A stretch of DNA of 59,496 nt, taken from NCBI RefSeq assembly GCF_004168625.1, contig NZ_SDWW01000027.1, forward strand, positions 1 through 59,496, written 5' to 3'. The position numbers and the translations under genes were made by a program. The notes beneath the pieces were generated by a model that was given only the letters and a program-made list of their open reading frames with translations, was not told where the DNA came from and did no database searches. This document shows, in pieces, positions 1-59,496 of this stretch (position 1 is its first letter; each line of letters begins with the position of its first letter). The stretch comes from Pengzhenrongella frigida. GTDB taxonomy: Bacteria; Actinomycetota; Actinomycetes; Actinomycetales; Cellulomonadaceae.

Positions 1-1327
1 CCGGCCGAACGACCACCGAGACCGGGGCCCCCGGTTCGCGCGCCACGACGGGCGGCGCGACCAGGACCGTGCCGAGGGCGACCACGAGGGCGCCGAGCGC
101 GACCGGACCCACGACCATCCGGCCGGAGCGCCCGCCGCGCGCGGCGGATCGCGGCGCGCGGACCGCCGCGGCCCACCGGCCGACGGCGCCGCGCCGGACC
201 GGGAGCTCGACCCACCGGTAGGAGGCCTCCGCCAGGACGAGCGTCACCCCGAGCCGCAGGACGGCCGCGGCGACGCCGTCGAAGGCGAGCTCGAAGCCCG
301 GCCGCGACAGCATGAGCACCGGCCAGTGCCACAGGTAGATGCCGTAGGAGCGCTGGCCGAGGTAGCGCCAGGGCTGCGTGCCGAGCAGTCGGCCGAGACG
401 CGCCCCCGGGTGGGCCAGCGCCGCCACGAGCAGCGCCGCGAGCACGCTCACGATCCCGAACCCGCCCCGGTACAGCGCGACGGACAGGGAGCTGGTCCAC
501 CAGTAGGCCCCGACGAGCCCGACCAGACCGACGACCCCGAGCCCCTCGAGCCACCAGGGCGCCGACCGGACCTGTCCACGAGCGGCCGCCGCCGCCGGCG
601 CCGCCCCGGCCCGGGCCAGCGACGTCGTCGTCGTCCACGGCGCCCAGACCGCCCCGAGCGCCGAGCCCAGGAGCAGGCCCATCGCGTGCGACGCCGAGCC
701 GAGGTAGGCGGGGCTGGGATCGTTCGGGATCGGGAACCCGCCGGCCACGGCCATCGCCGCCATCAGCGCCGTCGACGCCGCGGCACCCCCCAGCGCGACC
801 CGCGCGATCCGTCGTGGCCCGCCGGGGCCGGCCCTGCGGAGCAGGAAGGCCACGGCCACGGGCCAGAGCAGGTAGAACTGGCCCTCGATCGCGAGCGACC
901 ACAGGTGCTGGAGCAGCGGCGGGCGACCGCTGGCCTCGAAGTACGACTGGTCCCCGGCCAGGCTCGACCAGTTGGAGAGGTACACGAGCGCTGCCGGGAC
1001 GTCGACGCGCAGCTCCGCGAGCTCGGCGCGCACGGCGAGGGCCGCCGTCGTGCACACGACCAGGAGCATCAGCCACAGCGCGGGCAGCAGCCGGCGTGCG
1101 CGTCGCAGGAGGAAACGCCCCAGGTCCAGGCGCCCCGAGCGCCGGTGCTCGACGACGAGGGACGACGTGATGAGGAAGCCCGAGAGCACGAAGAACACGT
1201 CGACCCCGAGGAAACCGCCCGGCACGGCCGGGGCACCCAGGTGGTAGAGCACGACGGCGAGCACGGCGAGCGCGCGGATCCCGTCGAGGCCGGGCAGGTA
1301 CGGGATGCGGGTGGTCTCGGGGGTCAC
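1..1327 (-). CDS. OafA/YrhL-type membrane acyltransferase (acyltransferase family 3), 3' end missing
   Basis: The frame is open from a GTG at 1327 to the window edge (about 442 codons), so the C-terminus is cut off. It opens with RIPYLPGLDGIRALAVLAVV, followed by VFFVLSGFLIT, the classic start of family 3 acyltransferases. It continues with SNWSSLAGDQSYFEA and LQHLWSLAIEGQFYLLWP, which are typical of the OafA group. Many hydrophobic segments follow, and the last visible residues leave the membrane region, where OafA proteins usually continue into a periplasmic SGNH-like domain. Proteins of this family transfer acetyl or other acyl groups to surface sugars. The start lies 35 bases downstream of the mfd stop on the same strand, so the two may be cotranscribed. 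The GTG has only a distant GGAGG, so the start is moderately certain. Confidence 0.85.
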   Translation of the reverse strand, partial: MTPETTRIPYLPGLDGIRALAVLAVVLYHLGAPAVPGGFLGVDVFFVLSGFLITSSLVVEHRRSGRLDLGRFLLRRARRLLPALWLMLLVVCTTAALAVRAELAELRVDVPAALVYLSNWSSLAGDQSYFEASGRPPLLQHLWSLAIEGQFYLLWPVAVAFLLRRAGPGGPRRIARVALGGAAASTALMAAMAVAGGFPIPNDPSPAYLGSASHAMGLLLGSALGAVWAPWTTTTSLARAGAAPAAAAARGQVRSAPWWLEGLGVVGLVGLVGAYWWTSSLSVALYRGGFGIVSVLAALLVAALAHPGARLGRLLGTQPWRYLGQRSYGIYLWHWPVLMLSRPGFELAFDGVAAAVLRLGVTLVLAEASYRWVELPVRRGAVGRWAAAVRAPRSAARGGRSGRMVVGPVALGALVVALGTVLVAPPVVAREPGAPVSVVVRP

Positions 1328-1362
1328 GTCGCGGAGCGTGACCTCCCGGAGGCTCGCGCCTC

Positions 1363-4300
1363 TCAGGATGTCGCCTGGACCTTGGCCGCCGCCCCGATGT
1401 CGCCGCGCACCACGGCCTCGACCAGCTGGCGCGCCCACGCGAGGATCTCCGCGCCGTGCAACGGTCGCCCGCCGATCCGCGCCGTGGTCGGGAACGGCAC
1501 CAGGATCGTGCGCAGCGCCGGCTTGAGGACCGTGCCCGGGTACAGCCGCTTGAGCCGCAGCTGCGCGGACTCGGGCAGGTCGACCGGCGCGAACCGGACG
1601 ACCCGGCCCTGCGCGGTGACGTCGGCGAGACCGGCCGCGCGGGCCACGTTGCGGAAGTCCGCGACCGCGAACAGGTTCTCGACCGCGTCGGGGATCGGCC
1701 CGTAGCGGTCGATCAGCTCGGCGCGCACCTCCGCGAGCGCCGCCTCGTTCTCAGCGACGGCCAGCTTGCGGTAGGCCTCCAGCCGCAGCCGCTCGTGCGC
1801 GATGTAGCCGTGCGGGATGTGGGCGTCGACCGGCAGCTCGATCGTGACCTCGGGCACCACCTCGTCGACCTCGCCGCGGAAGTTGGCCACGGCTTCGCCG
1901 ACCATGCGGATGTACAGGTCGAAGCCGACCCCCTCGATGTGCCCGGACTGCTCGCCACCGAGCAGGTTCCCGGCGCCGCGGATCTCCAGGTCCTTCATGG
2001 CGATCTGGATGCCCGCGCCCAGGTCGGTGTGCGCCGCCATGGTCGCGAGCCGGTCGTGGGCCGTCTCGGTCAGGGGACGCTCGGGCGGGTACAGCAGGTA
2101 GGCGTAGGCACGCTCGCGTCCGCGCCCGACGCGCCCGCGCAGCTGGTGCAGCTGCGACAGGCCGAGCACGTCCGCGCGTTCGAGGATCAGCGTGTTGGCG
2201 TTCGAGATGTCGAGCCCGGTCTCGATGATCGTGGTGCAGACCAGGACGTCGAACTTCTTCTCCCAGAAGTCTCCGATGACCCGCTCGAGCGTGTGCTCGG
2301 GCATCTTGCCGTGCCCGACGGCGATCCTCGCCTCGGGCACCAGCTCGGCCAGCCGCGCTGCGGCCCGGTCGATCGACGCCACCTTGTTGTGCACGTAAAA
2401 GACCTGCCCCTCGCGCAGCAGCTCGCGGCGGATCGCGGCGGTGATCTGCTTCTCGTCGTACGCCCCGACGAACGTCAGCACGGGATGGCGCTCCTCGGGC
2501 GGCGTCGCCAGCGTGGACATCTCCCGGATCCCCGTGATGGCCATCTCGAGCGTGCGCGGGATGGGCGTGGCGCTCATGGAGAGCACGTCGACGTTGGTGC
2601 GCAGCTGCTTGAGGGTCTCCTTGTGCTCGACGCCGAACCGCTGCTCCTCGTCGACGATCACCAGGCCGAGGTCCTTGAAGTGCACCTCGCCGGTGATCAG
2701 GCGGTGCGTGCCGATGACGACGTCGACCGTGCCGTCGGTGAGCCCGGCGAGGACCTCGCGCGACTCGGCCGGCGACTGGAACCGGGACAGCGCCTTGACC
2801 CGGACAGGGTACGGCGCGTACCGCTCGGAGAACGTGTCGAGGTGCTGCTGGACGAGCAGGGTCGTCGGCACGAGCACCGCGACCTGCTTGCCGTCCTGGA
2901 CGGCCTTGAACGCCGCGCGGATCGCGATCTCGGTCTTGCCGTACCCGACGTCGCCGGAGATCAGGCGGTCCATCGGGACCGTCTTCTCCATGTCCGCCTT
3001 GACCTCCTCGATCGTGGCGAGCTGGTCGGGGGTCTCGACGTAGGCGAACGCGTCCTCGAGCTCGCGCTGCCACGGGGTGTCGGGTCCGAAGGCGTGCCCG
3101 GCCGTGGCCATCCGCGCCGAGTACAGCTGGATGAGCTCCGCGGCGATCTCCTTGATCGCCTTGCGGGCGCGGCCCTTGGTCTTGGCCCAGTCGCCGCCGC
3201 CCATCTTGCTCAGCGTCGGGGACTCGCTGCCGGTGTACTTGGTCACCTGGTCGAGCTGGTCGGTGGGCACGTAGAGGCGGTCGCCGGGGTGGCCGCGCTT
3301 GGACGGCGCGTACTCGATCACGAGGTACTCGCGGGTCGCGGCGCCGGAACCGGACCCGATGGTCCGCTGGACGAGCTCGACGAACCGGCCGACCCCGTGC
3401 TGCTCGTGCACGACGTTGTCCCCGGGACGCAGCTGGAGCGGGTCGACGACGTTGCGGCGGCGCGAGGGCATCCTGCGCATGTCCCGCGTCGAGGACCCGG
3501 CCCGCCCGGTGAGGTCCGACTCGGAGAACACCGCGAGGTGCAGGTCGGTCGCCACGAACCCCGGCCCGACGGGGGCGGGGGTGACGAGCACGACGCCGCC
3601 GTCCGGGTCGGACCCGATCTCGCCGACGAGGCGCGCCGGCACGTCGGCCGCACCGAGCTGTTCGACCATCCGGCGGGCCGGGCCGTGCCCCTCGGTCGTG
3701 AGCACCAGCCGCCAGCCGTCCCGCTGCAGCGCGCGCACGTCGGCGATCGCGCGCTCGACGTCACCGCGGTAGGAGGTCACGTCCCGCGCCGTGATGCTCA
3801 GGCTCACCGCACCCTCGTCGTCGGGCCCCGCGCGGAGACCGTCCCGCGCGCCGTCCGACCCGTCGGTGGCGGCGCCGGGGGTGGCGGCGTCGGGGGTTGC
3901 GGCGTCGGGGTCCAGGCCGAACGCGCTCAGCGTCCACCAGCCCAGGCCACGCCGGGTCGCGATGTCCCGGGCCTCGGCGAAGGTCGCGAACGACGCCGCG
4001 CGCAGGTCGATCGGCGTGCTGCCACCCGCCGCGGCCGACGTCCAGGCGGCGGCGAGGAACTCCTCGGTGGTGGCCACCAGGTCGTGGGCCCGACGACGCA
4101 CGCGTTCGGGGTCGGCGACGACGAGCAGCGCGTCCGCGGGCACCAGGTCGAGCACGGGGACCATCTGGCCCGCGAGCACCGGCGCGAGCGACTCCATGCC
4201 CTCGACGACGATGCCCTCGGCGAGCCGGCCGAGCATCTCCACCGCCCCCGGGAACTCGTCCGCGAGCGCCGCGGCGCGCGCCCGGACCTCGGCCGTGAGC

Positions 4301-5070
4301 AGGATCTCGCGGCACGGCGGTGCCCAGACCCCGCGCTCGGCGACCTCGAGGCTGCGCTGGTCGGCGACGGCGAACCAGCGCACCTCCTCGACCTGGTCAC
4401 CCCAGAACTCGACCCGTAGCGGGTGGTCCTCGGTCGGTGGGAAGACGTCGAGGATCCCGCCGCGCACCGCGAACTCGCCGCGGCGCTCCACCATGTCGAC
4501 GCGGGCGTAGGCGGCCGCGACGAGCCGATCGGCGACCCCGGCGAGGTCGGCACGCTCCCCGACGTGCAGCTCGACCGGGACCAGCTCACCGAGTCCGGCC
4601 ACGACCGGCTGGAGCATGGCCCGCACGGGCAGGACGAGCACGCGGATGGGACCGGTCTGGCCGGCGTCGGGCGACGGGTGGGCGAGGCGCCGGAACACGG
4701 CGAGCCGGCGGGCCACGGTGTCGCTGCGGGGCGAGAGCCGTTCGTGCGGCAGCGTCTCCCAGGCCGGCAGGACCGCGACGTCGTCGGCGGGGAGGTACCC
4801 CCGCAACGCGGCGGCGAGGTCGTCGGCATCGCGGCCGGTCGCCGTCACCACGACGAGCGCCCGCGCGCGGGCGTCGGGCGCGGGGAGCGCGACGGGGGTG
4901 CCCGACGACGTCGGCCCGGTCGCCCGCGCCCCGGTCATCGCCGCGAGCAGCGGCGGTCGGATCCCCGGCGGCCCGACGACGTCGACGGCGCCGCGGGTGC
5001 GAACCAGCTCGACCGCCTCAGCGGCAGCGGGGTCGGCGAGCACGGCAGACAGCAGTCCGGTGAGGTTCAT
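1363..5070 (-). CDS. mfd: Transcription-repair coupling factor Mfd
   Basis: This 1235-residue protein is an ATP-dependent translocase. It displaces RNA polymerase stalled at DNA lesions and recruits UvrA. The N-terminal third is the UvrB-like damage-recognition part. Around residue 550 is the CarD-like RNA polymerase interaction domain (GDNVVHEQHGVGRF). The RecG-like motor follows: Walker A near 707 (GDVGYGKTE), DEEQ box near 807, SATPIPRTLEMA, and the QLRGRVGRGRERAYAYLL motif near 975. A TRCF C-terminal domain ends the protein. I chose ATG 5070 (MNLTGLLSAVL) because GGAG lies just upstream and earlier in-frame starts add unrelated sequence. Full-length and intact; slightly longer than the E. 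coli enzyme, as is usual in actinobacteria. This is the one clear housekeeping gene in the window. Confidence 0.97.
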   Translation of the reverse strand: MNLTGLLSAVLADPAAAEAVELVRTRGAVDVVGPPGIRPPLLAAMTGARATGPTSSGTPVALPAPDARARALVVVTATGRDADDLAAALRGYLPADDVAVLPAWETLPHERLSPRSDTVARRLAVFRRLAHPSPDAGQTGPIRVLVLPVRAMLQPVVAGLGELVPVELHVGERADLAGVADRLVAAAYARVDMVERRGEFAVRGGILDVFPPTEDHPLRVEFWGDQVEEVRWFAVADQRSLEVAERGVWAPPCREILLTAEVRARAAALADEFPGAVEMLGRLAEGIVVEGMESLAPVLAGQMVPVLDLVPADALLVVADPERVRRRAHDLVATTEEFLAAAWTSAAAGGSTPIDLRAASFATFAEARDIATRRGLGWWTLSAFGLDPDAATPDAATPGAATDGSDGARDGLRAGPDDEGAVSLSITARDVTSYRGDVERAIADVRALQRDGWRLVLTTEGHGPARRMVEQLGAADVPARLVGEIGSDPDGGVVLVTPAPVGPGFVATDLHLAVFSESDLTGRAGSSTRDMRRMPSRRRNVVDPLQLRPGDNVVHEQHGVGRFVELVQRTIGSGSGAATREYLVIEYAPSKRGHPGDRLYVPTDQLDQVTKYTGSESPTLSKMGGGDWAKTKGRARKAIKEIAAELIQLYSARMATAGHAFGPDTPWQRELEDAFAYVETPDQLATIEEVKADMEKTVPMDRLISGDVGYGKTEIAIRAAFKAVQDGKQVAVLVPTTLLVQQHLDTFSERYAPYPVRVKALSRFQSPAESREVLAGLTDGTVDVVIGTHRLITGEVHFKDLGLVIVDEEQRFGVEHKETLKQLRTNVDVLSMSATPIPRTLEMAITGIREMSTLATPPEERHPVLTFVGAYDEKQITAAIRRELLREGQVFYVHNKVASIDRAAARLAELVPEARIAVGHGKMPEHTLERVIGDFWEKKFDVLVCTTIIETGLDISNANTLILERADVLGLSQLHQLRGRVGRGRERAYAYLLYPPERPLTETAHDRLATMAAHTDLGAGIQIAMKDLEIRGAGNLLGGEQSGHIEGVGFDLYIRMVGEAVANFRGEVDEVVPEVTIELPVDAHIPHGYIAHERLRLEAYRKLAVAENEAALAEVRAELIDRYGPIPDAVENLFAVADFRNVARAAGLADVTAQGRVVRFAPVDLPESAQLRLKRLYPGTVLKPALRTILVPFPTTARIGGRPLHGAEILAWARQLVEAVVRGDIGAAAKVQATS

Positions 5071-5345
5071 GCGCTCCAAGCTCCGGGCAGGCGCACGCCG
5101 AGCGAACAGGACGTGCCGGGGACCGGCTAAGCGTACGCGTGCCCGTCCCCGCTCCCGCGAGCGCTCCAGGCCGGCCGAGTCCCCCATTCGGGTCACGACG
5201 GGGTCGCGTGCCGTGCTGCAGGATTGGGGCCCCACCGGACAATCTGTGGCGAACCACGCCATACAGGGGAAACTGTGCGTAAGCCCACCAGGGGGACGGC
5301 CGACGGCCACCCATGGTGACCTGCAGGGCACAAGAGAGGTCGGAC

Positions 5346-6659
5346 ATGAACATCGCTGTCGTGGGACTCGGATACGTCGGAACGGTGACGGGCGCATGCC
5401 TGGCCGAGAGCGGCCACACCGTCGTCGGGGTCGATGTGAACCCGGTCAAGATCGGCCAGCTCAACGAGGGCATCAGCCCCGTGACAGAGATCCGCCTGGA
5501 CGAGATGGTCCGGAGCAACGTCGACGCCGGTCGCCTGCGTGCGACGAACGACATCGCGGCCGCGGTCGCGGACGCTGACGTCGTCCTGGTCTGCGTCGGC
5601 ACACCCTCAGGTCGAAATGGTGATGTCCACCTCCAGGACGTGCAGAAGGTGGTCGCCGAGATCGGGCGCGCACTGGCGCGGCTCGACGACTGGCGCCTGG
5701 TCTTGATCACGTCGACCGTGCCGCCGGGTACGGTCGCCGACGACATCATCCCGTTGCTCGAGCTCAACTCGGGCAAGCGCTGGCCCGAGGGGTTCGGCGT
5801 CGCCTTCTCCCCCGAGTTCCTGCGAGAGGGAACTGCGGTCGCCGACTTCCTGTCACCCCCGAAGAGCGTCGTCGGGGCCGACGACGACCGGTCGTTCGAG
5901 ACCGCCCGGTCGGTCTACGCGACCTTCGCCGACGACGTGACCCGCACGTCCATCGCCGTGGCCGAGATGGTCAAGTTCTCGGACAACGCCTGGCACGCGC
6001 TCAAGGTCGCGTTCGCGAACGAGATCGGGCGGGTCGCCGACGCGCACGGAGTCGACAGCCACGCCGTCATGGCGATCTTCAAGTCCGACACCCGGCTGAA
6101 CATCTCGACCACCTATCTCACCCCAGGCTTCGCGTTCGGCGGCTCGTGCCTTCCGAAGGACCTGCGAACTCTCACGTACCGCGCCCGGAGCAACGGCGCG
6201 AGCGTGCCGGTGCTCGAGTCGATCCTGCCGAGCAATGTCGCGCACCTCGACCTCGCCATCGACAAGATCACGTCGATCGGCGCCAAGAAGGTTGCGCTGC
6301 TCGGCCTGGCGTTCAAGAACGGAACCGACGACCTGCGCGAGAGCCCTGCGCTCGAGCTCGCCGAACGCCTCCTGGGCAAGGGCTACACCGTCACGATCCA
6401 CGACGAGCACGTCAACTTGTCGCGACTGATCGGCGCGAACCGTGAGTACGTCCTGAACGTGCTGCCGCACGTCGCAGAACACCTGTCAGGCGACTACCGG
6501 GCAGTCATCGCCGATGCCGACGTCATCGTCGTCACGCAGAACAACCCCACGTATGCCTCCGCTGTCGCCGACGCCCGGCCGGACCAGACGGTGCTCGACC
6601 TCTCCGGCGTGGCCCGGCAGGGCCAGGGCGCGGACAACTACATCGGCCTCACCTGGTGA
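5346..6659 (+). CDS. algD: GDP-mannose 6-dehydrogenase (AlgD-type nucleotide-sugar dehydrogenase)
   Basis: The 437-residue protein should oxidise an NDP-hexose to the uronate in two NAD+-dependent steps. An NAD-binding GLGYVG lies at residues 7-12. VAEMVK ends at Lys210, and GFAFGGSCLPKD places the catalytic Cys at 268; both numbers match P. aeruginosa AlgD. The C-terminal third (LLGLAFKNGTDDLRESP, GANREYV) also follows AlgD rather than the usual UDP-glucose dehydrogenase pattern (GFGGSCFPKD). The substrate is therefore more likely GDP-mannose than UDP-glucose, but this is inferred from motifs. ATG 5346 has GAGAGG six bases upstream. A truncated paralogue of this gene forms the front of the chimeric gene at 47034. 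It likely feeds the surface-glycan genes downstream. Confidence 0.9.
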   Translation: MNIAVVGLGYVGTVTGACLAESGHTVVGVDVNPVKIGQLNEGISPVTEIRLDEMVRSNVDAGRLRATNDIAAAVADADVVLVCVGTPSGRNGDVHLQDVQKVVAEIGRALARLDDWRLVLITSTVPPGTVADDIIPLLELNSGKRWPEGFGVAFSPEFLREGTAVADFLSPPKSVVGADDDRSFETARSVYATFADDVTRTSIAVAEMVKFSDNAWHALKVAFANEIGRVADAHGVDSHAVMAIFKSDTRLNISTTYLTPGFAFGGSCLPKDLRTLTYRARSNGASVPVLESILPSNVAHLDLAIDKITSIGAKKVALLGLAFKNGTDDLRESPALELAERLLGKGYTVTIHDEHVNLSRLIGANREYVLNVLPHVAEHLSGDYRAVIADADVIVVTQNNPTYASAVADARPDQTVLDLSGVARQGQGADNYIGLTW

Positions 6660-6697
6660 GCTAGGTCCCGCATCCTTCGGCGCGGCCCGAGCAGCTG

Positions 6698-7792
6698 TCA
6701 CCGGGCACGGTCCTCCACCGGCAGACCCCGTCGCCGGGGCGACGTCCTACGTGCTGACGACGACGACCTCCGGGCCGGGGGCGACGACAGCCGGCGCTGC
6801 GCGGGTCGCTCGACGAGGTGGTGCAGCCCGATGGCCAGGACCATCGCGACGCCGAGCGCGAGCACGGCGACGGCGGCACCGCGCAGGTCGGCCCAGACGA
6901 CGACCCGGATGACCAGCTCATGCACGAGATAGAAGGCGAAGGAGATCTTGCCCGCGTAGACGAACGCGCGATGTCCCAGAGCTCGGGTCCGGCGACGGAC
7001 GTCGCCCATGACGGCGGCCACGACGGCGATCCCGAACGGCACCGCCATCACCCCGTCGGTCACCCCCTGGTTCAGGTTGAGCAGGGCCAGCACCGCCGCG
7101 ACGACCACCGTGACCACGATCACCACCCACAGGCGCCACCGAGGTCGCCACCCGTCCCTGATCGCCAGGGCCGCCACGACTCCGAGGACGAACTCGCCCA
7201 TGCGAGCGAGCGGGAAATGGAAGGTGAAGCCGCCCAGCCACACGCTCTGGCTGGCGAGCACGGCCACCACGGTGAGCCACGTGGCCGGGATCGCCCACCG
7301 GAGGGCCGGCCGCAGCGGCGTCAGCCCGCGGACCAGGAGCGGGAAGCACAGGTAGAAGACCGCCTCGCAGCTCAGTGACCACGCGGGCCCGTTCATCCCG
7401 AACACCACCGCCGGGTCGGCAAACCACCCCTGGACCAGAAGGAGGTTGGCGAGGAAGACCGTCGGCGTCAGGCTCGGCGCAGCGATGGCGAGCTGGACCG
7501 CGAGCACGATCACCAGCACGACGAGGTGGCTCGGGTAGACCCGGGCGAACCGCCGACGGTAGAACTGGCGCGTCGAGGTCCCGGGCTGCAGGCTCCAGGT
7601 GAGCACGAACCCCGAGAGCACGAAGAAGAAGGACACCCCCGTGTATCCCATCGTGGCTCCGGGGATGGACACGACCCCGAACAGCCCGAGGTGGAACACG
7701 AACACCGCGAGGGCGGCGCCCGCCCGGAGCGACGTCAGGCTGGGAAGGTCCCGCGGCAGGGACTCGGACGTGGTCACCACGGCGGCCGTCAT
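6698..7792 (-). CDS. Acyltransferase family 3 membrane protein
   Basis: A polytopic membrane protein of 364 residues. It starts with LPSLTSLRAGAALAVFVFHLGLF and continues VSFFFVLSGFVLTWS and FYRRRFARVYPSHLVVL, the N-terminal signature of family 3 acyltransferases that decorate surface polysaccharides. About ten hydrophobic segments follow. NGPAWSLSCEAVFYLCFP matches the WSL-x-E region conserved in the family. The C-terminus is a basic, Ser/Arg-rich tail without an SGNH domain, so this is the short form. I chose ATG 7792 because the family homology starts about 20 residues later; upstream in-frame codons encode low-complexity sequence. It is convergent with the AlgD-type gene (38-bp gap) and divergent from the flavoprotein gene at 8004. 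Confidence 0.9.
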   Translation of the reverse strand: MTAAVVTTSESLPRDLPSLTSLRAGAALAVFVFHLGLFGVVSIPGATMGYTGVSFFFVLSGFVLTWSLQPGTSTRQFYRRRFARVYPSHLVVLVIVLAVQLAIAAPSLTPTVFLANLLLVQGWFADPAVVFGMNGPAWSLSCEAVFYLCFPLLVRGLTPLRPALRWAIPATWLTVVAVLASQSVWLGGFTFHFPLARMGEFVLGVVAALAIRDGWRPRWRLWVVIVVTVVVAAVLALLNLNQGVTDGVMAVPFGIAVVAAVMGDVRRRTRALGHRAFVYAGKISFAFYLVHELVIRVVVWADLRGAAVAVLALGVAMVLAIGLHHLVERPAQRRLSSPPARRSSSSARRTSPRRRGLPVEDRAR

Positions 7793-8003
7793 CGTCGCCG
7801 TCCCCGGCAGGGGGTCATCTGCGTGCGCTTCGTCATCGGTGCCCCCGGTCGCGGTGCAGGAATCGGTGAACCGTCTGCCTCCGCTCGGAGGGCAACGGGC
7901 GACATTCAGCCGCCCGACGTCGATCATCATCCGCGAAGGACCGGACGCGCGCGGGCAAATGGGTCATAGTGATCGCGAAAGCCTCCGAGGAAAGGTGCTC
8001 GCC

Positions 8004-9191
8004 GTGGCACGCGTGGTCGTCATCGGGGCCGGAATCGTGGGACTCGCGGTGGCCGCCCGGCTCGCTGCCCGGGGCGACGAGGCGGTCGTCATCGAGAAGG
8101 AGGGCGACCTCGCGCGGCACCAGACCGGTCGCAACTCGGGGGTCATCCATTCGGGCCTGTACTACGCCCCCGGCAGCCTCAAGGCCGAGTTCGCCGCCGC
8201 GGGAGCGCGGACGATGGTCGCGTTCGCCCGCGAGCACGAGGTCGAGGTCGTGGTGTGCGGCAAGCTGGTCGTCGCGACCAGCCCGGCACAGCTGCCGGCC
8301 CTGCGCGCCCTGGCCGCCCGGGCCGACGCCAACGGCGTTCCGGCCCGCTTGATCAGCGCGGCCGAGGCCCGCGAGTACGAGCCGCACGTCCGCTGCGTCG
8401 GCGCCCTGCGCGTGGAGAGCACCGGGAGCGTGGACTACGCCGGGGTGTGCCGGGCCCTGTCCCAGATCGTCACCGACCGCGGCGGCGAGGTCCGCTACGA
8501 CGAGCAGTACGTGGGCGCGCGGACCCGCGGCGACGGTGTAGAGGTCCGCACCGCGCGGGACGTCCTGCGAGCTGACGCGCTCGTGGCGTGCGCCGGGCTG
8601 CACGCCGACCGGGCCGCCGTCGCCGCCGGCGTCGACCCGGGTGCGCGCATCGTGCCGTTCCGGGGTGAGTACTTCGAGCTCACTCCCGAGGCATCCACGC
8701 TGGTCAACGGTCTGATCTACCCCGTCCCGGACCCCCGGTTCCCGTTCCTCGGCGTCCACCTGACCCGCATGATCCACGGCGGCGTGCACGCCGGTCCCAA
8801 CGCGGTGCTCGCGCTCGCCCGCGAGGGCTACCGCTGGCGCGAGGTGAACGCGCGGGACGTCGGCAGCGCGCTGTCCTGGCCGGGCCTGTGGCGGATGGGG
8901 GCGCACAACGTGCTCCCCGGTGCGCGCGAGGTGCTCCGATCGCTCTCGCGCCGCAGGTTCGCGGCAAGCCTTGCGGAGCTGGTCCCCGGGATCACCGCAG
9001 CCGACCTCGTCCCCGCCCCGGCGGGGGTCCGTGCCCAGGCGTTGTCACGCGACGGCAGCCTCGTCGACGACTTCCTGCTCCGCACCGCCCCCCGGCAGGT
9101 CCACGTGATCAACGCCCCCTCCCCCGCCGCGACGGCCGCGCTGCAGATCGCCGAACGGGTGGTGCGCGAGCTGGATGCGGTCACCAGGTAG
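8004..9191 (+). CDS. lhgO: L-2-hydroxyglutarate oxidase-like FAD-dependent oxidoreductase
   Basis: A DAO-family flavoprotein of 395 residues. The N-terminus VVVIGAGIVGLAVAARLAAR is the FAD Rossmann motif, followed by an acidic VIEKE. The segment TGRNSGVIHSGLYYAPGSLK is highly characteristic of LhgO, which oxidises L-2-hydroxyglutarate to 2-oxoglutarate and passes electrons to the membrane quinone pool. Length matches the family. GTG 8004 is preferred; an in-frame GTG at 7995 sits closer to the GAGG at 7987 and would add three residues. It runs in the same direction as the PAP2 gene 23 bp downstream. It has no obvious metabolic link to the glycan genes. In surface-polysaccharide loci such enzymes can also be recruited to other 2-hydroxy acids, which I cannot test here. 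Confidence 0.9.
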   Translation: MARVVVIGAGIVGLAVAARLAARGDEAVVIEKEGDLARHQTGRNSGVIHSGLYYAPGSLKAEFAAAGARTMVAFAREHEVEVVVCGKLVVATSPAQLPALRALAARADANGVPARLISAAEAREYEPHVRCVGALRVESTGSVDYAGVCRALSQIVTDRGGEVRYDEQYVGARTRGDGVEVRTARDVLRADALVACAGLHADRAAVAAGVDPGARIVPFRGEYFELTPEASTLVNGLIYPVPDPRFPFLGVHLTRMIHGGVHAGPNAVLALAREGYRWREVNARDVGSALSWPGLWRMGAHNVLPGAREVLRSLSRRRFAASLAELVPGITAADLVPAPAGVRAQALSRDGSLVDDFLLRTAPRQVHVINAPSPAATAALQIAERVVRELDAVTR

Positions 9192-9214
9192 TGGCACGCC
9201 ACGGGGGAGGCTCG

Positions 9215-9865
9215 ATGTCGGCGATCCGGAGCTGGTGGGGGCGGTACGCGCGGCACGAGCCGCGGACGCTGCTGAGGACCGGCCTGACGATCCTCGTGCT
9301 GCTCTGCGTCGCCTACCTGGGGTGGGTCCGCACCCGGACGGGCCAGATGGTCGACATCGACCTGTTCAGCCGGGCGCAGTCCGTCGACGCGGCGCTCGCG
9401 CCACCGGCGGCGCTGCTGCGCCGCGGGCTCCCGCCGGTCGGGGCGGTGGCGGTGGTCCTGCTCGGCCTTGCCGCCGTGCGTCGGGGCGCGTGGCGGGAGA
9501 CAGCGGCGGCGGGCCTCGTCGTCGTGACGTCCGTGGCACTGTCATCGCTGCTCAAGGCCACGCTCGAGCGCCCCTACCTCGGCGACCTGGGGTACGTGCA
9601 GAACACCTTCCCGTCGGGGCATGTCACCGCGACGGCGGCGCTCGCCGTGGCGGTCGTCCTCCTGTGGCCGAGGCCCCGGCCCCGCAGCGTCCCGCTGACC
9701 GCGGTCGCCGTCTGCGCGATCGCCTCCCTCGCCTCGGTCATCGGCTACGCCCACCGGCCGAGCGACACCATCGGGTCCCTGCTTCTCGTGCTGCTCGTCA
9801 CGACCGCCGCTGTCGGGGTCTTCCCCGATCGCCGACCGGTGCCGGTCGAGCGCAGCGAGGTCTAG
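9215..9865 (+). CDS. PAP2-superfamily membrane phosphatase, atypical motifs
   Basis: A small integral membrane protein of 216 residues with about five hydrophobic segments. It contains NTFPSGHVTATAALA, the central PSGH motif of PAP2 (type 2 phosphatidic acid phosphatase/undecaprenyl pyrophosphatase-like) enzymes. The other two motifs are partial. KATLERPY has Lys and one Arg-Pro but not the canonical K-x6-RP spacing. In ASVIGYAHRPSDT the His and Asp of S-R-x5-H-x3-D are present, but the Arg position is Ser. ATG 9215 has a strong GGGGGAGG. The stop TAG shares the palindrome CTAG with the stop of the convergent nucleotidyltransferase gene (4-bp overlap). A role in lipid-carrier pyrophosphate recycling is plausible given the glycan context, but activity is uncertain. 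Confidence 0.85.
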   Translation: MSAIRSWWGRYARHEPRTLLRTGLTILVLLCVAYLGWVRTRTGQMVDIDLFSRAQSVDAALAPPAALLRRGLPPVGAVAVVLLGLAAVRRGAWRETAAAGLVVVTSVALSSLLKATLERPYLGDLGYVQNTFPSGHVTATAALAVAVVLLWPRPRPRSVPLTAVAVCAIASLASVIGYAHRPSDTIGSLLLVLLVTTAAVGVFPDRRPVPVERSEV

Positions 9866-11019
9866 CGGGCGCCCCCGGCCACCCACTGCAGGTACCGGGC
9901 GCGCGCCCCGGCGTCGGGCACATCCAGTCGCAGCGGCCGTCCCGGGCTGCGCCGTCGACGCTCGCGCGCCTCGATCCGCCGGGCCTCGACCTGCGAGCGG
10001 AGCAGCACCGCGGCGCTGGTCGGCAGCGATCGGCGGGCGCTGCGGTAGACCGCGCCGCTCAGGTGCGGATCGCCCGGGAGCCCGGGGAACCGGACCCGGG
10101 CGTCGGTGCGGCGCGCCAGCTCGCCCCAGGCTCCCGGTCCAGGGCCCACCGCGCGGAACGAGGTCCCCACGCTCCCGCCAAGGGTTCGCTGGACCCGATC
10201 CAGGATCATCCCGAGCGGCACCTCGAGGCGCATCGCCCGCGCCCGCCGCGCGATCGTGTCCCAGTCCACCGTCGGGCCGACGGCGGCGTAGTGCAGGTCC
10301 GCGAGCCACATGAGCCTGGTCGCACCCTCCTGGGCCGCGTGGAAGGCCAGGTGCACGAGGGTGTCCTCCGGGTCGAGCACGCCGACGTCGAAGCCCTGCG
10401 GCAGCGGCACGCGCCGCGACCGGGCCAGCATTCCCGGGACGTCGGTGCGAAACCCCCGCCGGAGGCGCGGCGCGACGGCGATGTCCCAGTGGAGGTCGAC
10501 GGGCGTCCCGTTCGGGGCGAGCAACGTCAGCTCCGCGCGCCGGGAGCGCTCGAGCAGCGGCCAGTTCCGATCGAGCAGCCGCAGGCCCGCCTCCGCAAGG
10601 ACCGACATCGCGCGGGCGAACTCGCCCCGATCGACCAGGAGGTCGAGATCGAAGTACTCGCGCATGTCGACGGACGGCCAGATGAGCTCGGCCGCGACCG
10701 GCCCCTTGATCGCGACCCACCCGATGCCCGCGGCGTCGAGCGCGGTCGCGATGATCCGAAGGTCGGCGACGGCTCGCATGTGCCGGGCGATCTGGGCGTG
10801 CCTCGCCGGGGCGAGCACCCGCGACCATTCGGCCGGGACCTGCGCGGCCGAGGCGAGCGCACGCGCCACGGCCGGCGCCACGCGATGCAGGCTCGAGGCC
10901 TCGAGCACGTCGGCCGCGGCGTACCCGCTGAGCTCCGGCCCGACCTCCGTCAGGGTGCGCCCGAGCGCGCTGTCGACGAGCAGCCGGGAAAGCGGTCGCA
11001 GACCGGTCGCATCGGCCAT
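9862..11019 (-). CDS. Nucleotidyltransferase family protein (NTP_transf_5), putative lasso peptide tailoring enzyme
   Basis: A protein of 385 residues. It has a helical N-terminal part, then GWVAIKGPVAAELIWP and MREYFDLDLLVDRGEFARA, the KG and D-x-D-L-L-V motifs of the nucleotidyltransferase fold (PF14907-type). A long helical C-terminal part ends in a basic tail. This family often accompanies lasso peptide clusters that also contain an HprK-like kinase. The pseudomycoidin cluster has such a member, reported to modify the peptide further after phosphorylation. The context here is the same: it lies next to the ABC exporter and the kinase/B2/cyclase/precursor operon. ATG 11019 has AGGGGGA five bases upstream. 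The assignment as a tailoring enzyme of this lasso peptide is inferred from neighbourhood. Confidence 0.8.
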   Translation of the reverse strand: MADATGLRPLSRLLVDSALGRTLTEVGPELSGYAAADVLEASSLHRVAPAVARALASAAQVPAEWSRVLAPARHAQIARHMRAVADLRIIATALDAAGIGWVAIKGPVAAELIWPSVDMREYFDLDLLVDRGEFARAMSVLAEAGLRLLDRNWPLLERSRRAELTLLAPNGTPVDLHWDIAVAPRLRRGFRTDVPGMLARSRRVPLPQGFDVGVLDPEDTLVHLAFHAAQEGATRLMWLADLHYAAVGPTVDWDTIARRARAMRLEVPLGMILDRVQRTLGGSVGTSFRAVGPGPGAWGELARRTDARVRFPGLPGDPHLSGAVYRSARRSLPTSAAVLLRSQVEARRIEARERRRRSPGRPLRLDVPDAGARARYLQWVAGGAR

Positions 11020-11073
11020 CTGGGTCCCCCTTCGGCGCAGGTCACCAGCACCGTCCGCATGGCTTGGTTGAAT

Positions 11074-11103
11074 GTACCGACTGCGCACGCTGGCGTGCGG
11101 TAC
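11074..11103. promoter_or_regulatory. Interrupted inverted repeat in the divergent promoter region of the lasso nucleotidyltransferase and exporter genes
   Basis: The 104-bp gap between the two divergent starts holds GTACCG (11074-11079) and its complement CGGTAC (11098-11103), with an inner GCACGC/GCGTGC pair between them. This is an operator-like dyad placed to control both genes. No regulator gene is visible nearby, and the assignment rests on symmetry and position only. Confidence 0.3.
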
Positions 11104-11123
11104 TTGGGGGGAAAGGTACTGCG

Positions 11124-13037
11124 ATGACCTGGACGCGCACCGGCTCTCGGACCACGCCCGCAGGGGTGGCGCAGCCCCCGGGCCCGACGCAGCCCCAGCC
11201 CCAGCCCCAGCCCCAGCGCAAGTCGTTCGGCAACCTCGTCCGGCTCGTGCGGGCCAGCCTCGCGCTCGTCTGGTCGTCCGGGCCCCGGCTGTTCCTCGGG
11301 CTGCTCGCGCTCCAGGCCATGGTGGCCGGCGCACTGGCCGGGCAGATCCTCGCGGTCCAGCACCTGCTGACGGCGATCCTCGAGGTCGCCGACGACGCGC
11401 AGGCCATCTCGGAGATCGTCGCTCCCGTGCTGCTCCTCGCCGGGCTGACCGCGCTGACGTCGATCGCGGGTGGCCTCCAGGGGCATCTCCAACGGGTCCT
11501 GGGTGAGAACGTGGCCCGCGCGATGTGGCGACGCGTGCTCGACGTGGCGACCGCCGTGGACCTGCGTCACTTCGAGTCCTCGGACTTCCACAACCAGCTC
11601 GAGCGGGTGCAGTCGAGCGCGCTGACCCGCCCGTACCAGGTGTCCCAGGGACTGATCACGCTGGTGGGCTCCCTGCTGGCGGGCATCGGTGTCGGCGTCG
11701 CCCTGGCGGGAATCTCGCCCCTGCTGCTTCCCCTCCTCGTCGTGGGGGGACTGCCCCTGCTGCTCACCAGCCGCCAGGAGAGCAGGCTGGAGTTCGCGTT
11801 CGCCGTGTCCCAGACGCCCACCCTGCGGCTGCGCACCTACCTGACCCTCCTGCAGACGGGCCGCGACGAGGCCAAGGAGGTTCGCGCCTTCGGTCTGGCG
11901 CCGTGGCTGCGCGGGCGCTTCGACGCGGTCTACGAGGAGTACCTGGCGGAGCTGTCCACCCACGTGCGTCGCCGGTCGCGACTCACGGCGGTGGGCAACA
12001 TCGGCTCCGCCGTCGTGCTGGCCGCGATCCTGCTCGTGCTCGTCTGGCTGATCGGCGAGGGCGCGGTCGGGGTCGCCGGGGCGGGCGCCGCGATCGTCGC
12101 GATCCGCATGCTCGCCAGCCAGGTGCAAGGCGTGTTCGGGGGGGTGCGTCAGATCTTCGAGTCCGGGCTGTTCCTCGCCGACCTGGACGTGTTCCTCGCG
12201 CTGGGGGCCGCCCAGACCCCGCCGGAGGCGCGCGGACCGGCGGCGCCGACGTCGTTCGGCTCGATCACCGCGCGCGACCTCGTCTTCACCTACCCGGGGG
12301 CGGCCGCCCCCGCCCTGGACGGTGTGTCCATCGATCTGCGGGCCGGCGAGGTCATCGCCCTGGTCGGCGAGAACGGCTCCGGGAAGACCACGCTGGCCAA
12401 GGTGCTCGCCGGGCTCTACGACCCCGACGCGGGGGCGGTGGCCTGGGACGGTTCCGACCTGCGGGAGTTCGACCGCGGTTCGCTCCGCGCCCGCATCACA
12501 GTCGTGTTCCAGGACTTCGTGCAGTACGCCCTGACCGCCACGCAGAACATCGCGGTGGGCCGAGCCGACGATCCGGTGGATCCCGAACGGGTGCAGGCGG
12601 CGGCGCGGGCAGCCGGTGCGGACCGCTTCCTCGCCGGGCTGCCCCACGGCTACGACACGATCCTGTCGCGGCTGTTCGTCGGCGGACAGGAGCTGTCGGG
12701 GGGGCAGTGGCAGCGGGTGGCCCTCGCCCGCGCGTTCTACCGGGACGCGCCCCTGATGATCCTGGACGAGCCCTCCGCCTCGCTCGATCCACGGGCCGAG
12801 CATGAGCTGTTCGCCAACCTGCGGACCGTCCTCGGTGGTCGCACGGCGCTGTTCATCTCGCATCGGTTCTCGACCGTGCGCGGCGCGGATCGGATCTACG
12901 TCCTCAAGGAGGGCCGGGTGGTCGAGCACGGCACGCACCTCGAGCTGCTGCGCCGCGGCGGGCACTACGCCGAGCTCCACGCGCTCCAGGCCGAGGCGTA
13001 CGTCGCGGCGGGTGAGGCCACCCCGTCGGGTCAGTGA
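11124..13037 (+). CDS. ABC transporter with fused membrane and ATPase domains, putative lasso peptide exporter (D protein)
   Basis: A 637-residue half-transporter that probably exports and gives immunity to the mature lasso peptide. After a short Pro/Gln tail (four QP repeats near residues 25-33) come six predicted membrane helices (about 45-330). The nucleotide-binding domain follows with Walker A GENGSGKTT, signature LSGGQWQRVALARAF, Walker B LMILDEPSASLD and an H-loop His in LFISHRFST. There is no C39 peptidase domain, which fits lasso systems where a separate B2 protease removes the leader. ATG 11124 follows GGGGGGAAAGG. The gene converges on the kinase gene with a 7-bp overlap of their ends (13031-13037). 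Substrate assignment is by neighbourhood. Confidence 0.9.
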   Translation: MTWTRTGSRTTPAGVAQPPGPTQPQPQPQPQRKSFGNLVRLVRASLALVWSSGPRLFLGLLALQAMVAGALAGQILAVQHLLTAILEVADDAQAISEIVAPVLLLAGLTALTSIAGGLQGHLQRVLGENVARAMWRRVLDVATAVDLRHFESSDFHNQLERVQSSALTRPYQVSQGLITLVGSLLAGIGVGVALAGISPLLLPLLVVGGLPLLLTSRQESRLEFAFAVSQTPTLRLRTYLTLLQTGRDEAKEVRAFGLAPWLRGRFDAVYEEYLAELSTHVRRRSRLTAVGNIGSAVVLAAILLVLVWLIGEGAVGVAGAGAAIVAIRMLASQVQGVFGGVRQIFESGLFLADLDVFLALGAAQTPPEARGPAAPTSFGSITARDLVFTYPGAAAPALDGVSIDLRAGEVIALVGENGSGKTTLAKVLAGLYDPDAGAVAWDGSDLREFDRGSLRARITVVFQDFVQYALTATQNIAVGRADDPVDPERVQAAARAAGADRFLAGLPHGYDTILSRLFVGGQELSGGQWQRVALARAFYRDAPLMILDEPSASLDPRAEHELFANLRTVLGGRTALFISHRFSTVRGADRIYVLKEGRVVEHGTHLELLRRGGHYAELHALQAEAYVAAGEATPSGQ

Positions 13038-13996
13038 GCGGGGACGCCCCCGACGACCTCGGACACGGCGTCGAGGAGCTGGCCGACCAGGCCGGGCTGG
13101 AACGGCGGGCCCCACGGCACCCGGGCGACGACCACCGGGATGCGCCGCACCAGCGCGCCCGTCAGCTCGAACTGGTTCTGGAGCACCCCCTGGTCCTGCC
13201 AGCCCAAGATCCGAGGGAAGCCGAGCAGCGCGAACAGCGCCTCTCGCGTACCCAGCTGCTCGATGACGACCCGGTCGAGCCCCGGGCTGGGCTGCGGGAT
13301 CACGAGCGCCCGCAGCGGCAGGCGGTCCCGCGCACCGTCGGAGAGCCGGAGCACCTGCCGGGCGTCAGCACTCGTGCGACGTCCGGGGACGTGCGAGTCG
13401 AAGCGCTCGGCCAGCGAGTCCGCCCCCTTGCGCAGGCGGATCTCCGTGGCACCGAGCCTGGCGACGGGCACGGTCGTGACGTCGTCGATGCGCAGCACGT
13501 CGTCCGTGATGAGGCGAGCGCCGTCGGAGCAGAGCAACGCCGCCATGGTCGACTTGCCCATGCCGGAGTTGCCGACGAACGCCAGCGCATGATCGCCCAG
13601 ATCCACCGCGCTCGCGTGCAGCACGAGGTGCGAGCGCCGGTACAGCAGGAACGCGAGGCTCGCACCGGTGGTCAGCACCTTCTCGATCCCGGGCTCCGCA
13701 CCGGGGGCGCGACGCACGGTCATCTCATCGAGGCCGCGACTCACCACGACGTCGCACGACCCGTGGAACCTCAGCAGGGCTGACCCGTCCGGCCGCTCGA
13801 CCATGGTGTAGTACTTCTGGTCCCCCACGCCGTACCGCACGAGGCATCGACCGTCCAGCGGCTCCGCCGGGACGTCGACCTCGGGCCCGACGCGAACGCG
13901 CACGTCGACCGGTGCCCGGGCCGGGCTCGGACGATCCTGGTTCAGCTCCAGGTCGGAGTGGATCGTGAGGCCGTAGAGCAGCTGTGCGGCGTTCAT
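13031..13996 (-). CDS. HPr kinase/phosphorylase-like protein, putative lasso precursor kinase
   Basis: A protein of 321 residues. Its C-terminal two thirds match the HprK fold: HLVLHASAVDLGDHALAFVG followed by P-loop GNSGMGKST, then LITDDVLRI as the Asp-containing strand. The N-terminal HPr kinase regulatory domain is replaced by an unrelated beta-rich segment, so this is not a sugar-transport regulator. In the paeninodin family a kinase of this type phosphorylates the C-terminal Ser of the lasso precursor. The precursor encoded at 15706..15831 here also ends in Ser, which supports the same role. ATG 13996 overlaps the B2 stop as ATGA, so the two are translationally coupled within the A-C-B2-K transcription unit. 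Confidence 0.85.
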   Translation of the reverse strand: MNAAQLLYGLTIHSDLELNQDRPSPARAPVDVRVRVGPEVDVPAEPLDGRCLVRYGVGDQKYYTMVERPDGSALLRFHGSCDVVVSRGLDEMTVRRAPGAEPGIEKVLTTGASLAFLLYRRSHLVLHASAVDLGDHALAFVGNSGMGKSTMAALLCSDGARLITDDVLRIDDVTTVPVARLGATEIRLRKGADSLAERFDSHVPGRRTSADARQVLRLSDGARDRLPLRALVIPQPSPGLDRVVIEQLGTREALFALLGFPRILGWQDQGVLQNQFELTGALVRRIPVVVARVPWGPPFQPGLVGQLLDAVSEVVGGVPAH

Positions 13997-14499
13997 CCTG
14001 TGAGCGTTCCCTTCATGGTCGGCACGACGGCGGTGAACCGCGCCGAGCCCGTCGGATCCAGATTGACGCCGTCGGCCACCAGCCACGCGTGGGCGGTGAC
14101 GCGACCGTCGGACTTGGCGACCCCGATGTGCAGCACGGGCGCGTACGGGCGCAGCACGTGCCCCACCAGGAGCGCTCGCCGCAGGCACGTGTCCGCGAAC
14201 GGCCCCCGGCGCAGGATGCGGTGGGCATCGAGCACCCCCTGGCGCTCCACAGCCGTCAGCGGCAGCGTCGTTCCCGGGGGCGATGCCTCCTCGGGGAGCG
14301 ATGCGCCACCCTGAGCGGGGCCGTCCGCCGCAGGGCCGTCGCCCAGGGTGACCCCGACGAACCGCACGAGCCGGGGCAGCGGTGCGACGCGCAGACCGAC
14401 CTCGATCAGGACCGACCAGAGGGCGAGGCGCACGAGCTGGACCGTGCCGCGCAGCCCGCGGCGTCTGAGCCCCCGAACGAGGCGACCGGACGCGCTCAC
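13993..14499 (-). CDS. Lasso peptide biosynthesis B2 protein (transglutaminase-like leader peptidase)
   Basis: A protein of 168 residues of the Transglut_core3 type, the cysteine protease that cuts the leader from a lasso precursor. The catalytic triad is visible: Cys in FADTCLRRALLVGHVLRP, His in VTAHAWLVADG and Asp in VNLDPTG. The segment LHIGVAKSDGRVTAHAW is the usual family signature. The middle contains an acidic/Gly/Pro-rich stretch (GDGPAADGPAQGG) longer than in most members. GTG 14499 overlaps the cyclase stop as GTGA and has GGAG seven bases upstream. The B1 partner (PqqD-like) is encoded separately at 16016, the split arrangement usual in actinobacteria and firmicutes. Confidence 0.9.
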   Translation of the reverse strand: MSASGRLVRGLRRRGLRGTVQLVRLALWSVLIEVGLRVAPLPRLVRFVGVTLGDGPAADGPAQGGASLPEEASPPGTTLPLTAVERQGVLDAHRILRRGPFADTCLRRALLVGHVLRPYAPVLHIGVAKSDGRVTAHAWLVADGVNLDPTGSARFTAVVPTMKGTLTG

Positions 14500-15686
14500 G
14501 ATCCCGCTCCCTCGCGGGCGATCCCGGCCGCCGCGAGCCACGCCGCGTGCAGGAGCAGGGCGGGGGCGCCGGAGGGTCGCTCACCCAGCCAGTGCGCGCG
14601 CAGGGCGTCGACGCGCACGAGGCGCGGATCCAGGCCCGCGCCGTCCCACGACCGGACGAACTCCCGCTCGATCTCACCGAACCGGGAGGCGCTGAACGAC
14701 GCCTTCGTCGAGCGCGACAGCACGGGTTCCGGGAGCAGGTCCCCGAAGAGCACCCGCATGAGGTCGGTGCGGCCGCAGTAGCCCCAGGCGCCGCCGGCGC
14801 GGGCGAGCGCGGCGAGGAAGCGCGGCTCCTCCAACGGGTGGCGCACCCGGACGGAGTGCTCCCGGGCGAGCACGCCCAGGTTGTGCTCGAGCACGACGGT
14901 CGGGCGTCGGCGCGCGAGCGCGAGCGTCGCCGCGCCCCAGTGCCACGGCGCGCGCTCCAGCCGGCGGACGGACCGAGCGTCTGCTGCGCGTCGGGCGGCC
15001 CCCCGCAACCACGGCGCCACCGCCCGGCGCCACGGCGCGGCACTCGGAAGCGCTGACCGGGACAGGTCACGTACCAGCCGTCGCCCCGGCGGGCGGTGCT
15101 CCCGCAGCAGGAGCGTCCAGGGTGTGACCCGTCGGGCCCCGAGCACCTCGTCGCCGCCCTCCCCCGTCAACACCTGCCCTCCGCGCACGAGGGCCAGGAC
15201 CGGATCCTCGAGGTGCAGCGCCGCCGGCCAGAGCAGCCCGCGGCGGGCGAGCGAGGCTTGCGCCACGGGGCCGAGCAGGCTCGAGTCGTCGTCGGCGCGT
15301 ACGACGATCCGCTCGGTGATCCGCAGGTGCTCGAGGACCATCGTCTGCCACGAGGACTCGTCGGCCGCCGGGATCCCGGGGTAGGTCATGGTCACGGGGA
15401 CGGGCAGCGGGAGCCCCTCCCGACGCGCGACCTGCGCAGCCACGGCCAGCACGGCCGACGAGTCCCGCCCGCCGGAGAAGGTGACGAAGCAGCGGCCCGC
15501 GGTCAGTGCCTCGAGAGCTGTGGCCTCGAGTGCCGCGCGTGGGGTCAGTCCGGGACCGGTCGACCTCGCGTCGGCGCAGACGCCGAGCGGCCACGCCAGG
15601 GCGGTCTCGAGGGCGTCGAGGCGAACGAAACCCTCGCCCGGCGCCGGTCTCGGTGAGACGGCTCGCAGGGCGGGCGCCGAAGCCAC
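14496..15686 (-). CDS. Lasso peptide cyclase (asparagine synthetase-like, C protein) without the glutaminase-like N-terminal domain
   Basis: A protein of about 396 residues. It is an ATP-pyrophosphatase of the asparagine synthetase B fold, which adenylates the Asp/Glu side chain of the core and closes the macrolactam ring. VTFSGGRDSSAVLAVA is the PP-loop, at about residues 68-83. YPGIPAADESSWQ, LTGEGGDEVLG and the C-terminal STKASFSASRFG region follow the synthetase domain. Most lasso C proteins carry an additional N-terminal glutaminase-like domain of about 200 residues. Here only some 65 residues precede the PP-loop, because the precursor gene lies directly upstream. GTG 15686 is the only normal start codon between the precursor stop and the PP-loop. 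It sits at the stem-loop boundary of the hairpin at 15660..15700, so the start is uncertain. Confidence 0.85.
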   Translation of the reverse strand: MASAPALRAVSPRPAPGEGFVRLDALETALAWPLGVCADARSTGPGLTPRAALEATALEALTAGRCFVTFSGGRDSSAVLAVAAQVARREGLPLPVPVTMTYPGIPAADESSWQTMVLEHLRITERIVVRADDDSSLLGPVAQASLARRGLLWPAALHLEDPVLALVRGGQVLTGEGGDEVLGARRVTPWTLLLREHRPPGRRLVRDLSRSALPSAAPWRRAVAPWLRGAARRAADARSVRRLERAPWHWGAATLALARRRPTVVLEHNLGVLAREHSVRVRHPLEEPRFLAALARAGGAWGYCGRTDLMRVLFGDLLPEPVLSRSTKASFSASRFGEIEREFVRSWDGAGLDPRLVRVDALRAHWLGERPSGAPALLLHAAWLAAAGIAREGAGS

Positions 15687-15700
15687 CCGCCCTGCGAGCC
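15660..15700 (-). terminator. Stem-loop between lasso precursor and cyclase genes (attenuator-like)
   Basis: A perfect 15-bp stem (15660-15674 with 15686-15700) with an 11-nt loop begins 5 nt after the precursor stop codon. No U-tract follows, so it is more likely a partial terminator or an RNA-stabilising 3' end than a complete stop. Such hairpins are common between lasso A and downstream genes, where they let the precursor be made in excess. The candidate cyclase start GTG lies at the stem-loop junction. Confidence 0.7.
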
Positions 15701-15705
15701 GGGGA

Positions 15706-15831
15706 TCAAGAGACCCGGGAATCAGTACCCCAGGCGAACCACAGGAACTTGTCGTCGTTCCCGTTCCATCCCTGCGCCAGGGTGAGATCCCTGACCGACC
15801 CAACCTCGGTAATGCGGGGAGATTCGTACAT
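15706..15831 (-). CDS. Lasso peptide precursor (A peptide), 41 residues
   Basis: A small gene between the B1 gene and the cyclase. The predicted leader (residues 1-18, MYESPRITEVGSVRDLTL) has the RRE-binding pattern Tyr2-x2-Pro5-x-Ile7-x3-Gly11 and Thr17 at position -2, the hallmark of lasso leaders. The predicted core (residues 19-41) starts AQGWNGNDDKF, followed by LWFAWGTDS and a final RVS. Asp at core positions 8 and 9 could close an 8- or 9-residue ring onto Ala1. The aromatic run FLWFAW would supply bulky plugs. Paeninodin also starts with Ala, uses position 9 and ends in Ser. Core Gly3 is an alternative first residue but would place Thr at -4. A weak AGGG precedes ATG 15831. A hairpin follows the stop. 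Strong by pattern and context; the exact ring is inferred. Confidence 0.88.
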   Translation of the reverse strand: MYESPRITEVGSVRDLTLAQGWNGNDDKFLWFAWGTDSRVS

Positions 15832-15860
15832 GCCGAGCCCTACTTTCGGTCGACCGGTGA

Positions 15861-15890
15861 AGCATGACGTTCGGAGTGTTGCAGAGCCAA
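15861..15890 (-). promoter_or_regulatory. Candidate promoter of the lasso precursor operon
   Basis: Reading the minus strand, TTGGCT (15890-15885) and CATGCT (15866-15861) are separated by 18 bp and end 29 bases before the precursor ATG. They are a reasonable sigma-70-like -35/-10 pair. Position is good but the match is only moderate. Confidence 0.3.
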
Positions 15891-16015
15891 TCCGTTGATA
15901 TCGGGTCCTTTCGGGTGATTCTTCGCCATCTCCGAGAATTCACGCACACGGGACGAGCCGACGCGGTGGGATGGGTGCGGTGGCCGGGCGCCGGCCCGCA
16001 CAAGGGGGAGTTTCG

Positions 16016-16267
16016 ATGAGAATGCGCAGCGAGGGCTTGTCGTGGCAGGAGATCGACGGGGAGCTCGTCATCCTGGACCTGACCCACGCCGCCTACCTGA
16101 CGACCAACCGGTCCGGGGCGTTCCTCGCCAAGCGGCTGCAGCAGGAGAGCAGCCGGCAGCAGCTCGTCGACGCGCTCGCGACGGAGTACGAGATCGGCGA
16201 GGACCGGGCCGGCACGGACGTGGACGTCTTTCTCGCGACGCTCGCGGAGAAGCGGCTCCTCGCCTGA
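16016..16267 (+). CDS. PqqD-family peptide chaperone, lasso B1 (RRE) protein
   Basis: A protein of 83 residues with the PqqD/RiPP recognition element pattern: LSWQEIDGELVILDLTHAAYLTTNRSG followed by a helical half ending LATLAEKRLLA. B1 proteins bind the leader of the precursor and deliver it to the B2 protease. Start ATG 16016 has GGGGGAG six bases upstream. It is divergent from the precursor operon, with 184 bp between the two starts, so the gap must hold promoters for both. Length and sequence fit typical stand-alone B1 proteins. Confidence 0.9.
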   Translation: MRMRSEGLSWQEIDGELVILDLTHAAYLTTNRSGAFLAKRLQQESSRQQLVDALATEYEIGEDRAGTDVDVFLATLAEKRLLA

Positions 16268-16280
16268 GCCTGAGGTGGGG

Positions 16281-17429
16281 TCAGCGGACCGCGGTCCCCG
16301 CGCCGACCTCCCGGTAGATCCCCTCGTATCGGGCTGCCACATCGGCCCAGGTGTAGCCCCGGACGGCGGTCCGCCCGGCCGTCCCGAGGCGCGCGGCCAG
16401 CGCGGGCTCGTCCAGGAGCGTGGCGATCGCGTTCGCGATCTGCCCGCGGTCCTCGGGATCGACGAGCAGGCCTGTGACCCCGTCCGCGACGAACTCCGGC
16501 GGCCCGCCCCGTCGTGTCGCGACGACGGGGATCCCGGCGCGCCAGCCCTCCAGGATGGTGATGCCGAAGGCCTCGATCCGGCTCGGCACCACGAGCGCCG
16601 TCGCGCCGGCCATCACCGCGACGACCTCCGCCCGGCTCAGGCGACCCGGCAGCAGCACCTGACCGCTCAGTCCCAGCGCGTCGACCTGCGCGCGCAGCGC
16701 TCCCAGCTCCGGACCGTCACCCCCGATGACCAGCCGGACGTCGTCGCGGTCCAGCGTCGCGAACGCGTCGATCAGGAGATCGAAGCCCTTGTTGTGCACC
16801 AGACGGCCGACACCCAGCACGTACGAGACCGGCAGCCACGGCGGCGCCTGCCCGCCGGCCTCCTGTGTGTCGATGCCGTTCGGGACGACCTGCCCCCGGC
16901 CAGCAGGCAGCCCGTACCCGGCCACCAGATGCGCCGCCGTGAACGCGGAGCAGGCGGTGACCGCATCCGCGCTGCGCAGCGCCGCCCGCAGCGCACCCCG
17001 CAGCAGGGCCGACGACTCGAACGCCCCGTCGGCGTCCATGAAGGTCTCGCCATGGCTGCTGACCACCAGCGGCGTGCGCGCGCACCGCGAGAGCGCCCAG
17101 GCGTACACACCGTTCGGCCCGAAGCACTGCACGTGCAGCACGTCGGGTCGGTCGGCCCGCCAGGCCGCCACCCACCGGGCGACCGCCGCCGGCAACGCCG
17201 CGACGAAGTGCAGCATCGCCTTCCCGGAGCGGGCCGGCAACGGACAGGGCAGGTAGCGCACCGGGATGCCGTCGACGGCCCGCGGCACGTCGTCGTCCCC
17301 CTGCTCGACCGCCCACACCACGACGCGGTGGCCGCGGTCGCGCAGCTGGCGGGCGACGTTCAGCGTGTGCTCCTCGACCCCGCCGAAGCGGGGCAGGAAC
17401 GAGCTGGTGACGAGGACGACCGCCGGCAT
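16281..17429 (-). CDS. Glycosyltransferase family 4
   Basis: A 382-residue GT-B fold enzyme. The acceptor domain starts VVLVTSSFLPRFGGVEEHTLNVARQL, with the Gly-rich loop GGVE typical of GT4. The donor domain runs from VSYVLGVGRLVHNKGFDLLIDAF to the E-x7-E motif EAFGITILE, which contacts the NDP-sugar. ATG 17429 is preceded by GGAGG at five bases; an in-frame ATG at 17477 lacks a ribosome site. It ends 13 bp from the B1 gene stop and is divergent from the next GT4. Substrate unknown; likely part of the surface-glycan machinery, not of the lasso cluster, although its end abuts it. Confidence 0.9.
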   Translation of the reverse strand: MPAVVLVTSSFLPRFGGVEEHTLNVARQLRDRGHRVVVWAVEQGDDDVPRAVDGIPVRYLPCPLPARSGKAMLHFVAALPAAVARWVAAWRADRPDVLHVQCFGPNGVYAWALSRCARTPLVVSSHGETFMDADGAFESSALLRGALRAALRSADAVTACSAFTAAHLVAGYGLPAGRGQVVPNGIDTQEAGGQAPPWLPVSYVLGVGRLVHNKGFDLLIDAFATLDRDDVRLVIGGDGPELGALRAQVDALGLSGQVLLPGRLSRAEVVAVMAGATALVVPSRIEAFGITILEGWRAGIPVVATRRGGPPEFVADGVTGLLVDPEDRGQIANAIATLLDEPALAARLGTAGRTAVRGYTWADVAARYEGIYREVGAGTAVR

Positions 17430-17570
17430 GCCCACCTCCGCGCGATCGGGTCGCGCGGGGCCGAACTCCGCCGACATCTGGGCCCGATCATAGGCAGCCA
17501 GACGGCCCGCGTGAGGGAAGATGACCGAGCAGAACCCGGCCCGTGACAACCCGTGCGAAGTGGAGACCTC

Positions 17571-18626
17571 GTGACCAGACGGCTGACCATCGCGACGCTC
17601 GTCGTCGGCCAGCCGATGGGGCAGCAGGTGTACGAGGAGGAGGTCGCCGCTCGGGCGCCGGCTGCCCTGGGCCCCGGCATCACGGTGCACCGGACGGTGG
17701 CGCGGTCGCTGCGTTCCCCGCTCGCCGGCACGGTGCGCCTGCCCCACTGGGTCCTGCGCGAGGCGCCGTCGGGCGCGCGACGCGCGGTCGGCGCCGTGAT
17801 GTACCCGGGGGCCGACGTGGTGCACCGCATGGGGCTGTCGCTGCCGCCGGCGCGGGTGCCGGAGATCGTCACCGTGCATGACACCGTGGCGTGGCGGTTC
17901 CCCGACGAGTCGGCGCCGGAGCCGTTCGCGGCGCAGGAGACGCGCCGGGCCGCGGCCGTCGTCTCGGTCTCGCAGTTCGCCGCCGACGACGTCGCCGAGC
18001 GGCTGGGGCTCGACCACGTCCACGTCGTGCACAACGGTGTCGACGGCCGGTTCTTCGACGCTCCCCCGCTCTCCTCGGCGCAGCTCGAGGGGCTCGGCGT
18101 GACGGGGCCCTACGTCCTGCACGCCGGCGGGTCCTCGATCCGGAAGAACCTCGACGGGCTCGCCGCCGCGTGGCCGCTGGTCCGCAGCAGCTACCCGGGG
18201 ATCTCGCTGGTGCTCAGCGGTCCACCGTCCGAGCGACGCAACACCCTGTTCGGCGCCCTGGCCGGCACGGTCCTGGTCGGGCGCGTCCCGGCCGCGATGG
18301 TCCCGGGCCTGATCGCCGGCGCCCGCGCCGTGGTCGTGCCGTCCCTCTACGAGGGCTTCGGGCTACCCGCCCTCGAGGCCATGGCGTGCCGGGTACCCGT
18401 GGTGGCGGCCGACCGGTCCTCGTTGCCCGAGGTGTGCGGCGACGCCGGCATCCTCGTCGAGCCGGACGGCCCGGCGCTGGCCGACGGGCTCGTGCACGCG
18501 CTGCGGCGGGACGGCGACGTCGAGGAGCGGGTGGCCCGCGGACGGGCCCGCGCGGCCGGGTTCACCTGGGAGGCGAGCGCCGCCGGCCACGCCGCCATCT
18601 GGCGCGAGGTCCTGGACCGGATCTGA
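17571..18626 (+). CDS. Glycosyltransferase family 4
   Basis: A protein of 351 residues, from GTG 17571 with GGAG six bases upstream. The pattern IVTVHDTVAWRFPDE and AAAVVSVSQFAADDVAERLG, followed by VVHNGVDGRFF and VLHAGGSSIRKNLDGL, is that of the GT4 group related to mannosyltransferases. The donor site E-x7-E is EGFGLPALE. C-terminal residues DAGILVEPDG are also usual for the family. It is 76 bp upstream of the Wzt-like gene on the same strand, so it probably contributes to the polymer exported by that ABC system. Substrate is not predictable from sequence. Confidence 0.9.
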   Translation: MTRRLTIATLVVGQPMGQQVYEEEVAARAPAALGPGITVHRTVARSLRSPLAGTVRLPHWVLREAPSGARRAVGAVMYPGADVVHRMGLSLPPARVPEIVTVHDTVAWRFPDESAPEPFAAQETRRAAAVVSVSQFAADDVAERLGLDHVHVVHNGVDGRFFDAPPLSSAQLEGLGVTGPYVLHAGGSSIRKNLDGLAAAWPLVRSSYPGISLVLSGPPSERRNTLFGALAGTVLVGRVPAAMVPGLIAGARAVVVPSLYEGFGLPALEAMACRVPVVAADRSSLPEVCGDAGILVEPDGPALADGLVHALRRDGDVEERVARGRARAAGFTWEASAAGHAAIWREVLDRI

Positions 18627-18702
18627 CGGGCCTCGCCCGGAGCCGGACGATTCACCCGCAAGAGGGCATCTGCCCACCGGGACCTGCGGCTACGGTTCAG
18701 CG

Positions 18703-19920
18703 GTGAGCGCATCCGCCGCATCTGCGATCGTGGCCTCGGGCCTGGGCAAGAGCTATCGGATCGCCCTGTCCGGCGACCGGCCCACCACCGCCGTCGAAGC
18801 GATGGTGAAGCGGATGCGCAATCCCGTCCGGCGCAACGCGTACGAGTCCTTCGACGCGCTCGAGGATCTCACCTTCGAGATCCCCTGGGGGGAGGCCGTC
18901 GGGATCATCGGCCGCAACGGCGCCGGGAAGTCGACGCTCCTGAAGGTGCTCACCCGGATCACCGCACCGACCCGTGGGCGGGTCGAGCTCGCCGGACGGA
19001 TCGGCAGCCTTCTCGAGGTCGGGACGGGGTTCCACCCGGAGCTGACCGGGCGGGAGAACATCTTCCTCAACGGCGCACTCCTGGGGATGGGCCGCAAGGA
19101 GATCCAGCGCCGCTTCGGGGAGATCGTGGACTTCTCGGGCGTCGGCAAGTTCCTCGACACCCCCGTCAAGCGGTACTCGTCCGGCATGTACGTCCGGCTG
19201 GCGTTCGCGGTCGCCGCCCACCTGGACACGGAGATCCTCGCCATCGACGAGGTGCTCGCGGTGGGCGACGCCGAGTTCCAGGCCAAGTCGCTGGCGAAGC
19301 TGCGCGACGTGGCCACCGACGGACGCACCGTCCTGTTCGTGAGCCACCAGGTCCAGACCGTCACCGCCCTGTGCACGTCTGCCATCTACCTGGACCGCGG
19401 GCGGCTCGCGTACCACGGCGACGTGCCCAAGGCGCTGGAGCTGTACCGGTCCAGCTTCGAGAAGTTCGCACTCGAGCAGCAGGACCCCGATCGGCGGCCC
19501 GGTTCCGGCGAGCTCCGTGCCCTCGCGGTCGAGATGGGCGAGGACCAGTTCGAGCCCCACGCCGAGAAGAGCGTCGTCATCCACCTCGGTAAGGCCCCCG
19601 ACCTCGTCGGTCAGTACTTCGTCTCGTGCCACATCAACGATCTCAACGGCAGCGTCATCGCTCAGTGCGACTCCCGGCTCGTCGGCGGCTGGTTCGACGC
19701 CTCGCGCGAGCACACGGTCCGGCTGACGATGCGCACCCCGTGGCTCAAGCCGGGTCGGTACACCGTGGACGTCTTCGTCTGCAAGACCGGTGTCCTGGAC
19801 GCCTGGGAGGGGGCGGCAGCCTTCGAGGTGCTCCCGCACAACCCCTACCCGGAGCTCGCGGGCGACGAGGCGACCGGCAACGGGCTCGTTCTCGCCGACT
19901 TCGGCTACGAGAGCGAGTGA
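18703..19920 (+). CDS. wzt: ABC polysaccharide exporter ATPase with C-terminal carbohydrate-binding domain (Wzt)
   Basis: A protein of 405 residues starting at GTG 18703. The nucleotide-binding domain has the P-loop GRNGAGKST at 70-78, the VGTGFHPELTGRENIFLNG segment diagnostic of polysaccharide/teichoic acid ABC exporters, signature KRYSSGMYVRLAFA, Walker B ILAIDEVLAVGD and switch His in LFVSHQ. Residues from about 265 on form a Wzt_C-type beta-sandwich, which in O-antigen systems recognises the terminal modification of the finished polymer before export. The gene precedes its permease by 4 bp. Presence of the Wzt_C domain suggests the exported glycan carries a non-reducing-end cap; a methyltransferase or similar capping enzyme would be the natural partner. 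Confidence 0.93.
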   Translation: MSASAASAIVASGLGKSYRIALSGDRPTTAVEAMVKRMRNPVRRNAYESFDALEDLTFEIPWGEAVGIIGRNGAGKSTLLKVLTRITAPTRGRVELAGRIGSLLEVGTGFHPELTGRENIFLNGALLGMGRKEIQRRFGEIVDFSGVGKFLDTPVKRYSSGMYVRLAFAVAAHLDTEILAIDEVLAVGDAEFQAKSLAKLRDVATDGRTVLFVSHQVQTVTALCTSAIYLDRGRLAYHGDVPKALELYRSSFEKFALEQQDPDRRPGSGELRALAVEMGEDQFEPHAEKSVVIHLGKAPDLVGQYFVSCHINDLNGSVIAQCDSRLVGGWFDASREHTVRLTMRTPWLKPGRYTVDVFVCKTGVLDAWEGAAAFEVLPHNPYPELAGDEATGNGLVLADFGYESE

Positions 19921-19924
19921 CGCC

Positions 19925-20743
19925 ATGACCCGCATCGTCATCACACCGCCCGCCCGCTTCTCGCTGCCGGCGCCGCGCGAGCTGTGGGAGGCCCGCGAGG
20001 TCCTCTACCGCTTCGGGCTGCGAGACGTGGTGCTCCGCTACCGGCAGACGGCGGTCGGCGTGGCCTGGGTGCTGCTGCAACCCCTCGCCGCCGCAGGGAT
20101 CTTCTCGATCGTCTTCGGTCAGGTCGCCAACCTGCCGAGCGCCGGGATCCCCTACTTCATCTTCAGCTACGTCGGCATGCTCGCGTGGAACCTGTTCAAC
20201 GGGATCGTCGGGCGGTCGGCGCCGTCACTGGTCGGCAACCAGGCGCTGATCTCGAAGGTCTTCTTCCCCCGCATGCTCGTTCCGCTGTCGAGCAGCATGG
20301 CCGTGCTCATCGACTTCGTCGTGGCGCTCGGCCTGGGCATCGGGCTCCTGGTCGTCTACGCGATCAACCCCGGGTGGCCGATCCTGCTCCTGCCCGTGTG
20401 GGTGCTCCTGATGGTGCTCCTGGGTGCGGGGATCGGGCTCGCCGCCTCCGCGGTGATGGTGAAGTATCGCGACGTCGCCTACGTGCTGCCGTGGGCCCTG
20501 CAGATCCTGTTCTTCGCCTCGCCGGTGGCCTACTCGCTGGACGCCGTCCCGGAGCGCCTCCACGCGCTGTACAACCTCAACCCGCTGACCTGGTACCTCG
20601 AGGAGTTCCGGTTCTCGCTGCTCGGGCTGCCCGCCCCCGCGCCCTGGCAGATCGCCGGGTCCGTCGTCGTCGCCCTCCTCGTGTTCCTCGGCGGCACCCT
20701 GGTCTTCCAGCACCTCGAGCGCGAGTTCGCAGACGTGATCTGA
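19925..20743 (+). CDS. wzm: ABC polysaccharide exporter permease (Wzm/TagG-like)
   Basis: A membrane protein of 272 residues with six predicted helices, of the ABC-2 family. The N-terminal LYRFGLRDVVLRYRQTAVGVAWVLLQPLA is typical of Wzm/TagG permeases, including the amphipathic R-Y-x-Q-x2-x-G-x-x-W motif. The C-terminal part has NPLTWYLEEFRFSLLG, usual for the family. It forms the exporter with the Wzt-like ATPase encoded 4 bp upstream. Its stop overlaps the next start as TGATG, so translation of the following glycosyltransferase is coupled to it. Confidence 0.93.
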   Translation: MTRIVITPPARFSLPAPRELWEAREVLYRFGLRDVVLRYRQTAVGVAWVLLQPLAAAGIFSIVFGQVANLPSAGIPYFIFSYVGMLAWNLFNGIVGRSAPSLVGNQALISKVFFPRMLVPLSSSMAVLIDFVVALGLGIGLLVVYAINPGWPILLLPVWVLLMVLLGAGIGLAASAVMVKYRDVAYVLPWALQILFFASPVAYSLDAVPERLHALYNLNPLTWYLEEFRFSLLGLPAPAPWQIAGSVVVALLVFLGGTLVFQHLEREFADVI

Positions 20744-21582
20744 TGCGGGTCAACGCGTACGTGCTGGCCGCCGACCCGAGCTTCCTGGCCGAGAGCATCA
20801 GGGCCTACTACGACCGTGTCGCACGGATCGTCGTCTCCTTCGACCGGGACTCGACGTCCTGGCGGGGAACCGCGCTGCCGGTCGAGGAGTGCCTCGGCAT
20901 CATCCGGTCGCTCGACGTCGACGGCAAGTGCGTCTTCTCCGCCGGCCACTACGCACGCGGTGGTGAACCGCTGGTGGATGAGACCTACCAGCGGCAGACG
21001 GCGCTCGACGAGGCGGCGCAGGACGCCGACTGGGTGCTCCAGCTGGACACCGACGAGGTGATGCTGGACCCCGGGGCCTTCTTCCGGTCGCTCCAGCACG
21101 GCGAGGACGCGGGCGCCGCGGCGCTCGACTACCCCGCGCGGTGGCTGTACGCACGCGTGGGCCCCGGCAGGTACCTGGAGGCGAGCACCCGCTTCGGGCG
21201 CCCGTCGGCGACCTATCCCGGCCCGCTCGCGGTCAGGTCCGGCACGACCCTCCGGTTCTGCCGCCAGGCCGACGCCACCCTGTACCGCGTGGACCTGCGG
21301 CCCTGGAACACGGACCCGTTCCACCCCCGCGCGGCGGTCGTCCACGAAGTGGTCGAGCCCGCCGAGGCCGTGCTGCACTTCAGCTGGGTACGCCCGGACG
21401 AGACGATGCGCAGGAAGTTCGCGTGGTCCGGGCACGCCGAGGACTACACCCGGCCCGTGGTCTACCGCCGCTGGGTCAGGCGCGCCCGCTACCCGCGGAC
21501 GACCGCGCTGACCTCGCCGTTCCGCCGGTTCGACCCGTTCCGCCTGGTGACCGTCGCCGAGCCGCCTGGAGGCCAGCCGTGA
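20743..21582 (+). CDS. Glycosyltransferase (GT2-like, DxD-containing)
   Basis: A protein of 279 residues. It begins MRVNAYVLAADPSFLAESI and has ADWVLQLDTDEVMLD, a D-x-D-E motif expected to bind the divalent metal and nucleotide sugar. LHFSWVRPDETMRRKFAWSGHAEDY resembles the C-terminal region of small glycosyltransferases acting in capsule or wall glycan loci. The central region lacks the usual GT2 opening (VSVVIPTYN), so family assignment is weaker than for its neighbour. Start ATG 20743 overlaps the permease stop by one base and its stop overlaps the next gene by four bases, placing it in a tightly coupled exporter operon. Confidence 0.75.
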   Translation: MRVNAYVLAADPSFLAESIRAYYDRVARIVVSFDRDSTSWRGTALPVEECLGIIRSLDVDGKCVFSAGHYARGGEPLVDETYQRQTALDEAAQDADWVLQLDTDEVMLDPGAFFRSLQHGEDAGAAALDYPARWLYARVGPGRYLEASTRFGRPSATYPGPLAVRSGTTLRFCRQADATLYRVDLRPWNTDPFHPRAAVVHEVVEPAEAVLHFSWVRPDETMRRKFAWSGHAEDYTRPVVYRRWVRRARYPRTTALTSPFRRFDPFRLVTVAEPPGGQP

Positions 21583-22628
21583 CCCCGGGCGGCCAGCCCC
21601 CGTCGGTGACCGTCGTCATCAGCACGCACGCCCGGCCGCAGCACCTCGGGCCCTGCCTCGACCACGTGTCCCGCCTGCACACCCCACCGGCCCAGGTGAT
21701 CGTCGTCGACTCCTCCCCCGACGACCGCACCGCAGGACTGGTGGACGATCACTTCCCCACCGTGACCTACCTCCGCAGCGACGTCGGCCCGGGGACCGGG
21801 GCCCGGCAGATCGGCTTCGCCGCGGCGGTCGGGGACGTCGTGGCCTTCCTGGACGACGACGCCCTGGTCGACCCGGCCTGGCTCGACGAGCTCGTCGCCC
21901 CGTACGACGACCCGGCCGTCGTGGGGGTCGGGGGGCGGGTCGACCACGACCTTGCCGGGGAACGGTCGGCGGGGCTGGGCCAGATCGGCCGCCTCCTGCC
22001 GAACGGCCACCTGACCGGGAACTTCGGGGCGGACCCCGGACGGGCCGTCGTGGTCGACCACCTGTCGAGCGCCAGCATGTCGTTCCGTCGCAGCGACCTG
22101 CGCTCGATCGGCGGCCTCCTCGGGAACGCCCCCTGGAGCGGCTCGTGCGAGGGTGCGGACCTCTCGTTGCGGCTGCGTGCCGCCGGTGGCCGGCTCGTGT
22201 TCACCCCCCACGCCGTCGTGGCACAGCCGGCACCGCCGTCCCGAGCGGGGAACGAGCGGTTCGACCACCGCCGCTGCTACCGGGCGCGCCGCGACCACGT
22301 CGTGGCGCTGGTCCGCGCCTTCGGCCCGCGGGCACCCGTGGTCCGCCGCATCGTCGTCACGACGGTGCGGGACGACCTCGACCTCGTCCTCGCCGTCGTC
22401 CGCACCCTCGTCGGTCGGCCGTCCAGCCCCGGCGTCTCACCCACGGTCCACCAGCGCCTGCGTGCCCCGGCGACCCTCGTGCGCATCGGACCCGAGACCG
22501 CGGGACTGGTCGCGGGACTGATCTCGGGTCTGGTCGCTGCCGTTCGCCGATCACCGTCCGAGGTCAGGACGCCGACGGCACCTCCGCCACGACCTCGGGT
22601 CGACGCAGCGGCCCCTCGGCGAGGGTGA
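21579..22628 (+). CDS. Glycosyltransferase family 2
   Basis: A 349-residue GT-A enzyme. VTVVISTHARPQHLGPCLDH is the nucleotide-binding start, VAFLDDDALVDPAWLDELV the metal-binding D-D-D motif, and GSCEGADLSLRLRAAGGRLVF the C-terminal ED-type catalytic region. A Pro/Arg-rich tail follows. GTG 21579 overlaps the previous stop as GTGA with GGAGG seven bases upstream. The end overlaps the convergent GT2 gene by 65 bp. The two convergent proteins are related in layout (both have LDDDA and an xDxxLRLRxAG segment), suggesting duplication followed by inversion. Confidence 0.9.
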   Translation: MTPGGQPPSVTVVISTHARPQHLGPCLDHVSRLHTPPAQVIVVDSSPDDRTAGLVDDHFPTVTYLRSDVGPGTGARQIGFAAAVGDVVAFLDDDALVDPAWLDELVAPYDDPAVVGVGGRVDHDLAGERSAGLGQIGRLLPNGHLTGNFGADPGRAVVVDHLSSASMSFRRSDLRSIGGLLGNAPWSGSCEGADLSLRLRAAGGRLVFTPHAVVAQPAPPSRAGNERFDHRRCYRARRDHVVALVRAFGPRAPVVRRIVVTTVRDDLDLVLAVVRTLVGRPSSPGVSPTVHQRLRAPATLVRIGPETAGLVAGLISGLVAAVRRSPSEVRTPTAPPPRPRVDAAAPRRG

Positions 22629-23568
22629 TCCGCGTCGTCGCCCCCAGGCCTCCGGCCACTCCCCCGAGGGTGACGAAGAACCGGGCCACGCCGTTGCCGA
22701 CTCCCCGGACGATCGACCCGTCCTCCTGCCGGTGCCGCCTGCCGAGCGCCCGCGCGGCATAGCCCAGCTCGCCGCCGGCGGCCCGCCCGGCGACGACCAG
22801 GTACCGGCGAAATCTCACGTCGCGAACCCCCACCGTGCGGGCGAGCAGCACGACGTGGTTCCGCTGCGCGTAGTAGGAGTACCTCAGGTCGAACCGCCGA
22901 CCCTTGGCGTAGGGCCCCGCGACGTGCACCACGACGGCGTCCGGCGTGAACACGATCCGGTAGCCGGCCAGGCGCAGCCGCAGGGCGATGTCCGTCTCCT
23001 CGCGCAGGCAGGTCCCCGGGTAGTGGTCGTGGATCCCGCCCACCTCGAGGACCGCCCCGCGCCGCACCGACATGTTCGCGCCGAGCATGTGATCGACGTC
23101 GACGTCGGCCCCGGGGTCCGCCGCGAAGAAGCCCGTGAGCGTCCCGTCGGCGCGCAGCAGCCCGATCGTGTCCGCACCGTCGACCTCCTCGCCGGGCTGG
23201 CCGTTCAGGGCGCGCCCGCCGACGGCCCCCACGCGGGGGTCCGCGTAGCGGCGGGTCAGCTCGGCGAGCCAGGTCGGTGCCGCGTACGCGTCGTCGTCGA
23301 GGAACGCCACGACGTCGCTCGTGACCTCGGCGACCCCGATCGCCCGGGAGGTGGCGGTGGACCCGGCGCCCAGGTCGTTCCGCAGGTACCGCACGCCGTC
23401 GAACTCCTCGACCACGGCGCGGGTGTCCGCGCCGGGCGAGGCGTCCACGACGAGGATCGCCTCGGGGACCTGCGTCTGTCGCAGCAGGTGCTCGAGGCAG
23501 GTGCGCACATGGTCCGGACGGTTGTAGGTCGCGATGACTACCGATGCCGAGGTGAGGGTCCGCTGCAT
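22564..23568 (-). CDS. Glycosyltransferase family 2
   Basis: A 334-residue protein with ASVVIATYNRPDHVRTCLEH at the start, VVAFLDDDAYAAPTWLAEL as the metal site, and TCLREETDIALRLRLAGYRIVF as the acceptor-side motif. HMLGANMSVRRGAVLEVGG is the usual mid-domain segment. The C-terminal third is basic with two possible amphipathic helices. ATG 23568 is preceded by GAGGG, rather close to the start. Its 3' end overlaps the convergent GT2 gene by 65 bp. The closest relatives in plan are the rhamnosyl-type GT2 enzymes, but no substrate can be read from sequence. Confidence 0.9.
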   Translation of the reverse strand: MQRTLTSASVVIATYNRPDHVRTCLEHLLRQTQVPEAILVVDASPGADTRAVVEEFDGVRYLRNDLGAGSTATSRAIGVAEVTSDVVAFLDDDAYAAPTWLAELTRRYADPRVGAVGGRALNGQPGEEVDGADTIGLLRADGTLTGFFAADPGADVDVDHMLGANMSVRRGAVLEVGGIHDHYPGTCLREETDIALRLRLAGYRIVFTPDAVVVHVAGPYAKGRRFDLRYSYYAQRNHVVLLARTVGVRDVRFRRYLVVAGRAAGGELGYAARALGRRHRQEDGSIVRGVGNGVARFFVTLGGVAGGLGATTRITLAEGPLRRPEVVAEVPSAS

Positions 23569-23618
23569 GCCCTCATTGTCCGGATCGCGGACGGCGATAC
23601 GGGCAAGTCGGGGGTTTT

Positions 23619-25124
23619 TCACCCCGGCACTTGCGAGGTGGAGAGCAGCAGGAGCCAGTCCTCGTCGCCGTCGTCGTTGGTCCCGGGCGGTCGGAGCGAC
23701 GACGCCACCGCCACCGGGTGGGCCGTACCGCTCGCCGGATCGATCCAGGTCGCCGAGACCGCCGGGTCCAGCCGGCCGAGGTCGAGGGTGATCGTGCGCG
23801 CGGTGGGCACGTAGACGACGGCGAGCGTCCCGTCCGGGGTGCGGGCGGCGGTGACGTAGTCGCTGTCCAGGACATCCATCGGGGTGTCGTCCCGGACCTG
23901 CTCGCCCCGGCCCGCGGTCACCAGGGCACTGTCCTCGTCCGGGACCAGGTCCCACCAGCGCAGGCCCGCGAACAGGTCCCGAAGGTCCGAGATCTGCCGG
24001 ACGGCGTCGGTGTCCAGCCGGCCCGCCCAGCCGTCCTGGAACTCCCAGTCGTCGCTCCCGTAGAACTCACCGGCCGCCCCCGAGGTGAGTGCCCACAGCA
24101 CCTGGCGCCGGAGCGTCTCGTTGGTCGTGGGCGGCGAGTCCGCCTGGTTGTTCTCGCGCTCAAAGTTCCCCTCCCCGAAGACGGCCGGGACCGCCGGGGA
24201 CCAGCCGTACGCGTCCAGCACGGCGCGGTAGGTCGGGTAGTAGCTGTAGGCGAAGTTCCAGTCGACACGACGCGCCCAGTAGGGGTTGTCGGTGGAGACC
24301 GACTTCTCGTACCCGAGCTGGATCGAGAAGGGAGCCGTGCTCCCGGCCGCGCGGATCCCCCGGAGCATCGCGTCGAAGCAGTGGTCGACGTCGCTGCCGT
24401 CGGCGGGTTCGTTCGTGATCGGGAAGTAGTCCCCGCCCGTCATCCACACGAGGTTGGCCAGGTCGGCGAACCGCTCGCCGACCTTCTGGCCGTACTCGGC
24501 GCACTGACCGATCGACTCGGGGACGACGGCGTGGTCGACGGTCCAGCCGTCGATCGGGTAGAGGAACACGGTCATCCCCCGGTCGGCGGCCATCTGGAGG
24601 TAGTCGTGCGCGCGATCGAAGTACGCCTCGTTCCACGTCACGAGGTCGCCGTCGACGAACGGCGCGATGCCGTCGAAGGTCGATCCGTCGTCTGCCGGAC
24701 CACCGTTCGCGACCGCCCCGATCAGCGACACGATCAGGGAGTTGACGCCGTGGTCGGCGCGGTTCGCCAGGTAGGTCTCGACCTCGCCCGGCGCCAGATC
24801 CGTCATCAGGGACCACGGCGAGTCGCCCCGGACGGCGACGGGCTGGCCGTACTGGTCGACGAAGTACCGACCGTTCTCGCTCACGGCCGTGACGAACGGC
24901 GGCCCGACGGCGGCCGCCGGGGACCCGGCCGCCGCGGCCGGCGGCTGCAGGTCGGGTGCCGGGTCCGCACCGGGCGGGATCGACAGGTCCTGCTCGGGGG
25001 GGCTGAGCCTCGAGGCGACGAGGCCTCCGCCCAGGACCACCACGATCCCCACCGCCAGCGCGATCGCGAGGCTGCGGTTGCGCCGCTGGGGTTTCTGCCC
25101 GTCGAGAGCGTCCACATCCGCCAC
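23619..25124 (-). CDS. Membrane-anchored DUF4038 (apiosidase-like) glycoside hydrolase-like protein
   Basis: A 501-residue protein. A basic N-terminus and one helix (about residues 19-38) make it a signal-anchored surface protein, followed by an Ala/Pro-rich linker. The body matches the DUF4038 TIM-barrel: VRGDSPWSLMTDLAPGEVE, DLANLVWMTGGDYFP, PAVFGEGNFE (candidate catalytic Glu) and RQVLWALTSGAAGEFYGSDD. The C-terminal beta domain (LAVVYVPTARTITLDL) matches the small domain usually fused to DUF4038. Family members hydrolyse side-chain sugars of complex polysaccharides (GH140 apiosidase is the characterised case). Start is GTG 25124; a second in-frame GTG lies three codons later. It stands alone among glycosyltransferases, so it may trim or remodel the local polymer. 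Confidence 0.82.
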   Translation of the reverse strand: MADVDALDGQKPQRRNRSLAIALAVGIVVVLGGGLVASRLSPPEQDLSIPPGADPAPDLQPPAAAAGSPAAAVGPPFVTAVSENGRYFVDQYGQPVAVRGDSPWSLMTDLAPGEVETYLANRADHGVNSLIVSLIGAVANGGPADDGSTFDGIAPFVDGDLVTWNEAYFDRAHDYLQMAADRGMTVFLYPIDGWTVDHAVVPESIGQCAEYGQKVGERFADLANLVWMTGGDYFPITNEPADGSDVDHCFDAMLRGIRAAGSTAPFSIQLGYEKSVSTDNPYWARRVDWNFAYSYYPTYRAVLDAYGWSPAVPAVFGEGNFERENNQADSPPTTNETLRRQVLWALTSGAAGEFYGSDDWEFQDGWAGRLDTDAVRQISDLRDLFAGLRWWDLVPDEDSALVTAGRGEQVRDDTPMDVLDSDYVTAARTPDGTLAVVYVPTARTITLDLGRLDPAVSATWIDPASGTAHPVAVASSLRPPGTNDDGDEDWLLLLSTSQVPG

Positions 25125-25181
25125 CTTTGCCGAGGCTGCTCACTAGGATCGGCGTCAACTGCACGCCGAAGGGGGCCCATC

Positions 25182-26324
25182 GTGCACCACGGTCTGGTCC
25201 ACGTCATCACCCCGGGGGACCACTTCTCACCGCGCACCGGCAGCGCGATCCCGACCGTGGTCGACGGGCTGTCGCGGGCGACACCCGCCGGCGCCCGCCG
25301 ACCGGCTGTGCTCGTCGCCCGCGGGACGTACCCCGACCGGTACGACAGCGCGGACGTCATCGAGTACGACCGCGCCCGGACGCACCGCTTCGACCGGTAC
25401 GTCGACGCGGGCCTGCCCCGCCTGCGCCTGCCTCGGGTCATGGCCCGCCACGAGTTCGCTGCGGCCGTCACGCAGCAGGACGACTGGGACCCCGCCGTCG
25501 TGCTCGCCCACAATGCCGTGCAGGCGATCCCACTCGTCGATGCACGGCGCCACACCCCCGTGCTGTACGCGCACAACCTCCTGCTGCGCACGTACGGACG
25601 CCGCGAGATCGCCCGCACGCTGGGCCCCGCCGCCGCGATCGTGTGCGTCAGCCAGGCCCTCGCCGACCAGACCTCCCGGTACCTGACCCCGTCGCTGCGC
25701 GGCCGGGTCAGGGTGGTGCTCAACGGGGTCGACGCGGCGGCCTTCGCGCGTCCGGCCGCGGCTCGCCGCGGCGACCTGCTCCGGGTGGTCTACGTCGGCC
25801 GGATGATCCCGGACAAGGGCGCGGACGTGCTCATCGAGGCGGTGCGGCTGCTCGGGCGGTCCGATCTCCACCTCACCCTGGTCGGCGGGCGCGGCTTCGC
25901 CGCGAACGACGCCCTGTCTCCCTACGAGCTCGACGTGCGACGTCGGCTGGCCCAGCTCGGCGACCACGCGACCGCGGTGTCGTTCGTCCCCCGCGCCGAG
26001 GTCGTCCGCCTGCTGCAGCAGGCCGACGTCGTGGTCGTCCCGTCGGTCTGGCAGGAGCCGTTCGCGCTGACGGTGCTCGAGGGGATGGCCGCCGGTGCGG
26101 CCGTCGTCGGCTCCGACATCGGTGGCATCCCCGAGGCGCTCGGCGACGCCGGGGTCCGCGTCCCGCCCGGCGACGCGGCCGCGCTGGCGGACGTGCTCGC
26201 GGCCTTCGCCGACGACCAGGGGCTCCTCGAGCGGACGCAGGCGCGGTGCCGTGCGCACGCCGAGGCGAACGACTGGCGGGCGGCCCGATCGCGGCTCGGC
26301 GCGGTGCTTGGCGCGATCGTCTGA
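25182..26324 (+). CDS. Glycosyltransferase family 4
   Basis: A protein of 380 residues. The acceptor domain is divergent: LVHVITPGDHFSPRTGSAIPTVVDGL. The donor domain is standard, with VVYVGRMIPDKGADVLIEAV and E-x7-E EPFALTVLE, followed by GSDIGGIPEALGDAGVRVPPGD. GTG 25182 has AAGGGGG six bases upstream. Divergent from the DUF4038 gene with only 57 bp between starts, which must contain both promoters. No substrate prediction. Confidence 0.9.
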   Translation: MHHGLVHVITPGDHFSPRTGSAIPTVVDGLSRATPAGARRPAVLVARGTYPDRYDSADVIEYDRARTHRFDRYVDAGLPRLRLPRVMARHEFAAAVTQQDDWDPAVVLAHNAVQAIPLVDARRHTPVLYAHNLLLRTYGRREIARTLGPAAAIVCVSQALADQTSRYLTPSLRGRVRVVLNGVDAAAFARPAAARRGDLLRVVYVGRMIPDKGADVLIEAVRLLGRSDLHLTLVGGRGFAANDALSPYELDVRRRLAQLGDHATAVSFVPRAEVVRLLQQADVVVVPSVWQEPFALTVLEGMAAGAAVVGSDIGGIPEALGDAGVRVPPGDAAALADVLAAFADDQGLLERTQARCRAHAEANDWRAARSRLGAVLGAIV

Positions 26325-26376
26325 CGGCGGCATCGTCTGACCGACGACGTCGGCCGACCGCTCGTACGGGATGCCG

Positions 26377-27252
26377 TCAGGAGCGGACCGGGCCCACCGC
26401 GGTCAGCACGTCCCGCGCCATCCCGTGCCACCGCGGGAGGGCCCAGTAGGGCGCGATCTGCGCCCAGCACCGCACCTTCTCGACCGCGGGGAGCGACGAC
26501 GCGGTGACCGCCCGGTACAGCTCGATGTTCAGGCGGGTCTGCGGGAACGCCAGGCGCACGCTCGAGTCGGGCGCGTACCACTTCACCTGCCCCTCCCCCT
26601 GCGCGGAGAACTGCTCCTCGTGCCGGCGCTGCCAGAACGACCGGTCGTCCACGAGCACCATGCGGCCCTGGCAGAACAGCTCGGTCAGCAGCACCATGTC
26701 GTCCCCGATGACGGGTCGGACCCCCCGGGTGCGGCGCAGCGCCGACGCCCGGATGGCGCCGTACACGACGTGGGAGGCCTGAGACCTCAACAGGTTGCGG
26801 ACCCGCTCGTGCGGCCGGGCGGCGTCCAGGCCCATCGACCCGTCATGGAGGTCCTCGAACACCGCTCCGTCGCCGTCGATCAGCTGGGTGCGCGGGCAGG
26901 CCATCACCACGGTCGCGTCGGCCTCGGCCAGGGCCGCCACGCACGACGACGCGAATGACGGCCGCTTGATGTCGTCGGCGGCCATCCAGGAGAAGACGGG
27001 CGACGTCGAGCATTGCGCCACCCTCGTGTAGTTCCACGCCCCGCCGTGGTTGACCGGGCTCCGGAGATAGCGGATCCGCGCGTCCGTGCGGGCGGCCTCG
27101 CGGCAGATCTCCTCCGTCGCGTCGGTGGAGCCGTTGTCGGAGATCACGATCTCGATGTTCTCGAGGTCCTGCTGCTGCACGGAGGCGAGCGCGGCCGGAA
27201 GGTACTTCTCCCCGTCGAAGACCGGGATCCCAAAGCTGAGCTCCGCCGTCAT
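26377..27252 (-). CDS. Glycosyltransferase family 2
   Basis: A protein of 291 residues with LSFGIPVFDGEKYLPAALAS, IVISDNGSTDATEEI (the canonical GT2 D-N-x-S-x-D) and VFSWMAADDIKRPSF as the metal-binding segment. PVIGDDMVLLTELFCQGR supplies the late acidic motif. ATG 27252 overlaps the deacetylase stop as ATGA. It is the last gene of a five-gene minus-strand run that begins at 31415 with the aminotransferase, so it likely adds the modified sugar made by that run. Confidence 0.9.
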   Translation of the reverse strand: MTAELSFGIPVFDGEKYLPAALASVQQQDLENIEIVISDNGSTDATEEICREAARTDARIRYLRSPVNHGGAWNYTRVAQCSTSPVFSWMAADDIKRPSFASSCVAALAEADATVVMACPRTQLIDGDGAVFEDLHDGSMGLDAARPHERVRNLLRSQASHVVYGAIRASALRRTRGVRPVIGDDMVLLTELFCQGRMVLVDDRSFWQRRHEEQFSAQGEGQVKWYAPDSSVRLAFPQTRLNIELYRAVTASSLPAVEKVRCWAQIAPYWALPRWHGMARDVLTAVGPVRS

Positions 27253-27893
27253 GCCCCCGCCCCGATCCGCAGCACGGACTTCGACACCACGAACGCCTCC
27301 GCGTAACGCGACCGGCACTCGACCCCGCGGACCCTCATCAGGCCGAGGAAGAGCTCCTCGTCCCACCAGTCGCGGTCCCGCTGCGAGGGGTAGCACTCGT
27401 CCAGGTGCCGCACCTTGCGCCGGGCGTTCTCCTCCGACACGGGCAGGTACACGTTGGGCCGGCCGAGGTCGCCGTCCCACTTGGGGATCTCGTAGTGCAG
27501 CACGAGCGAGTCGCGCCACACCGTCGACGCCAGCGAGCCGATCAGGCGGTGGTCCTGGTGCGCATCGTCCTTCGAGGGCGCGAGCACGAGGTCGGGCACG
27601 GGGGTGTCCTTGGCGAACCCGTGCATCGCGTCCTGGACCTCGGCCCACCGTGCGGGCAGGCGGCCGTCGGGCAGGCCGACGAAGGTGGACGTCGACCCCG
27701 GCGAGAACGCGGCCGCAGCCTCGCGTGCCTCGGCCTCGCGCTCCGGAGATCCGGTCAACGTCAGCCAGGACAGCTGACTGTCGGGGCGCGCCATGAGCTC
27801 GAGGATCGTCCCGCCGCAGGCGATCTCGACATCGTCGGGGTGCGCCGCCAGGCACACGACGCGGAGCGGCCCGGGGGGCAGACCCAGGCCCAT
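27249..27893 (-). CDS. PIG-L family deacetylase
   Basis: A protein of 214 residues. VVCLAAHPDDVEIACGGTI carries the zinc-binding A-H-P-D-D motif. LVLAPSKDDAHQDHRLIG supplies the second His-x2-His region. These metal-dependent enzymes remove acetyl groups from N-acetylglucosamine-type sugars (PIG-L, MshB). Here it probably deacetylates an N-acetylamino sugar or glycolipid intermediate. Start ATG 27893 shares a TGATG overlap with the upstream pyruvyl transferase. Shorter than MshB-type enzymes (about 290) but typical of surface-glycan PIG-L proteins. Confidence 0.9.
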   Translation of the reverse strand: MGLGLPPGPLRVVCLAAHPDDVEIACGGTILELMARPDSQLSWLTLTGSPEREAEAREAAAAFSPGSTSTFVGLPDGRLPARWAEVQDAMHGFAKDTPVPDLVLAPSKDDAHQDHRLIGSLASTVWRDSLVLHYEIPKWDGDLGRPNVYLPVSEENARRKVRHLDECYPSQRDRDWWDEELFLGLMRVRGVECRSRYAEAFVVSKSVLRIGAGA

Positions 27894-29068
27894 CACCGGC
27901 CGTCCACCGCCTGCCGCTCGTCGATCAGGTCCGCGAGGTCCTGGTCCTGCTCGGCGAGCTCCTCGCGGAGCCGGTGGAGCGTCGTCGCGATCAGATCCGC
28001 CCACCGAGGTCGCTCGACGAGGACGGACTCGACCTGCGCCATCACCGACCCGGCGTCGAAGCCCGAGATCGGCTGGTGGTACGCGCCCATCCCGAAGCAC
28101 TCCATGAGCTGCTGCTGCTTGGTGCCGTAGCCCAGCGAGATCGCCGGGACCCCCTGCCGAAAGGCGGCCACGAGGTTGTGGTACCGCGACGCGACGACGA
28201 CGGCCGCCGAGCTCATGGCCGCCTCGACGTCGTCGAGGCTCTCCACGTGCGGGACCTCGAGCCAGTCGGGGCAGCCCTGCGGCGCGACCCGCGCCACGAG
28301 CTCCGCCACGATCGAGCGATCGGGTGCCGCGCCGGCCACGAGCGTCACCGGCAGCGCGGCTGCGTGCAGCCGGGCGATCAGGTCCGCCACCTCGTCGACG
28401 TAGGCCCGCCGGTCGGCGTCGCCGCGGTCACGATCCCCGTCCATGCCGAAGTAGTCCATCACCCCGACGACGACACCTCGGGGGTCGCCCGACCCGGCCC
28501 CGGACGCGAGGGGGAGGCCGAAGACGAGGTCCGGTCGCACGAGCACCCGCCGACCGCCGACCACCGAGGCGACGGCGCGCAGGGAGTGCTCGTCCCGGAC
28601 GGTCAGGTACGTCGCAGCACGCAAGGTGGTCGCCATCAGGAACCGGCTGACCCGGTCCGCGGGGGGATCGGCGCCCACGCTCAGGACGAGGAACGGGCGG
28701 TGCAGCACCCGTACGGCGAGGGAGAGCCAGAACAGCGAGAGCGGGATGCCGCCCGGACTGATCCACAGGTCCTCGAAGATCCCCGTCCCGGGGACGACGA
28801 CGACGTCGACGGCCGCCACCGTGTGAAACGTCCACCGCGCGTCCTGGACCTTGCCCAGCACCCGGCGGAGGGTTCCGGTCCGGGCCACCCCGGCCGGACA
28901 GATCGGGGTCGCCGGCACCTCGTGCTCGTCCGCGACGCGGGAGGGCGTGTCGCAGACCGCGACGAACTCGAGCCCCGGGCGGCGGCGCAGGACGTCGAGC
29001 GCGGCGCGCAGGCTCGCCTCGTTGCCGAAGTTCCGGACGCCGAACTGCCCGAACAGCGCGACGGTCAT
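27893..29068 (-). CDS. Polysaccharide pyruvyl transferase family protein
   Basis: A protein of 391 residues. It starts VALFGQFGVRNFGNEA, the family's conserved G-x-x-N-x-G-x-E/D opening. It continues VVVPGTGIFED, LVLSVGADPPADRVSRFL and VVVASRYHNLVAAFRQGVPAISLGYG, all typical of CsaB/PssM-type enzymes that attach ketal-linked pyruvate from phosphoenolpyruvate to sugars. ATG 29068 has GGAG six bases upstream. An in-frame GTG at 29152 overlaps the previous stop but lacks a ribosome site and would add 28 residues. Pyruvate adds negative charge to wall polymers and can serve as an anchor for SLH-domain proteins. The exact acceptor is unknown. Confidence 0.88.
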   Translation of the reverse strand: MTVALFGQFGVRNFGNEASLRAALDVLRRRPGLEFVAVCDTPSRVADEHEVPATPICPAGVARTGTLRRVLGKVQDARWTFHTVAAVDVVVVPGTGIFEDLWISPGGIPLSLFWLSLAVRVLHRPFLVLSVGADPPADRVSRFLMATTLRAATYLTVRDEHSLRAVASVVGGRRVLVRPDLVFGLPLASGAGSGDPRGVVVGVMDYFGMDGDRDRGDADRRAYVDEVADLIARLHAAALPVTLVAGAAPDRSIVAELVARVAPQGCPDWLEVPHVESLDDVEAAMSSAAVVVASRYHNLVAAFRQGVPAISLGYGTKQQQLMECFGMGAYHQPISGFDAGSVMAQVESVLVERPRWADLIATTLHRLREELAEQDQDLADLIDERQAVDGR

Positions 29069-29148
29069 CGGTCGCTCCGCGCGACCGCGGCGCCGGTCCA
29101 GCCACGTCGGGAGCGTCACCGGCGAGCTCACCCGGCGCTCCGCCAGCG

Positions 29149-30006
29149 TCACGGAAGGCCTCGTCGGGGCGGGACCACGGCGGGGACCGAGAGCTCCGGC
29201 ACCTCGACCGGGACCTTCCCTTCGCCGTCGTGCCCGTCCCAGACCGCCCACGGACGCTTGCCGATGCGGTTCAGCTCTTCGAGCTGTGAGCGTTCCTTCA
29301 GGGTGTCCATCGGCGCCCAGAAGCCGTCGTAGCGCACGGCTCGGAACTTCCCGTCCTTGGCTGCGCGCACACAGGCGTCCATCACGAGGTCCTCGCCCTC
29401 GTCCAGGTAGTCGAAGATGCCCTGCCGCAGCACGAAGTAGCCGCCGTTGATCCGCATCTCCATGCCCGCGACCGGTTCGATGCCGGTCAGGTTCCCGGCG
29501 GGGTCGATCCCCACCACGTGGAAGGAGTCCTGCGGGTTGACGGCGAGCAGGCTGCCGACGGCGTCGGTGGGCAGGAAGTCATCGATGATGTCGTTCATGG
29601 GTGCATCGGTGAGCACGTCGCCGTAGTTGGCGAGAAAGACCTCGTCGCCGTCGAGGTACTGGCGGACCCTGCGCAACCGCTCGCCGATCGCGGTGTCCAT
29701 CCCGGTGTCCGCGAAGGTGATGCGCCAGTCACTGATGTCGCTCGACATCAGGTCGATCTGGTCGCCGCCGCGGGAGAAGACGAAGTCGTTCGAGTGGGTC
29801 TCGCGGTAGTCGAGGAAGTAGTCCTTGACGGCGTTCGCCCCGTACCCGAGGCAGAGGATGAACTCCGTATGACCGAAGAACGCGTAGTACCGCATGATGT
29901 GCCAGAGCACCGGGCGTGCGCCGATCGGCATCATCGGCTTGGGCAGCGACTCGGGGCCGGAGCGCATCCGCATGCCGAGCCCCCCGCAGAACAAGACCAC
30001 CTTCAT
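29149..30006 (-). CDS. rfbF: Glucose-1-phosphate cytidylyltransferase-like nucleotidyltransferase
   Basis: A protein of 285 residues that should make CDP-glucose (or a related CDP-sugar) from CTP and sugar-1-phosphate. The N-terminal FCGGLGMRM and LPKPMMPIG (Lys in the signature) mark a sugar-phosphate nucleotidyltransferase. FANYGD-like LANYGDVLTDAPMNDI, and INGGYFVLRQGIFDYL, match RfbF closely. The C-terminal KERSQLEEL region is usual, followed by about 30 extra residues. ATG 30006 overlaps the aminotransferase stop as ATGA. CDP-sugars lead to 3,6-dideoxyhexoses and branched sugars, but no CDP-glucose 4,6-dehydratase homologue is evident here unless the epimerase at 34538 fills that role. 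Confidence 0.88.
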   Translation of the reverse strand: MKVVLFCGGLGMRMRSGPESLPKPMMPIGARPVLWHIMRYYAFFGHTEFILCLGYGANAVKDYFLDYRETHSNDFVFSRGGDQIDLMSSDISDWRITFADTGMDTAIGERLRRVRQYLDGDEVFLANYGDVLTDAPMNDIIDDFLPTDAVGSLLAVNPQDSFHVVGIDPAGNLTGIEPVAGMEMRINGGYFVLRQGIFDYLDEGEDLVMDACVRAAKDGKFRAVRYDGFWAPMDTLKERSQLEELNRIGKRPWAVWDGHDGEGKVPVEVPELSVPAVVPPRRGLP

Positions 30007-31415
30007 GTGTGCACGTCCTCGTTCGGAGCGCCGAGATCGGGTAGGCGCCGGGGTGCGGCCAGGGGGCGAAGCGCCGGCGCGACCGGGCGCCCGCGCAGGA
30101 ATCCGTCGGTGGTGCCCGCGGCCAGCGCCTTCGCGTAGATCCGGCACGCCTGCCGGACGGCCTCGATCGTGACGGCGAGATCGTCGTCCGTGTGGGCGGC
30201 CGAGACGATGAACGACTGCCCGAGCACCCCGCCGCGAAGCAGCTCCTGAAGGAACAGTGCGCGGAAGGCCTGCGACGGGTCACCCGCCGGGTCCCTCGTG
30301 CCGAACACCAGGCAGGAGGGCCGCCCGGTGACCGTCACGTGCTCGGCGACTCCTGCCTCGCGGGCGGCCTCCTGGACCCCGGCGGCCAGCTTGGCACCCT
30401 GCACCTCCATGATCCCGACGACGTCGCGGTCGTCGTAGGCGTCCGCCACCGCGAGGTAGGCGGCCAGGCCCGTGGTCTCCGGCCCGTGCGTGGTCGAGAG
30501 CAGGAAGGTCCGCGGGTCGTCGGTCGCCAGTCCCCCGAGCTCCATCAGCTCACGACGCCCCGCCAGTGCGGAGACCGCGAAGCCGTTGCCGAGGGCCTTG
30601 CCCCACGTGGACAGGTCCGGACGCACTCCGTAGACGGCCTGGCCACCGCCCGGCGCCCAGCGCATCCCGGTGATCATCTCGTCGAACACCAGCACGAAGC
30701 CGTCCCGATCGGCGAGCTCGCGCAGGCCCTCCAGGAAGCCGGGGGCCGGCTCCGCCGTCGCGGTGGCCGGCTCGAGCACGAGCGCGGCGATGCGTCCCGG
30801 CCAGGTGGCGATCAGCTCACGGACCGAGTCGAGGTCGTTGTAGCGGAACGAGACCGTCAGGTCGCGATGCGAGGCCGGGATACCGGCGGGCATCGCGGTG
30901 GTGCCGATGAACCAGTCGTCGGTCGAGAAGAACGGCTGGGAGCCGCAGATCGCGACGAGCTCCCGTCCCGTGGCGGCGCGGGCGAGCCGCAGCGCCGCGG
31001 TGGTCGCGTCCGACCCGTTCTTGGCGAACTTCACCATATCCGCTCCGGGCACCGTCCGCAGGAACCGTTCGGCCGCGTCCAGCTCCCGGACGCTCGGCCG
31101 GGTGAAGCTCACGCCCCCCCGCGCCGCCTGGCACACGGCCTCGACGACCGGCTCGAAGCCGTGACCGAGCGTGACCGAGCGCAGTCCCATGCCGTACTCG
31201 ACGAACCAGTTGCCGTCGACGTCCTGCACCCGGGCACCGTGACCACGCACCAGGACGGGCGCCATCCCCTCGGGATACTGGTCCGAGCCGCGCGCGTAGG
31301 TGTGCGCGCCCCCGGGGATGATCTCGTGCAGCCGTCGCTGCATCTGCGCCGACCGCGAGTAGCAGGTCGCGCCGACCGCCGCGTCGCGCGACTCGTCGTC
31401 GATGAGTGCTGCCAT
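30003..31415 (-). CDS. Class III aminotransferase (glutamate-1-semialdehyde aminomutase-like)
   Basis: A PLP enzyme of 470 residues. GGAHTYARGSDQYPEG, NWFVEYGMGLRSVTLGH, VKFAKNGSDATTAALRLARA and LVFDEMITG (Asp245) follow the GSA-aminomutase group. The PLP-binding Lys is Lys273 in LSTWGKALGNGF. The last 45 residues are a basic Pro/Leu-rich extension absent from HemL. HemL itself is unlikely because of the position between a cytidylyltransferase and sugar genes. A sugar or CDP-linked substrate is inferred. ATG 31415 follows AAGGGGGA. First gene of the minus-strand run 31415-26377, divergent from the RfbC-like gene. Confidence 0.87.
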   Translation of the reverse strand: MAALIDDESRDAAVGATCYSRSAQMQRRLHEIIPGGAHTYARGSDQYPEGMAPVLVRGHGARVQDVDGNWFVEYGMGLRSVTLGHGFEPVVEAVCQAARGGVSFTRPSVRELDAAERFLRTVPGADMVKFAKNGSDATTAALRLARAATGRELVAICGSQPFFSTDDWFIGTTAMPAGIPASHRDLTVSFRYNDLDSVRELIATWPGRIAALVLEPATATAEPAPGFLEGLRELADRDGFVLVFDEMITGMRWAPGGGQAVYGVRPDLSTWGKALGNGFAVSALAGRRELMELGGLATDDPRTFLLSTTHGPETTGLAAYLAVADAYDDRDVVGIMEVQGAKLAAGVQEAAREAGVAEHVTVTGRPSCLVFGTRDPAGDPSQAFRALFLQELLRGGVLGQSFIVSAAHTDDDLAVTIEAVRQACRIYAKALAAGTTDGFLRGRPVAPALRPLAAPRRLPDLGAPNEDVHT

Positions 31416-31470
31416 GCGCGCGTCCCCCTTGTGATCCCAACGCCAGGCTTGGGTCACAGTGTTGCGGTTT

Positions 31471-31493
31471 GTCCCCCCCGCAGGTGGGGGGAC
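31471..31493. promoter_or_regulatory. G/C dyad in the intergenic region between aminotransferase and RfbC-like genes
   Basis: GTCCCCCC (31471-31478) and GGGGGGAC (31486-31493) form an 8-bp inverted repeat with a 7-nt spacer. It lies in the 142-bp gap between two divergent genes, where a regulator could bind or a 5' leader hairpin could form. No further support. Confidence 0.3.
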
Positions 31494-31557
31494 GCCCAGA
31501 CTTCACCCGCCGGGATTCCACCCACCCGCGGGCCGGCGCCCGGCTACCGTGACCGGC

Positions 31558-32124
31558 ATGGAGATCATCGACACGGGCGTCGCCGGGCTCATCGAGCTGC
31601 GCCAGGAGTTCCACCGCGATGCGCGGGGCTACTTCTCCAGGACCTTGGACGTCGAGGTCCTGGCGCACGCCGGCATCGACCCGGCGGACTTCGTCCAGGA
31701 GAGCCAGTCCCGCTCGTTCCGGGGAGTCGTGCGGGGCCTGCACGGGCGCTCGGGCGGCGGCGAGGCCAAGCTCGTCCGGTGCGCGCACGGCGCGGTGCTC
31801 GACGTCGTCGTCGACGCGCGCCCCGGCTCGGCGACGTTCGGGAGGGTCGCGACGTTCGTGCTCGACGACGAGACCGGGACCCAGCTGTACATCCCGCGGG
31901 GCTTCCTGCACGGGTTCCAGGCGCTGACGCCGGTCACGGACGTCGTCTACCGGATCGACGCACCCCATGACCCCACCGAGGACGTGACGGTCGACTACGC
32001 GGACCCGGACCTGGCGGCGCCCTGGCCGGACCCCGTGACCCTGATGAGCGAGCGCGACCGGAGCGGCCGGTCGTGGGCCGACTACCTCGCCGATCCCGCC
32101 GCCGGAGCAGACGGCACCCACTGA
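31558..32124 (+). CDS. rfbC: dTDP-4-dehydrorhamnose 3,5-epimerase-like cupin
   Basis: A protein of 188 residues. EFHRDARGYFSRTLD, FVQESQSRSFRGVVRGLHGR (catalytic His in RGLH), VLDVVVDAR, LYIPRGFLHGFQALTPVTDVVYRID and HDP follow the RfbC cupin throughout. In classical RfbC the motif is RGLHYQ; here it is RGLHGRSGGGEAK, so the substrate pocket differs. In CDP-sugar and branched-sugar clusters such proteins epimerise 4-keto-6-deoxy intermediates other than dTDP-sugars. ATG 31558 has no good ribosome site; an in-frame GTG lies at 31549. It is the only plus-strand gene inside the modified-sugar cassette and converges on the methyltransferases. Confidence 0.87.
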   Translation: MEIIDTGVAGLIELRQEFHRDARGYFSRTLDVEVLAHAGIDPADFVQESQSRSFRGVVRGLHGRSGGGEAKLVRCAHGAVLDVVVDARPGSATFGRVATFVLDDETGTQLYIPRGFLHGFQALTPVTDVVYRIDAPHDPTEDVTVDYADPDLAAPWPDPVTLMSERDRSGRSWADYLADPAAGADGTH

Positions 32125-32155
32125 CCGATCGGGTCCGCAGGCACAACCCTCACAG

Positions 32156-33313
32156 TCAGGTGACCGGTTGGACCTCACGTGGCATGGGGTCGAGGACGAC
32201 CCATCGTCCGCCGCTCGCCTCGATCTCGGGCAGGGCCGCGCGCACCTCCGGCAGGAGATCGGGCACGAACAGCAGGACCCGGTCGGGCCGCAGCGCGACG
32301 AGCTCGGTCGGGCCCACGATCGGGACTCGGCTGACCGGCAGCATCCGGCCCTGCTTCGCCGACGACGCGTCCGCGACCGCGGACAGGTCCTGGCGACCCA
32401 CGCCCGCGCACTGGAGCAGGGCCGCCGTCCGCGACGCCGCGCCGTAGCCGGCGACCGTCAGCCCCGCCCTCGAGACGCCGCGCAGATAGGCCCGGATTGC
32501 CGCGACCGACTCGAGGAGGTCGGAACCCAACGTGGCGACCCGTCGGGGGTCGGTGACCCCGTCCGCGATCTCCTTGGCGACCAGTGCGGTGACGTCGGGG
32601 TGCTCACGAGCCCCACTCGCGCCGGCCGCGGCGAGGACCAGCATGACCGTGCCCCCGTACAGGGGGTACTCCCGGGCCGCGACCGCGACGAGCCCCAGCT
32701 CTCGTGCCATCGCCACCAGCGCGGGCGTCGAGTAGTAGGCGACGTGCCCGTGCCGCAGGGCGTTCCACGCACCCGTCCGCAGGATCGTCGCGAGCGAGTG
32801 GTAGTGGAGCGCCAGTGCGCCACCCTCGGCGAGGCACGCCGCGCGGGCCGCGAGCGCCGCCCGTTGGTCGGCGTCGTGCATCATCCCGAACGAGTCGACC
32901 ACCAGGTCCGCCGGTCCGCCGCCCACGGGGTGCAGGCCGCGCTCGGCCAGCGGGCCGAGCCAGCTCCCCCCGTGCGGGCTCGCGAACTCGAGGACGCGCC
33001 CGCCCGGGCGCGCGATCCCGGCGTCCGCGAGGTGCCCGACGGCGTCCAGCCCCTGCCGCACGAGCGCTTCCGGCTCGACCCCCCGCGGCTCCTGCGCCGA
33101 CGTCGGGTCGTCCTCGATCTGCGCGAGATGGCATGCGGCGCACATCACCATGCGCAGGCCGAACGTCCTGTCCGGGGTCGGCGCGTTCGCTGCGGGGAAG
33201 TCGTCCGCGGCCGGCTGGTCACCGAGGTCGAGGACGATCGTGCCTGCCTGGGCCCGGCACCAGCAGCACCGCCAGCTCGAGACCGGGGTGCTGGGCGCCG
33301 GGACGTCAGCCAC
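32156..33313 (-). CDS. C-methyltransferase-like protein with divergent SAM site
   Basis: A protein of 385 residues, sharing its plan with the upstream neighbour: an N-terminal zinc-type Cys region (SWRCCWC, VMCAACHLAQ), a Rossmann-like core and a C-terminal domain with VAGYGAASRTAALLQCAGV and LLFVPDLLPEV. The SAM motif I position reads VLEFASPHGGSW instead of [12 protein letters not shown], and the core is shortened. It may be catalytically weak or act as the partner of the next enzyme. GTG 33313 overlaps the upstream stop by 8 bp. Related proteins C-methylate NDP-4-ketosugars (TylC3/EvaC type). Convergent with the RfbC-like gene, 31 bp apart. Confidence 0.75.
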   Translation of the reverse strand: MADVPAPSTPVSSWRCCWCRAQAGTIVLDLGDQPAADDFPAANAPTPDRTFGLRMVMCAACHLAQIEDDPTSAQEPRGVEPEALVRQGLDAVGHLADAGIARPGGRVLEFASPHGGSWLGPLAERGLHPVGGGPADLVVDSFGMMHDADQRAALAARAACLAEGGALALHYHSLATILRTGAWNALRHGHVAYYSTPALVAMARELGLVAVAAREYPLYGGTVMLVLAAAGASGAREHPDVTALVAKEIADGVTDPRRVATLGSDLLESVAAIRAYLRGVSRAGLTVAGYGAASRTAALLQCAGVGRQDLSAVADASSAKQGRMLPVSRVPIVGPTELVALRPDRVLLFVPDLLPEVRAALPEIEASGGRWVVLDPMPREVQPVT

Positions 33314-34541
33314 CGGGCTCGAGGACCTCGAGGCCCGGCAGGGCGACCACCAGCTGGCCGCCCCACCCGGTGACGAAGTCGAGCTGGGCGGCGATCTCGG
33401 TCCGCAGGTTCCACGGCATGATGACGACGATGTCGGGCTTGGCCTCGGCGATCGCCTCGACCGGGTAGATGGGGATGTGCGTCCCCGGCAGGTACAGGCC
33501 CTGCTTGTGCGGGCTGCGATCCACCGTGAACCGCATGAGGTCCGCCCGGACCCCGCAATGGTTGAGCAGGGTGTTGCCCTTGCCCGGAGCGCCGTAGCCG
33601 ACGACGGTCTTGCCGTCGCGCGAGCAGTCCACGAGGAAGGACACGAAGTCGTTCCGTACCTTCGCCACCTGCGCCGCGAAGCCGTCATGCCCCTCGACGG
33701 TGTCCAGCCCGGCGGCGGCCTCCTCAGCGAGCACCCGGGCCACGTCGGGACCGGGCGCCTGGGCCCGCTCGCTGGGCACGGACCAGGTCCGCAGCGAACC
33801 ACCGTGACTCTTGAGCTCCTCGACGTCCACCACGGTGAGCCCGGCGGCGGCCAGGACGCGCTGGGTCGTGAGCAGCGAGAGGTAGGAGAAGTGCTCGTGG
33901 TAGATCGTGTCGTACTCGTTGCCCTCGATCAGGCGCAGCAGGTGCGGGACCTCGATGCTCACCCGGCCGTCGTCGGCCACGAGGGCGCGCAACCCCTTGG
34001 CGAAGTCCACGATGTCCGGGACGTGGGCGAACACGTTGTTCGCCACCACGAGGTCGGCGCGGCCGTGCTCAGCGGCGATCCGTCGTCCCGTCTCCTCGCC
34101 CAGGAAGTCGACCTGCGTCGGGATCCCCTTGGCGATCGCCGCCTGCGCGACGTTTCTCGCCGGCTCGACGCCGAGGCACCGGATCCCCCGGGCCGTGACG
34201 TGCTGCAGCAGGTAGCCGTCGTTGCTCGCGATCTCGACGACGAAGGCGTCCGGGCCCAGCCCCTCGACTGCCTTGTCGACGAAGGTGGCGGCATGCGCGA
34301 CCCACGAGTCCGAGTAGGAGGAGAAGTAGGCGTAGTCGCTGAAGATGTCCTCGGCCGCGATGTAGGTGGGGAGCTGGACGAGGAGGCACTCGGTGCACAC
34401 CCGCACGTGCAGCGGGTAGAACGTCTCGCCCTGGTCGAGCTGCTCGGCCGACAGGTAGCTCTCGCACGGTGGCGACATGCCGAGGTCGACGAACGTGCGC
34501 GTCAGCGGTGCCCCGCACAGGCGGCAGGTCGGCAGGCTCAT
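33306..34541 (-). CDS. Class I SAM-dependent C-methyltransferase (TylC3/NovU-like)
   Basis: A protein of 411 residues with the full three-part plan of sugar C-methyltransferases. It has an N-terminal zinc domain ([33 protein letters not shown]), a SAM-binding core ([54 protein letters not shown]-type segment) and a C-terminal domain ([28 protein letters not shown]). The YHEHFSYLS signature contains the catalytic His/Tyr region. It should add a methyl branch at C3 or C5 of a keto-sugar. ATG 34541 overlaps the epimerase stop (ATGA). Part of a three-gene minus-strand operon 35572-32156. Confidence 0.9.
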
Positions 34542-35572
34542 GACGGTTCCCCCGTCATCCGCAGGCTCGCCATGTCGAGCCGCCCGGACGCGCCGAGCTG
34601 TTTGATCTTCTCCAGCCGCACGAATCTCGCCCCCTCGAAGTCGTCCGACGTCAGGCCGCGCTCACCGGCGTGGGCCCAGATCTCACGCACGCCGTCCGGG
34701 ATCGTCCAGCGGGGCTCGAACGCGGGCAGCTGCGTGCGGATCTTGGTGAAGTCCACCTGGTAGTTGCGGGTGTCCGGTCCGGCGTCGGCGGCGAACGACA
34801 CCGGGGCGCCCGTGATCTCGCTGACCTGCTCGGCGATCGTGCGGACCTGCACCACGTCCTCGTCGCGCCCGACGTTGAACGCCTGGTCGTGCACGACGTC
34901 CCGCGGCGCCTCGAGGACCGCGAGGAACGCTCGCGCGATGTCCTCGACGTGCACGAGCGGCCGCCACGACCTGCCGTCGGACTGCAGCCGGACGTCCCCC
35001 CGAGTGAACGCGGCACCGGTGAGGTTGTTCACCACGATGTCCGCGCGCAGGCGCGGTGAGGACCCGTACGCGGTCGCGTTGCGCAGGTAGGTGGGGCTGA
35101 ACCTGTCGTCCGCGAGCGCCGCGATCCCCGTCTCGGCCCGGACCTTGCTCTCGCCGTAGGGCGTGACCGGATGGAACGCGCCATCCTCGGCCACCGCGCC
35201 GTTGCCCCCCGCGCCGTACAGCGAGCAGGAGGAGGAGAACAGGAACCGCCCCACCCCGGCCTCCTTGGCAGCGCGGGCCATGTGCACCGCGCCGGCCGCA
35301 TTGACCGCGTAGGTCGCCTCCGGGTTGAGGTGGCCGATCGGGTCGTTCGAGATCGCGGCGAGATGCACGACGGCGTCGAAGCCCTCCAGGTCGGCCGCTC
35401 GCACGTCGCGGATGTCACCGGTGCGCTGCTCGTACCCCGCGGGCTGGGCGCCGAAGTCGCACCCGTCGTACCACCCGACGTCGAACCCGACGATCTCGTG
35501 CCCGGCCCGCTGGAGGTACGGCACGAGGACCGCACCGATGTACCCGCGGTCACCGTCAACCAAGACGCGCAT
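34538..35572 (-). CDS. NAD-dependent epimerase/dehydratase (extended SDR)
   Basis: A protein of 344 residues. [15 protein letters not shown] contains the NAD-binding G-x2-G-x2-G (GDRGYIG). [12 protein letters not shown] and [11 protein letters not shown] supply the catalytic Ser/Tyr/Lys (YxxxK). [21 protein letters not shown] is typical of sugar-nucleotide SDRs. It could act as an epimerase, 4-ketoreductase or 4,6-dehydratase in the cassette; the sequence does not separate these. ATG 35572 has AAGGG at about six bases. First gene of the operon, divergent from the GT4-GT2 gene with a structured 185-bp gap. Confidence 0.9.
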
Positions 35573-35683
35573 GGAATGCCCTTCGTCGCGAACGGCCTGC
35601 TCTGTGAAACGCCACGCGGCTTCGGCAAGCAGGCCGGGCGACAGGGCAAACCTACGCATTCCTGCCATCGCCGGGGGTGGGCT

Positions 35684-35741
35684 ATCGGGTGAATCGCATC
35701 GGATGAAATCCGACCGATGCCACAAAAATCGACCACCCGAT
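35684..35741. promoter_or_regulatory. Nested inverted repeats in a divergent promoter region
   Basis: The outer pair is ATCGGGTG (35684-35691) and CACCCGAT (35734-35741). Within it lie CATCGG (35697-35702) and CCGATG (35714-35719), and inside those GGAT (35701-35704) and ATCC (35708-35711). The block sits between the divergent epimerase and GT4-GT2 genes and contains an AT-rich CACAAAAATCG stretch. This looks like a regulator-binding or structured leader element. It also contains the GGGTGA motif seen in several other gaps of this window. Confidence 0.45.
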
Positions 35742-35757
35742 GGGAAACAATCCCGGC

Positions 35758-37872
35758 ATGAGGGTCTTGCGCGTCTCACACAGCGCGGTCGTGGACGCCT
35801 GGCGGGACCGGGAGCGGCAGCTGCGCGCCCAGGGTGTCGACGTCCTGCTGCTGTCGGCCCGCCGCTGGGACGAAGGGGGTCGTCGCGTCGCGTTGGAACC
35901 CCGCCCGGGCGAGGACGTGCGTGGGGTCCGGACCCTCGGGCAGCACCCTGCCCTCTTCGTCTACGACCCGCGACCGCTGTGGCGCGCGCTGGGCGAGCGC
36001 TGGGACGTGCTCGACATCCACGAAGAGCCGTTCGCGCTCGCGACCGCCGAGATCCTCGCGCTGCGCACCCTGCGCCGCATCCTGACCCGCACCCCGCGAG
36101 GCGCACTCCCCTTCATCGTCTACTCGGCCCAGAACATCGACAAGGTCTACCCGTGGCCCTTCCGTCGCTGGGAGCACCGAGCGCTCCGCGACGCCGCAGC
36201 GATCTCCGTGTGCAACCACGAGGCCGGCCGCATCGCCGTCGCCAAGGGGCTCCGGGGCCGCGTCGAGGTCATCCCGCTCGGGATCGACCCGGAGATCTTC
36301 TTCCCCGTGGCCCGCGGGCACAGCGGCCGAGCGAGCGAGGCCGCCCACGGGCACAGCGGCCGAGCGGGCGAGGCCGCCCGCGGGCACAGCGGCCGAGCGG
36401 GCGAGGCGGCCCGCGTCGTCGTCGGCTACGCCGGTCGCCTCGCTCCGCACAAGGGTGTCGACGTGCTGATCGACGCGGTCGCGCTGGACGACCGACTGAC
36501 CCTCGTGATCGCCGGCGACGGCCCGTCCAAGAGGTCGTCCGTCGAACGCGCCCGACCGCTGGGCGACCGCGTCGTGTTCCGCGGCCCCCTCGACACCGGC
36601 GACCTGGCCGACTTCTATCGCAGCCTGGACGTCCTCGCCGTGCCGTCGTTGGCGACCCCGGGCTGGGTCGAGCAGTTCGGGCGGGTCGCCGTCGAGGCGA
36701 TGGCGTGCGGTACGCCCGTCGTGGCGAGCGCGACCGGCGCCCTGCCCGACGTCGTGGGCGGAGCCGGGCTGCTCGTGCCGCCGGGCGACCCGATCGCCCT
36801 GCGCGACGCGCTCGTGCGGATCGGCACCGACGACGAGCTCGGCGGACGCCTCCGCTCCCTCGGCCCCGAACGGGCCGTGGCGTGCACCTGGGAGGTGGTC
36901 GCCCAGCGTTACCGCGAGCTGTACGAGCGGGTCGCGCTCCGGGCGCCCGCGGGCACGACCGACCCGGCATCGGCATCGGCATCGGCGCCGCCCGAGGTGG
37001 TCCTCGTCGCGTATGGATCTCCCGAGCTGGTCAGCTCGGCGCTCGCACCGCTGGTCGGCAAGTACCCGATCACGGTCGTCGACAACTCCTCGCTGGCCAC
37101 CATCCGCGAGGTCACCGAGCTGGCTGGCGGGGTCTACCTCGACCCCGGCTGCAACGGCGGCTTCGCCGCGGGCGTCAACCATGCCCTGGCCCACCGGCAG
37201 TCCCCCGGCGCCGACGTGCTGCTGCTCAACCCGGACGCGACGATCGAGCCCCCGGACGTCGAGGAGCTGCACCGGGCGCTGCGCGCGGAGCCCGACCTCG
37301 CGAGCGTGGGGCCGGAGCAGGTCGACGGGCACGGCGCACCCGCCCGCGTCGCCTGGCCCTTCCCGTCGCCGGTCGGTGCCTGGGTCGAGGCCGTGGGCCT
37401 CGGCCGGCTGCGGACTGCCGACGACTTCGTGATCGGCTCGGTGCTGCTCCTGCGCGCGGAGGCGATCGACGACGTCGGTGACCTCGACGAGCGGTTCTTC
37501 CTCTACGCCGAGGAGACCGACTGGGCGTACCGGGCACGTCAGCGGGGGTGGCGGCACGCGGTCGTCCCGAGCGCGACGGCGATCCACCTGGGCGGGGGCA
37601 CCAGCTCGGACGCCTCGCGCCGGGAGATCCACTTCCATGCCTCGCAAGAGCGCTACCTGCGCAAACACTTCGGCACGCTGGGCTGGGCGGCAGCCCGGGC
37701 CGCTGCCGTCGTCGGCGCCGGCGCCCGGGCCGTCGCGCTGCGCGGGGACCGACGGGCATCGGCGACCCGGCGCGCGGCGATCTACCTGCGCGGGCCGATC
37801 CGGACCGAACGGGCCCTGTCGGGCGGCCGGGACCGTCGACCACCTCCCGGCGCACCGACGGTGGCCCGGTGA
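35758..37872 (+). CDS. Bifunctional glycosyltransferase, GT4-GT2 fusion
   Basis: A protein of 704 residues. Residues 1 to about 395 form a GT4 domain: [51 protein letters not shown] and E-x7-[11 protein letters not shown] Ser/Ala/Pro linker ([12 protein letters not shown]) follows. From about 410 to 705 is a GT2 domain: [47 protein letters not shown] and [19 protein letters not shown]. Such rhamnosyltransferase-like GT2 domains follow many actinobacterial GT4s. Residues 187-219 are three copies of an 11-residue repeat (GHSGRA-x-EAA-x). ATG 35758 is chosen; ATG 35740 is in frame without a ribosome site. It heads a five-gene plus-strand operon with GTGA or ATGA overlaps. Confidence 0.9.
36316..36414 (+). 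repeat. Three 33-bp tandem repeats inside the GT4 domain
   Basis: GGGCACAGCGGCCGAGC begins each unit at 36316, 36349 and 36382. The copies differ at a few bases. Because 33 is a multiple of three, each unit adds 11 residues (GHSGRA, Ser or Gly, EAA, His or Arg). They lie between the acceptor and donor halves of the GT4 domain, a position where insertions are tolerated. Slipped-strand expansion is the likely origin. Confidence 0.9.
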
Positions 37873-39266
37873 ACCGCCTGAGCGTGATCCGGTTGGCGGT
37901 GACGGGCCTCATCGCTGCGGGGCTGCTGGCGTACGGGCTCGCGGCACCCGTCCACCCCACCTACGCGCTCGGCGCGGCCGTGATCGTGCTCGCTCTCGCC
38001 TTCACCACCTATCAGCCCGCCGCCGTTCCCCTGCTCGCGATGCCGCTGATCGTGATCATCCAGCGGGTCGGTGGCGAGTCCGTGAACCTGTCGATCTCCG
38101 ACTTCGCCCTGTTCGGGGCCTTCTGGTTCGCCCTGGTGCTCGGGTCGCGTCCGTACTCGAACGCGATGCGCACGATGCTGTGGCTGTCGTTCACCTACCA
38201 GGCGGCGACCCTCTTCACGGTCATCGCGAACCCGTACCGCGCCAACACCGTCGAGTGGTTCCACGCCTGGATGCTCGTGGGCGGCGCCCTGGTCGTGGGC
38301 TGGGCCGTCGGCAGCTCGGGCCGCGCACGGCTCGGCATGACGCTCCTGATCCTCCCGTGCCTCGTGATCGCCATCCTGACCTGCGTCGACGCCGCCACGC
38401 AGCTGGCCGTCGGGGAGACCGGCGGCGTGTACCTCGACTGGCCGTTCGCGATGCACAAGAACTACATCGGCGGAGTGCTGGGCTTCGCGGCTGTCACGTT
38501 GTTCGCCCGCCCCCCGTGGCTCGGCTGGCATCCGGCCTTCAGCTACCCCTCGTTCGTGCTGTGCCTGCTCGGGGTGATCGCCTCGCAAGCACGCCAGGCG
38601 CTCGTCGGCGTGGCGATCGCGCTCCTCGTCGTCGCGTTGCGCAACACCCGCGATCGTCGGCGAGCCGTACCGATCCTCCTCGCGGTGGTCCCCGCGCTCT
38701 GGTTCGCGCTCGCCTCGGTCCGCGACCAGCTCACCTCCGGCAGCGAGTTCAACTCCGCGAACCAGCGGCTCACCTGGTACACGCAGGCGCTGGAGGTCTG
38801 GGAGCGCAACGAGTGGTTCGGGGTCGGCCTGCGGTGGTGGACCACGGGACGCACGGAATACGGGTTCCAACCTCCCAACGCCGAGCTCGAGGTGCTCTCG
38901 TCCGCGGGGGCCGTCGGCCTGCTCGGCTTCCTCATCCTCATGATCGGCGCCCTGGTCGTGCTGTGGCGCGTCGATCCGCGGTACGGCACCCTCGCGTTCG
39001 CGATCCTCACGCTCCGGCTCGTCCAGGGGCAGCTGGACCTGTTCTGGGTCGCGGTGCAGGTGTCCGTCCCGTTCCTCGTCGTCGGGGTGTGCCTCGGAGC
39101 CCAGGCGTTCGACTCGGCCCGAGCGCAGGCGGCCGAGGCAGTCGGCACCCGCGGCCTGGTCCCGGTGCCGGCCCGGCGTCCTCGCCGAACCGACGCCACT
39201 TTCGACCCCGCTGTCGCCACCCGGGCCGACGCCCTCGCCGACACCGCTCCCGGCGCGACCTCATGA
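37869..39266 (+). CDS. O-antigen ligase/polymerase-like membrane protein (Wzy/WaaL family)
   Basis: A 465-residue polytopic membrane protein with about 11 hydrophobic segments. The Wzy_C-type region includes QLTSGSEFNSANQRLTWYTQALE and a following large extracytoplasmic stretch (NEWFGVGLRWWTTGRTEYGF, PNAELEVLSSAGAVGLLGF) with the conserved N-x-x-L/E pattern of ligases. SQARQALVG resembles the S-x-S/G-R motif of the family. Polymerises undecaprenyl-linked repeat units or ligates a finished chain. GTG 37869 overlaps the fusion gene stop (GTGA). A basic Pro/Ala-rich C-terminal tail is unusual but common in actinobacteria. Confidence 0.88.
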   Translation: MNRLSVIRLAVTGLIAAGLLAYGLAAPVHPTYALGAAVIVLALAFTTYQPAAVPLLAMPLIVIIQRVGGESVNLSISDFALFGAFWFALVLGSRPYSNAMRTMLWLSFTYQAATLFTVIANPYRANTVEWFHAWMLVGGALVVGWAVGSSGRARLGMTLLILPCLVIAILTCVDAATQLAVGETGGVYLDWPFAMHKNYIGGVLGFAAVTLFARPPWLGWHPAFSYPSFVLCLLGVIASQARQALVGVAIALLVVALRNTRDRRRAVPILLAVVPALWFALASVRDQLTSGSEFNSANQRLTWYTQALEVWERNEWFGVGLRWWTTGRTEYGFQPPNAELEVLSSAGAVGLLGFLILMIGALVVLWRVDPRYGTLAFAILTLRLVQGQLDLFWVAVQVSVPFLVVGVCLGAQAFDSARAQAAEAVGTRGLVPVPARRPRRTDATFDPAVATRADALADTAPGATS

Positions 39267-40396
39267 GACGGATCGTCCAGATCGCCCCGGAGATCGCCCC
39301 GGGGAGCGGGGTCGGCGGGGTCGCGCACCACCTCGAGGTGCAGTGGGCCTCGCTCGGACGGGACACCGATCGCTTCACGATGCGGGAGGCCCACGGCGAC
39401 TGGCTGCCCACCCCGGGACCGGGGATCCGGGGCAGGCTCGCCCTCCTCACGCGGGTCGTGTGGTTCTCCACGATCGGCACCGTCCTGGCGCGCCGCTACC
39501 TCCGACGCCACGGCGACGCGGTCGCGGTGTGCCACAACGACGTGCTCGTGGGAGACGTCTACGTCAACCACGGGATCCTGCGGGCGGCGATGAAGGCACG
39601 GGGGCACTATGCGCTGCGCATGCTCCGCAACCCGCTGCACCTGTTCACGGCCGCACGGGACGCCGTGCGGTACCGCACCGGCACCCACCGCGTCGTCGTC
39701 AATCTCACCGACGGTGAGCGCGCGACGCTCCGGCGGACCTACCCGCACCTGGCCGCGCGGGCGGTCGTGATCGGCAACGGCGTGGACACCGGCCGGTTCC
39801 GGCCGGCGACGCCCGACGAGCGCCGCACGGCCCGGGCCACGCTCTGTCCCGGCGGCGCCCTGCCAGCGAGCGCGACGTGCCTGCTGTTCGTCGGCCACGA
39901 GTTCGACCGGAAGGGGCTCCCCCTCGCCGTCGAGGCGCTCGCCGGGACCCCCCGTTCGGTGCACCTCCTCGTCGTCGGAGGCACGCCTGACCTGGTGGCG
40001 ACCGCACGTACCTGGGCGCTCGCGGCGGGGGTCGCCGACCGCGTCCACCTGGTCGGCCGGCTCGTGGACCCGCTGCCGGCCTTTCACGCGGCCGACGTCT
40101 TCACCCTGCCCAGCGCGTACGAGGCCAACGCGCTCGTGGTGCTCGAGGCGCTGGCCTGCGGCCTCCCGGTGATCGCCACCCCCGTCGGGTACGCGCCCGA
40201 CGTGGTCGTCGACGGCACCAACGGATACCTCGTCGCCCGGGACGTCGAGGAGCTGCGGGCACGGTTCACCGCCATGGTCGACGCCGACCTCGCCGCCATG
40301 TCGCGGGCGGCGCGCGAGAGCTCCCTCCCCCATTCCTGGGACGTGGTCGCGCGGCAGTACCTGGCCCTCTTCGACGAGCTGGAGGCCAGGCCGTGA
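39263..40396 (+). CDS. Glycosyltransferase family 4
   Basis: A protein of 377 residues. IVQIAPEIAPGSGVGGVAHHLE is a GT4 acceptor-domain start. CHNDVLVGDVYVNHGI and VVVNLTDGERATLRRTYP are usual for the family, and LLFVGHEFDRKGLPLAVEAL opens the donor domain. E-x7-E is EANALVVLE. ATG 39263 overlaps the upstream stop as ATGA, and its own stop overlaps the next start as GTGA. It belongs to the 35758-42647 operon with the Wzy-like protein. Confidence 0.9.
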   Translation: MRRIVQIAPEIAPGSGVGGVAHHLEVQWASLGRDTDRFTMREAHGDWLPTPGPGIRGRLALLTRVVWFSTIGTVLARRYLRRHGDAVAVCHNDVLVGDVYVNHGILRAAMKARGHYALRMLRNPLHLFTAARDAVRYRTGTHRVVVNLTDGERATLRRTYPHLAARAVVIGNGVDTGRFRPATPDERRTARATLCPGGALPASATCLLFVGHEFDRKGLPLAVEALAGTPRSVHLLVVGGTPDLVATARTWALAAGVADRVHLVGRLVDPLPAFHAADVFTLPSAYEANALVVLEALACGLPVIATPVGYAPDVVVDGTNGYLVARDVEELRARFTAMVDADLAAMSRAARESSLPHSWDVVARQYLALFDELEARP

Positions 40397-41430
40397 GGAT
40401 CGTGCACGCGGTGCGCTCGGACGGGTTCGCCGGCGTCGAACGCCATGTCGCCCGCCTCGCGCAGGCGCAGGCGGCGCACGGGCACGACGTCGTGGTGGTC
40501 GGCGGCGACCCCGACCGGATGCGTGCGGCACTCGGGGAGTCCCGGGTCCTGGTGCTGCCGGCGGCAACTGTGCTGGACGTCATCGCGCGCGTGCGTCACG
40601 CGGCGCGCGGTGCCGATGTGGTGCACGCGCACATGACCGCCGCCGAGATCGGTGCCACGGTCGCCGCCTGGTCCGGTGGGACCTCCACCCTCACCGTCCC
40701 GCTGGTCACCACGCGGCACTTCGCTCGCGCCCGCGGGACCGGCGGGCTCCGGGGACTGACCGCCGCGGTCGCCCGGTCCCGGGTCCGGGCCCAGATCGCG
40801 ATCAGCACGTACGTGGCCGACCGGGTGGATGGCTCGAGCGTCGTCGTGCACGCCGGCGTCGACGTGCGGCCCGACGCGGTGCCCGCCGTCGAACGCCGAC
40901 GCACGGTGCTCGTCGTGCAACGTCTCGAGCAGGAGAAGGCCACGGACATCGCCCTGCGTGCCTTCGCCTCCTCGGGGCTGGGCGGCACCGGCTGGACGTT
41001 GGAGGTGGCGGGCGACGGCGCGCAGCGACGCGCGCTCGAGACCCTCGCAGACGCGCTCGGTGTCGCCCGCTCGGTGCGGTTCCTCGGCGCGAGCGACGAC
41101 GTGGTGACCCTGATGAGCCGCAGCGCCCTCTTGCTCGCGCCGTGCCCGGTCGAGGGACTGGGACTGAGCGTGCTCGAGGCGATGGCGTGCGGGCTGCCCG
41201 TCGTTGCGTCCGCAGCGGGCGGTCACCTCGAGACGGTCGGCGTCCGGGGCCAGGACGCGATGTTCCCGCCCGGGGACTTCGCGACGGCGGGCGCGGTGCT
41301 CGGCGCCCTGGCGGCCGACGAGCACCGGCGCGATGCCCTCGCCCGCGCCGGGCAGGACCGGCAGCGCACCGCGTTCACGCTCGATGCCCAGGTTCGTCAG
41401 ACCGACGAGATCTATCGGGGTGTCCAGTGA
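40393..41430 (+). CDS. Glycosyltransferase family 4
   Basis: A protein of 345 residues. RIVHAVRSDGFAGVERHVARLAQ has the G-V-E loop of GT4. VVHAHMTAAEIGATVAAWSG and LVTTRHFARARG belong to the acceptor domain. RTVLVVQRLEQEKATDIALRAFA starts the donor domain, with E-x7-E EGLGLSVLE. GTG 40393 overlaps the previous stop. The short region between the two halves resembles the phosphatidylinositol-mannoside type in layout, but there is no basis to name a substrate. Confidence 0.9.
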   Translation: MRIVHAVRSDGFAGVERHVARLAQAQAAHGHDVVVVGGDPDRMRAALGESRVLVLPAATVLDVIARVRHAARGADVVHAHMTAAEIGATVAAWSGGTSTLTVPLVTTRHFARARGTGGLRGLTAAVARSRVRAQIAISTYVADRVDGSSVVVHAGVDVRPDAVPAVERRRTVLVVQRLEQEKATDIALRAFASSGLGGTGWTLEVAGDGAQRRALETLADALGVARSVRFLGASDDVVTLMSRSALLLAPCPVEGLGLSVLEAMACGLPVVASAAGGHLETVGVRGQDAMFPPGDFATAGAVLGALAADEHRRDALARAGQDRQRTAFTLDAQVRQTDEIYRGVQ

Positions 41431-42647
41431 GCCACCGGGCGCACGCCGCCACCCCGGCCGGTGCCGATCTGGCCGAGCCGACGGTCGACCTCGTCGTCGC
41501 CTCGCTCGAGGCGTGGGACGACATGTGGCGCCGCAACCAGCATCTCGTCGCGGGCCTGCTGCGGGCCCGTCCCCGGCTTCGCGTCCTCTTCGTCGAACCG
41601 CCCGCGGACCCGCTGCATGCGCTGATCCGCCGCGGGCCGCCCCGCCGCGGGGACGGGCTCCGACCCGGTCCGCCGCTGGACGGGGTCGGGGACGGACGGC
41701 TGTGGCTCCTGCAGCTGACCAAACCGCTCCCTCGGCGTCTCGACCCCCACGCCGACCGGCGCCTCGCCCGCGGTGTCCAGCGCGCCTCCCGTCGGCTCGG
41801 CATGAAGGTCGGCGCACTGTGGGTCAACGACCCGTCGGCCGCGGCCTGGCTCGAGGTGACGGCGTGGCCGGCCCTGTACGACATCACGGACGACTGGACG
41901 GCGGCGCACCGGAACCGCGCCGAGGCCGAGCGTCTGGTCGCGAACGAGCGCCTCCTGCTCGACAGGTGCGTCGAGGTCACGGTGTGCTCCCCCGCGCTCG
42001 CCGAGCGCAAGCAGGGTTGCGCACCGACCACGCTCATCACGAACGGGGTGGACCTCGCGCTGTACCGCACCCCGGCTCCCCGGCCCGCCGACCTGCCCGC
42101 GGGGCGGCTGGTCGTCTATGTCGGCACGATCCACCGGGACCGGTTCGACGTCGACGCCTGCGCCGCGACCGCGCGCGCGCTCACCGCCCGGGGCACGTCG
42201 ACGAAGGCGACCGTGGTGCTGGTCGGTCCCGCGCTGCTCGACGCCGTCGACGACCAGGCGCTGCGCTCGGCGGGCGTGGTCGTGCTCGGGCCGCGCCCGT
42301 TCGACTCCGTTCCCGCCTACCTCCAGCACGCCGACGTGCTGCTCGTCCCGCACATCGTCGACGCGTTCACCGACAGCCTCGACCCGCTCAAGCTCTACGA
42401 GTACCGGGCCGTCGGGCGGCCGGTGGTCTCGACCCCGGTCGCCGGCTTCCGCGACTCGACCAGCGCACTGGTGACGACCGTCCCCGCCGCGGCGTTCGGC
42501 GAGGCGGTGGCGGACGTGCTCGAGCGCACGCCCCGCGGCGCGGGGCTCGGTCCGGTCGACGGCGACGTGCCGACGTGGGACACGCAGGTCACTCGCTTCG
42601 GCGACGTCCTCGACCGCCTGCGGCGACCCGTTCCCACACGGCCGTGA
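41427..42647 (+). CDS. Glycosyltransferase (TuaH-like GT-B)
   Basis: A protein of 406 residues. DLVVASLEAWDDMWRRNQHLVAGL and VLFVEPPADPL open the protein. PALYDITDDWTAAH is the D-x3-D-D-W motif typical of TuaH-type glycosyltransferases of teichuronic acid loci. LITNGVDLALYRTP and VVYVGTIHRDRFDVDACA begin the donor domain. LDPLKLYEYRAVGRPVVST replaces the usual E-x7-E. GTG 41427 overlaps the previous stop. Last gene of the operon; its 3' end overlaps the convergent GT4 gene by 59 bp. The TuaH likeness together with a uronate-forming dehydrogenase in the same locus would fit a uronic-acid polymer (inference). Confidence 0.85.
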   Translation: MSHRAHAATPAGADLAEPTVDLVVASLEAWDDMWRRNQHLVAGLLRARPRLRVLFVEPPADPLHALIRRGPPRRGDGLRPGPPLDGVGDGRLWLLQLTKPLPRRLDPHADRRLARGVQRASRRLGMKVGALWVNDPSAAAWLEVTAWPALYDITDDWTAAHRNRAEAERLVANERLLLDRCVEVTVCSPALAERKQGCAPTTLITNGVDLALYRTPAPRPADLPAGRLVVYVGTIHRDRFDVDACAATARALTARGTSTKATVVLVGPALLDAVDDQALRSAGVVVLGPRPFDSVPAYLQHADVLLVPHIVDAFTDSLDPLKLYEYRAVGRPVVSTPVAGFRDSTSALVTTVPAAAFGEAVADVLERTPRGAGLGPVDGDVPTWDTQVTRFGDVLDRLRRPVPTRP

Positions 42648-43794
42648 CCGTCTCGGCCGTGCGGGCGATGGGGAAGCGCTCCACCACGGACGCCCACGCG
42701 GCCTCCGCCCGGCGGCTCGCGGCGTCCGGATCGCCGAGCACATCCAGGATCGCCTGGGCGAGGTCCGCGGCGTCCCCGGGCACGACGAGCACACCGAGCG
42801 CCTCGTGGTCCCCACCGGGCTCGACGATCTCCGTCACCCCACCTGCCCGGGTCGCGACGACGGGCACCCCCCGCGCCATCCCCTCTGCCACGACCTGACC
42901 GAACGGCTCGGGCACCGGTGAGGCGTGCACCAGGACGCTCAGCCGGTCCATCTCCGCCCCCGGGTCCGGGACCCAGCCGGTGAACTCCAGGCGGTCGCCG
43001 AGCCCGAGGTCGTCGGCGAGGACCCGGACCCCCCGTTCGTACGCCGCCTCGGCGAACAGCGCCGAGCCCACCACCCGGAAGCGCACCGCAGGAAACTGCC
43101 CGGCGACCTTGGCGCAGGCCTCGACGAACTCCCGCTGCCCCTTCGTCGGGCTCACCCGACCGACCAGGCCCACCGCCGGCGGGTCGGGTTCGCGCCGGCG
43201 GTCGGCGCGGCCGGTCGGCAGGATCTGGTCGGGGGCCAGCCCCGGGTACGCGAGCGTCCACCCCCGCGGCAAGGGCAGCAGGCACCGCGCGGTCGCCTGC
43301 GAGTTCACCACGACGTGACGCGGGACCCGCCGCGCCAGCGCCCGCACCAGCCGTCCGAGCCGCGGGGGCAGGTAGTCGTCGTTGACCAGGTCGTGGACGT
43401 GCCAGACGAGCGGGCGGCGCACCAGCGCCGCGACCGGCACGGCGAGGAGGTCCGCCTTGAGGGACGTCGTGTGCACCACATCGGGGCCGATCGCGCGCAG
43501 CAGGCGGGCGAGGCGCACCACGAACGGCAGCGCCGTCGCCACCGAGAGCGCGGCGCGTGCCACCGTGCCGGCCTCCTGACGACCGGTCGTCGCGATCGCG
43601 TCCGCGAGCGGAAGGACGTGCACCTCGATCCCGAGCGCGGTCAGCCTCGCGACTAGCGGCCCCGAGGAGAAGAGCACCACCACGACCTCGACCCGCTCCG
43701 GGTCGAGCGCGGCGCAGAGGCGGACGAGCGCGAGCTCCGCTCCGCCGAGCTGTCCCGTGTGGTCGAGGACGGCGACGCGGAGCGGTCGCGTCAC
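42589..43794 (-). CDS. Glycosyltransferase family 4
   Basis: A protein of 401 residues. VAVLDHTGQLGGAELALVRL has the Gly-Gly-Ala-Glu loop of GT4. VVHTTSLKADLLAVPVAALV and WHVHDLVNDDYLP are family-specific. VGLVGRVSPTKGQREFVEA opens the donor domain and EPFGQVVAE is the E-x7-E. GTG 43794 overlaps the stop of the Wzz-like gene by four bases. Third gene of a minus-strand operon 46669-42589. Confidence 0.9.
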   Translation of the reverse strand: MTRPLRVAVLDHTGQLGGAELALVRLCAALDPERVEVVVVLFSSGPLVARLTALGIEVHVLPLADAIATTGRQEAGTVARAALSVATALPFVVRLARLLRAIGPDVVHTTSLKADLLAVPVAALVRRPLVWHVHDLVNDDYLPPRLGRLVRALARRVPRHVVVNSQATARCLLPLPRGWTLAYPGLAPDQILPTGRADRRREPDPPAVGLVGRVSPTKGQREFVEACAKVAGQFPAVRFRVVGSALFAEAAYERGVRVLADDLGLGDRLEFTGWVPDPGAEMDRLSVLVHASPVPEPFGQVVAEGMARGVPVVATRAGGVTEIVEPGGDHEALGVLVVPGDAADLAQAILDVLGDPDAASRRAEAAWASVVERFPIARTAETVTAVWERVAAGGRGRRRSE

Positions 43795-45410
43795 CCCTTC
43801 TCCACCAGGACGGCCGCCGGCGCGGCCGCCGGCTCCTTCGAGCTCCGAGCGGGCTCCGGGGGGCCCTCAGGTGCGGGCGTCGACGAGTCACCGGTGAACG
43901 GGTAGGACGCCGCATGGGTCCCTCGCCGCTCACGTCCGCCGTCGAGGACGATGCCCAGCAGCCGGGCGTTCGCGGCCCGCAGTCGATCTGCCGACTCTTC
44001 GATGGCGGCGGTCTCGGTCTGGCCGATGGTCGCGGCAAGGAGGACCCCGTCGGCGTACCCGCCCAGGATCGACGCGTCGGCGGCGACCAGCATCGGTGGG
44101 GAGTCGATGATCACGACGTCGGCGGCCGCACGGAGCCGCTGGACCAGGTCGCGCACCTCGTCGCTGGCGAGGAAGTCGGCGGGGTCCAGCTCGGTCCGCA
44201 GCTCCGGGTGGATGCTCAGGCGAGGGATCGACGTGCGCGCGGGAGCGAGGCCCACCGTGCTGGAGGACCTCGGCCCACGGGCGGCCCGGGCGGGAGCCTT
44301 CCGGGACGAGCCCTCCTGTGCGGGCAGCATCGCGTTGAGCCGAGGCTGACGCAGGTCCCCGGACAGCACGATCACGCTGCGGCCGCTCAGTGCCCAGGAC
44401 GCGGCGAGGTTCGCCGCGAAGAAGCTCCGGGGTGCCTCGAGGTCGGCAGAGGTGACGACGATGACGGCACCCGTGCCGCCGTCCATCGCCGCCTGCACCG
44501 CCGTGCGCAGCTCGCGCACGGACTGCGTGTAGGACGTCCCCGTCCGGATGGCCACCGGCAGGTCGCCGGTGCGCTCATACCCGCGCCGCGCCACCGCGGT
44601 TCCGTGCAGCCGGGCGAGGACCGGCGCACCGACCGCTCGGCGCACCCCGCCTGCCGTGCGGACCTTGGAGTCCAACCCGCCGCGCGCGACCGCCAGGCCC
44701 ATCCCGAGGAAGAGGCCGCCGAGCCCGGCGATCAGCAGGGCGGTCAGCGGCGCGACACTGGACAAGGCCGCCGACGAGGCGGTCTGGCGGACCGAGGCCG
44801 GCGACGCGAGCACGTTGGCCTCGGCGACCTGCGACAGCAGCGTCTGGTACTGGTCCATGCTGGCCGCGTACTGCGCTTCGAGCAGGCCGCCGACCGTGTT
44901 GAAGCCCCGCGCGGCACGGCTCGCATCGACCGCCGCCTGGTTCTGCTCGATGGAATCCCCGAGGACGTCGAGCCGGGACTGGAGCCCCGCGACCTCAAGG
45001 TCGAACCGCGACTGCAGCTCCGCCACGTACGCCGCCGCGACGGCATTCGTGGCGGCGACCGCGTCCGCAGGGTCGTCGCTGGCGACCGAGATCGTGACGA
45101 GACTCTCCGTGGCACCCGCGTACGCGGCGGTCGACCGCCCGGCGATCTCGGCGGCGCGACGACCGTCGCCGAGGGCGGTCGCGGCGGCGGTCGCGACGTC
45201 CGCACCCGAGACGAGGCTCGGATCGCTGTCGAGCTGCACCCCTGCCCCGGCCAGTGCCTCGGTGCCCACCCGCTGAACGGTGGCGTGCGCGACGTAGGCA
45301 GGTTCCTGCCGCGACAGGTAGAGCCACGCACCGGCAAGCGCGAGAACGACCGAAACAATGACCAGCCAGCGGCTGAACCGCACCGTCCTGACGAGTTCTC
45401 GGAGTGTCAT
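43791..45410 (-). CDS. Polysaccharide co-polymerase fused to a BY-kinase-like domain with degenerate P-loop
   Basis: A protein of 539 residues. Two membrane helices (about 14-32 and 222-242) flank an extracytoplasmic Wzz domain with coiled-coil-like helices. The cytoplasmic part resembles CapB/CpsD tyrosine kinases. Walker A' is VIVLSGDLRQPRL (Asp352) and Walker B is VVIIDSPPMLVAADA. The P-loop position (320-330) reads TSADLEAPRSF, however, where active kinases have TSxxxGEGKST, so the Gly-Lys-Ser/Thr core is lost. No Tyr cluster is present at the C-terminus. It therefore probably controls chain length without kinase activity, or works with another kinase. ATG 45410 has AAAGG six bases upstream. 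The upstream GT4 gene ends 44 bp away. Confidence 0.85.
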   Translation of the reverse strand: MTLRELVRTVRFSRWLVIVSVVLALAGAWLYLSRQEPAYVAHATVQRVGTEALAGAGVQLDSDPSLVSGADVATAAATALGDGRRAAEIAGRSTAAYAGATESLVTISVASDDPADAVAATNAVAAAYVAELQSRFDLEVAGLQSRLDVLGDSIEQNQAAVDASRAARGFNTVGGLLEAQYAASMDQYQTLLSQVAEANVLASPASVRQTASSAALSSVAPLTALLIAGLGGLFLGMGLAVARGGLDSKVRTAGGVRRAVGAPVLARLHGTAVARRGYERTGDLPVAIRTGTSYTQSVRELRTAVQAAMDGGTGAVIVVTSADLEAPRSFFAANLAASWALSGRSVIVLSGDLRQPRLNAMLPAQEGSSRKAPARAARGPRSSSTVGLAPARTSIPRLSIHPELRTELDPADFLASDEVRDLVQRLRAAADVVIIDSPPMLVAADASILGGYADGVLLAATIGQTETAAIEESADRLRAANARLLGIVLDGGRERRGTHAASYPFTGDSSTPAPEGPPEPARSSKEPAAAPAAVLVEKG

Positions 45411-45454
45411 GCCGCGCCTTTCGCTGGGGTCACTTGCCGGTGTTGCCCGGGGGC

Positions 45455-46669
45455 TCAAGCCCGGCTGCGCTCCTCCTCGACCACGGTCCGGAGTCGTGCG
45501 ACAAATCGAGGTTCTGCGAAAGCTCGAGCGTGTTCTTGCAGAGAAGCCGTGTCCCAGTCGCGGGCCAGGGCCCGTTCGATGGCCCCGGCGACGGGGTCCG
45601 GTTCGGGCGCGTCAAAGAACTCGCCGGTGATCGAATCCTTGACGGTATCCAAATAGCCGCCGTCGCGCAGCACGATCGAGGGACGACCGAACGCCGCCGC
45701 TTCGAGCGGGGACAGACCAAAATCCTCATAGGAAGCAGCGACGAGGGCCGCGCAGTTCTCGTAGAGCCACCTCAGCTCAGCGTCCGGGACCCGGCCGAGA
45801 AGACGGACTCGAGGGTCCGCGTGCGTCATCTCCTCGAGTCGGCTCCGGTCGGGCCCGTCCCCCACGATCACCAGGCGCCGTCCAGGACTGCGGCGGACCG
45901 CCTCCACGACGACGTCGACGTTCTTGTAGGGCAGCAGCCGCGCGACGCACAGCAGGAAGCCGGGCTCGAGACCGGTGACCGCCGTCGCGGGGCCGGCGGG
46001 CAGGATCGCGGGCGGCGGCGGAAGAATCTCGGCCTCGATGCCGTACAGGTCGTGCACGGCCCGAGCCGTGACCGTGGAGTTGGCCAGGTACCTGTCCGCA
46101 CTCAAGGCCGCATCGAGGTCCCATCGGCGCAGCGCCGGGCCCATGAGCCCGAGGGCGCGAGCCGCCACCCACCGGCGCGCACCCTCCCGGGCGCGGTCAT
46201 CGTTCTGCGGCCCCAGGTAGCGCTCGCGCTGGTACAGCCAGCGTGCCGGCGCGTGGCAGTACACGATCTTGCGCCCCTTGGTCTTGAAGCCATGGGCCCA
46301 GCCGGACGAGCTCGCCAGCAGCACACCGGTGTCGATTCGCGTGGAGGTCACGGCCGAGGCGAGCAACGGCAAAGCGAGCCGATGGTTGCGTCGGAGCACG
46401 GCCAGCCGATCGATCCCGCACCGCCGCAGGTCCAGATCGCCAAATTCCGGGAACGTGCCGATGGGGTCATACAACGTGGTGTACATCGGCGCTTGGGGAA
46501 ACGCATGCGACATCATTAATGCCACCCGCTCGGCGCCTCCGCGCTGCGTGGCGTAGTCGTGGGCGAGCACTACCGGTTCACCCCCGGAGTATTCACCCAC
46601 GAATTCCTCGCCGCGCGGCTGGACCTCGACGATACTGTCCGGGCGCCCGGGGGGTTCATGAACGGTCAT
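45455..46669 (-). CDS. Glycosyltransferase family 4
   Basis: A protein of 404 residues. VVLAHDYATQRGGAERVALMM carries the GGAER loop. MYTTLYDPIGTFPEF, IVYCHAPARWLYQRERYLG and YLANSTVTARAVHDLYGIEA define a well-known GT4 subgroup of capsule and O-antigen loci. LLCVARLLPYKNVDVVVEAV starts the donor domain with E-x7-E EDFGLSPLE. The first 30 residues form a hydrophilic extension. ATG 46669 has GGAGG six bases upstream. First gene of its minus-strand operon. Confidence 0.9.
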   Translation of the reverse strand: MTVHEPPGRPDSIVEVQPRGEEFVGEYSGGEPVVLAHDYATQRGGAERVALMMSHAFPQAPMYTTLYDPIGTFPEFGDLDLRRCGIDRLAVLRRNHRLALPLLASAVTSTRIDTGVLLASSSGWAHGFKTKGRKIVYCHAPARWLYQRERYLGPQNDDRAREGARRWVAARALGLMGPALRRWDLDAALSADRYLANSTVTARAVHDLYGIEAEILPPPPAILPAGPATAVTGLEPGFLLCVARLLPYKNVDVVVEAVRRSPGRRLVIVGDGPDRSRLEEMTHADPRVRLLGRVPDAELRWLYENCAALVAASYEDFGLSPLEAAAFGRPSIVLRDGGYLDTVKDSITGEFFDAPEPDPVAGAIERALARDWDTASLQEHARAFAEPRFVARLRTVVEEERSRA

Positions 46670-47033
46670 AGGTGACCTCCGAAAGACGCGCGCCGGTCCC
46701 CCGACTCATGGCCGAGTCATTTTCCGACGTCGCTTCGACGCTATTAGGCCGGACATATCCCCGCAGCCATTCGAAACCAACGCTCGGTGAACCCGGGGTG
46801 AAAACTCTCGCGGGCGACCGACCCCCCTCGGCCGGCGACTCGACCACCCCGGCGGCGCGACGGGTCGGCGCACGGTCGCCCGCCAACGGCGTGGCGCGTC
46901 GAGGCGAGTCTCGGCAGGCTCCGGTGCCCAAAGCAAAGAAGTCGGCCCAATTGGGGCAGACTTGGCGCAGACCGCAGCGGGACAGTGGGAAGTCGGCACC
47001 GCGTGCCTTCGAACAGGAACGAGAGGGCTCGAC
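46670..47033. other. Divergent intergenic region (364 bp)
   Basis: This region lies between the GT4 gene and the chimeric gene. The part near 46715-46800 is AT-richer than its surroundings and holds TAATAG-like and GATATG-like hexamers on the minus strand, so a promoter of the GT4-Wzz operon is probable there. Nearer the chimera, AATTGGGGC (46950s) recalls ATTGGGGC upstream of the intact dehydrogenase gene (5223-5230). No credible gene is seen on either strand. Confidence 0.5.
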
Positions 47034-48971
47034 ATGAAGATCGCCGTGGTGGGGTTGGGAGACGTCGGGACGGTCACGGGCGCGTGCCTCACCCAGACCG
47101 GTCACACGGTCATCGGCGTGGACGTGAACCCGGTGAAGATCGGCCAGCTGAACGAGGTCGCGAGCCCCATCACCGAGATCCGCCTCGACGAGATGGTCCG
47201 GGCTGAGGTCCGCGCAGGCCACCTGTGGGCGACGAGCGACATCGCCGGTGCGGTCGCCGCCGCCGACGTCGTGCTGGTGTGCGTCGGGACTCCCTCGGGC
47301 CGCGACGGCGACGTCCACCTGCAGGACGTCCGGAGAGTCATCGCCGAGATCGGCGGCACGATGGCACACCTCGACGGCTGGCGCCTGATTCACATCACGT
47401 CGACGGTGCCGCCCGGCACGGTCGCACACGAGATCGGTCCGCTGCTCGAGCACAGCTCCGGCAAGTCCTGGCCCGACGAGTTCGGGGTCGCGTTCTCCCC
47501 CGAGTTCTTGCACGGCGACACGGCCACGGACGTCCTCTCACTGCCGCAGAGCGTCGTGGCGGCAGACGACGACCGGTCGTTCGAAGCCGCTCAGTCGGTG
47601 TATGCGGCGTTCGCCGACGACGTGATCCGCCGGTCCATCTCCGTGGCCGAGATGGTCAAGCTCTCGCGCCTCGTGAGCCACGCGCCGCCTACGTCTTCGC
47701 GGCGTCGGCGGATCTTGATCCTCGTCGAGAACCTCGCTGTGCCGTTCGACCGCCGGGTCTGGCAGGAGGCGCGAACGCTCCAGGAGGCGGGATACGACGT
47801 CAGCGTCATCTGCCCGAAGTCGACCCAGCACCCCGAGTCCTTCCAGACCCTCGAGGGCGTCCGGATCTACCGGTACCCGAGCCCGTTCGAGGCGCGCCGC
47901 ACCGCGGGATACCTGATCGAGTACCCGCAGGCGCTCGTGTCCCAGCTCGTCTTGGCGATCAAGGTCGCGCGGGCCGGCCGCATCGACGTCATCCAGGCGT
48001 GCAACCCGCCGGATCTGCTGTTCCTGGTCGCACTACCGTTCCGTTTGCTGACGGGGACCCGCTTCATCTTCGACCACCACGACGCGTCTCCTGAGCTCCT
48101 GATAGCGAAGGGGCGGCGCCGCGGCAGCAGGATCGTCCGGTTCGCCGAGCTGCTGGAGCGGTGGACGTTCTCGGGCGCCACCGTCTCCATGGCAACCAAC
48201 GAGAGCTATCGTCGGATCGCCGTCGAGCGGGGCGGGATGTCGCCTGACGACGTCTTCGTCGTGCGGTCCGGGCCTGACCTGTCGCGCTTCGCGGCCGCAC
48301 AGGTGGACCCTGAACTTCGCCGCGGCAAGCAGTACCTGGTGGCGTACGTGGGCGTGATGGGGATCCAGGAGGGCATCGACTACCTGCTCGAGGCCGCTGA
48401 CCTCCTGGTGAACAAGCGGGGGCGGACCGATGTCCAGTTCACCCTCGCCGGGTCCGGTCCGGAATTCAGCCGCGTCGTCGACCGGGTTGCGGAGCTGGGC
48501 CTCGCGGACAACGTCGCGCTGCTCGGCCGGGTCAGCGAGGAGGTGCTTGCGGCACTGCTGACCACTGCCGACCTGTGCGTAAACCCCGACGAGTGGAACG
48601 AGATGAACGACATCTCGACGATGAACAAGATCCTCGAGTACATGGCGCTCGGCAAGCCGATCGTCCAGTTCGACCTGCGCGAGGGTCGAGTCTCGGCCGG
48701 CGGCGCGAGCCTCTACGCCCGACCCAACGATGCCGAGTCCCTCGCCGACGGAATTGCCGAGCTCCTCGATGACGAGGCTCAGCGGGCACGGATGGGTGCG
48801 ATCGGACACGAACGGTTCGAGTCGACCTTCTCGTGGGAGCACTCCGCGCCCGCACTGCTTGCTGCCTACCGCCAGGCCTTGGCCCGGACCTCACGCGTCG
48901 AGCCGCCCACCGGAGCGTCGCGACGCTCTGGTGGGCGGCGGGTCCTGGACCGGGTCAGGGCAGGACGCTGA
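47034..48971 (+). CDS. Chimeric protein: truncated AlgD-type dehydrogenase N-terminus fused to a GT4 glycosyltransferase
   Basis: A protein of 645 residues. Residues 1-211 are a clear paralogue of the dehydrogenase encoded at 5346: GLGDVG NAD loop, GVDVNPVKIGQLNE, LVCVGTPSGRDGDVHLQDV and ending VAEMVKLS, just after the position of catalytic Lys210. The entire second half with the catalytic Cys268 is absent, and PEFLREGTA is altered to PEFLHGDTA. After a short Arg/Ser linker, residues from about 225 start a complete GT4: RRILILVENLAVPFDRRVWQ, VIQACNPPDLLFLVAL, VAYVGVMGIQEGIDYLLEA and STMNKILEYMALGKP. The dehydrogenase half cannot be active; the glycosyltransferase half looks intact. ATG 47034 has GAGAGG seven bases upstream, as in the intact gene. 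The coding tail runs through a terminator-like hairpin. Confidence 0.9.
   Translation: MKIAVVGLGDVGTVTGACLTQTGHTVIGVDVNPVKIGQLNEVASPITEIRLDEMVRAEVRAGHLWATSDIAGAVAAADVVLVCVGTPSGRDGDVHLQDVRRVIAEIGGTMAHLDGWRLIHITSTVPPGTVAHEIGPLLEHSSGKSWPDEFGVAFSPEFLHGDTATDVLSLPQSVVAADDDRSFEAAQSVYAAFADDVIRRSISVAEMVKLSRLVSHAPPTSSRRRRILILVENLAVPFDRRVWQEARTLQEAGYDVSVICPKSTQHPESFQTLEGVRIYRYPSPFEARRTAGYLIEYPQALVSQLVLAIKVARAGRIDVIQACNPPDLLFLVALPFRLLTGTRFIFDHHDASPELLIAKGRRRGSRIVRFAELLERWTFSGATVSMATNESYRRIAVERGGMSPDDVFVVRSGPDLSRFAAAQVDPELRRGKQYLVAYVGVMGIQEGIDYLLEAADLLVNKRGRTDVQFTLAGSGPEFSRVVDRVAELGLADNVALLGRVSEEVLAALLTTADLCVNPDEWNEMNDISTMNKILEYMALGKPIVQFDLREGRVSAGGASLYARPNDAESLADGIAELLDDEAQRARMGAIGHERFESTFSWEHSAPALLAAYRQALARTSRVEPPTGASRRSGGRRVLDRVRAGR
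48902..48939 (-). terminator. Long hairpin in the tail of the chimeric gene, probable terminator of the convergent secreted-protein gene
   Basis: GCCGCCCACC-G-GAGCGTCG (48902-48920) pairs with CGACGCTC-T-GGTGGGCGGC (48921-48939), 18 Watson-Crick pairs plus one G-U on the plus strand. The innermost bases must open to form a loop. It lies 49 bases beyond the stop of the minus-strand gene at 48988 and 30 bases before the stop of the plus-strand chimera, so it can end transcription from the right while being translated from the left. Confidence 0.6.
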
Positions 48972-48987
48972 GCAACGCCGGACGGAG

Positions 48988-49839
48988 CTACAGGAGTGCG
49001 TTGCTCGCTGCCCAGACCGAGTTCGGGCCGATGTTTGCCTTGATGCCGTATCGGTAGTTCTTGCCGAACTTGTTGTCCGAGAACGAGCAGGCCGCGCCCT
49101 TCGTGCCGCTGCCTCCACCGTTGACGGTGTAGTTGCCACCGTTCATGTAGTTGTTCTGAACCGTGCAGCTGCGCACGGCGCCGTCGTCCTCGCCGTACAT
49201 GAACGACGCGTTGCCCTTGACCCCGGTGTCCGGGTTGTAGGCGAGCAGCGTGTTGTGGCGCAGCACGATGTTCGACCCGGACACGGCCTGGATGACGTCG
49301 GTGTGGTTCGAGCCGACCTGGACCATGTGGTGCAGGTAGGAGTCCTCGATCGTCACGTTGCCGCCCGCGATCCGCGGACCCTCAGCGACGTGGTGGATGT
49401 TCACCCGACGCAGCGTGTAGTTGTTGTACGCCACCGCCGGGATGCCTTTGCCCTGACCGTTGATCTCGGTGTCCACGACCAGCAAGTTCTTGGCCTTGTT
49501 CCGGATCGGGATCGACCCGGTGTTCATCAACCGGGTGTTCTTGATCGTCACGTTGTCGGCCGACACCGTGATCGTGCCGGTGACCAGCAACCCGTCGATC
49601 ACCGCGCCAGGCGTGGTGATGTTGAGCGAACCGGAAGCCTTGAGGACCGTTCCCGCGGGAACGCCCGTCGTGGTCGCGTCGGGATAGACCGGCGTGACCG
49701 CTTGGACTGCGGCAGCAGGCACGGCCGCTGCGGCACTGGGAATTCCTACGAGGCCCCCGCCAACTGCGGCAGAGACCAACAATGCCACGAATGACAATGC
49801 GGTGCGCTGGGTTGCCTTCTTGCTGACGGTGAAGTGCAT
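48988..49839 (-). CDS. Secreted right-handed beta-helix protein
   Basis: A protein of 283 residues. It has a long actinobacterial signal peptide (MHFTVSKKATQRTALSF followed by hydrophobic residues, cut likely after AAAA near residue 39). From residue 52 it forms a parallel beta-helix, with successive short strands such as GSLNITTPGAVIDGLLV, GTITVSADNVTIKNTRL and GGNVTIEDSYLHHMVQV. The fold is typical of pectate lyase-like and glycan-binding surface proteins, but no catalytic set is recognisable. 428 bp are identical to the C-terminal domain of the next gene. ATG 49839 has GGAG six bases upstream. Likely a secreted wall- or matrix-associated protein. Confidence 0.88.
   Translation of the reverse strand: MHFTVSKKATQRTALSFVALLVSAAVGGGLVGIPSAAAAVPAAAVQAVTPVYPDATTTGVPAGTVLKASGSLNITTPGAVIDGLLVTGTITVSADNVTIKNTRLMNTGSIPIRNKAKNLLVVDTEINGQGKGIPAVAYNNYTLRRVNIHHVAEGPRIAGGNVTIEDSYLHHMVQVGSNHTDVIQAVSGSNIVLRHNTLLAYNPDTGVKGNASFMYGEDDGAVRSCTVQNNYMNGGNYTVNGGGSGTKGAACSFSDNKFGKNYRYGIKANIGPNSVWAASNALL
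49181..49608 (-). repeat. Duplicated beta-helix segment, copy 1
   Basis: By eye this block is identical over 428 bp to 50423..50850 (offset 1242 bp, both within minus-strand coding sequence). Similarity with scattered mismatches continues on both sides. It encodes the middle of the beta-helix domain. Confidence 0.9.
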
Positions 49840-50140
49840 GTGAAGCTCCGTTGAGTTGGGTAACGGGATCGCCACCAACCCTGCCTTGCACATGCGAACG
49901 AAATGTGTGGTCGCTGTGCGAGACACGCACAGGCTGGCACCAATTATGTCCGCTTTGCCACCCTCGCAAATCGTTCGTCCGGTTCGTCACTCGAGTCACC
50001 GCACTCGGCGGGGCCACCGGGGTCCCGCCTGAGGGTCGACATGCGCGGCACTCCGCAGACCTCCCTCCGACGGGAGCCGGGGGGGGGTCTCAGCAATTGC
50101 AGCGAGAGCACGCGAGCCACCGAAATTCAACGTCGACAAA
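49840..50140. other. Intergenic region upstream of the beta-helix gene
   Basis: This stretch holds the 5' leader and promoter candidate of the 48988 gene. In the leader, CTGTGCG and CGCACAG form a 7-bp stem with a 5-nt loop. Beyond 49990 no feature is visible except a run of nine Gs near 50090. It ends at the strong hairpin at 50141. No gene on either strand is convincing. Confidence 0.5.
49942..49969 (-). promoter_or_regulatory. Candidate promoter of the secreted beta-helix gene
   Basis: On the minus strand TTGCGA (49969-49964) and ATAATT (49947-49942) are separated by 16 bp. The spacer GGGTGGCAAAGCGGAC matches the spacer of the promoter-like element upstream of the phytase/beta-helix gene at 13 of 16 positions. 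The element ends 102 bases before the start codon, leaving a leader of about 95-100 nt that is partly conserved between the two genes. Confidence 0.5.
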
Positions 50141-50180
50141 GCCGCCCGCCCGAGCATCTTTCGATGCTCGGGCGGGCGGC
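50141..50180 (-). terminator. Strong hairpin terminator downstream of the phytase/beta-helix gene
   Basis: An 18-bp perfect stem (50141-50158 with 50163-50180) closed by a four-base loop that reads GAAA on the minus strand, a stable GNRA tetraloop. On that strand it is followed by TTTGTC. It lies 50 bases beyond the stop codon of the gene at 50230. The symmetry would also work in the other direction, but no plus-strand gene ends here. Confidence 0.85.
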
Positions 50181-50229
50181 TGGATCCTGAACTATGCCAG
50201 GTCAGGATTGTTGAAGCGTGCGGCAACGA

Positions 50230-52452
50230 TCACAGGTACCCGTTGCTCGAGGCCCAGACGGAGTTCGGTCCGACGTTGGCCTGGATTCCATACCGGTGGT
50301 CCTTGCCGAACTTGTTGCTCGTGAACGAGCAAGCCGCACCGGTGGTTCCGCTCCCGCCACCGTTGACGGTGTAGTTGCCACCGTTCATGTAGTTGTTCTC
50401 TACCGTGCAGCTACGCAACGCACCGTCGTCCTCGCCGTACATGAACGACGCGTTGCCCTTGACCCCGGTGTCCGGGTTGTAGGCGAGCAGCGTGTTGTGG
50501 CGCAGCACGATGTTCGACCCGGACACGGCCTGGATGACGTCGGTGTGGTTCGAGCCGACCTGGACCATGTGGTGCAGGTAGGAGTCCTCGATCGTCACGT
50601 TGCCGCCCGCGATCCGCGGACCCTCAGCGACGTGGTGGATGTTCACCCGACGCAGCGTGTAGTTGTTGTACGCCACCGCCGGGATGCCTTTGCCCTGACC
50701 GTTGATCTCGGTGTCCACGACCAGCAAGTTCTTGGCCTTGTTCCGGATCGGGATCGACCCGGTGTTCATCAACCGGGTGTTCTTGATCGTCACGTTGTCG
50801 GCCGACACCGTGATCGTGCCGGTGACCAGCAACCCGTCGATCACCGCGCCGGGCGTGGTGATGTTGAGCGAACCGGAAGCCTTCAAGACCGTTCCCGCGG
50901 GAACGCCCGTCGTGGCGGCGGTGGGATAGCCCACCGTCGCGGCCGGCGCGGGGGCCGGAGCCGGAGCCGGAGCCGGGGCAGGTGCCGGAGCGGGAGCAGG
51001 AGCCGGCGCGGGCACCGAAGCCGGAGCCGTGACCGTGCCGAGCGTGACCGGGCTCGCAGCAACCGCTGCCGACGTGCCCGCGCTGTTCTTCGCAGCCACG
51101 CTGTAGGAGTAGGTCCGGTTGGTCGCCAGGATCCCCGACGTACGGGTCGGCGTCGTCAGCTCCCAGCGGGACGTCGTCTCGGTGAAGACGTACGACGTCG
51201 CACCCGCGACGGCGTTCGCCGAGATCGTGATCTTGTTCTCACCGGCCACCTTGGTGGCGACCACGTTCGTGGGCGCGGCGGGGACTGCCACCGGCACCGG
51301 AGCCGGGGTCGGCGTGGGGGTCGGCGTCGGTGTGGGAGTCGGCGTCGGGGTCGAAACCGGCGTGCCCACCGCCCCGAACACGCGACCGGCGTCCGCGTAC
51401 TTGAAGTTCGACACGCTCGCCCCGGAGTTCGCCGTGTCGTGGACGACGACCAGCCCGTTCGGGTACAGCGGCCCCATCGGGACGGTCGCGATCGCCATGC
51501 CGTCGGTCCCGGAGACGGAATCGACAGTGCCGCTCGAGCCGACCGTGAACTGCGCACGGTGCGCGTACGGGGCTGCGAGGTTGTACGCGGCGAACCGCGA
51601 GTCACCCTGGGACGACGCAACCAGGTAGTTCCCGGTGGGCGTGTAGGCGATCGTCAGGCCCTCGGCGTCCGCGGCCAGGTTCGGCCCCGAGACGAGGTCC
51701 ACCGTGGTTCGGCTGGTGCCGCCGGTCGGATCGGCCGAGTAGCGGTAGATCCCCGCGTCCTCCTGTGCCAGGAACACCGACTTGGATGCATCGTCAGCCA
51801 CGCAGCCCTCGGACTGCGACGACGTGCTCATGTCCCGGACCTTGGCGCCGGTCACGGCAGTTCCCACGCTCAGCTTGAACTGGTCGAACTGGCCGGACGT
51901 CGTCGTCGACTGTGTGACGAAGGCGTACACGCCCCCGTCCGTCGGGCTGACGTACAGGCAGGTGCCGTACGGCTCAAACCCGACAGCGGTGGAGCCCGCC
52001 GCCGAGAGCACCCGCGTGGTGGGGTCGAGGAAGAAGTACTTAAGGGTGTTGTCGGTGCGGTTCGACGCAACGACGACGACCTTCCCGCCGACCGTGCGGA
52101 TGTCGACGTTGTTCAGCTCACCTGCGGACAGGAACTGGATCTGCGCGCCGCTCAGGTCGTAGACCGCAAGGCCGCCGCCGGAGGCCGCCTTCTTCGAGCC
52201 GATCACGACCGACTTGCTGGAGTCGGTCGGGTTGACCCAAATCGCCGGGTCGTCGGCGATGTCGCCGGATCCCGAGGAGAACACCTGCGTCTCGGCCTTC
52301 GCCTGCACGACACCGCCCACCGGGTACACCGGTTCAGCGGCGCTCGCGCTCGATGCGCCGATGAGTCCCCCACTCAGAGCGACGGAAACGAACAATGCCA
52401 AGAGCGAGAACGCAGGAAGCTGCGCCCTCTTCTTGCTGACAGCGAAGTGCAT
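50230..52452 (-). CDS. Secreted multidomain protein: beta-propeller phytase-like domain, Fn3, beta-helix
   Basis: A protein of 740 residues. Signal peptide MHFAVSKKRAQLPAFSLL is cut near residue 39 (ASSASAA). Residues about 45-360 resemble beta-propeller phytases: ETQVFSSGSGDIADDPAIWV, SVVIGSKKAASGGGLAVYDL, VVVASNRTDNTLKYF and SEGCVADDASKSVFLAQED. Those residues form the calcium/phosphate site in the family. A Thr-Pro repeat linker (about 365-385) and a fibronectin type III-like domain (about 388-475) follow, then an Ala-Pro repeat linker and a beta-helix (509-740) nearly identical to the protein encoded at 48988. The enzyme domain may release phosphate from phytate or other phosphoesters; the beta-helix may anchor it to a glycan. 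ATG 52452 has GGAG six bases upstream. Confidence 0.85.
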   Translation of the reverse strand: MHFAVSKKRAQLPAFSLLALFVSVALSGGLIGASSASAAEPVYPVGGVVQAKAETQVFSSGSGDIADDPAIWVNPTDSSKSVVIGSKKAASGGGLAVYDLSGAQIQFLSAGELNNVDIRTVGGKVVVVASNRTDNTLKYFFLDPTTRVLSAAGSTAVGFEPYGTCLYVSPTDGGVYAFVTQSTTTSGQFDQFKLSVGTAVTGAKVRDMSTSSQSEGCVADDASKSVFLAQEDAGIYRYSADPTGGTSRTTVDLVSGPNLAADAEGLTIAYTPTGNYLVASSQGDSRFAAYNLAAPYAHRAQFTVGSSGTVDSVSGTDGMAIATVPMGPLYPNGLVVVHDTANSGASVSNFKYADAGRVFGAVGTPVSTPTPTPTPTPTPTPTPAPVPVAVPAAPTNVVATKVAGENKITISANAVAGATSYVFTETTSRWELTTPTRTSGILATNRTYSYSVAAKNSAGTSAAVAASPVTLGTVTAPASVPAPAPAPAPAPAPAPAPAPAPAPAATVGYPTAATTGVPAGTVLKASGSLNITTPGAVIDGLLVTGTITVSADNVTIKNTRLMNTGSIPIRNKAKNLLVVDTEINGQGKGIPAVAYNNYTLRRVNIHHVAEGPRIAGGNVTIEDSYLHHMVQVGSNHTDVIQAVSGSNIVLRHNTLLAYNPDTGVKGNASFMYGEDDGALRSCTVENNYMNGGNYTVNGGGSGTTGAACSFTSNKFGKDHRYGIQANVGPNSVWASSNGYL
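50423..50850 (-). repeat. Duplicated beta-helix segment, copy 2
   Basis: Identical by eye to 49181..49608. It lies in the C-terminal domain of the phytase-like protein. Outside the block the two genes differ at scattered positions, then share only the signal peptide plan. Confidence 0.9.
50941..51013 (-). repeat. Ala-Pro repeat linker
   Basis: A degenerate GC-rich 6-bp repeat encodes about 12 Ala-Pro pairs between the Fn3-like domain and the beta-helix of the protein at 50230. It is a typical rigid linker of secreted actinobacterial enzymes and a likely site of slippage. Confidence 0.85.
51305..51352 (-). repeat. Thr-Pro repeat linker
   Basis: A degenerate 6-bp repeat encodes eight Thr-Pro pairs between the phytase-like domain and the Fn3-like domain of the protein at 50230. 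Such linkers are often O-glycosylated in actinobacteria. Confidence 0.85.
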
Positions 52453-52991
52453 GAGAACTCCATGGGGTGACGTCCGAGTAGCGGGATCACTTCCAAGAGT
52501 GCTCGGCCCATGCGGATGAGTTGTGTCGAGCCTGTGCGAAGAAGGGGCAGGTGAACGTCAGTTTTGTCCGAGTTGTCACCCACACAAGGGATTTGTCACG
52601 AAGAGAACCCAAGGAGCACGCTGGGGCCATGCGGCCCCTACGAGGCGCACGGACGTCAGGCGAGACCACCGCGTCGGGGGCAGAACTCACCCGCTCAACC
52701 CGTGAGCAAGGCGGGAGTCTCGCAGTCGCAGAAGGAATCAATGCGCCCCTCGCGAATTCCCGCCGAAATCTATCGGAACCATTCTCGGCCCGCACGAAAG
52801 AAGGGCGCGACTGGCCCATTGCTCGTTGCTCCCGGTGAGCCCGGGCTCTCTTTAGCGGATCCTCGCGCCCCGACGGTCAGGACCGCGCGACTGACTGCCG
52901 GCCGCCCCTATTGGCGAAAGAAGGCCCAGCGCATGGGGCGGCATTGATTGATTGACGGGATCGGGTACCCGAACGCGTTTGGGTGAGGCCG
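52453..52991. other. Intergenic region upstream of the phytase/beta-helix gene
   Basis: The part next to the gene (52453-52600) is a 107-nt leader and a promoter candidate. It aligns with the region upstream of the other beta-helix gene, with shared TCGCACAG, CGCATG-x-GC and GATCCCG-x-TAC. From 52620 to 52990 I see no gene, no clear promoter and no repeat; a CTGGGGCCATGCGGCCCC hairpin (52621-52638) is the only symmetry. A 127-codon plus-strand frame here has no coding character. Confidence 0.5.
52560..52587 (-). promoter_or_regulatory. Candidate promoter of the phytase/beta-helix gene
   Basis: On the minus strand TTGTGT (52587-52582) and AAAACT (52565-52560) are separated by 16 bp. The spacer GGGTGACAACTCGGAC resembles that of the promoter candidate at 49942..49969. 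It ends 107 bases before the ATG, almost the same distance as in the other gene, which suggests a duplicated control region. Confidence 0.5.
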
Positions 52992-53021
52992 AGGCCGCGG
53001 CGCGGTTGAAGAACGCGGCCT
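52992..53021 (-). terminator. Candidate terminator of the large repeat protein gene
   Basis: AGGCCGCG (52992-52999) and CGCGGCCT (53014-53021) form an 8-bp stem with a 14-nt loop directly after the stop codon at 53023 on the minus strand. No U-tract follows. It is plausible as an intrinsic terminator for a GC-rich genome. Confidence 0.45.
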
Positions 53022-53022
53022 G

Positions 53023-56000
53023 TCAGCTTCCGTTGCTCCGCAGGGCGAGGATCTGGGTGATGGACGCCGCGGACCCGCTCGCCGTGCTGGTCAGGGGCCC
53101 GGCGCTCGACGTCGTGTCCGCGGCGGACGTCGTCAGCCGCGAGGACCCCGAATTGGTCACCTCGGTCCGCTCGACCAGATCCCCCACCGTCGTGAACGTC
53201 GTGACCCGCGCCGAGGTGAACACCCCGACCACCATCGACCCCGCCGGCGCCACCAGCGCCGGTGTCGTCAACGTGGACCCCGACGCCCGCACGATCCCGT
53301 CATGCGCGACAACGGGATCGACTGGATCGACCCCGCCGTACGCGAGCACCTGCACCGCCGTCGAGATCGACCGCGCCAACCGGAACGTCCAGCTCGCCGG
53401 CGCATCCGCCCCGACCGTCGTGGTGTAGATTCCCTGCCGCATCGTCGTGGACAGGTTGTTGTCGCTACGCACCAACGTCCACCCCGCCGGAGGCGTGATC
53501 TCGACCTGCCCCCGGATCGAGACCACCGCCACCAGCACATCACCGGCCACCGCCCCCACCGGAAGCGGAGCCGACACCGTCGACCCGCTCGCCGTCGACG
53601 CCGCCGACGCACCATGGAACCCCGGCGCGCTCACCACCACACCGGGCGTCGTCACGCTCGTCGGCTCCGACGGCGCCGACGTGTTCCCCGCCGCATCGAA
53701 GGCCGCCACGGTGTACGCGTACGACGTGGACGCAGCCAGCCCCGTGTCCGTGAATGACGTCCCGACCACCGTGGCCACCAACAGGCCGTCCCGCAGCACC
53801 CGATACCCCGTCACCCCCACCGCGTCCGACGACAACCCCCACGACACGTCCACCCGATCCGACACCGACGAAACCGCCTGCACCCCCACCGGAACCGACG
53901 GCGCAGTCGCATCCACCGGCGGCGACGCTCCGTTGCTCCGCAGGGCGAGGATCTGGGTGATGGACGCCGCGGACCCGCTCGCCGTGCTGGTCAGGGGCCC
54001 GGCGCTCGACGTCGTGTCCGCGGCGGACGTCGTCAGCCGCGAGGACCCCGAATTGGTCACCTCGGTCCGCTCGACCAGATCCCCCACCGTCGTGAACGTC
54101 GTGACCCGCGCCGAGGTGAACACCCCGACCACCATCGACCCCGCCGGCGCCACCAGCGCCGGTGTCGTCAACGTGGACCCCGACGCCCGCACGATCCCGT
54201 CATGCGCGACAACGGGATCGACTGGATCGACCCCGCCGTACGCGAGCACCTGCACCGCCGTCGAGATCGACCGCGCCAACCGGAACGTCCAGCTCGCCGG
54301 CGCATCCGCCCCGACCGTCGTGGTGTAGATTCCCTGCCGCATCGTCGTGGACAGGTTGTTGTCGCTACGCACCAACGTCCACCCCGCCGGAGGCGTGATC
54401 TCGACCTGCCCCCGGATCGAGACCACCGCCACCAGCACATCACCGGCCACCGCCCCCACCGGAAGCGGAGCCGACACCGTCGACCCGCTCGCCGTCGACG
54501 CCGCCGACGCACCATGGAACCCCGGCGCGCTCACCACCACACCGGGCGTCGTCACGCTCGTCGGCTCCGACGGCGCCGACGTGTTCCCCGCCGCATCGAA
54601 GGCCGCCACGGTGTACGCGTACGACGTGGACGCAGCCAGCCCCGTGTCCGTGAATGACGTCCCGACCACCGTGGCCACCAACAGGCCGTCCCGCAGCACC
54701 CGATACCCCGTCACCCCCACCGCGTCCGACGACAACCCCCACGACACGTCCACCCGATCCGACACCGACGAAACCGCCTGCACCCCCACCGGAACCGACG
54801 GCGCAGTCGCATCCACCGGCGGCGGCACGCTCAACGCAAGCTCGGAGTGGTAGTAGCGGAAGTTCGTGTCGTCGGTCGCCACGGCCACCAGTCCGGTCGC
54901 CGCCGTGACCGGGTTCTTGGCGGTGGCGACGTTGTTGACCCGGACCCCGGGCCAGGAGACGAAGAGGTTCCCCGAACCCGGCGCGAATGCGATGTTCGAC
55001 ATGGCGGTGTGCTTGTAGTAGACGTCGCCGCCGCCGTTCGTCGGCGAGGTCATCAACAGGTAGAGCTCGCGATTGGTCGCGTCGATCACCAACTGGGGCC
55101 GGGTCATGTCGTCACTCACTCGTGCGGCCACGGCGGACGCCCACGTACCGTCGGCGGCACGGCTGAGCACCATGATCGACGGCTCGGAGCCAACCTCGCC
55201 GGTGTCGTTGAGCGAGGTCTTGACGGCAGCGTAGATCCGACCGCCGTCGTCGACGAGGGACTTGAGATTGATGTGGTCGTCCGCAAGTCCCGGCCCGGAC
55301 AGCGGTGTCTCCATGGTCCAGACCGTGTCGGGCTGGCTGTCCTCATGGACCGCGAACCGGAACGCAAGGCTGACCTGGTCGGACCACATGATGCCGATCT
55401 TCCCCCCGAACGCCACGAGCGCGGAGATGTCGTCAGCTGCCACCGACGAGTCCGGCACGGGTACCCGGACCGGCACCGTCCAGTCGAGATCCGACGTCGT
55501 GGTGTGCGAGACCCACACCCTCGACAGGGACGTCCAGGTCACCCAGAGCCGACCGACCGAGTCCCGCGCGATCGAGGCCGACTCCGATCCGGCGGTGGTC
55601 GGCGACACCGGGAAACCCGGGTCGACCACCCAGAGCTGCGTGCCCTGGTCGAACGACAGGCGGAGAACTTCCATCGCGCCCGAGGCGACCCTGCTGGTGA
55701 GGAAGACCTTCCCGCCCTCGTACAGGACATCGGCCGTGCTCGCGGCGCGGTCGTCGACGACGACGCCCGTGTCGACCCATGAGTGCACGGCAGTGAGTCG
55801 GTGCACCGTGACCGGTCCGGCCGAGGTCCGCATGACGGCCCACCACGAACCCTCGGCGAACCAGAGCTTGCTCTGCGGCTTGTCGGCCGACGGCGGCGCG
55901 CCTTCCACCGCGGCATAGCGCGGCCCCTCGTACGTGACGGGGTCCGCAGCCGCTGCCGGAGCCGCGGTCAGCGTTCCCAGCCCTAGGGTCGTGACGATCA

Positions 56001-56049
56001 CAATCAGCCATGCGTGCAGCCGGCGCACCAGGTGCGTTGAGGGGGTCAT
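53023..56049 (-). CDS. Large secreted protein: propeller-like N-terminus plus two identical Fn3/beta-sandwich modules
   Basis: A protein of 1008 residues. Signal peptide of about 36 residues (HAWLIVIVTTLGLGTLTAAP, cut near AAAA). Residues about 40-405 show repeated strands such as SKLWFAEGSWWAVMRTSAG and ARDSVGRLWVTWTSLS, suggesting a sialidase- or BNR-like propeller, but no Asp-box is clear. Two 300-residue modules follow (about 409-707 and 709-1007). Each consists of a fibronectin type III domain (APSVPVGVQAVSSVSDRVDV) and a beta-sandwich domain (GDVLVAVVSIRGQVEITPPA) common in actinobacterial secreted proteins. The modules are identical even at DNA level. No sorting signal is visible at the C-terminus. 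Function unknown; probably extracellular binding to glycan or matrix. Confidence 0.85.
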   Translation of the reverse strand: MTPSTHLVRRLHAWLIVIVTTLGLGTLTAAPAAAADPVTYEGPRYAAVEGAPPSADKPQSKLWFAEGSWWAVMRTSAGPVTVHRLTAVHSWVDTGVVVDDRAASTADVLYEGGKVFLTSRVASGAMEVLRLSFDQGTQLWVVDPGFPVSPTTAGSESASIARDSVGRLWVTWTSLSRVWVSHTTTSDLDWTVPVRVPVPDSSVAADDISALVAFGGKIGIMWSDQVSLAFRFAVHEDSQPDTVWTMETPLSGPGLADDHINLKSLVDDGGRIYAAVKTSLNDTGEVGSEPSIMVLSRAADGTWASAVAARVSDDMTRPQLVIDATNRELYLLMTSPTNGGGDVYYKHTAMSNIAFAPGSGNLFVSWPGVRVNNVATAKNPVTAATGLVAVATDDTNFRYYHSELALSVPPPVDATAPSVPVGVQAVSSVSDRVDVSWGLSSDAVGVTGYRVLRDGLLVATVVGTSFTDTGLAASTSYAYTVAAFDAAGNTSAPSEPTSVTTPGVVVSAPGFHGASAASTASGSTVSAPLPVGAVAGDVLVAVVSIRGQVEITPPAGWTLVRSDNNLSTTMRQGIYTTTVGADAPASWTFRLARSISTAVQVLAYGGVDPVDPVVAHDGIVRASGSTLTTPALVAPAGSMVVGVFTSARVTTFTTVGDLVERTEVTNSGSSRLTTSAADTTSSAGPLTSTASGSAASITQILALRSNGASPPVDATAPSVPVGVQAVSSVSDRVDVSWGLSSDAVGVTGYRVLRDGLLVATVVGTSFTDTGLAASTSYAYTVAAFDAAGNTSAPSEPTSVTTPGVVVSAPGFHGASAASTASGSTVSAPLPVGAVAGDVLVAVVSIRGQVEITPPAGWTLVRSDNNLSTTMRQGIYTTTVGADAPASWTFRLARSISTAVQVLAYGGVDPVDPVVAHDGIVRASGSTLTTPALVAPAGSMVVGVFTSARVTTFTTVGDLVERTEVTNSGSSRLTTSAADTTSSAGPLTSTASGSAASITQILALRSNGS
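53029..53924 (-). repeat. 900-bp tandem repeat, unit 2 (C-terminal module)
   Basis: Identical over 896 bp to 53929..54824 by line-by-line comparison, offset exactly 900 bp. It encodes the second Fn3/beta-sandwich module. The 900-bp period keeps the reading frame. Confidence 0.95.
53929..54824 (-). repeat. 900-bp tandem repeat, unit 1 (N-terminal module)
   Basis: Partner of 53029..53924. The lack of any silent difference means very recent duplication or ongoing gene conversion. It is also a place where read assembly could add or lose copies. Confidence 0.95.
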
Positions 56050-56133
56050 TCGTCTTCCTCAGGGTCTCGCCGACGGCGACCCGCAGCACGGCCAGTCACA
56101 ACCGTCAGCACACGGGTCAGCATGCCCACATTT

Positions 56134-56157
56134 GGGATGATGTGCCCCCATCATCCC
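56134..56157 (-). terminator. Candidate hairpin downstream of the second Wzy-like gene
   Basis: GGGATGATG (56134-56142) pairs with CATCATCCC (56149-56157), a 9-bp perfect stem with a 6-nt loop. It lies about 72 bases beyond the stop of the gene at 56229 and 85 bases upstream of the large secreted protein gene. It could terminate the former or regulate the latter. The GGGTGAT motif at 56189-56195 is close by. Confidence 0.4.
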
Positions 56158-56228
56158 GGGCCAGACGCATGATCGTGGCCCGCGGATCGGGTGATTTGTG
56201 CCGCGCGCCGAGTTCTTGCCAGATCGGG

Positions 56229-57575
56229 TCAGGAAGCGACGTCGGCCGGGACCTGCACGACCCGCTCGATCGGCGACGCGATCTGGATGCCGTTGGCCAC
56301 GCCGTCGTGCCAGAGCGCCCCCGCCACCCCCGCGAGGACGAACAGCACCACGGTGGCCTGCGCGAAGCTGAACAGGTCGAAGAACGCTCCCGAGACGGCG
56401 ATGGCCAGCACCCCGCCCGCGACCGCCTGCGCCCGCGAGGCCGCCGCCGGGGTCTTCGCCCGGAGCACCGCACCGCGCGCACTGGCGACGACCATGAGAA
56501 AGAACACGACCATGGCCACGACGAGCACGGCACCCCCTTCGACGAGGCTCAGGAGGTACTGGTTGTCGAGGAAGAAGTACTCCTCCGGCCGGAACGTGCC
56601 CAGCCCCTGGCCGAGCAGCGGTGACTGCTGGATGATCGGCGCGAGCACCGCATAGTCGTCCGTCCGCGCCGTGATGCTCGTGTCGGTGGACGCGCCGCCG
56701 AAGATCCCGCGCACCGCGCCGAGGAGGCCCGGGATGGCTGCCCGCAGCAGGACGAGTCCCACCAGGGTCACCACGAGGGCCTCGAGCCGCTGCCGGTTGG
56801 AGAGCACGACCGCGTACACCGCCATCGAGATCACGGCCACGAGCACGCCGGAGCGGGAGACCGACAGCGGGATGGACAGGACGAGAAGGAGGGCTGCCAG
56901 ACCGGCGGCGACACGGCCCCGGTGCGAACGAGCGAATCGGGCGAAGTGCACGGCGACCGGCAGCATGGCACCGCAGATCACCCCGAGCTCGATCGGATGC
57001 GCGGCGGCACCCTTCACCCGGACGAACGATCCGCGCACCCCCATCCCGCCGACCTCCCGGGCCACCATCCCGGGCAGCTGGATGAGCTGGGCGAGGTCGA
57101 ACGGGGTCACGGCCTGAGCGACCGCGACGCCGGCACTGATCGTGGCCCCCACGAGCAGGCCGATGAGCAGCTGGTTGCTGCGGCGCGCATCGGCCAGGGT
57201 CGAGATCCCGAGCGCCACGATCACGAGCGGGAACATCAAGAGCGCGGCCCGAACCGCGCCCGCGGACTCGGCTTCCAGCAGCGTTCGCATCCCACCGGCG
57301 GCGAACGAGCAGGCGAGGGCCCCCAACAGGATCCAGCTCCCGGTCTCGGCCGGCGACGGGCCGGAGGTCGACCGGCGCCGACCCACCCAGCCGAGCACCA
57401 CGGCTCCGGCGATCCACAGCGCGAGCAGGCGCGGCGGCCATCCGTTCGACTCGAGCGGTCCGGCGAAGATCAACGCCGACGGGATCACGAGGGCGAGAAC
57501 GGGGAGTGCGCGCAGCGCCACCCAGGGCCCCTCCCGTCGGGGGCGCCGATGCTGCGGCTGGTACGGCGGTGTCAC
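56229..57575 (-). CDS. O-antigen ligase/polymerase-like membrane protein (second Wzy-type)
   Basis: A 448-residue membrane protein with about 11 hydrophobic segments. VKGAAAHPIELGVICGAMLPV contains the HPIELG pattern of Wzy_C/exopolysaccharide polymerases. PLSVSRSGVLVAVISM carries the S-x-S-R-x-G motif. IIQQSPLLGQGLGTFRPEEYFFLDNQYL is the large extracytoplasmic loop region with D-N-Q/x-Y. It is better conserved at the key motifs than the 37869 protein. GTG 57575 overlaps the stop of the Wzz-like gene by four bases, so the two form a coupled polymerase/chain-length pair. Confidence 0.9.
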   Translation of the reverse strand: MTPPYQPQHRRPRREGPWVALRALPVLALVIPSALIFAGPLESNGWPPRLLALWIAGAVVLGWVGRRRSTSGPSPAETGSWILLGALACSFAAGGMRTLLEAESAGAVRAALLMFPLVIVALGISTLADARRSNQLLIGLLVGATISAGVAVAQAVTPFDLAQLIQLPGMVAREVGGMGVRGSFVRVKGAAAHPIELGVICGAMLPVAVHFARFARSHRGRVAAGLAALLLVLSIPLSVSRSGVLVAVISMAVYAVVLSNRQRLEALVVTLVGLVLLRAAIPGLLGAVRGIFGGASTDTSITARTDDYAVLAPIIQQSPLLGQGLGTFRPEEYFFLDNQYLLSLVEGGAVLVVAMVVFFLMVVASARGAVLRAKTPAAASRAQAVAGGVLAIAVSGAFFDLFSFAQATVVLFVLAGVAGALWHDGVANGIQIASPIERVVQVPADVAS

Positions 57576-58453
57576 TTGTCGTGGTCGACGGAGGCTCGGG
57601 CGTGCGCGATGGCCACCGGGCGCGCAGCTCCGCCGCGCGTGCTGCTCGATCGGCCGGGCGGCGACGCCTCGGACTCGTCCGGGTCGATGGCAGCCTCTCG
57701 GCCGTCAGACCTCCCGATCGACTCGACCTCGTCCGCTGCGGCGTCGCGCTCGGGGGCGCGGGCGTCAGGCTCCGGCTGCTCCGGCCGCTCCTGCTGCGCA
57801 GCGGGCGGAACGTCGGCAGCGAGCACGGCGTCCCGACGGCGCGCCTTGAGCGCAGCGTCCAGTGCGACCGCCAGGAGCGCGGCGAGACCGGCGCCGACGA
57901 CGAGGATCGCTCCGGCCGTACGCCACCGGCTGGGGGTCACGTCGGTCACGTTGCTCACGGGAACGGCGGCCGCGACCAGGTAACGCTTGGCCTCGGGCGC
58001 CTCGGCCACCGCTTGGAACTCGTCGAGCACCACCCGCGCGGACTCGGTCACGGCATCCAGGGTGGCGATCGCCGCCTCGGGTGAGTTCGCCATGGCGTCC
58101 ACGGTGATGATGGGCTGCGTCTGGGCGACCGAAGCCTCGAACGTGGAGGTGTCGTCGGGCGCCATGCCGAGCCGGTCGCGGAACGAGGAGCTGTCGATGT
58201 TCTTCGCCAGCACGGCGGCGGCGAGCTTCGGCCCGCCCGATCCTGCGTACGGGTTCTCGAGGGTTGGCGTCTCGACCGCGCCCTCTTCGCCCGGCAGGGT
58301 CTGGCTCGGCAAGATCACGATGGAGGTCGACGCCGTGTACTGGGGCTCGACCGCCTCATAGGCCTGCATGGCGAAGTAGCCAGAGATCGCAAGCACTGGC
58401 AGAACGACGTACCAACGGCGCAGACACGTGCCGAGTATGGTGAACAAGTCCAT
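57572..58453 (-). CDS. Wzz-like polysaccharide chain-length determinant protein
   Basis: A protein of 293 residues with an N-terminal helix (WYVVLPVLAISGYFAMQAYE), an extracytoplasmic domain (YTASTSIVILPSQTLPG, SSSFRDRLGMAPDDTSTFEA, ARVVLDEFQAVAEAPEAKRYL) and a second helix (AGAILVVGAGLAALLAVALDA). The C-terminal 80 residues are a hydrophilic Glu/Asp/Arg-rich tail with no kinase domain, unlike the 43791 protein. ATG 58453 has GGAGG nine bases upstream. Likely controls length of the chain made by the coupled Wzy-like protein. Confidence 0.85.
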   Translation of the reverse strand: MDLFTILGTCLRRWYVVLPVLAISGYFAMQAYEAVEPQYTASTSIVILPSQTLPGEEGAVETPTLENPYAGSGGPKLAAAVLAKNIDSSSFRDRLGMAPDDTSTFEASVAQTQPIITVDAMANSPEAAIATLDAVTESARVVLDEFQAVAEAPEAKRYLVAAAVPVSNVTDVTPSRWRTAGAILVVGAGLAALLAVALDAALKARRRDAVLAADVPPAAQQERPEQPEPDARAPERDAAADEVESIGRSDGREAAIDPDESEASPPGRSSSTRGGAARPVAIAHARASVDHDK

Positions 58454-58569
58454 GCGGAAGCCCTCCTCGATTTCGGCGAGATTAGCCCATGATGTACACA
58501 CCGTCCTGATTTGGACCCCCTGTACGCGCCTAGATCACCCGCTCGGCTCACGGACAGATCGAGGAAGAC

Positions 58570-59415
58570 ATGACCGCGGTGACCGATGTTCTGATGATCA
58601 CGTACAACAGCGCGGAGCGCGTGCGGATCTCTCTCCCCCACCTGCTGTCTACCTGCGACGAGCACACCCGGGTGTGGTTGTGGCACAACGGCGACGACGA
58701 GGAGACGCTGGCCGCGGTCGAGGAGCACGCCCACGACGCGCGCGTGCACCGCTTTCACCACAGCCGCGAGAACGTCCGTCTCACCGCCCCCACGAACTGG
58801 CTCTGGGCGGAGGCCGACGGCACCTATGTGTCGAAGGTGGACGACGACTGCCTTCCGGAGGCGGGGTGGATCGAGCGGCTCCGGGACATGCACGAAGCCA
58901 ACCCGGACTTCGGCGCGGTCGGTTGCTGGCGCTTCCTGGACGAGGACTTCATCCCCGCGCTGGCGACCCCGAAGATCCAGACGTTCCGCGACGGCCACCA
59001 GCTCCTGCGCAACCACTGGGTGCAGGGAAGCGGCTACCTGCTGCCGCTGTCGATGGTCCGCACCCAGGGCCTGCTGCAGACCGGGCAGTCGTTCACCCAG
59101 TACTGCGTGGCCCTCGCCCGCGCGGGCGCCGTGAACGGGTGGGCCTACCCGTTCATCCACGAGGACAACTTGGATGATCCACGGTCGCCCCGCACCCTCT
59201 TCGCCAGCGATGCCGACCTCCTCAAACGCCTGCCTCTGACGGCGCAGGCGTTGGGGATCCGGACGGTGGCCGACTGGGCGCAGCAGGAGCACGAGTCCGC
59301 GATCGCCGTTCAGAAGGCATCGCTCGACCTGCGGGAGTACTCGGGCTGGCGGGCGAAGCGTCGGGGCCTGCGGCGCCGCACCGAGCACCTCCTTCGCGGT
59401 CGGGGCAGCTGGTAG
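58570..59415 (+). CDS. Glycosyltransferase family 2
   Basis: A protein of 281 residues. VLMITYNSAERVRISLPHLL and VWLWHNGDDEET are the GT2 start. NVRLTAPTNWLWAEADGTYVSK followed by VDDDCLPEAGWIERL gives the metal-binding D-D-D. WVQGSGYLLPLSMVRTQGLL resembles the acceptor region. ATG 58570 follows GAGGAAGAC. Divergent from the Wzz-like gene, 116 bp apart. A basic C-terminus (AKRRGLRRRTEHLLRGRG) could bind the membrane. Confidence 0.88.
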   Translation: MTAVTDVLMITYNSAERVRISLPHLLSTCDEHTRVWLWHNGDDEETLAAVEEHAHDARVHRFHHSRENVRLTAPTNWLWAEADGTYVSKVDDDCLPEAGWIERLRDMHEANPDFGAVGCWRFLDEDFIPALATPKIQTFRDGHQLLRNHWVQGSGYLLPLSMVRTQGLLQTGQSFTQYCVALARAGAVNGWAYPFIHEDNLDDPRSPRTLFASDADLLKRLPLTAQALGIRTVADWAQQEHESAIAVQKASLDLREYSGWRAKRRGLRRRTEHLLRGRGSW

Positions 59416-59417
59416 TC

Positions 59418-59437
59418 GCCCCGGTCAGCTGCGGGGC
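59418..59437. terminator. Short GC hairpin between convergent genes
   Basis: GCCCCG (59418-59423) and CGGGGC (59432-59437) form a 6-bp stem with an 8-nt loop. It overlaps the last codons of the minus-strand gene and follows the GT2 stop. Weak as a bidirectional terminator. Confidence 0.25.
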
Positions 59438-59496
59438 TGGCGGCGGGTGATCTCGTTGACCTCGCGGTAGAAGTCGTTGTCGATCAGGAGCTGGGC
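59425..59496 (-). CDS. Unidentified protein, C-terminal 23 residues only
   Basis: The frame enters from the right edge and reads AQLLIDNDFYREVNEITRRQ then PRS before TGA at 59425. Codon use is like the neighbours. The fragment is too short to name. It converges on the GT2 gene with nine bases between the stops. Confidence 0.6.
   Translation of the reverse strand, partial: AQLLIDNDFYREVNEITRRQPRS

Follow-up and report, generated by a model that had tools for sequence, protein, structure and literature searches.

The window, a 59,496-nucleotide stretch of the Pengzhenrongella frigida genome, carries a lasso peptide cluster of seven intact open reading frames (positions 9862-16267) which, with a probability of roughly 0.8 for the scheme as a whole, directs the synthesis of a phosphorylated, probably phosphoglycosylated, cysteine-free lasso peptide. 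The genes for the precursor (A), the cyclase (C), the leader peptidase (B2) and an HprK-like kinase (K) are all read from the minus strand; C and B2 overlap by 4 bases (GTGA), as do B2 and K (ATGA). The gene for a PqqD-like protein (B1) is divergent from A, the exporter gene is convergent, and the nucleotidyltransferase gene (N) lies beyond the exporter gene, again on the minus strand. These boundaries are the same as in a first-pass annotation of this DNA, which had read the seven genes as a lasso pathway. That reading was borne out by the intact frames, the profile matches, the conserved catalytic residues and the homologous precursors found beside B1 and C in 30 of 31 related contigs; their absence there would have spoken against it. 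The curated cut-offs of NTP_transf_5, ABC_tran, Transglut_core3, lasso_biosyn_B2, Asn_synthase, PqqD and lasso_leader_L3 were passed; those of Hpr_kinase_C, HprK_rel_A, the lasso cyclase model, two lasso PqqD models and MsbA were missed (Pfam and NCBIfam profiles). As to the profiles of B2 and the cyclase, on which the lasso assignment had also been made to depend, B2 passed its lasso model, but the cyclase passed only the general Asn_synthase model. The source genome (4.3 Mb) contained one match to cyclase C and one to Transglut_core3. Scanning of 15700-16100 for sigma-70 promoters and terminators gave no match.

The precursor (41 aa; 15706..15831, minus strand) scored 29.5 bits with lasso_leader_L3 (NCBIfam; cut-off 19) and was aligned with 41 other precursors. 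Its predicted leader (MYESPRITEVGSVRDLTL, 15778-15831) and core (AQGWNGNDDKFLWFAWGTDSRVS, 15709-15777, with Ser23 at the C terminus) were delimited by the Thr at −2. The pattern described earlier for this peptide (Y-x2-P-x-I-x3-G, Thr at −2, Asp8/Asp9 and a terminal Ser) is present in the sequence. The leader is of the YESPRI (YxxP) type, not the WxxP type of the strict paeninodin group, and the consensus YEaPxIxEvGSVxdLTL is common to the 42 distinct precursors. Of these, 37 were retrieved by profile (33/37 ending in Ser, 30/37 with Asp9) and five by a pattern that also required a downstream acid (5/5 and 2/5, respectively); those of L026, L029, L045 and L070, being identical copies, were not counted. 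The search pattern required Thr(−2), so its presence in 42/42 carries no weight. Because Asp occupies core position 9 in 32/42 and position 8 in 7/42 precursors (A included), the ring acceptor in A (A1 Q2 G3 W4 N5 G6 N7 D8 D9) is likely Asp9, which would give an Ala1-Asp9 ring. Of all core residues, the acid at position 9 of the ring is conserved best; Asp9 is absent from 10/42 precursors. At the C terminus, 38 precursors have Ser, two Arg, one Pro and one Gly, preceded by a variable residue; both precursors ending in Ser-Arg adjoin a kinase gene. Among the loci examined, the closest core was AQGLDGNDDRF... of Isoptericola sp. 4D.3. The core AQGWNGNDDKF... itself was present in no other locus examined, but P. 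frigida is not the only organism with an actinobacterial version.

The cyclase (396 aa; 14496..15686, minus strand; probable start GTG 15686) consists of the ATP domain alone, a truncation that the first-pass annotation had missed and that departs from the usual form of lasso cyclases. A longer frame reaching over the precursor (TTG 15803) was rejected, as in relatives the frame is closed a short way upstream: between stops it spans 392, 390 and 383 codons in L025, L034 and L043, respectively. Asn_synthase (PF00733) matched with 52 bits (cut-off 21), and the motifs SGGxDSS and TG..GDE as well as R325 and K328 were invariant in all 30 rows of the cyclase alignment. The N-terminal amidotransferase-like domain of the full-length lasso cyclases compared is absent, and relatives share this absence. 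The structure was predicted with a pLDDT of 90.7, and the folds nearest to the model were TsnB9 and asparagine, carbapenam and β-lactam synthetases. The short cyclases formed one branch (SH-aLRT 100), separate from full-length lasso cyclases, after 11 loci, either near copies or fragments, had been removed (L026, L029, L031, L036, L039, L040, L044, L045, L047, L049 and L188). The two changes counted on the tree are due to the row L196, which had been wrongly labelled short, its cyclase being split over two frames; the other 30 short rows constitute the one branch. By sequence, C is thus assigned to an actinobacterial clade of cyclases without the N-terminal domain. The NCBIfam lasso cyclase model, NF033535, did not match C (13.1 bits; cut-off 525), which says little about the enzyme because the same model, at E 1e-60, found none in 148 actinomycete genomes.

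The leader peptidase B2 (168 aa; 13993..14499, minus strand) passed both lasso_biosyn_B2 (NF033537; 42.7 bits, cut-off 33) and Transglut_core3 (PF13471; 41.8 bits, cut-off 26), and its Cys105, His137 and Asp148 were invariant in 22 rows. B1, the predicted leader-binding protein (16016..16267, plus strand), matched PqqD (PF05402) with 54.9 bits (cut-off 23.4) and stayed under the two lasso PqqD models (43.5 versus 70 and 35.7 versus 80). The kinase (321 aa; 13031..13996, minus strand) matched Hpr_kinase_C (26.2 versus 33.3 bits) and HprK_rel_A (33.8 versus 200) below the cut-offs; its assignment draws on His127, Lys148, Asp165 and Asp166, which were invariant in 22/22 rows. The distances of 21 and 17 between these residues equal those between H148, K169 and D186 of BsfK, and mutation of the latter residues is described to lower BsfK activity (PMC10368454). 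The putative MsbA-like ABC exporter (11166..13037, plus strand; the start is uncertain, with ATG 11124 also possible) matched ABC_tran with 116 bits (cut-off 25), and its best NCBIfam model was MsbA (278 bits versus a cut-off of 602). The nucleotidyltransferase (385 aa; 9862..11019, minus strand) matched NTP_transf_5 (PF14907) with 129 bits (cut-off 31.2), and Lys-Gly plus three Asp residues (K105, G106, D124, D126 and D175) were invariant in 19/19 rows. Its model (pLDDT 91) was nearest to nucleotidyltransferases (MenT1, E 7e-5; LnuA and ANT(2'') weaker), and a search of PDB sequences with the profile of N gave no convincing match.

Relatives were retrieved by a cyclase search of the species genome collection, which yielded 34 contigs, 31 of them strong relatives (L021-L051) and three weak (L052-L054). 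The strong relatives include Isoptericola, Jiangella, Nocardioides and Amycolatopsis. Within the available stretch, a precursor candidate was present in 30/31, K in 29/31 and N in 20/31 of these contigs. The only one without a precursor candidate was the 3.8-kb L049, and the two contigs devoid of K, L046 and L049, run into contig ends. The cyclase occurred in 18/200 genomes of the family and in 20/394 of the class, P. frigida included. In addition, a plasmid search returned 21 records with a kinase match; of the 12 examined, eight encoded a cyclase, a PqqD-like protein and a kinase, three were not lasso loci (H25, H26 and H28) and one was unannotated (H16). In the Tistrella plasmid locus (H10), no B2 was annotated.

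A terminal Ser is tied to the kinase. As controls, 40 actinomycete B2 loci outside the short-cyclase clade were used, with precursor candidates restricted to those carrying an acid at positions 7-9. The 16 candidates at kinase-free actinobacterial lasso loci ended in G, W, I, Y, R, N or A, and none in Ser (0/16), compared with 38/42 in the family, which favors the view, put forward at the outset, that the kinase and the nucleotidyltransferase tailor the C-terminal Ser. When a kinase was present together with a full-length cyclase, 5/7 precursors ended in Ser, four of these seven loci being actinobacterial (L185, L195, L203 and L204) and three plasmid-borne in other phyla (L092, L094 and L095). 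Candidates that were not credible or not lasso were dropped, namely those of L180 (Ser end, no cyclase), L184 (two, Arg) and L187 (Val) and the second of L092 (Leu); the leader/core borders in L169, L188 and L192 are doubtful. The Fisher tests assume independent rows, an assumption that does not hold here.

According to the proposed pathway, B1 would bind the YxxPxI leader and K would phosphorylate the C-terminal Ser of the precursor ahead of threading. B2 would then cleave behind Leu(−1), which follows the Thr at −2, and C would adenylate Asp9 and close the Ala1-Asp9 ring round the tail by means of its asparagine-synthetase-type ATP domain alone. N would place a hexose (or a nucleotide) on the phosphate, and the MsbA-like ABC protein would export the product. 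The masses calculated for the predicted product are 2638.20 Da (core minus water), 2718.17 Da with the phosphate and 2880.22 Da with the phosphate and one hexose. Step order, exact modification, threading and export are modeled on characterized relatives; observed here are the set of genes, the conservation of catalytic residues and of precursors, the truncation of the cyclase and the link of the terminal Ser to the kinase. PadeK, the paeninodin kinase, is described to phosphorylate the terminal Ser of its precursor, and PsmN to add one or two hexoses to the phosphate (PMC9266682, PMC8498205). Counted against the scheme were the score of K below curated cut-offs, the failure of C with the sole lasso cyclase model, the four of 42 precursors without a terminal Ser and the ten without Asp9, and the position of N across the convergent exporter gene together with its absence from 11/31 contigs within the available stretch. 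BsfK exemplifies that such kinases can use a site other than the terminal Ser (PMC10368454).

The lack in C of a domain found in the lasso cyclases compared could also mean that the truncated protein is no working lasso cyclase, producing an unthreaded ring or another amide or having decayed, so that the product would be a phosphopeptide that is linear or has a simple ring, like the linear polyphosphorylated peptides (LPPs) of Bacillota. The loci of the latter share the kinase, the NTP transferase, the MsbA-like exporter and the capsular setting (PMC13381572), and a missing Asp9 in about a quarter of the precursors would fit as well. However, the ATP-site residues of C are invariant, the truncation is common to one whole branch, the acid at position 9 is more conserved than any other core residue and a B2 is present, which makes this explanation improbable. 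Membership in the lasso class rests on the precursor, B1, B2 and C; the threaded product is predicted. A different doubt concerns the modification only, namely whether N is a true nucleotidyltransferase that attaches a nucleoside monophosphate, instead of a hexose, to the phospho-Ser. The predicted fold of N, nearest to nucleotidyltransferases, argues for this (the sugar-phosphate transferase FKRP was matched at E 0.05 only), and for PsmN a review leaves room for nucleotidylation followed by glycosylation by the host (PMC9266682, PMC8498205). Yet PsmN, the tested relative, yielded hexose-bearing products in E. coli (PMC9266682, PMC8498205), and nucleotidylation as the final modification is considered possible but the less likely outcome.

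The claim that the lasso cluster is embedded in a surface-glycan island was confirmed by Pfam matches and the gene list, which comprises GT4, GT2, a Wzt-like ATPase, an ABC-2 permease, a pyruvyl transferase and a Wzy-like ligase. The island adjoins the cluster with two GT4 genes (16281-17453, minus strand; 17571-18626, plus strand), the Wzt-like ATPase (18730-19920, plus strand) and the ABC-2 permease (19925-20743, plus strand), and continues to ∼45.4 kb of the window. Across ten family genomes, 90/288 genes in 20 stretches beside the lasso cluster (13 to 18 kb) resembled island genes, versus 16/318 in 20 stretches elsewhere (19 of the latter from nine of the ten genomes and one from G047), and at least three such genes were present in 11/20 versus 3/20 stretches. 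As seven of the 90 flank matches correspond to the gene at 1363, the role of which is unknown, a strict set was also counted (73/288 versus 12/318). In a wider comparison, genes of a strict glycan set were found at 13/22 short-cyclase loci (a choice from the 31; 26/201 neighboring genes) and at 0/25 kinase-free lasso loci (0/292 neighboring genes); when any similarity was counted, the values were 48/201 versus 11/292. This comparison favors the kin of the window because all query genes came from it. At actinobacterial kinase loci with full-length cyclases, glycan genes occurred at 1/6 loci (1/34 neighboring genes), which speaks against a glycan rule for kinase-type clusters in general. The plasmid loci of Butyrivibrio, Paracoccus, Sulfitobacter and two Azospirillum contained clear polysaccharide genes, those of Halopiger (flippase, sulfatases) and Thalassobaculum (galE, sulfotransferase) suggestive ones, and that of Tistrella none.

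Whether this neighborhood reflects function is a matter of setting only, and the chance is a little short of even that polysaccharide islands, which often exchange genes, are a hot spot where the lasso cluster resides without a functional tie. Short-cyclase loci lacking any glycan gene of the set (5/18 in a smaller test, 9/22 by the strict set), the scarcity of such genes at full-length-cyclase kinase loci and the Tistrella plasmid would be in keeping with a hot spot; the difference between short-cyclase and kinase-free loci, and the recurrence of a similar setting on plasmids of other phyla and in Bacilli (PMC13381572), would not. In the latter, lasso loci with this make-up are reported, in a 2026 paper, to lie within capsular loci (PMC13381572). 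The frequent polysaccharide-locus setting suggests a role at the cell envelope, which is a guess.

The cluster is best described as a phospho(glyco) lasso variant of the paeninodin/pseudomycoidin kind, with product chemistry and function predicted. The Bacillales systems (pade and psm) resemble it in precursor, B1, B2, C, HprK-like kinase, exporter and terminal Ser, and psm also has a nucleotidyltransferase (PMC9266682, PMC8498205). Given the terminal Ser and the kinase, the notion that it works like these two is well supported as regards the scheme, the chemistry being carried over from them. The name paeninodin in the strict sense is unsupported because the leader is of the Y type, whereas WxxP is reported as nearly invariant in paeninodin-like precursors (PMC13381572); in addition, a locus with a WxxP leader on a Paenibacillus plasmid (L092) keeps the N-terminal cyclase domain that C lacks. 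The Bsf cluster of Bradymonas sediminis shares A, B1, B2, C, the exporter, the kinase, the nucleotidyltransferase and the spacing of the kinase motif, but the residue phosphorylated by BsfK is Ser3, in a precursor with a terminal Asp and with Ile at −2 (PMC10368454). The LPPs of Bacillota share a discrete leader-binding protein, the HprK-like kinase, the NTP transferase, the MsbA-like exporter and the capsular loci, but their core genes, as described, include a SipW-like peptidase and no cyclase (PMC13381572), whereas P. frigida has B2 and C, with the cyclase gene between A and B2. The same paper calls paeninodins and LPPs restricted to Bacillota (PMC13381572). The locus of Isoptericola sp. 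AK164 (L048) has all seven genes and a short cyclase, but a different core (EGQFALDYDGHLF...). The genome paper on AK164 mentions a lasso cluster found by antiSMASH, as described there with neither product nor tailoring (PMC10425560); it is presumably L048, and the class is therefore known. In the literature searched, neither a truncated lasso cyclase nor an actinobacterial lasso product of the kinase/nucleotidyltransferase type was described (a RODEO survey outside this search may list such clusters). As far as searched, the cyclase truncation and the glycan link are new. For the P. frigida cluster itself no product is known, and its modifications are predicted.

A bolder reading combines both features: the clade would represent a minimal lasso cyclase of ∼390 aa, ATP domain only, that threads and closes lasso peptides with no amidotransferase-like domain, and those that are phosphoglycosylated would be envelope components whose Ser-phosphate-sugar links or tags them to the surface polysaccharide of the adjoining locus. 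In this combined form it is speculative and rather unlikely to hold. According to a 2026 review, lasso cyclases still lack a crystal structure (PMC13352647). A natural cyclase of ∼390 aa without the N-terminal domain offers a compact structural target and directly raises the question of the role of this domain. The link of the kinase to a terminal Ser, together with a glycan neighborhood that the sampled kinase-free lasso loci do not have, leads to a testable hypothesis on what phospho(glyco) lasso peptides are for.

The island of surface-polysaccharide genes around the lasso-peptide cluster is flanked, one on each side, by two genes (5313-6659 and 47034-48971) which we take to be UDP-sugar-dehydrogenase-like and whose starts are very similar (MNIAVVGLGYVGTVTGACLAESG and MKIAVVGLGDVGTVTGACLTQTG, respectively). 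On a plasmid of the haloarchaeon Halopiger xanaduensis, the lasso genes (L093, 7431-12536) adjoin a flippase and sulfatases. They comprise the PqqD-like leader-binding protein B1, the leader peptidase B2, a full-length cyclase, a kinase-like gene and an NTP_transf_5 nucleotidyltransferase; a pattern search for a precursor at this locus found none.

At L057 (6499-14443), and likewise at L034 and L043, two precursors and two short cyclases (ATP domain only) share just one B1, one B2, one kinase and one exporter; the nucleotidyltransferase is present too. When the leader/core border is set from Thr at -2, five Isoptericola precursors (L037, L038, L039, L044 and L048) would have Glu, an unusual residue at that place, at the start of the core, and Asp at core position 9. 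The precursors of L059 and L060 end in Ser-Arg, despite the presence of kinase and nucleotidyltransferase at the locus; possibly, the Arg is trimmed off or the kinase uses another target site.

On a Sphingomonas parapaucimobilis plasmid (L210, 7981-10604), an "HPr-rel-A system" PqqD chaperone, an HprK-related kinase A and a nucleotidyltransferase form the same tailoring trio as in lasso clusters, but in a non-lasso setting, lasso genes being absent from the stretch viewed around it. Compact sets of B1, B2, HprK-like kinase and NTP_transf_5 are present at L180 (7575-10678) and L181 (6837-9978), where neither two profiles nor Pfam on ten nearby ORFs found a cyclase. These may be phosphopeptide loci of Actinomycetes without a cyclase, in which B2 would serve as the peptidase.
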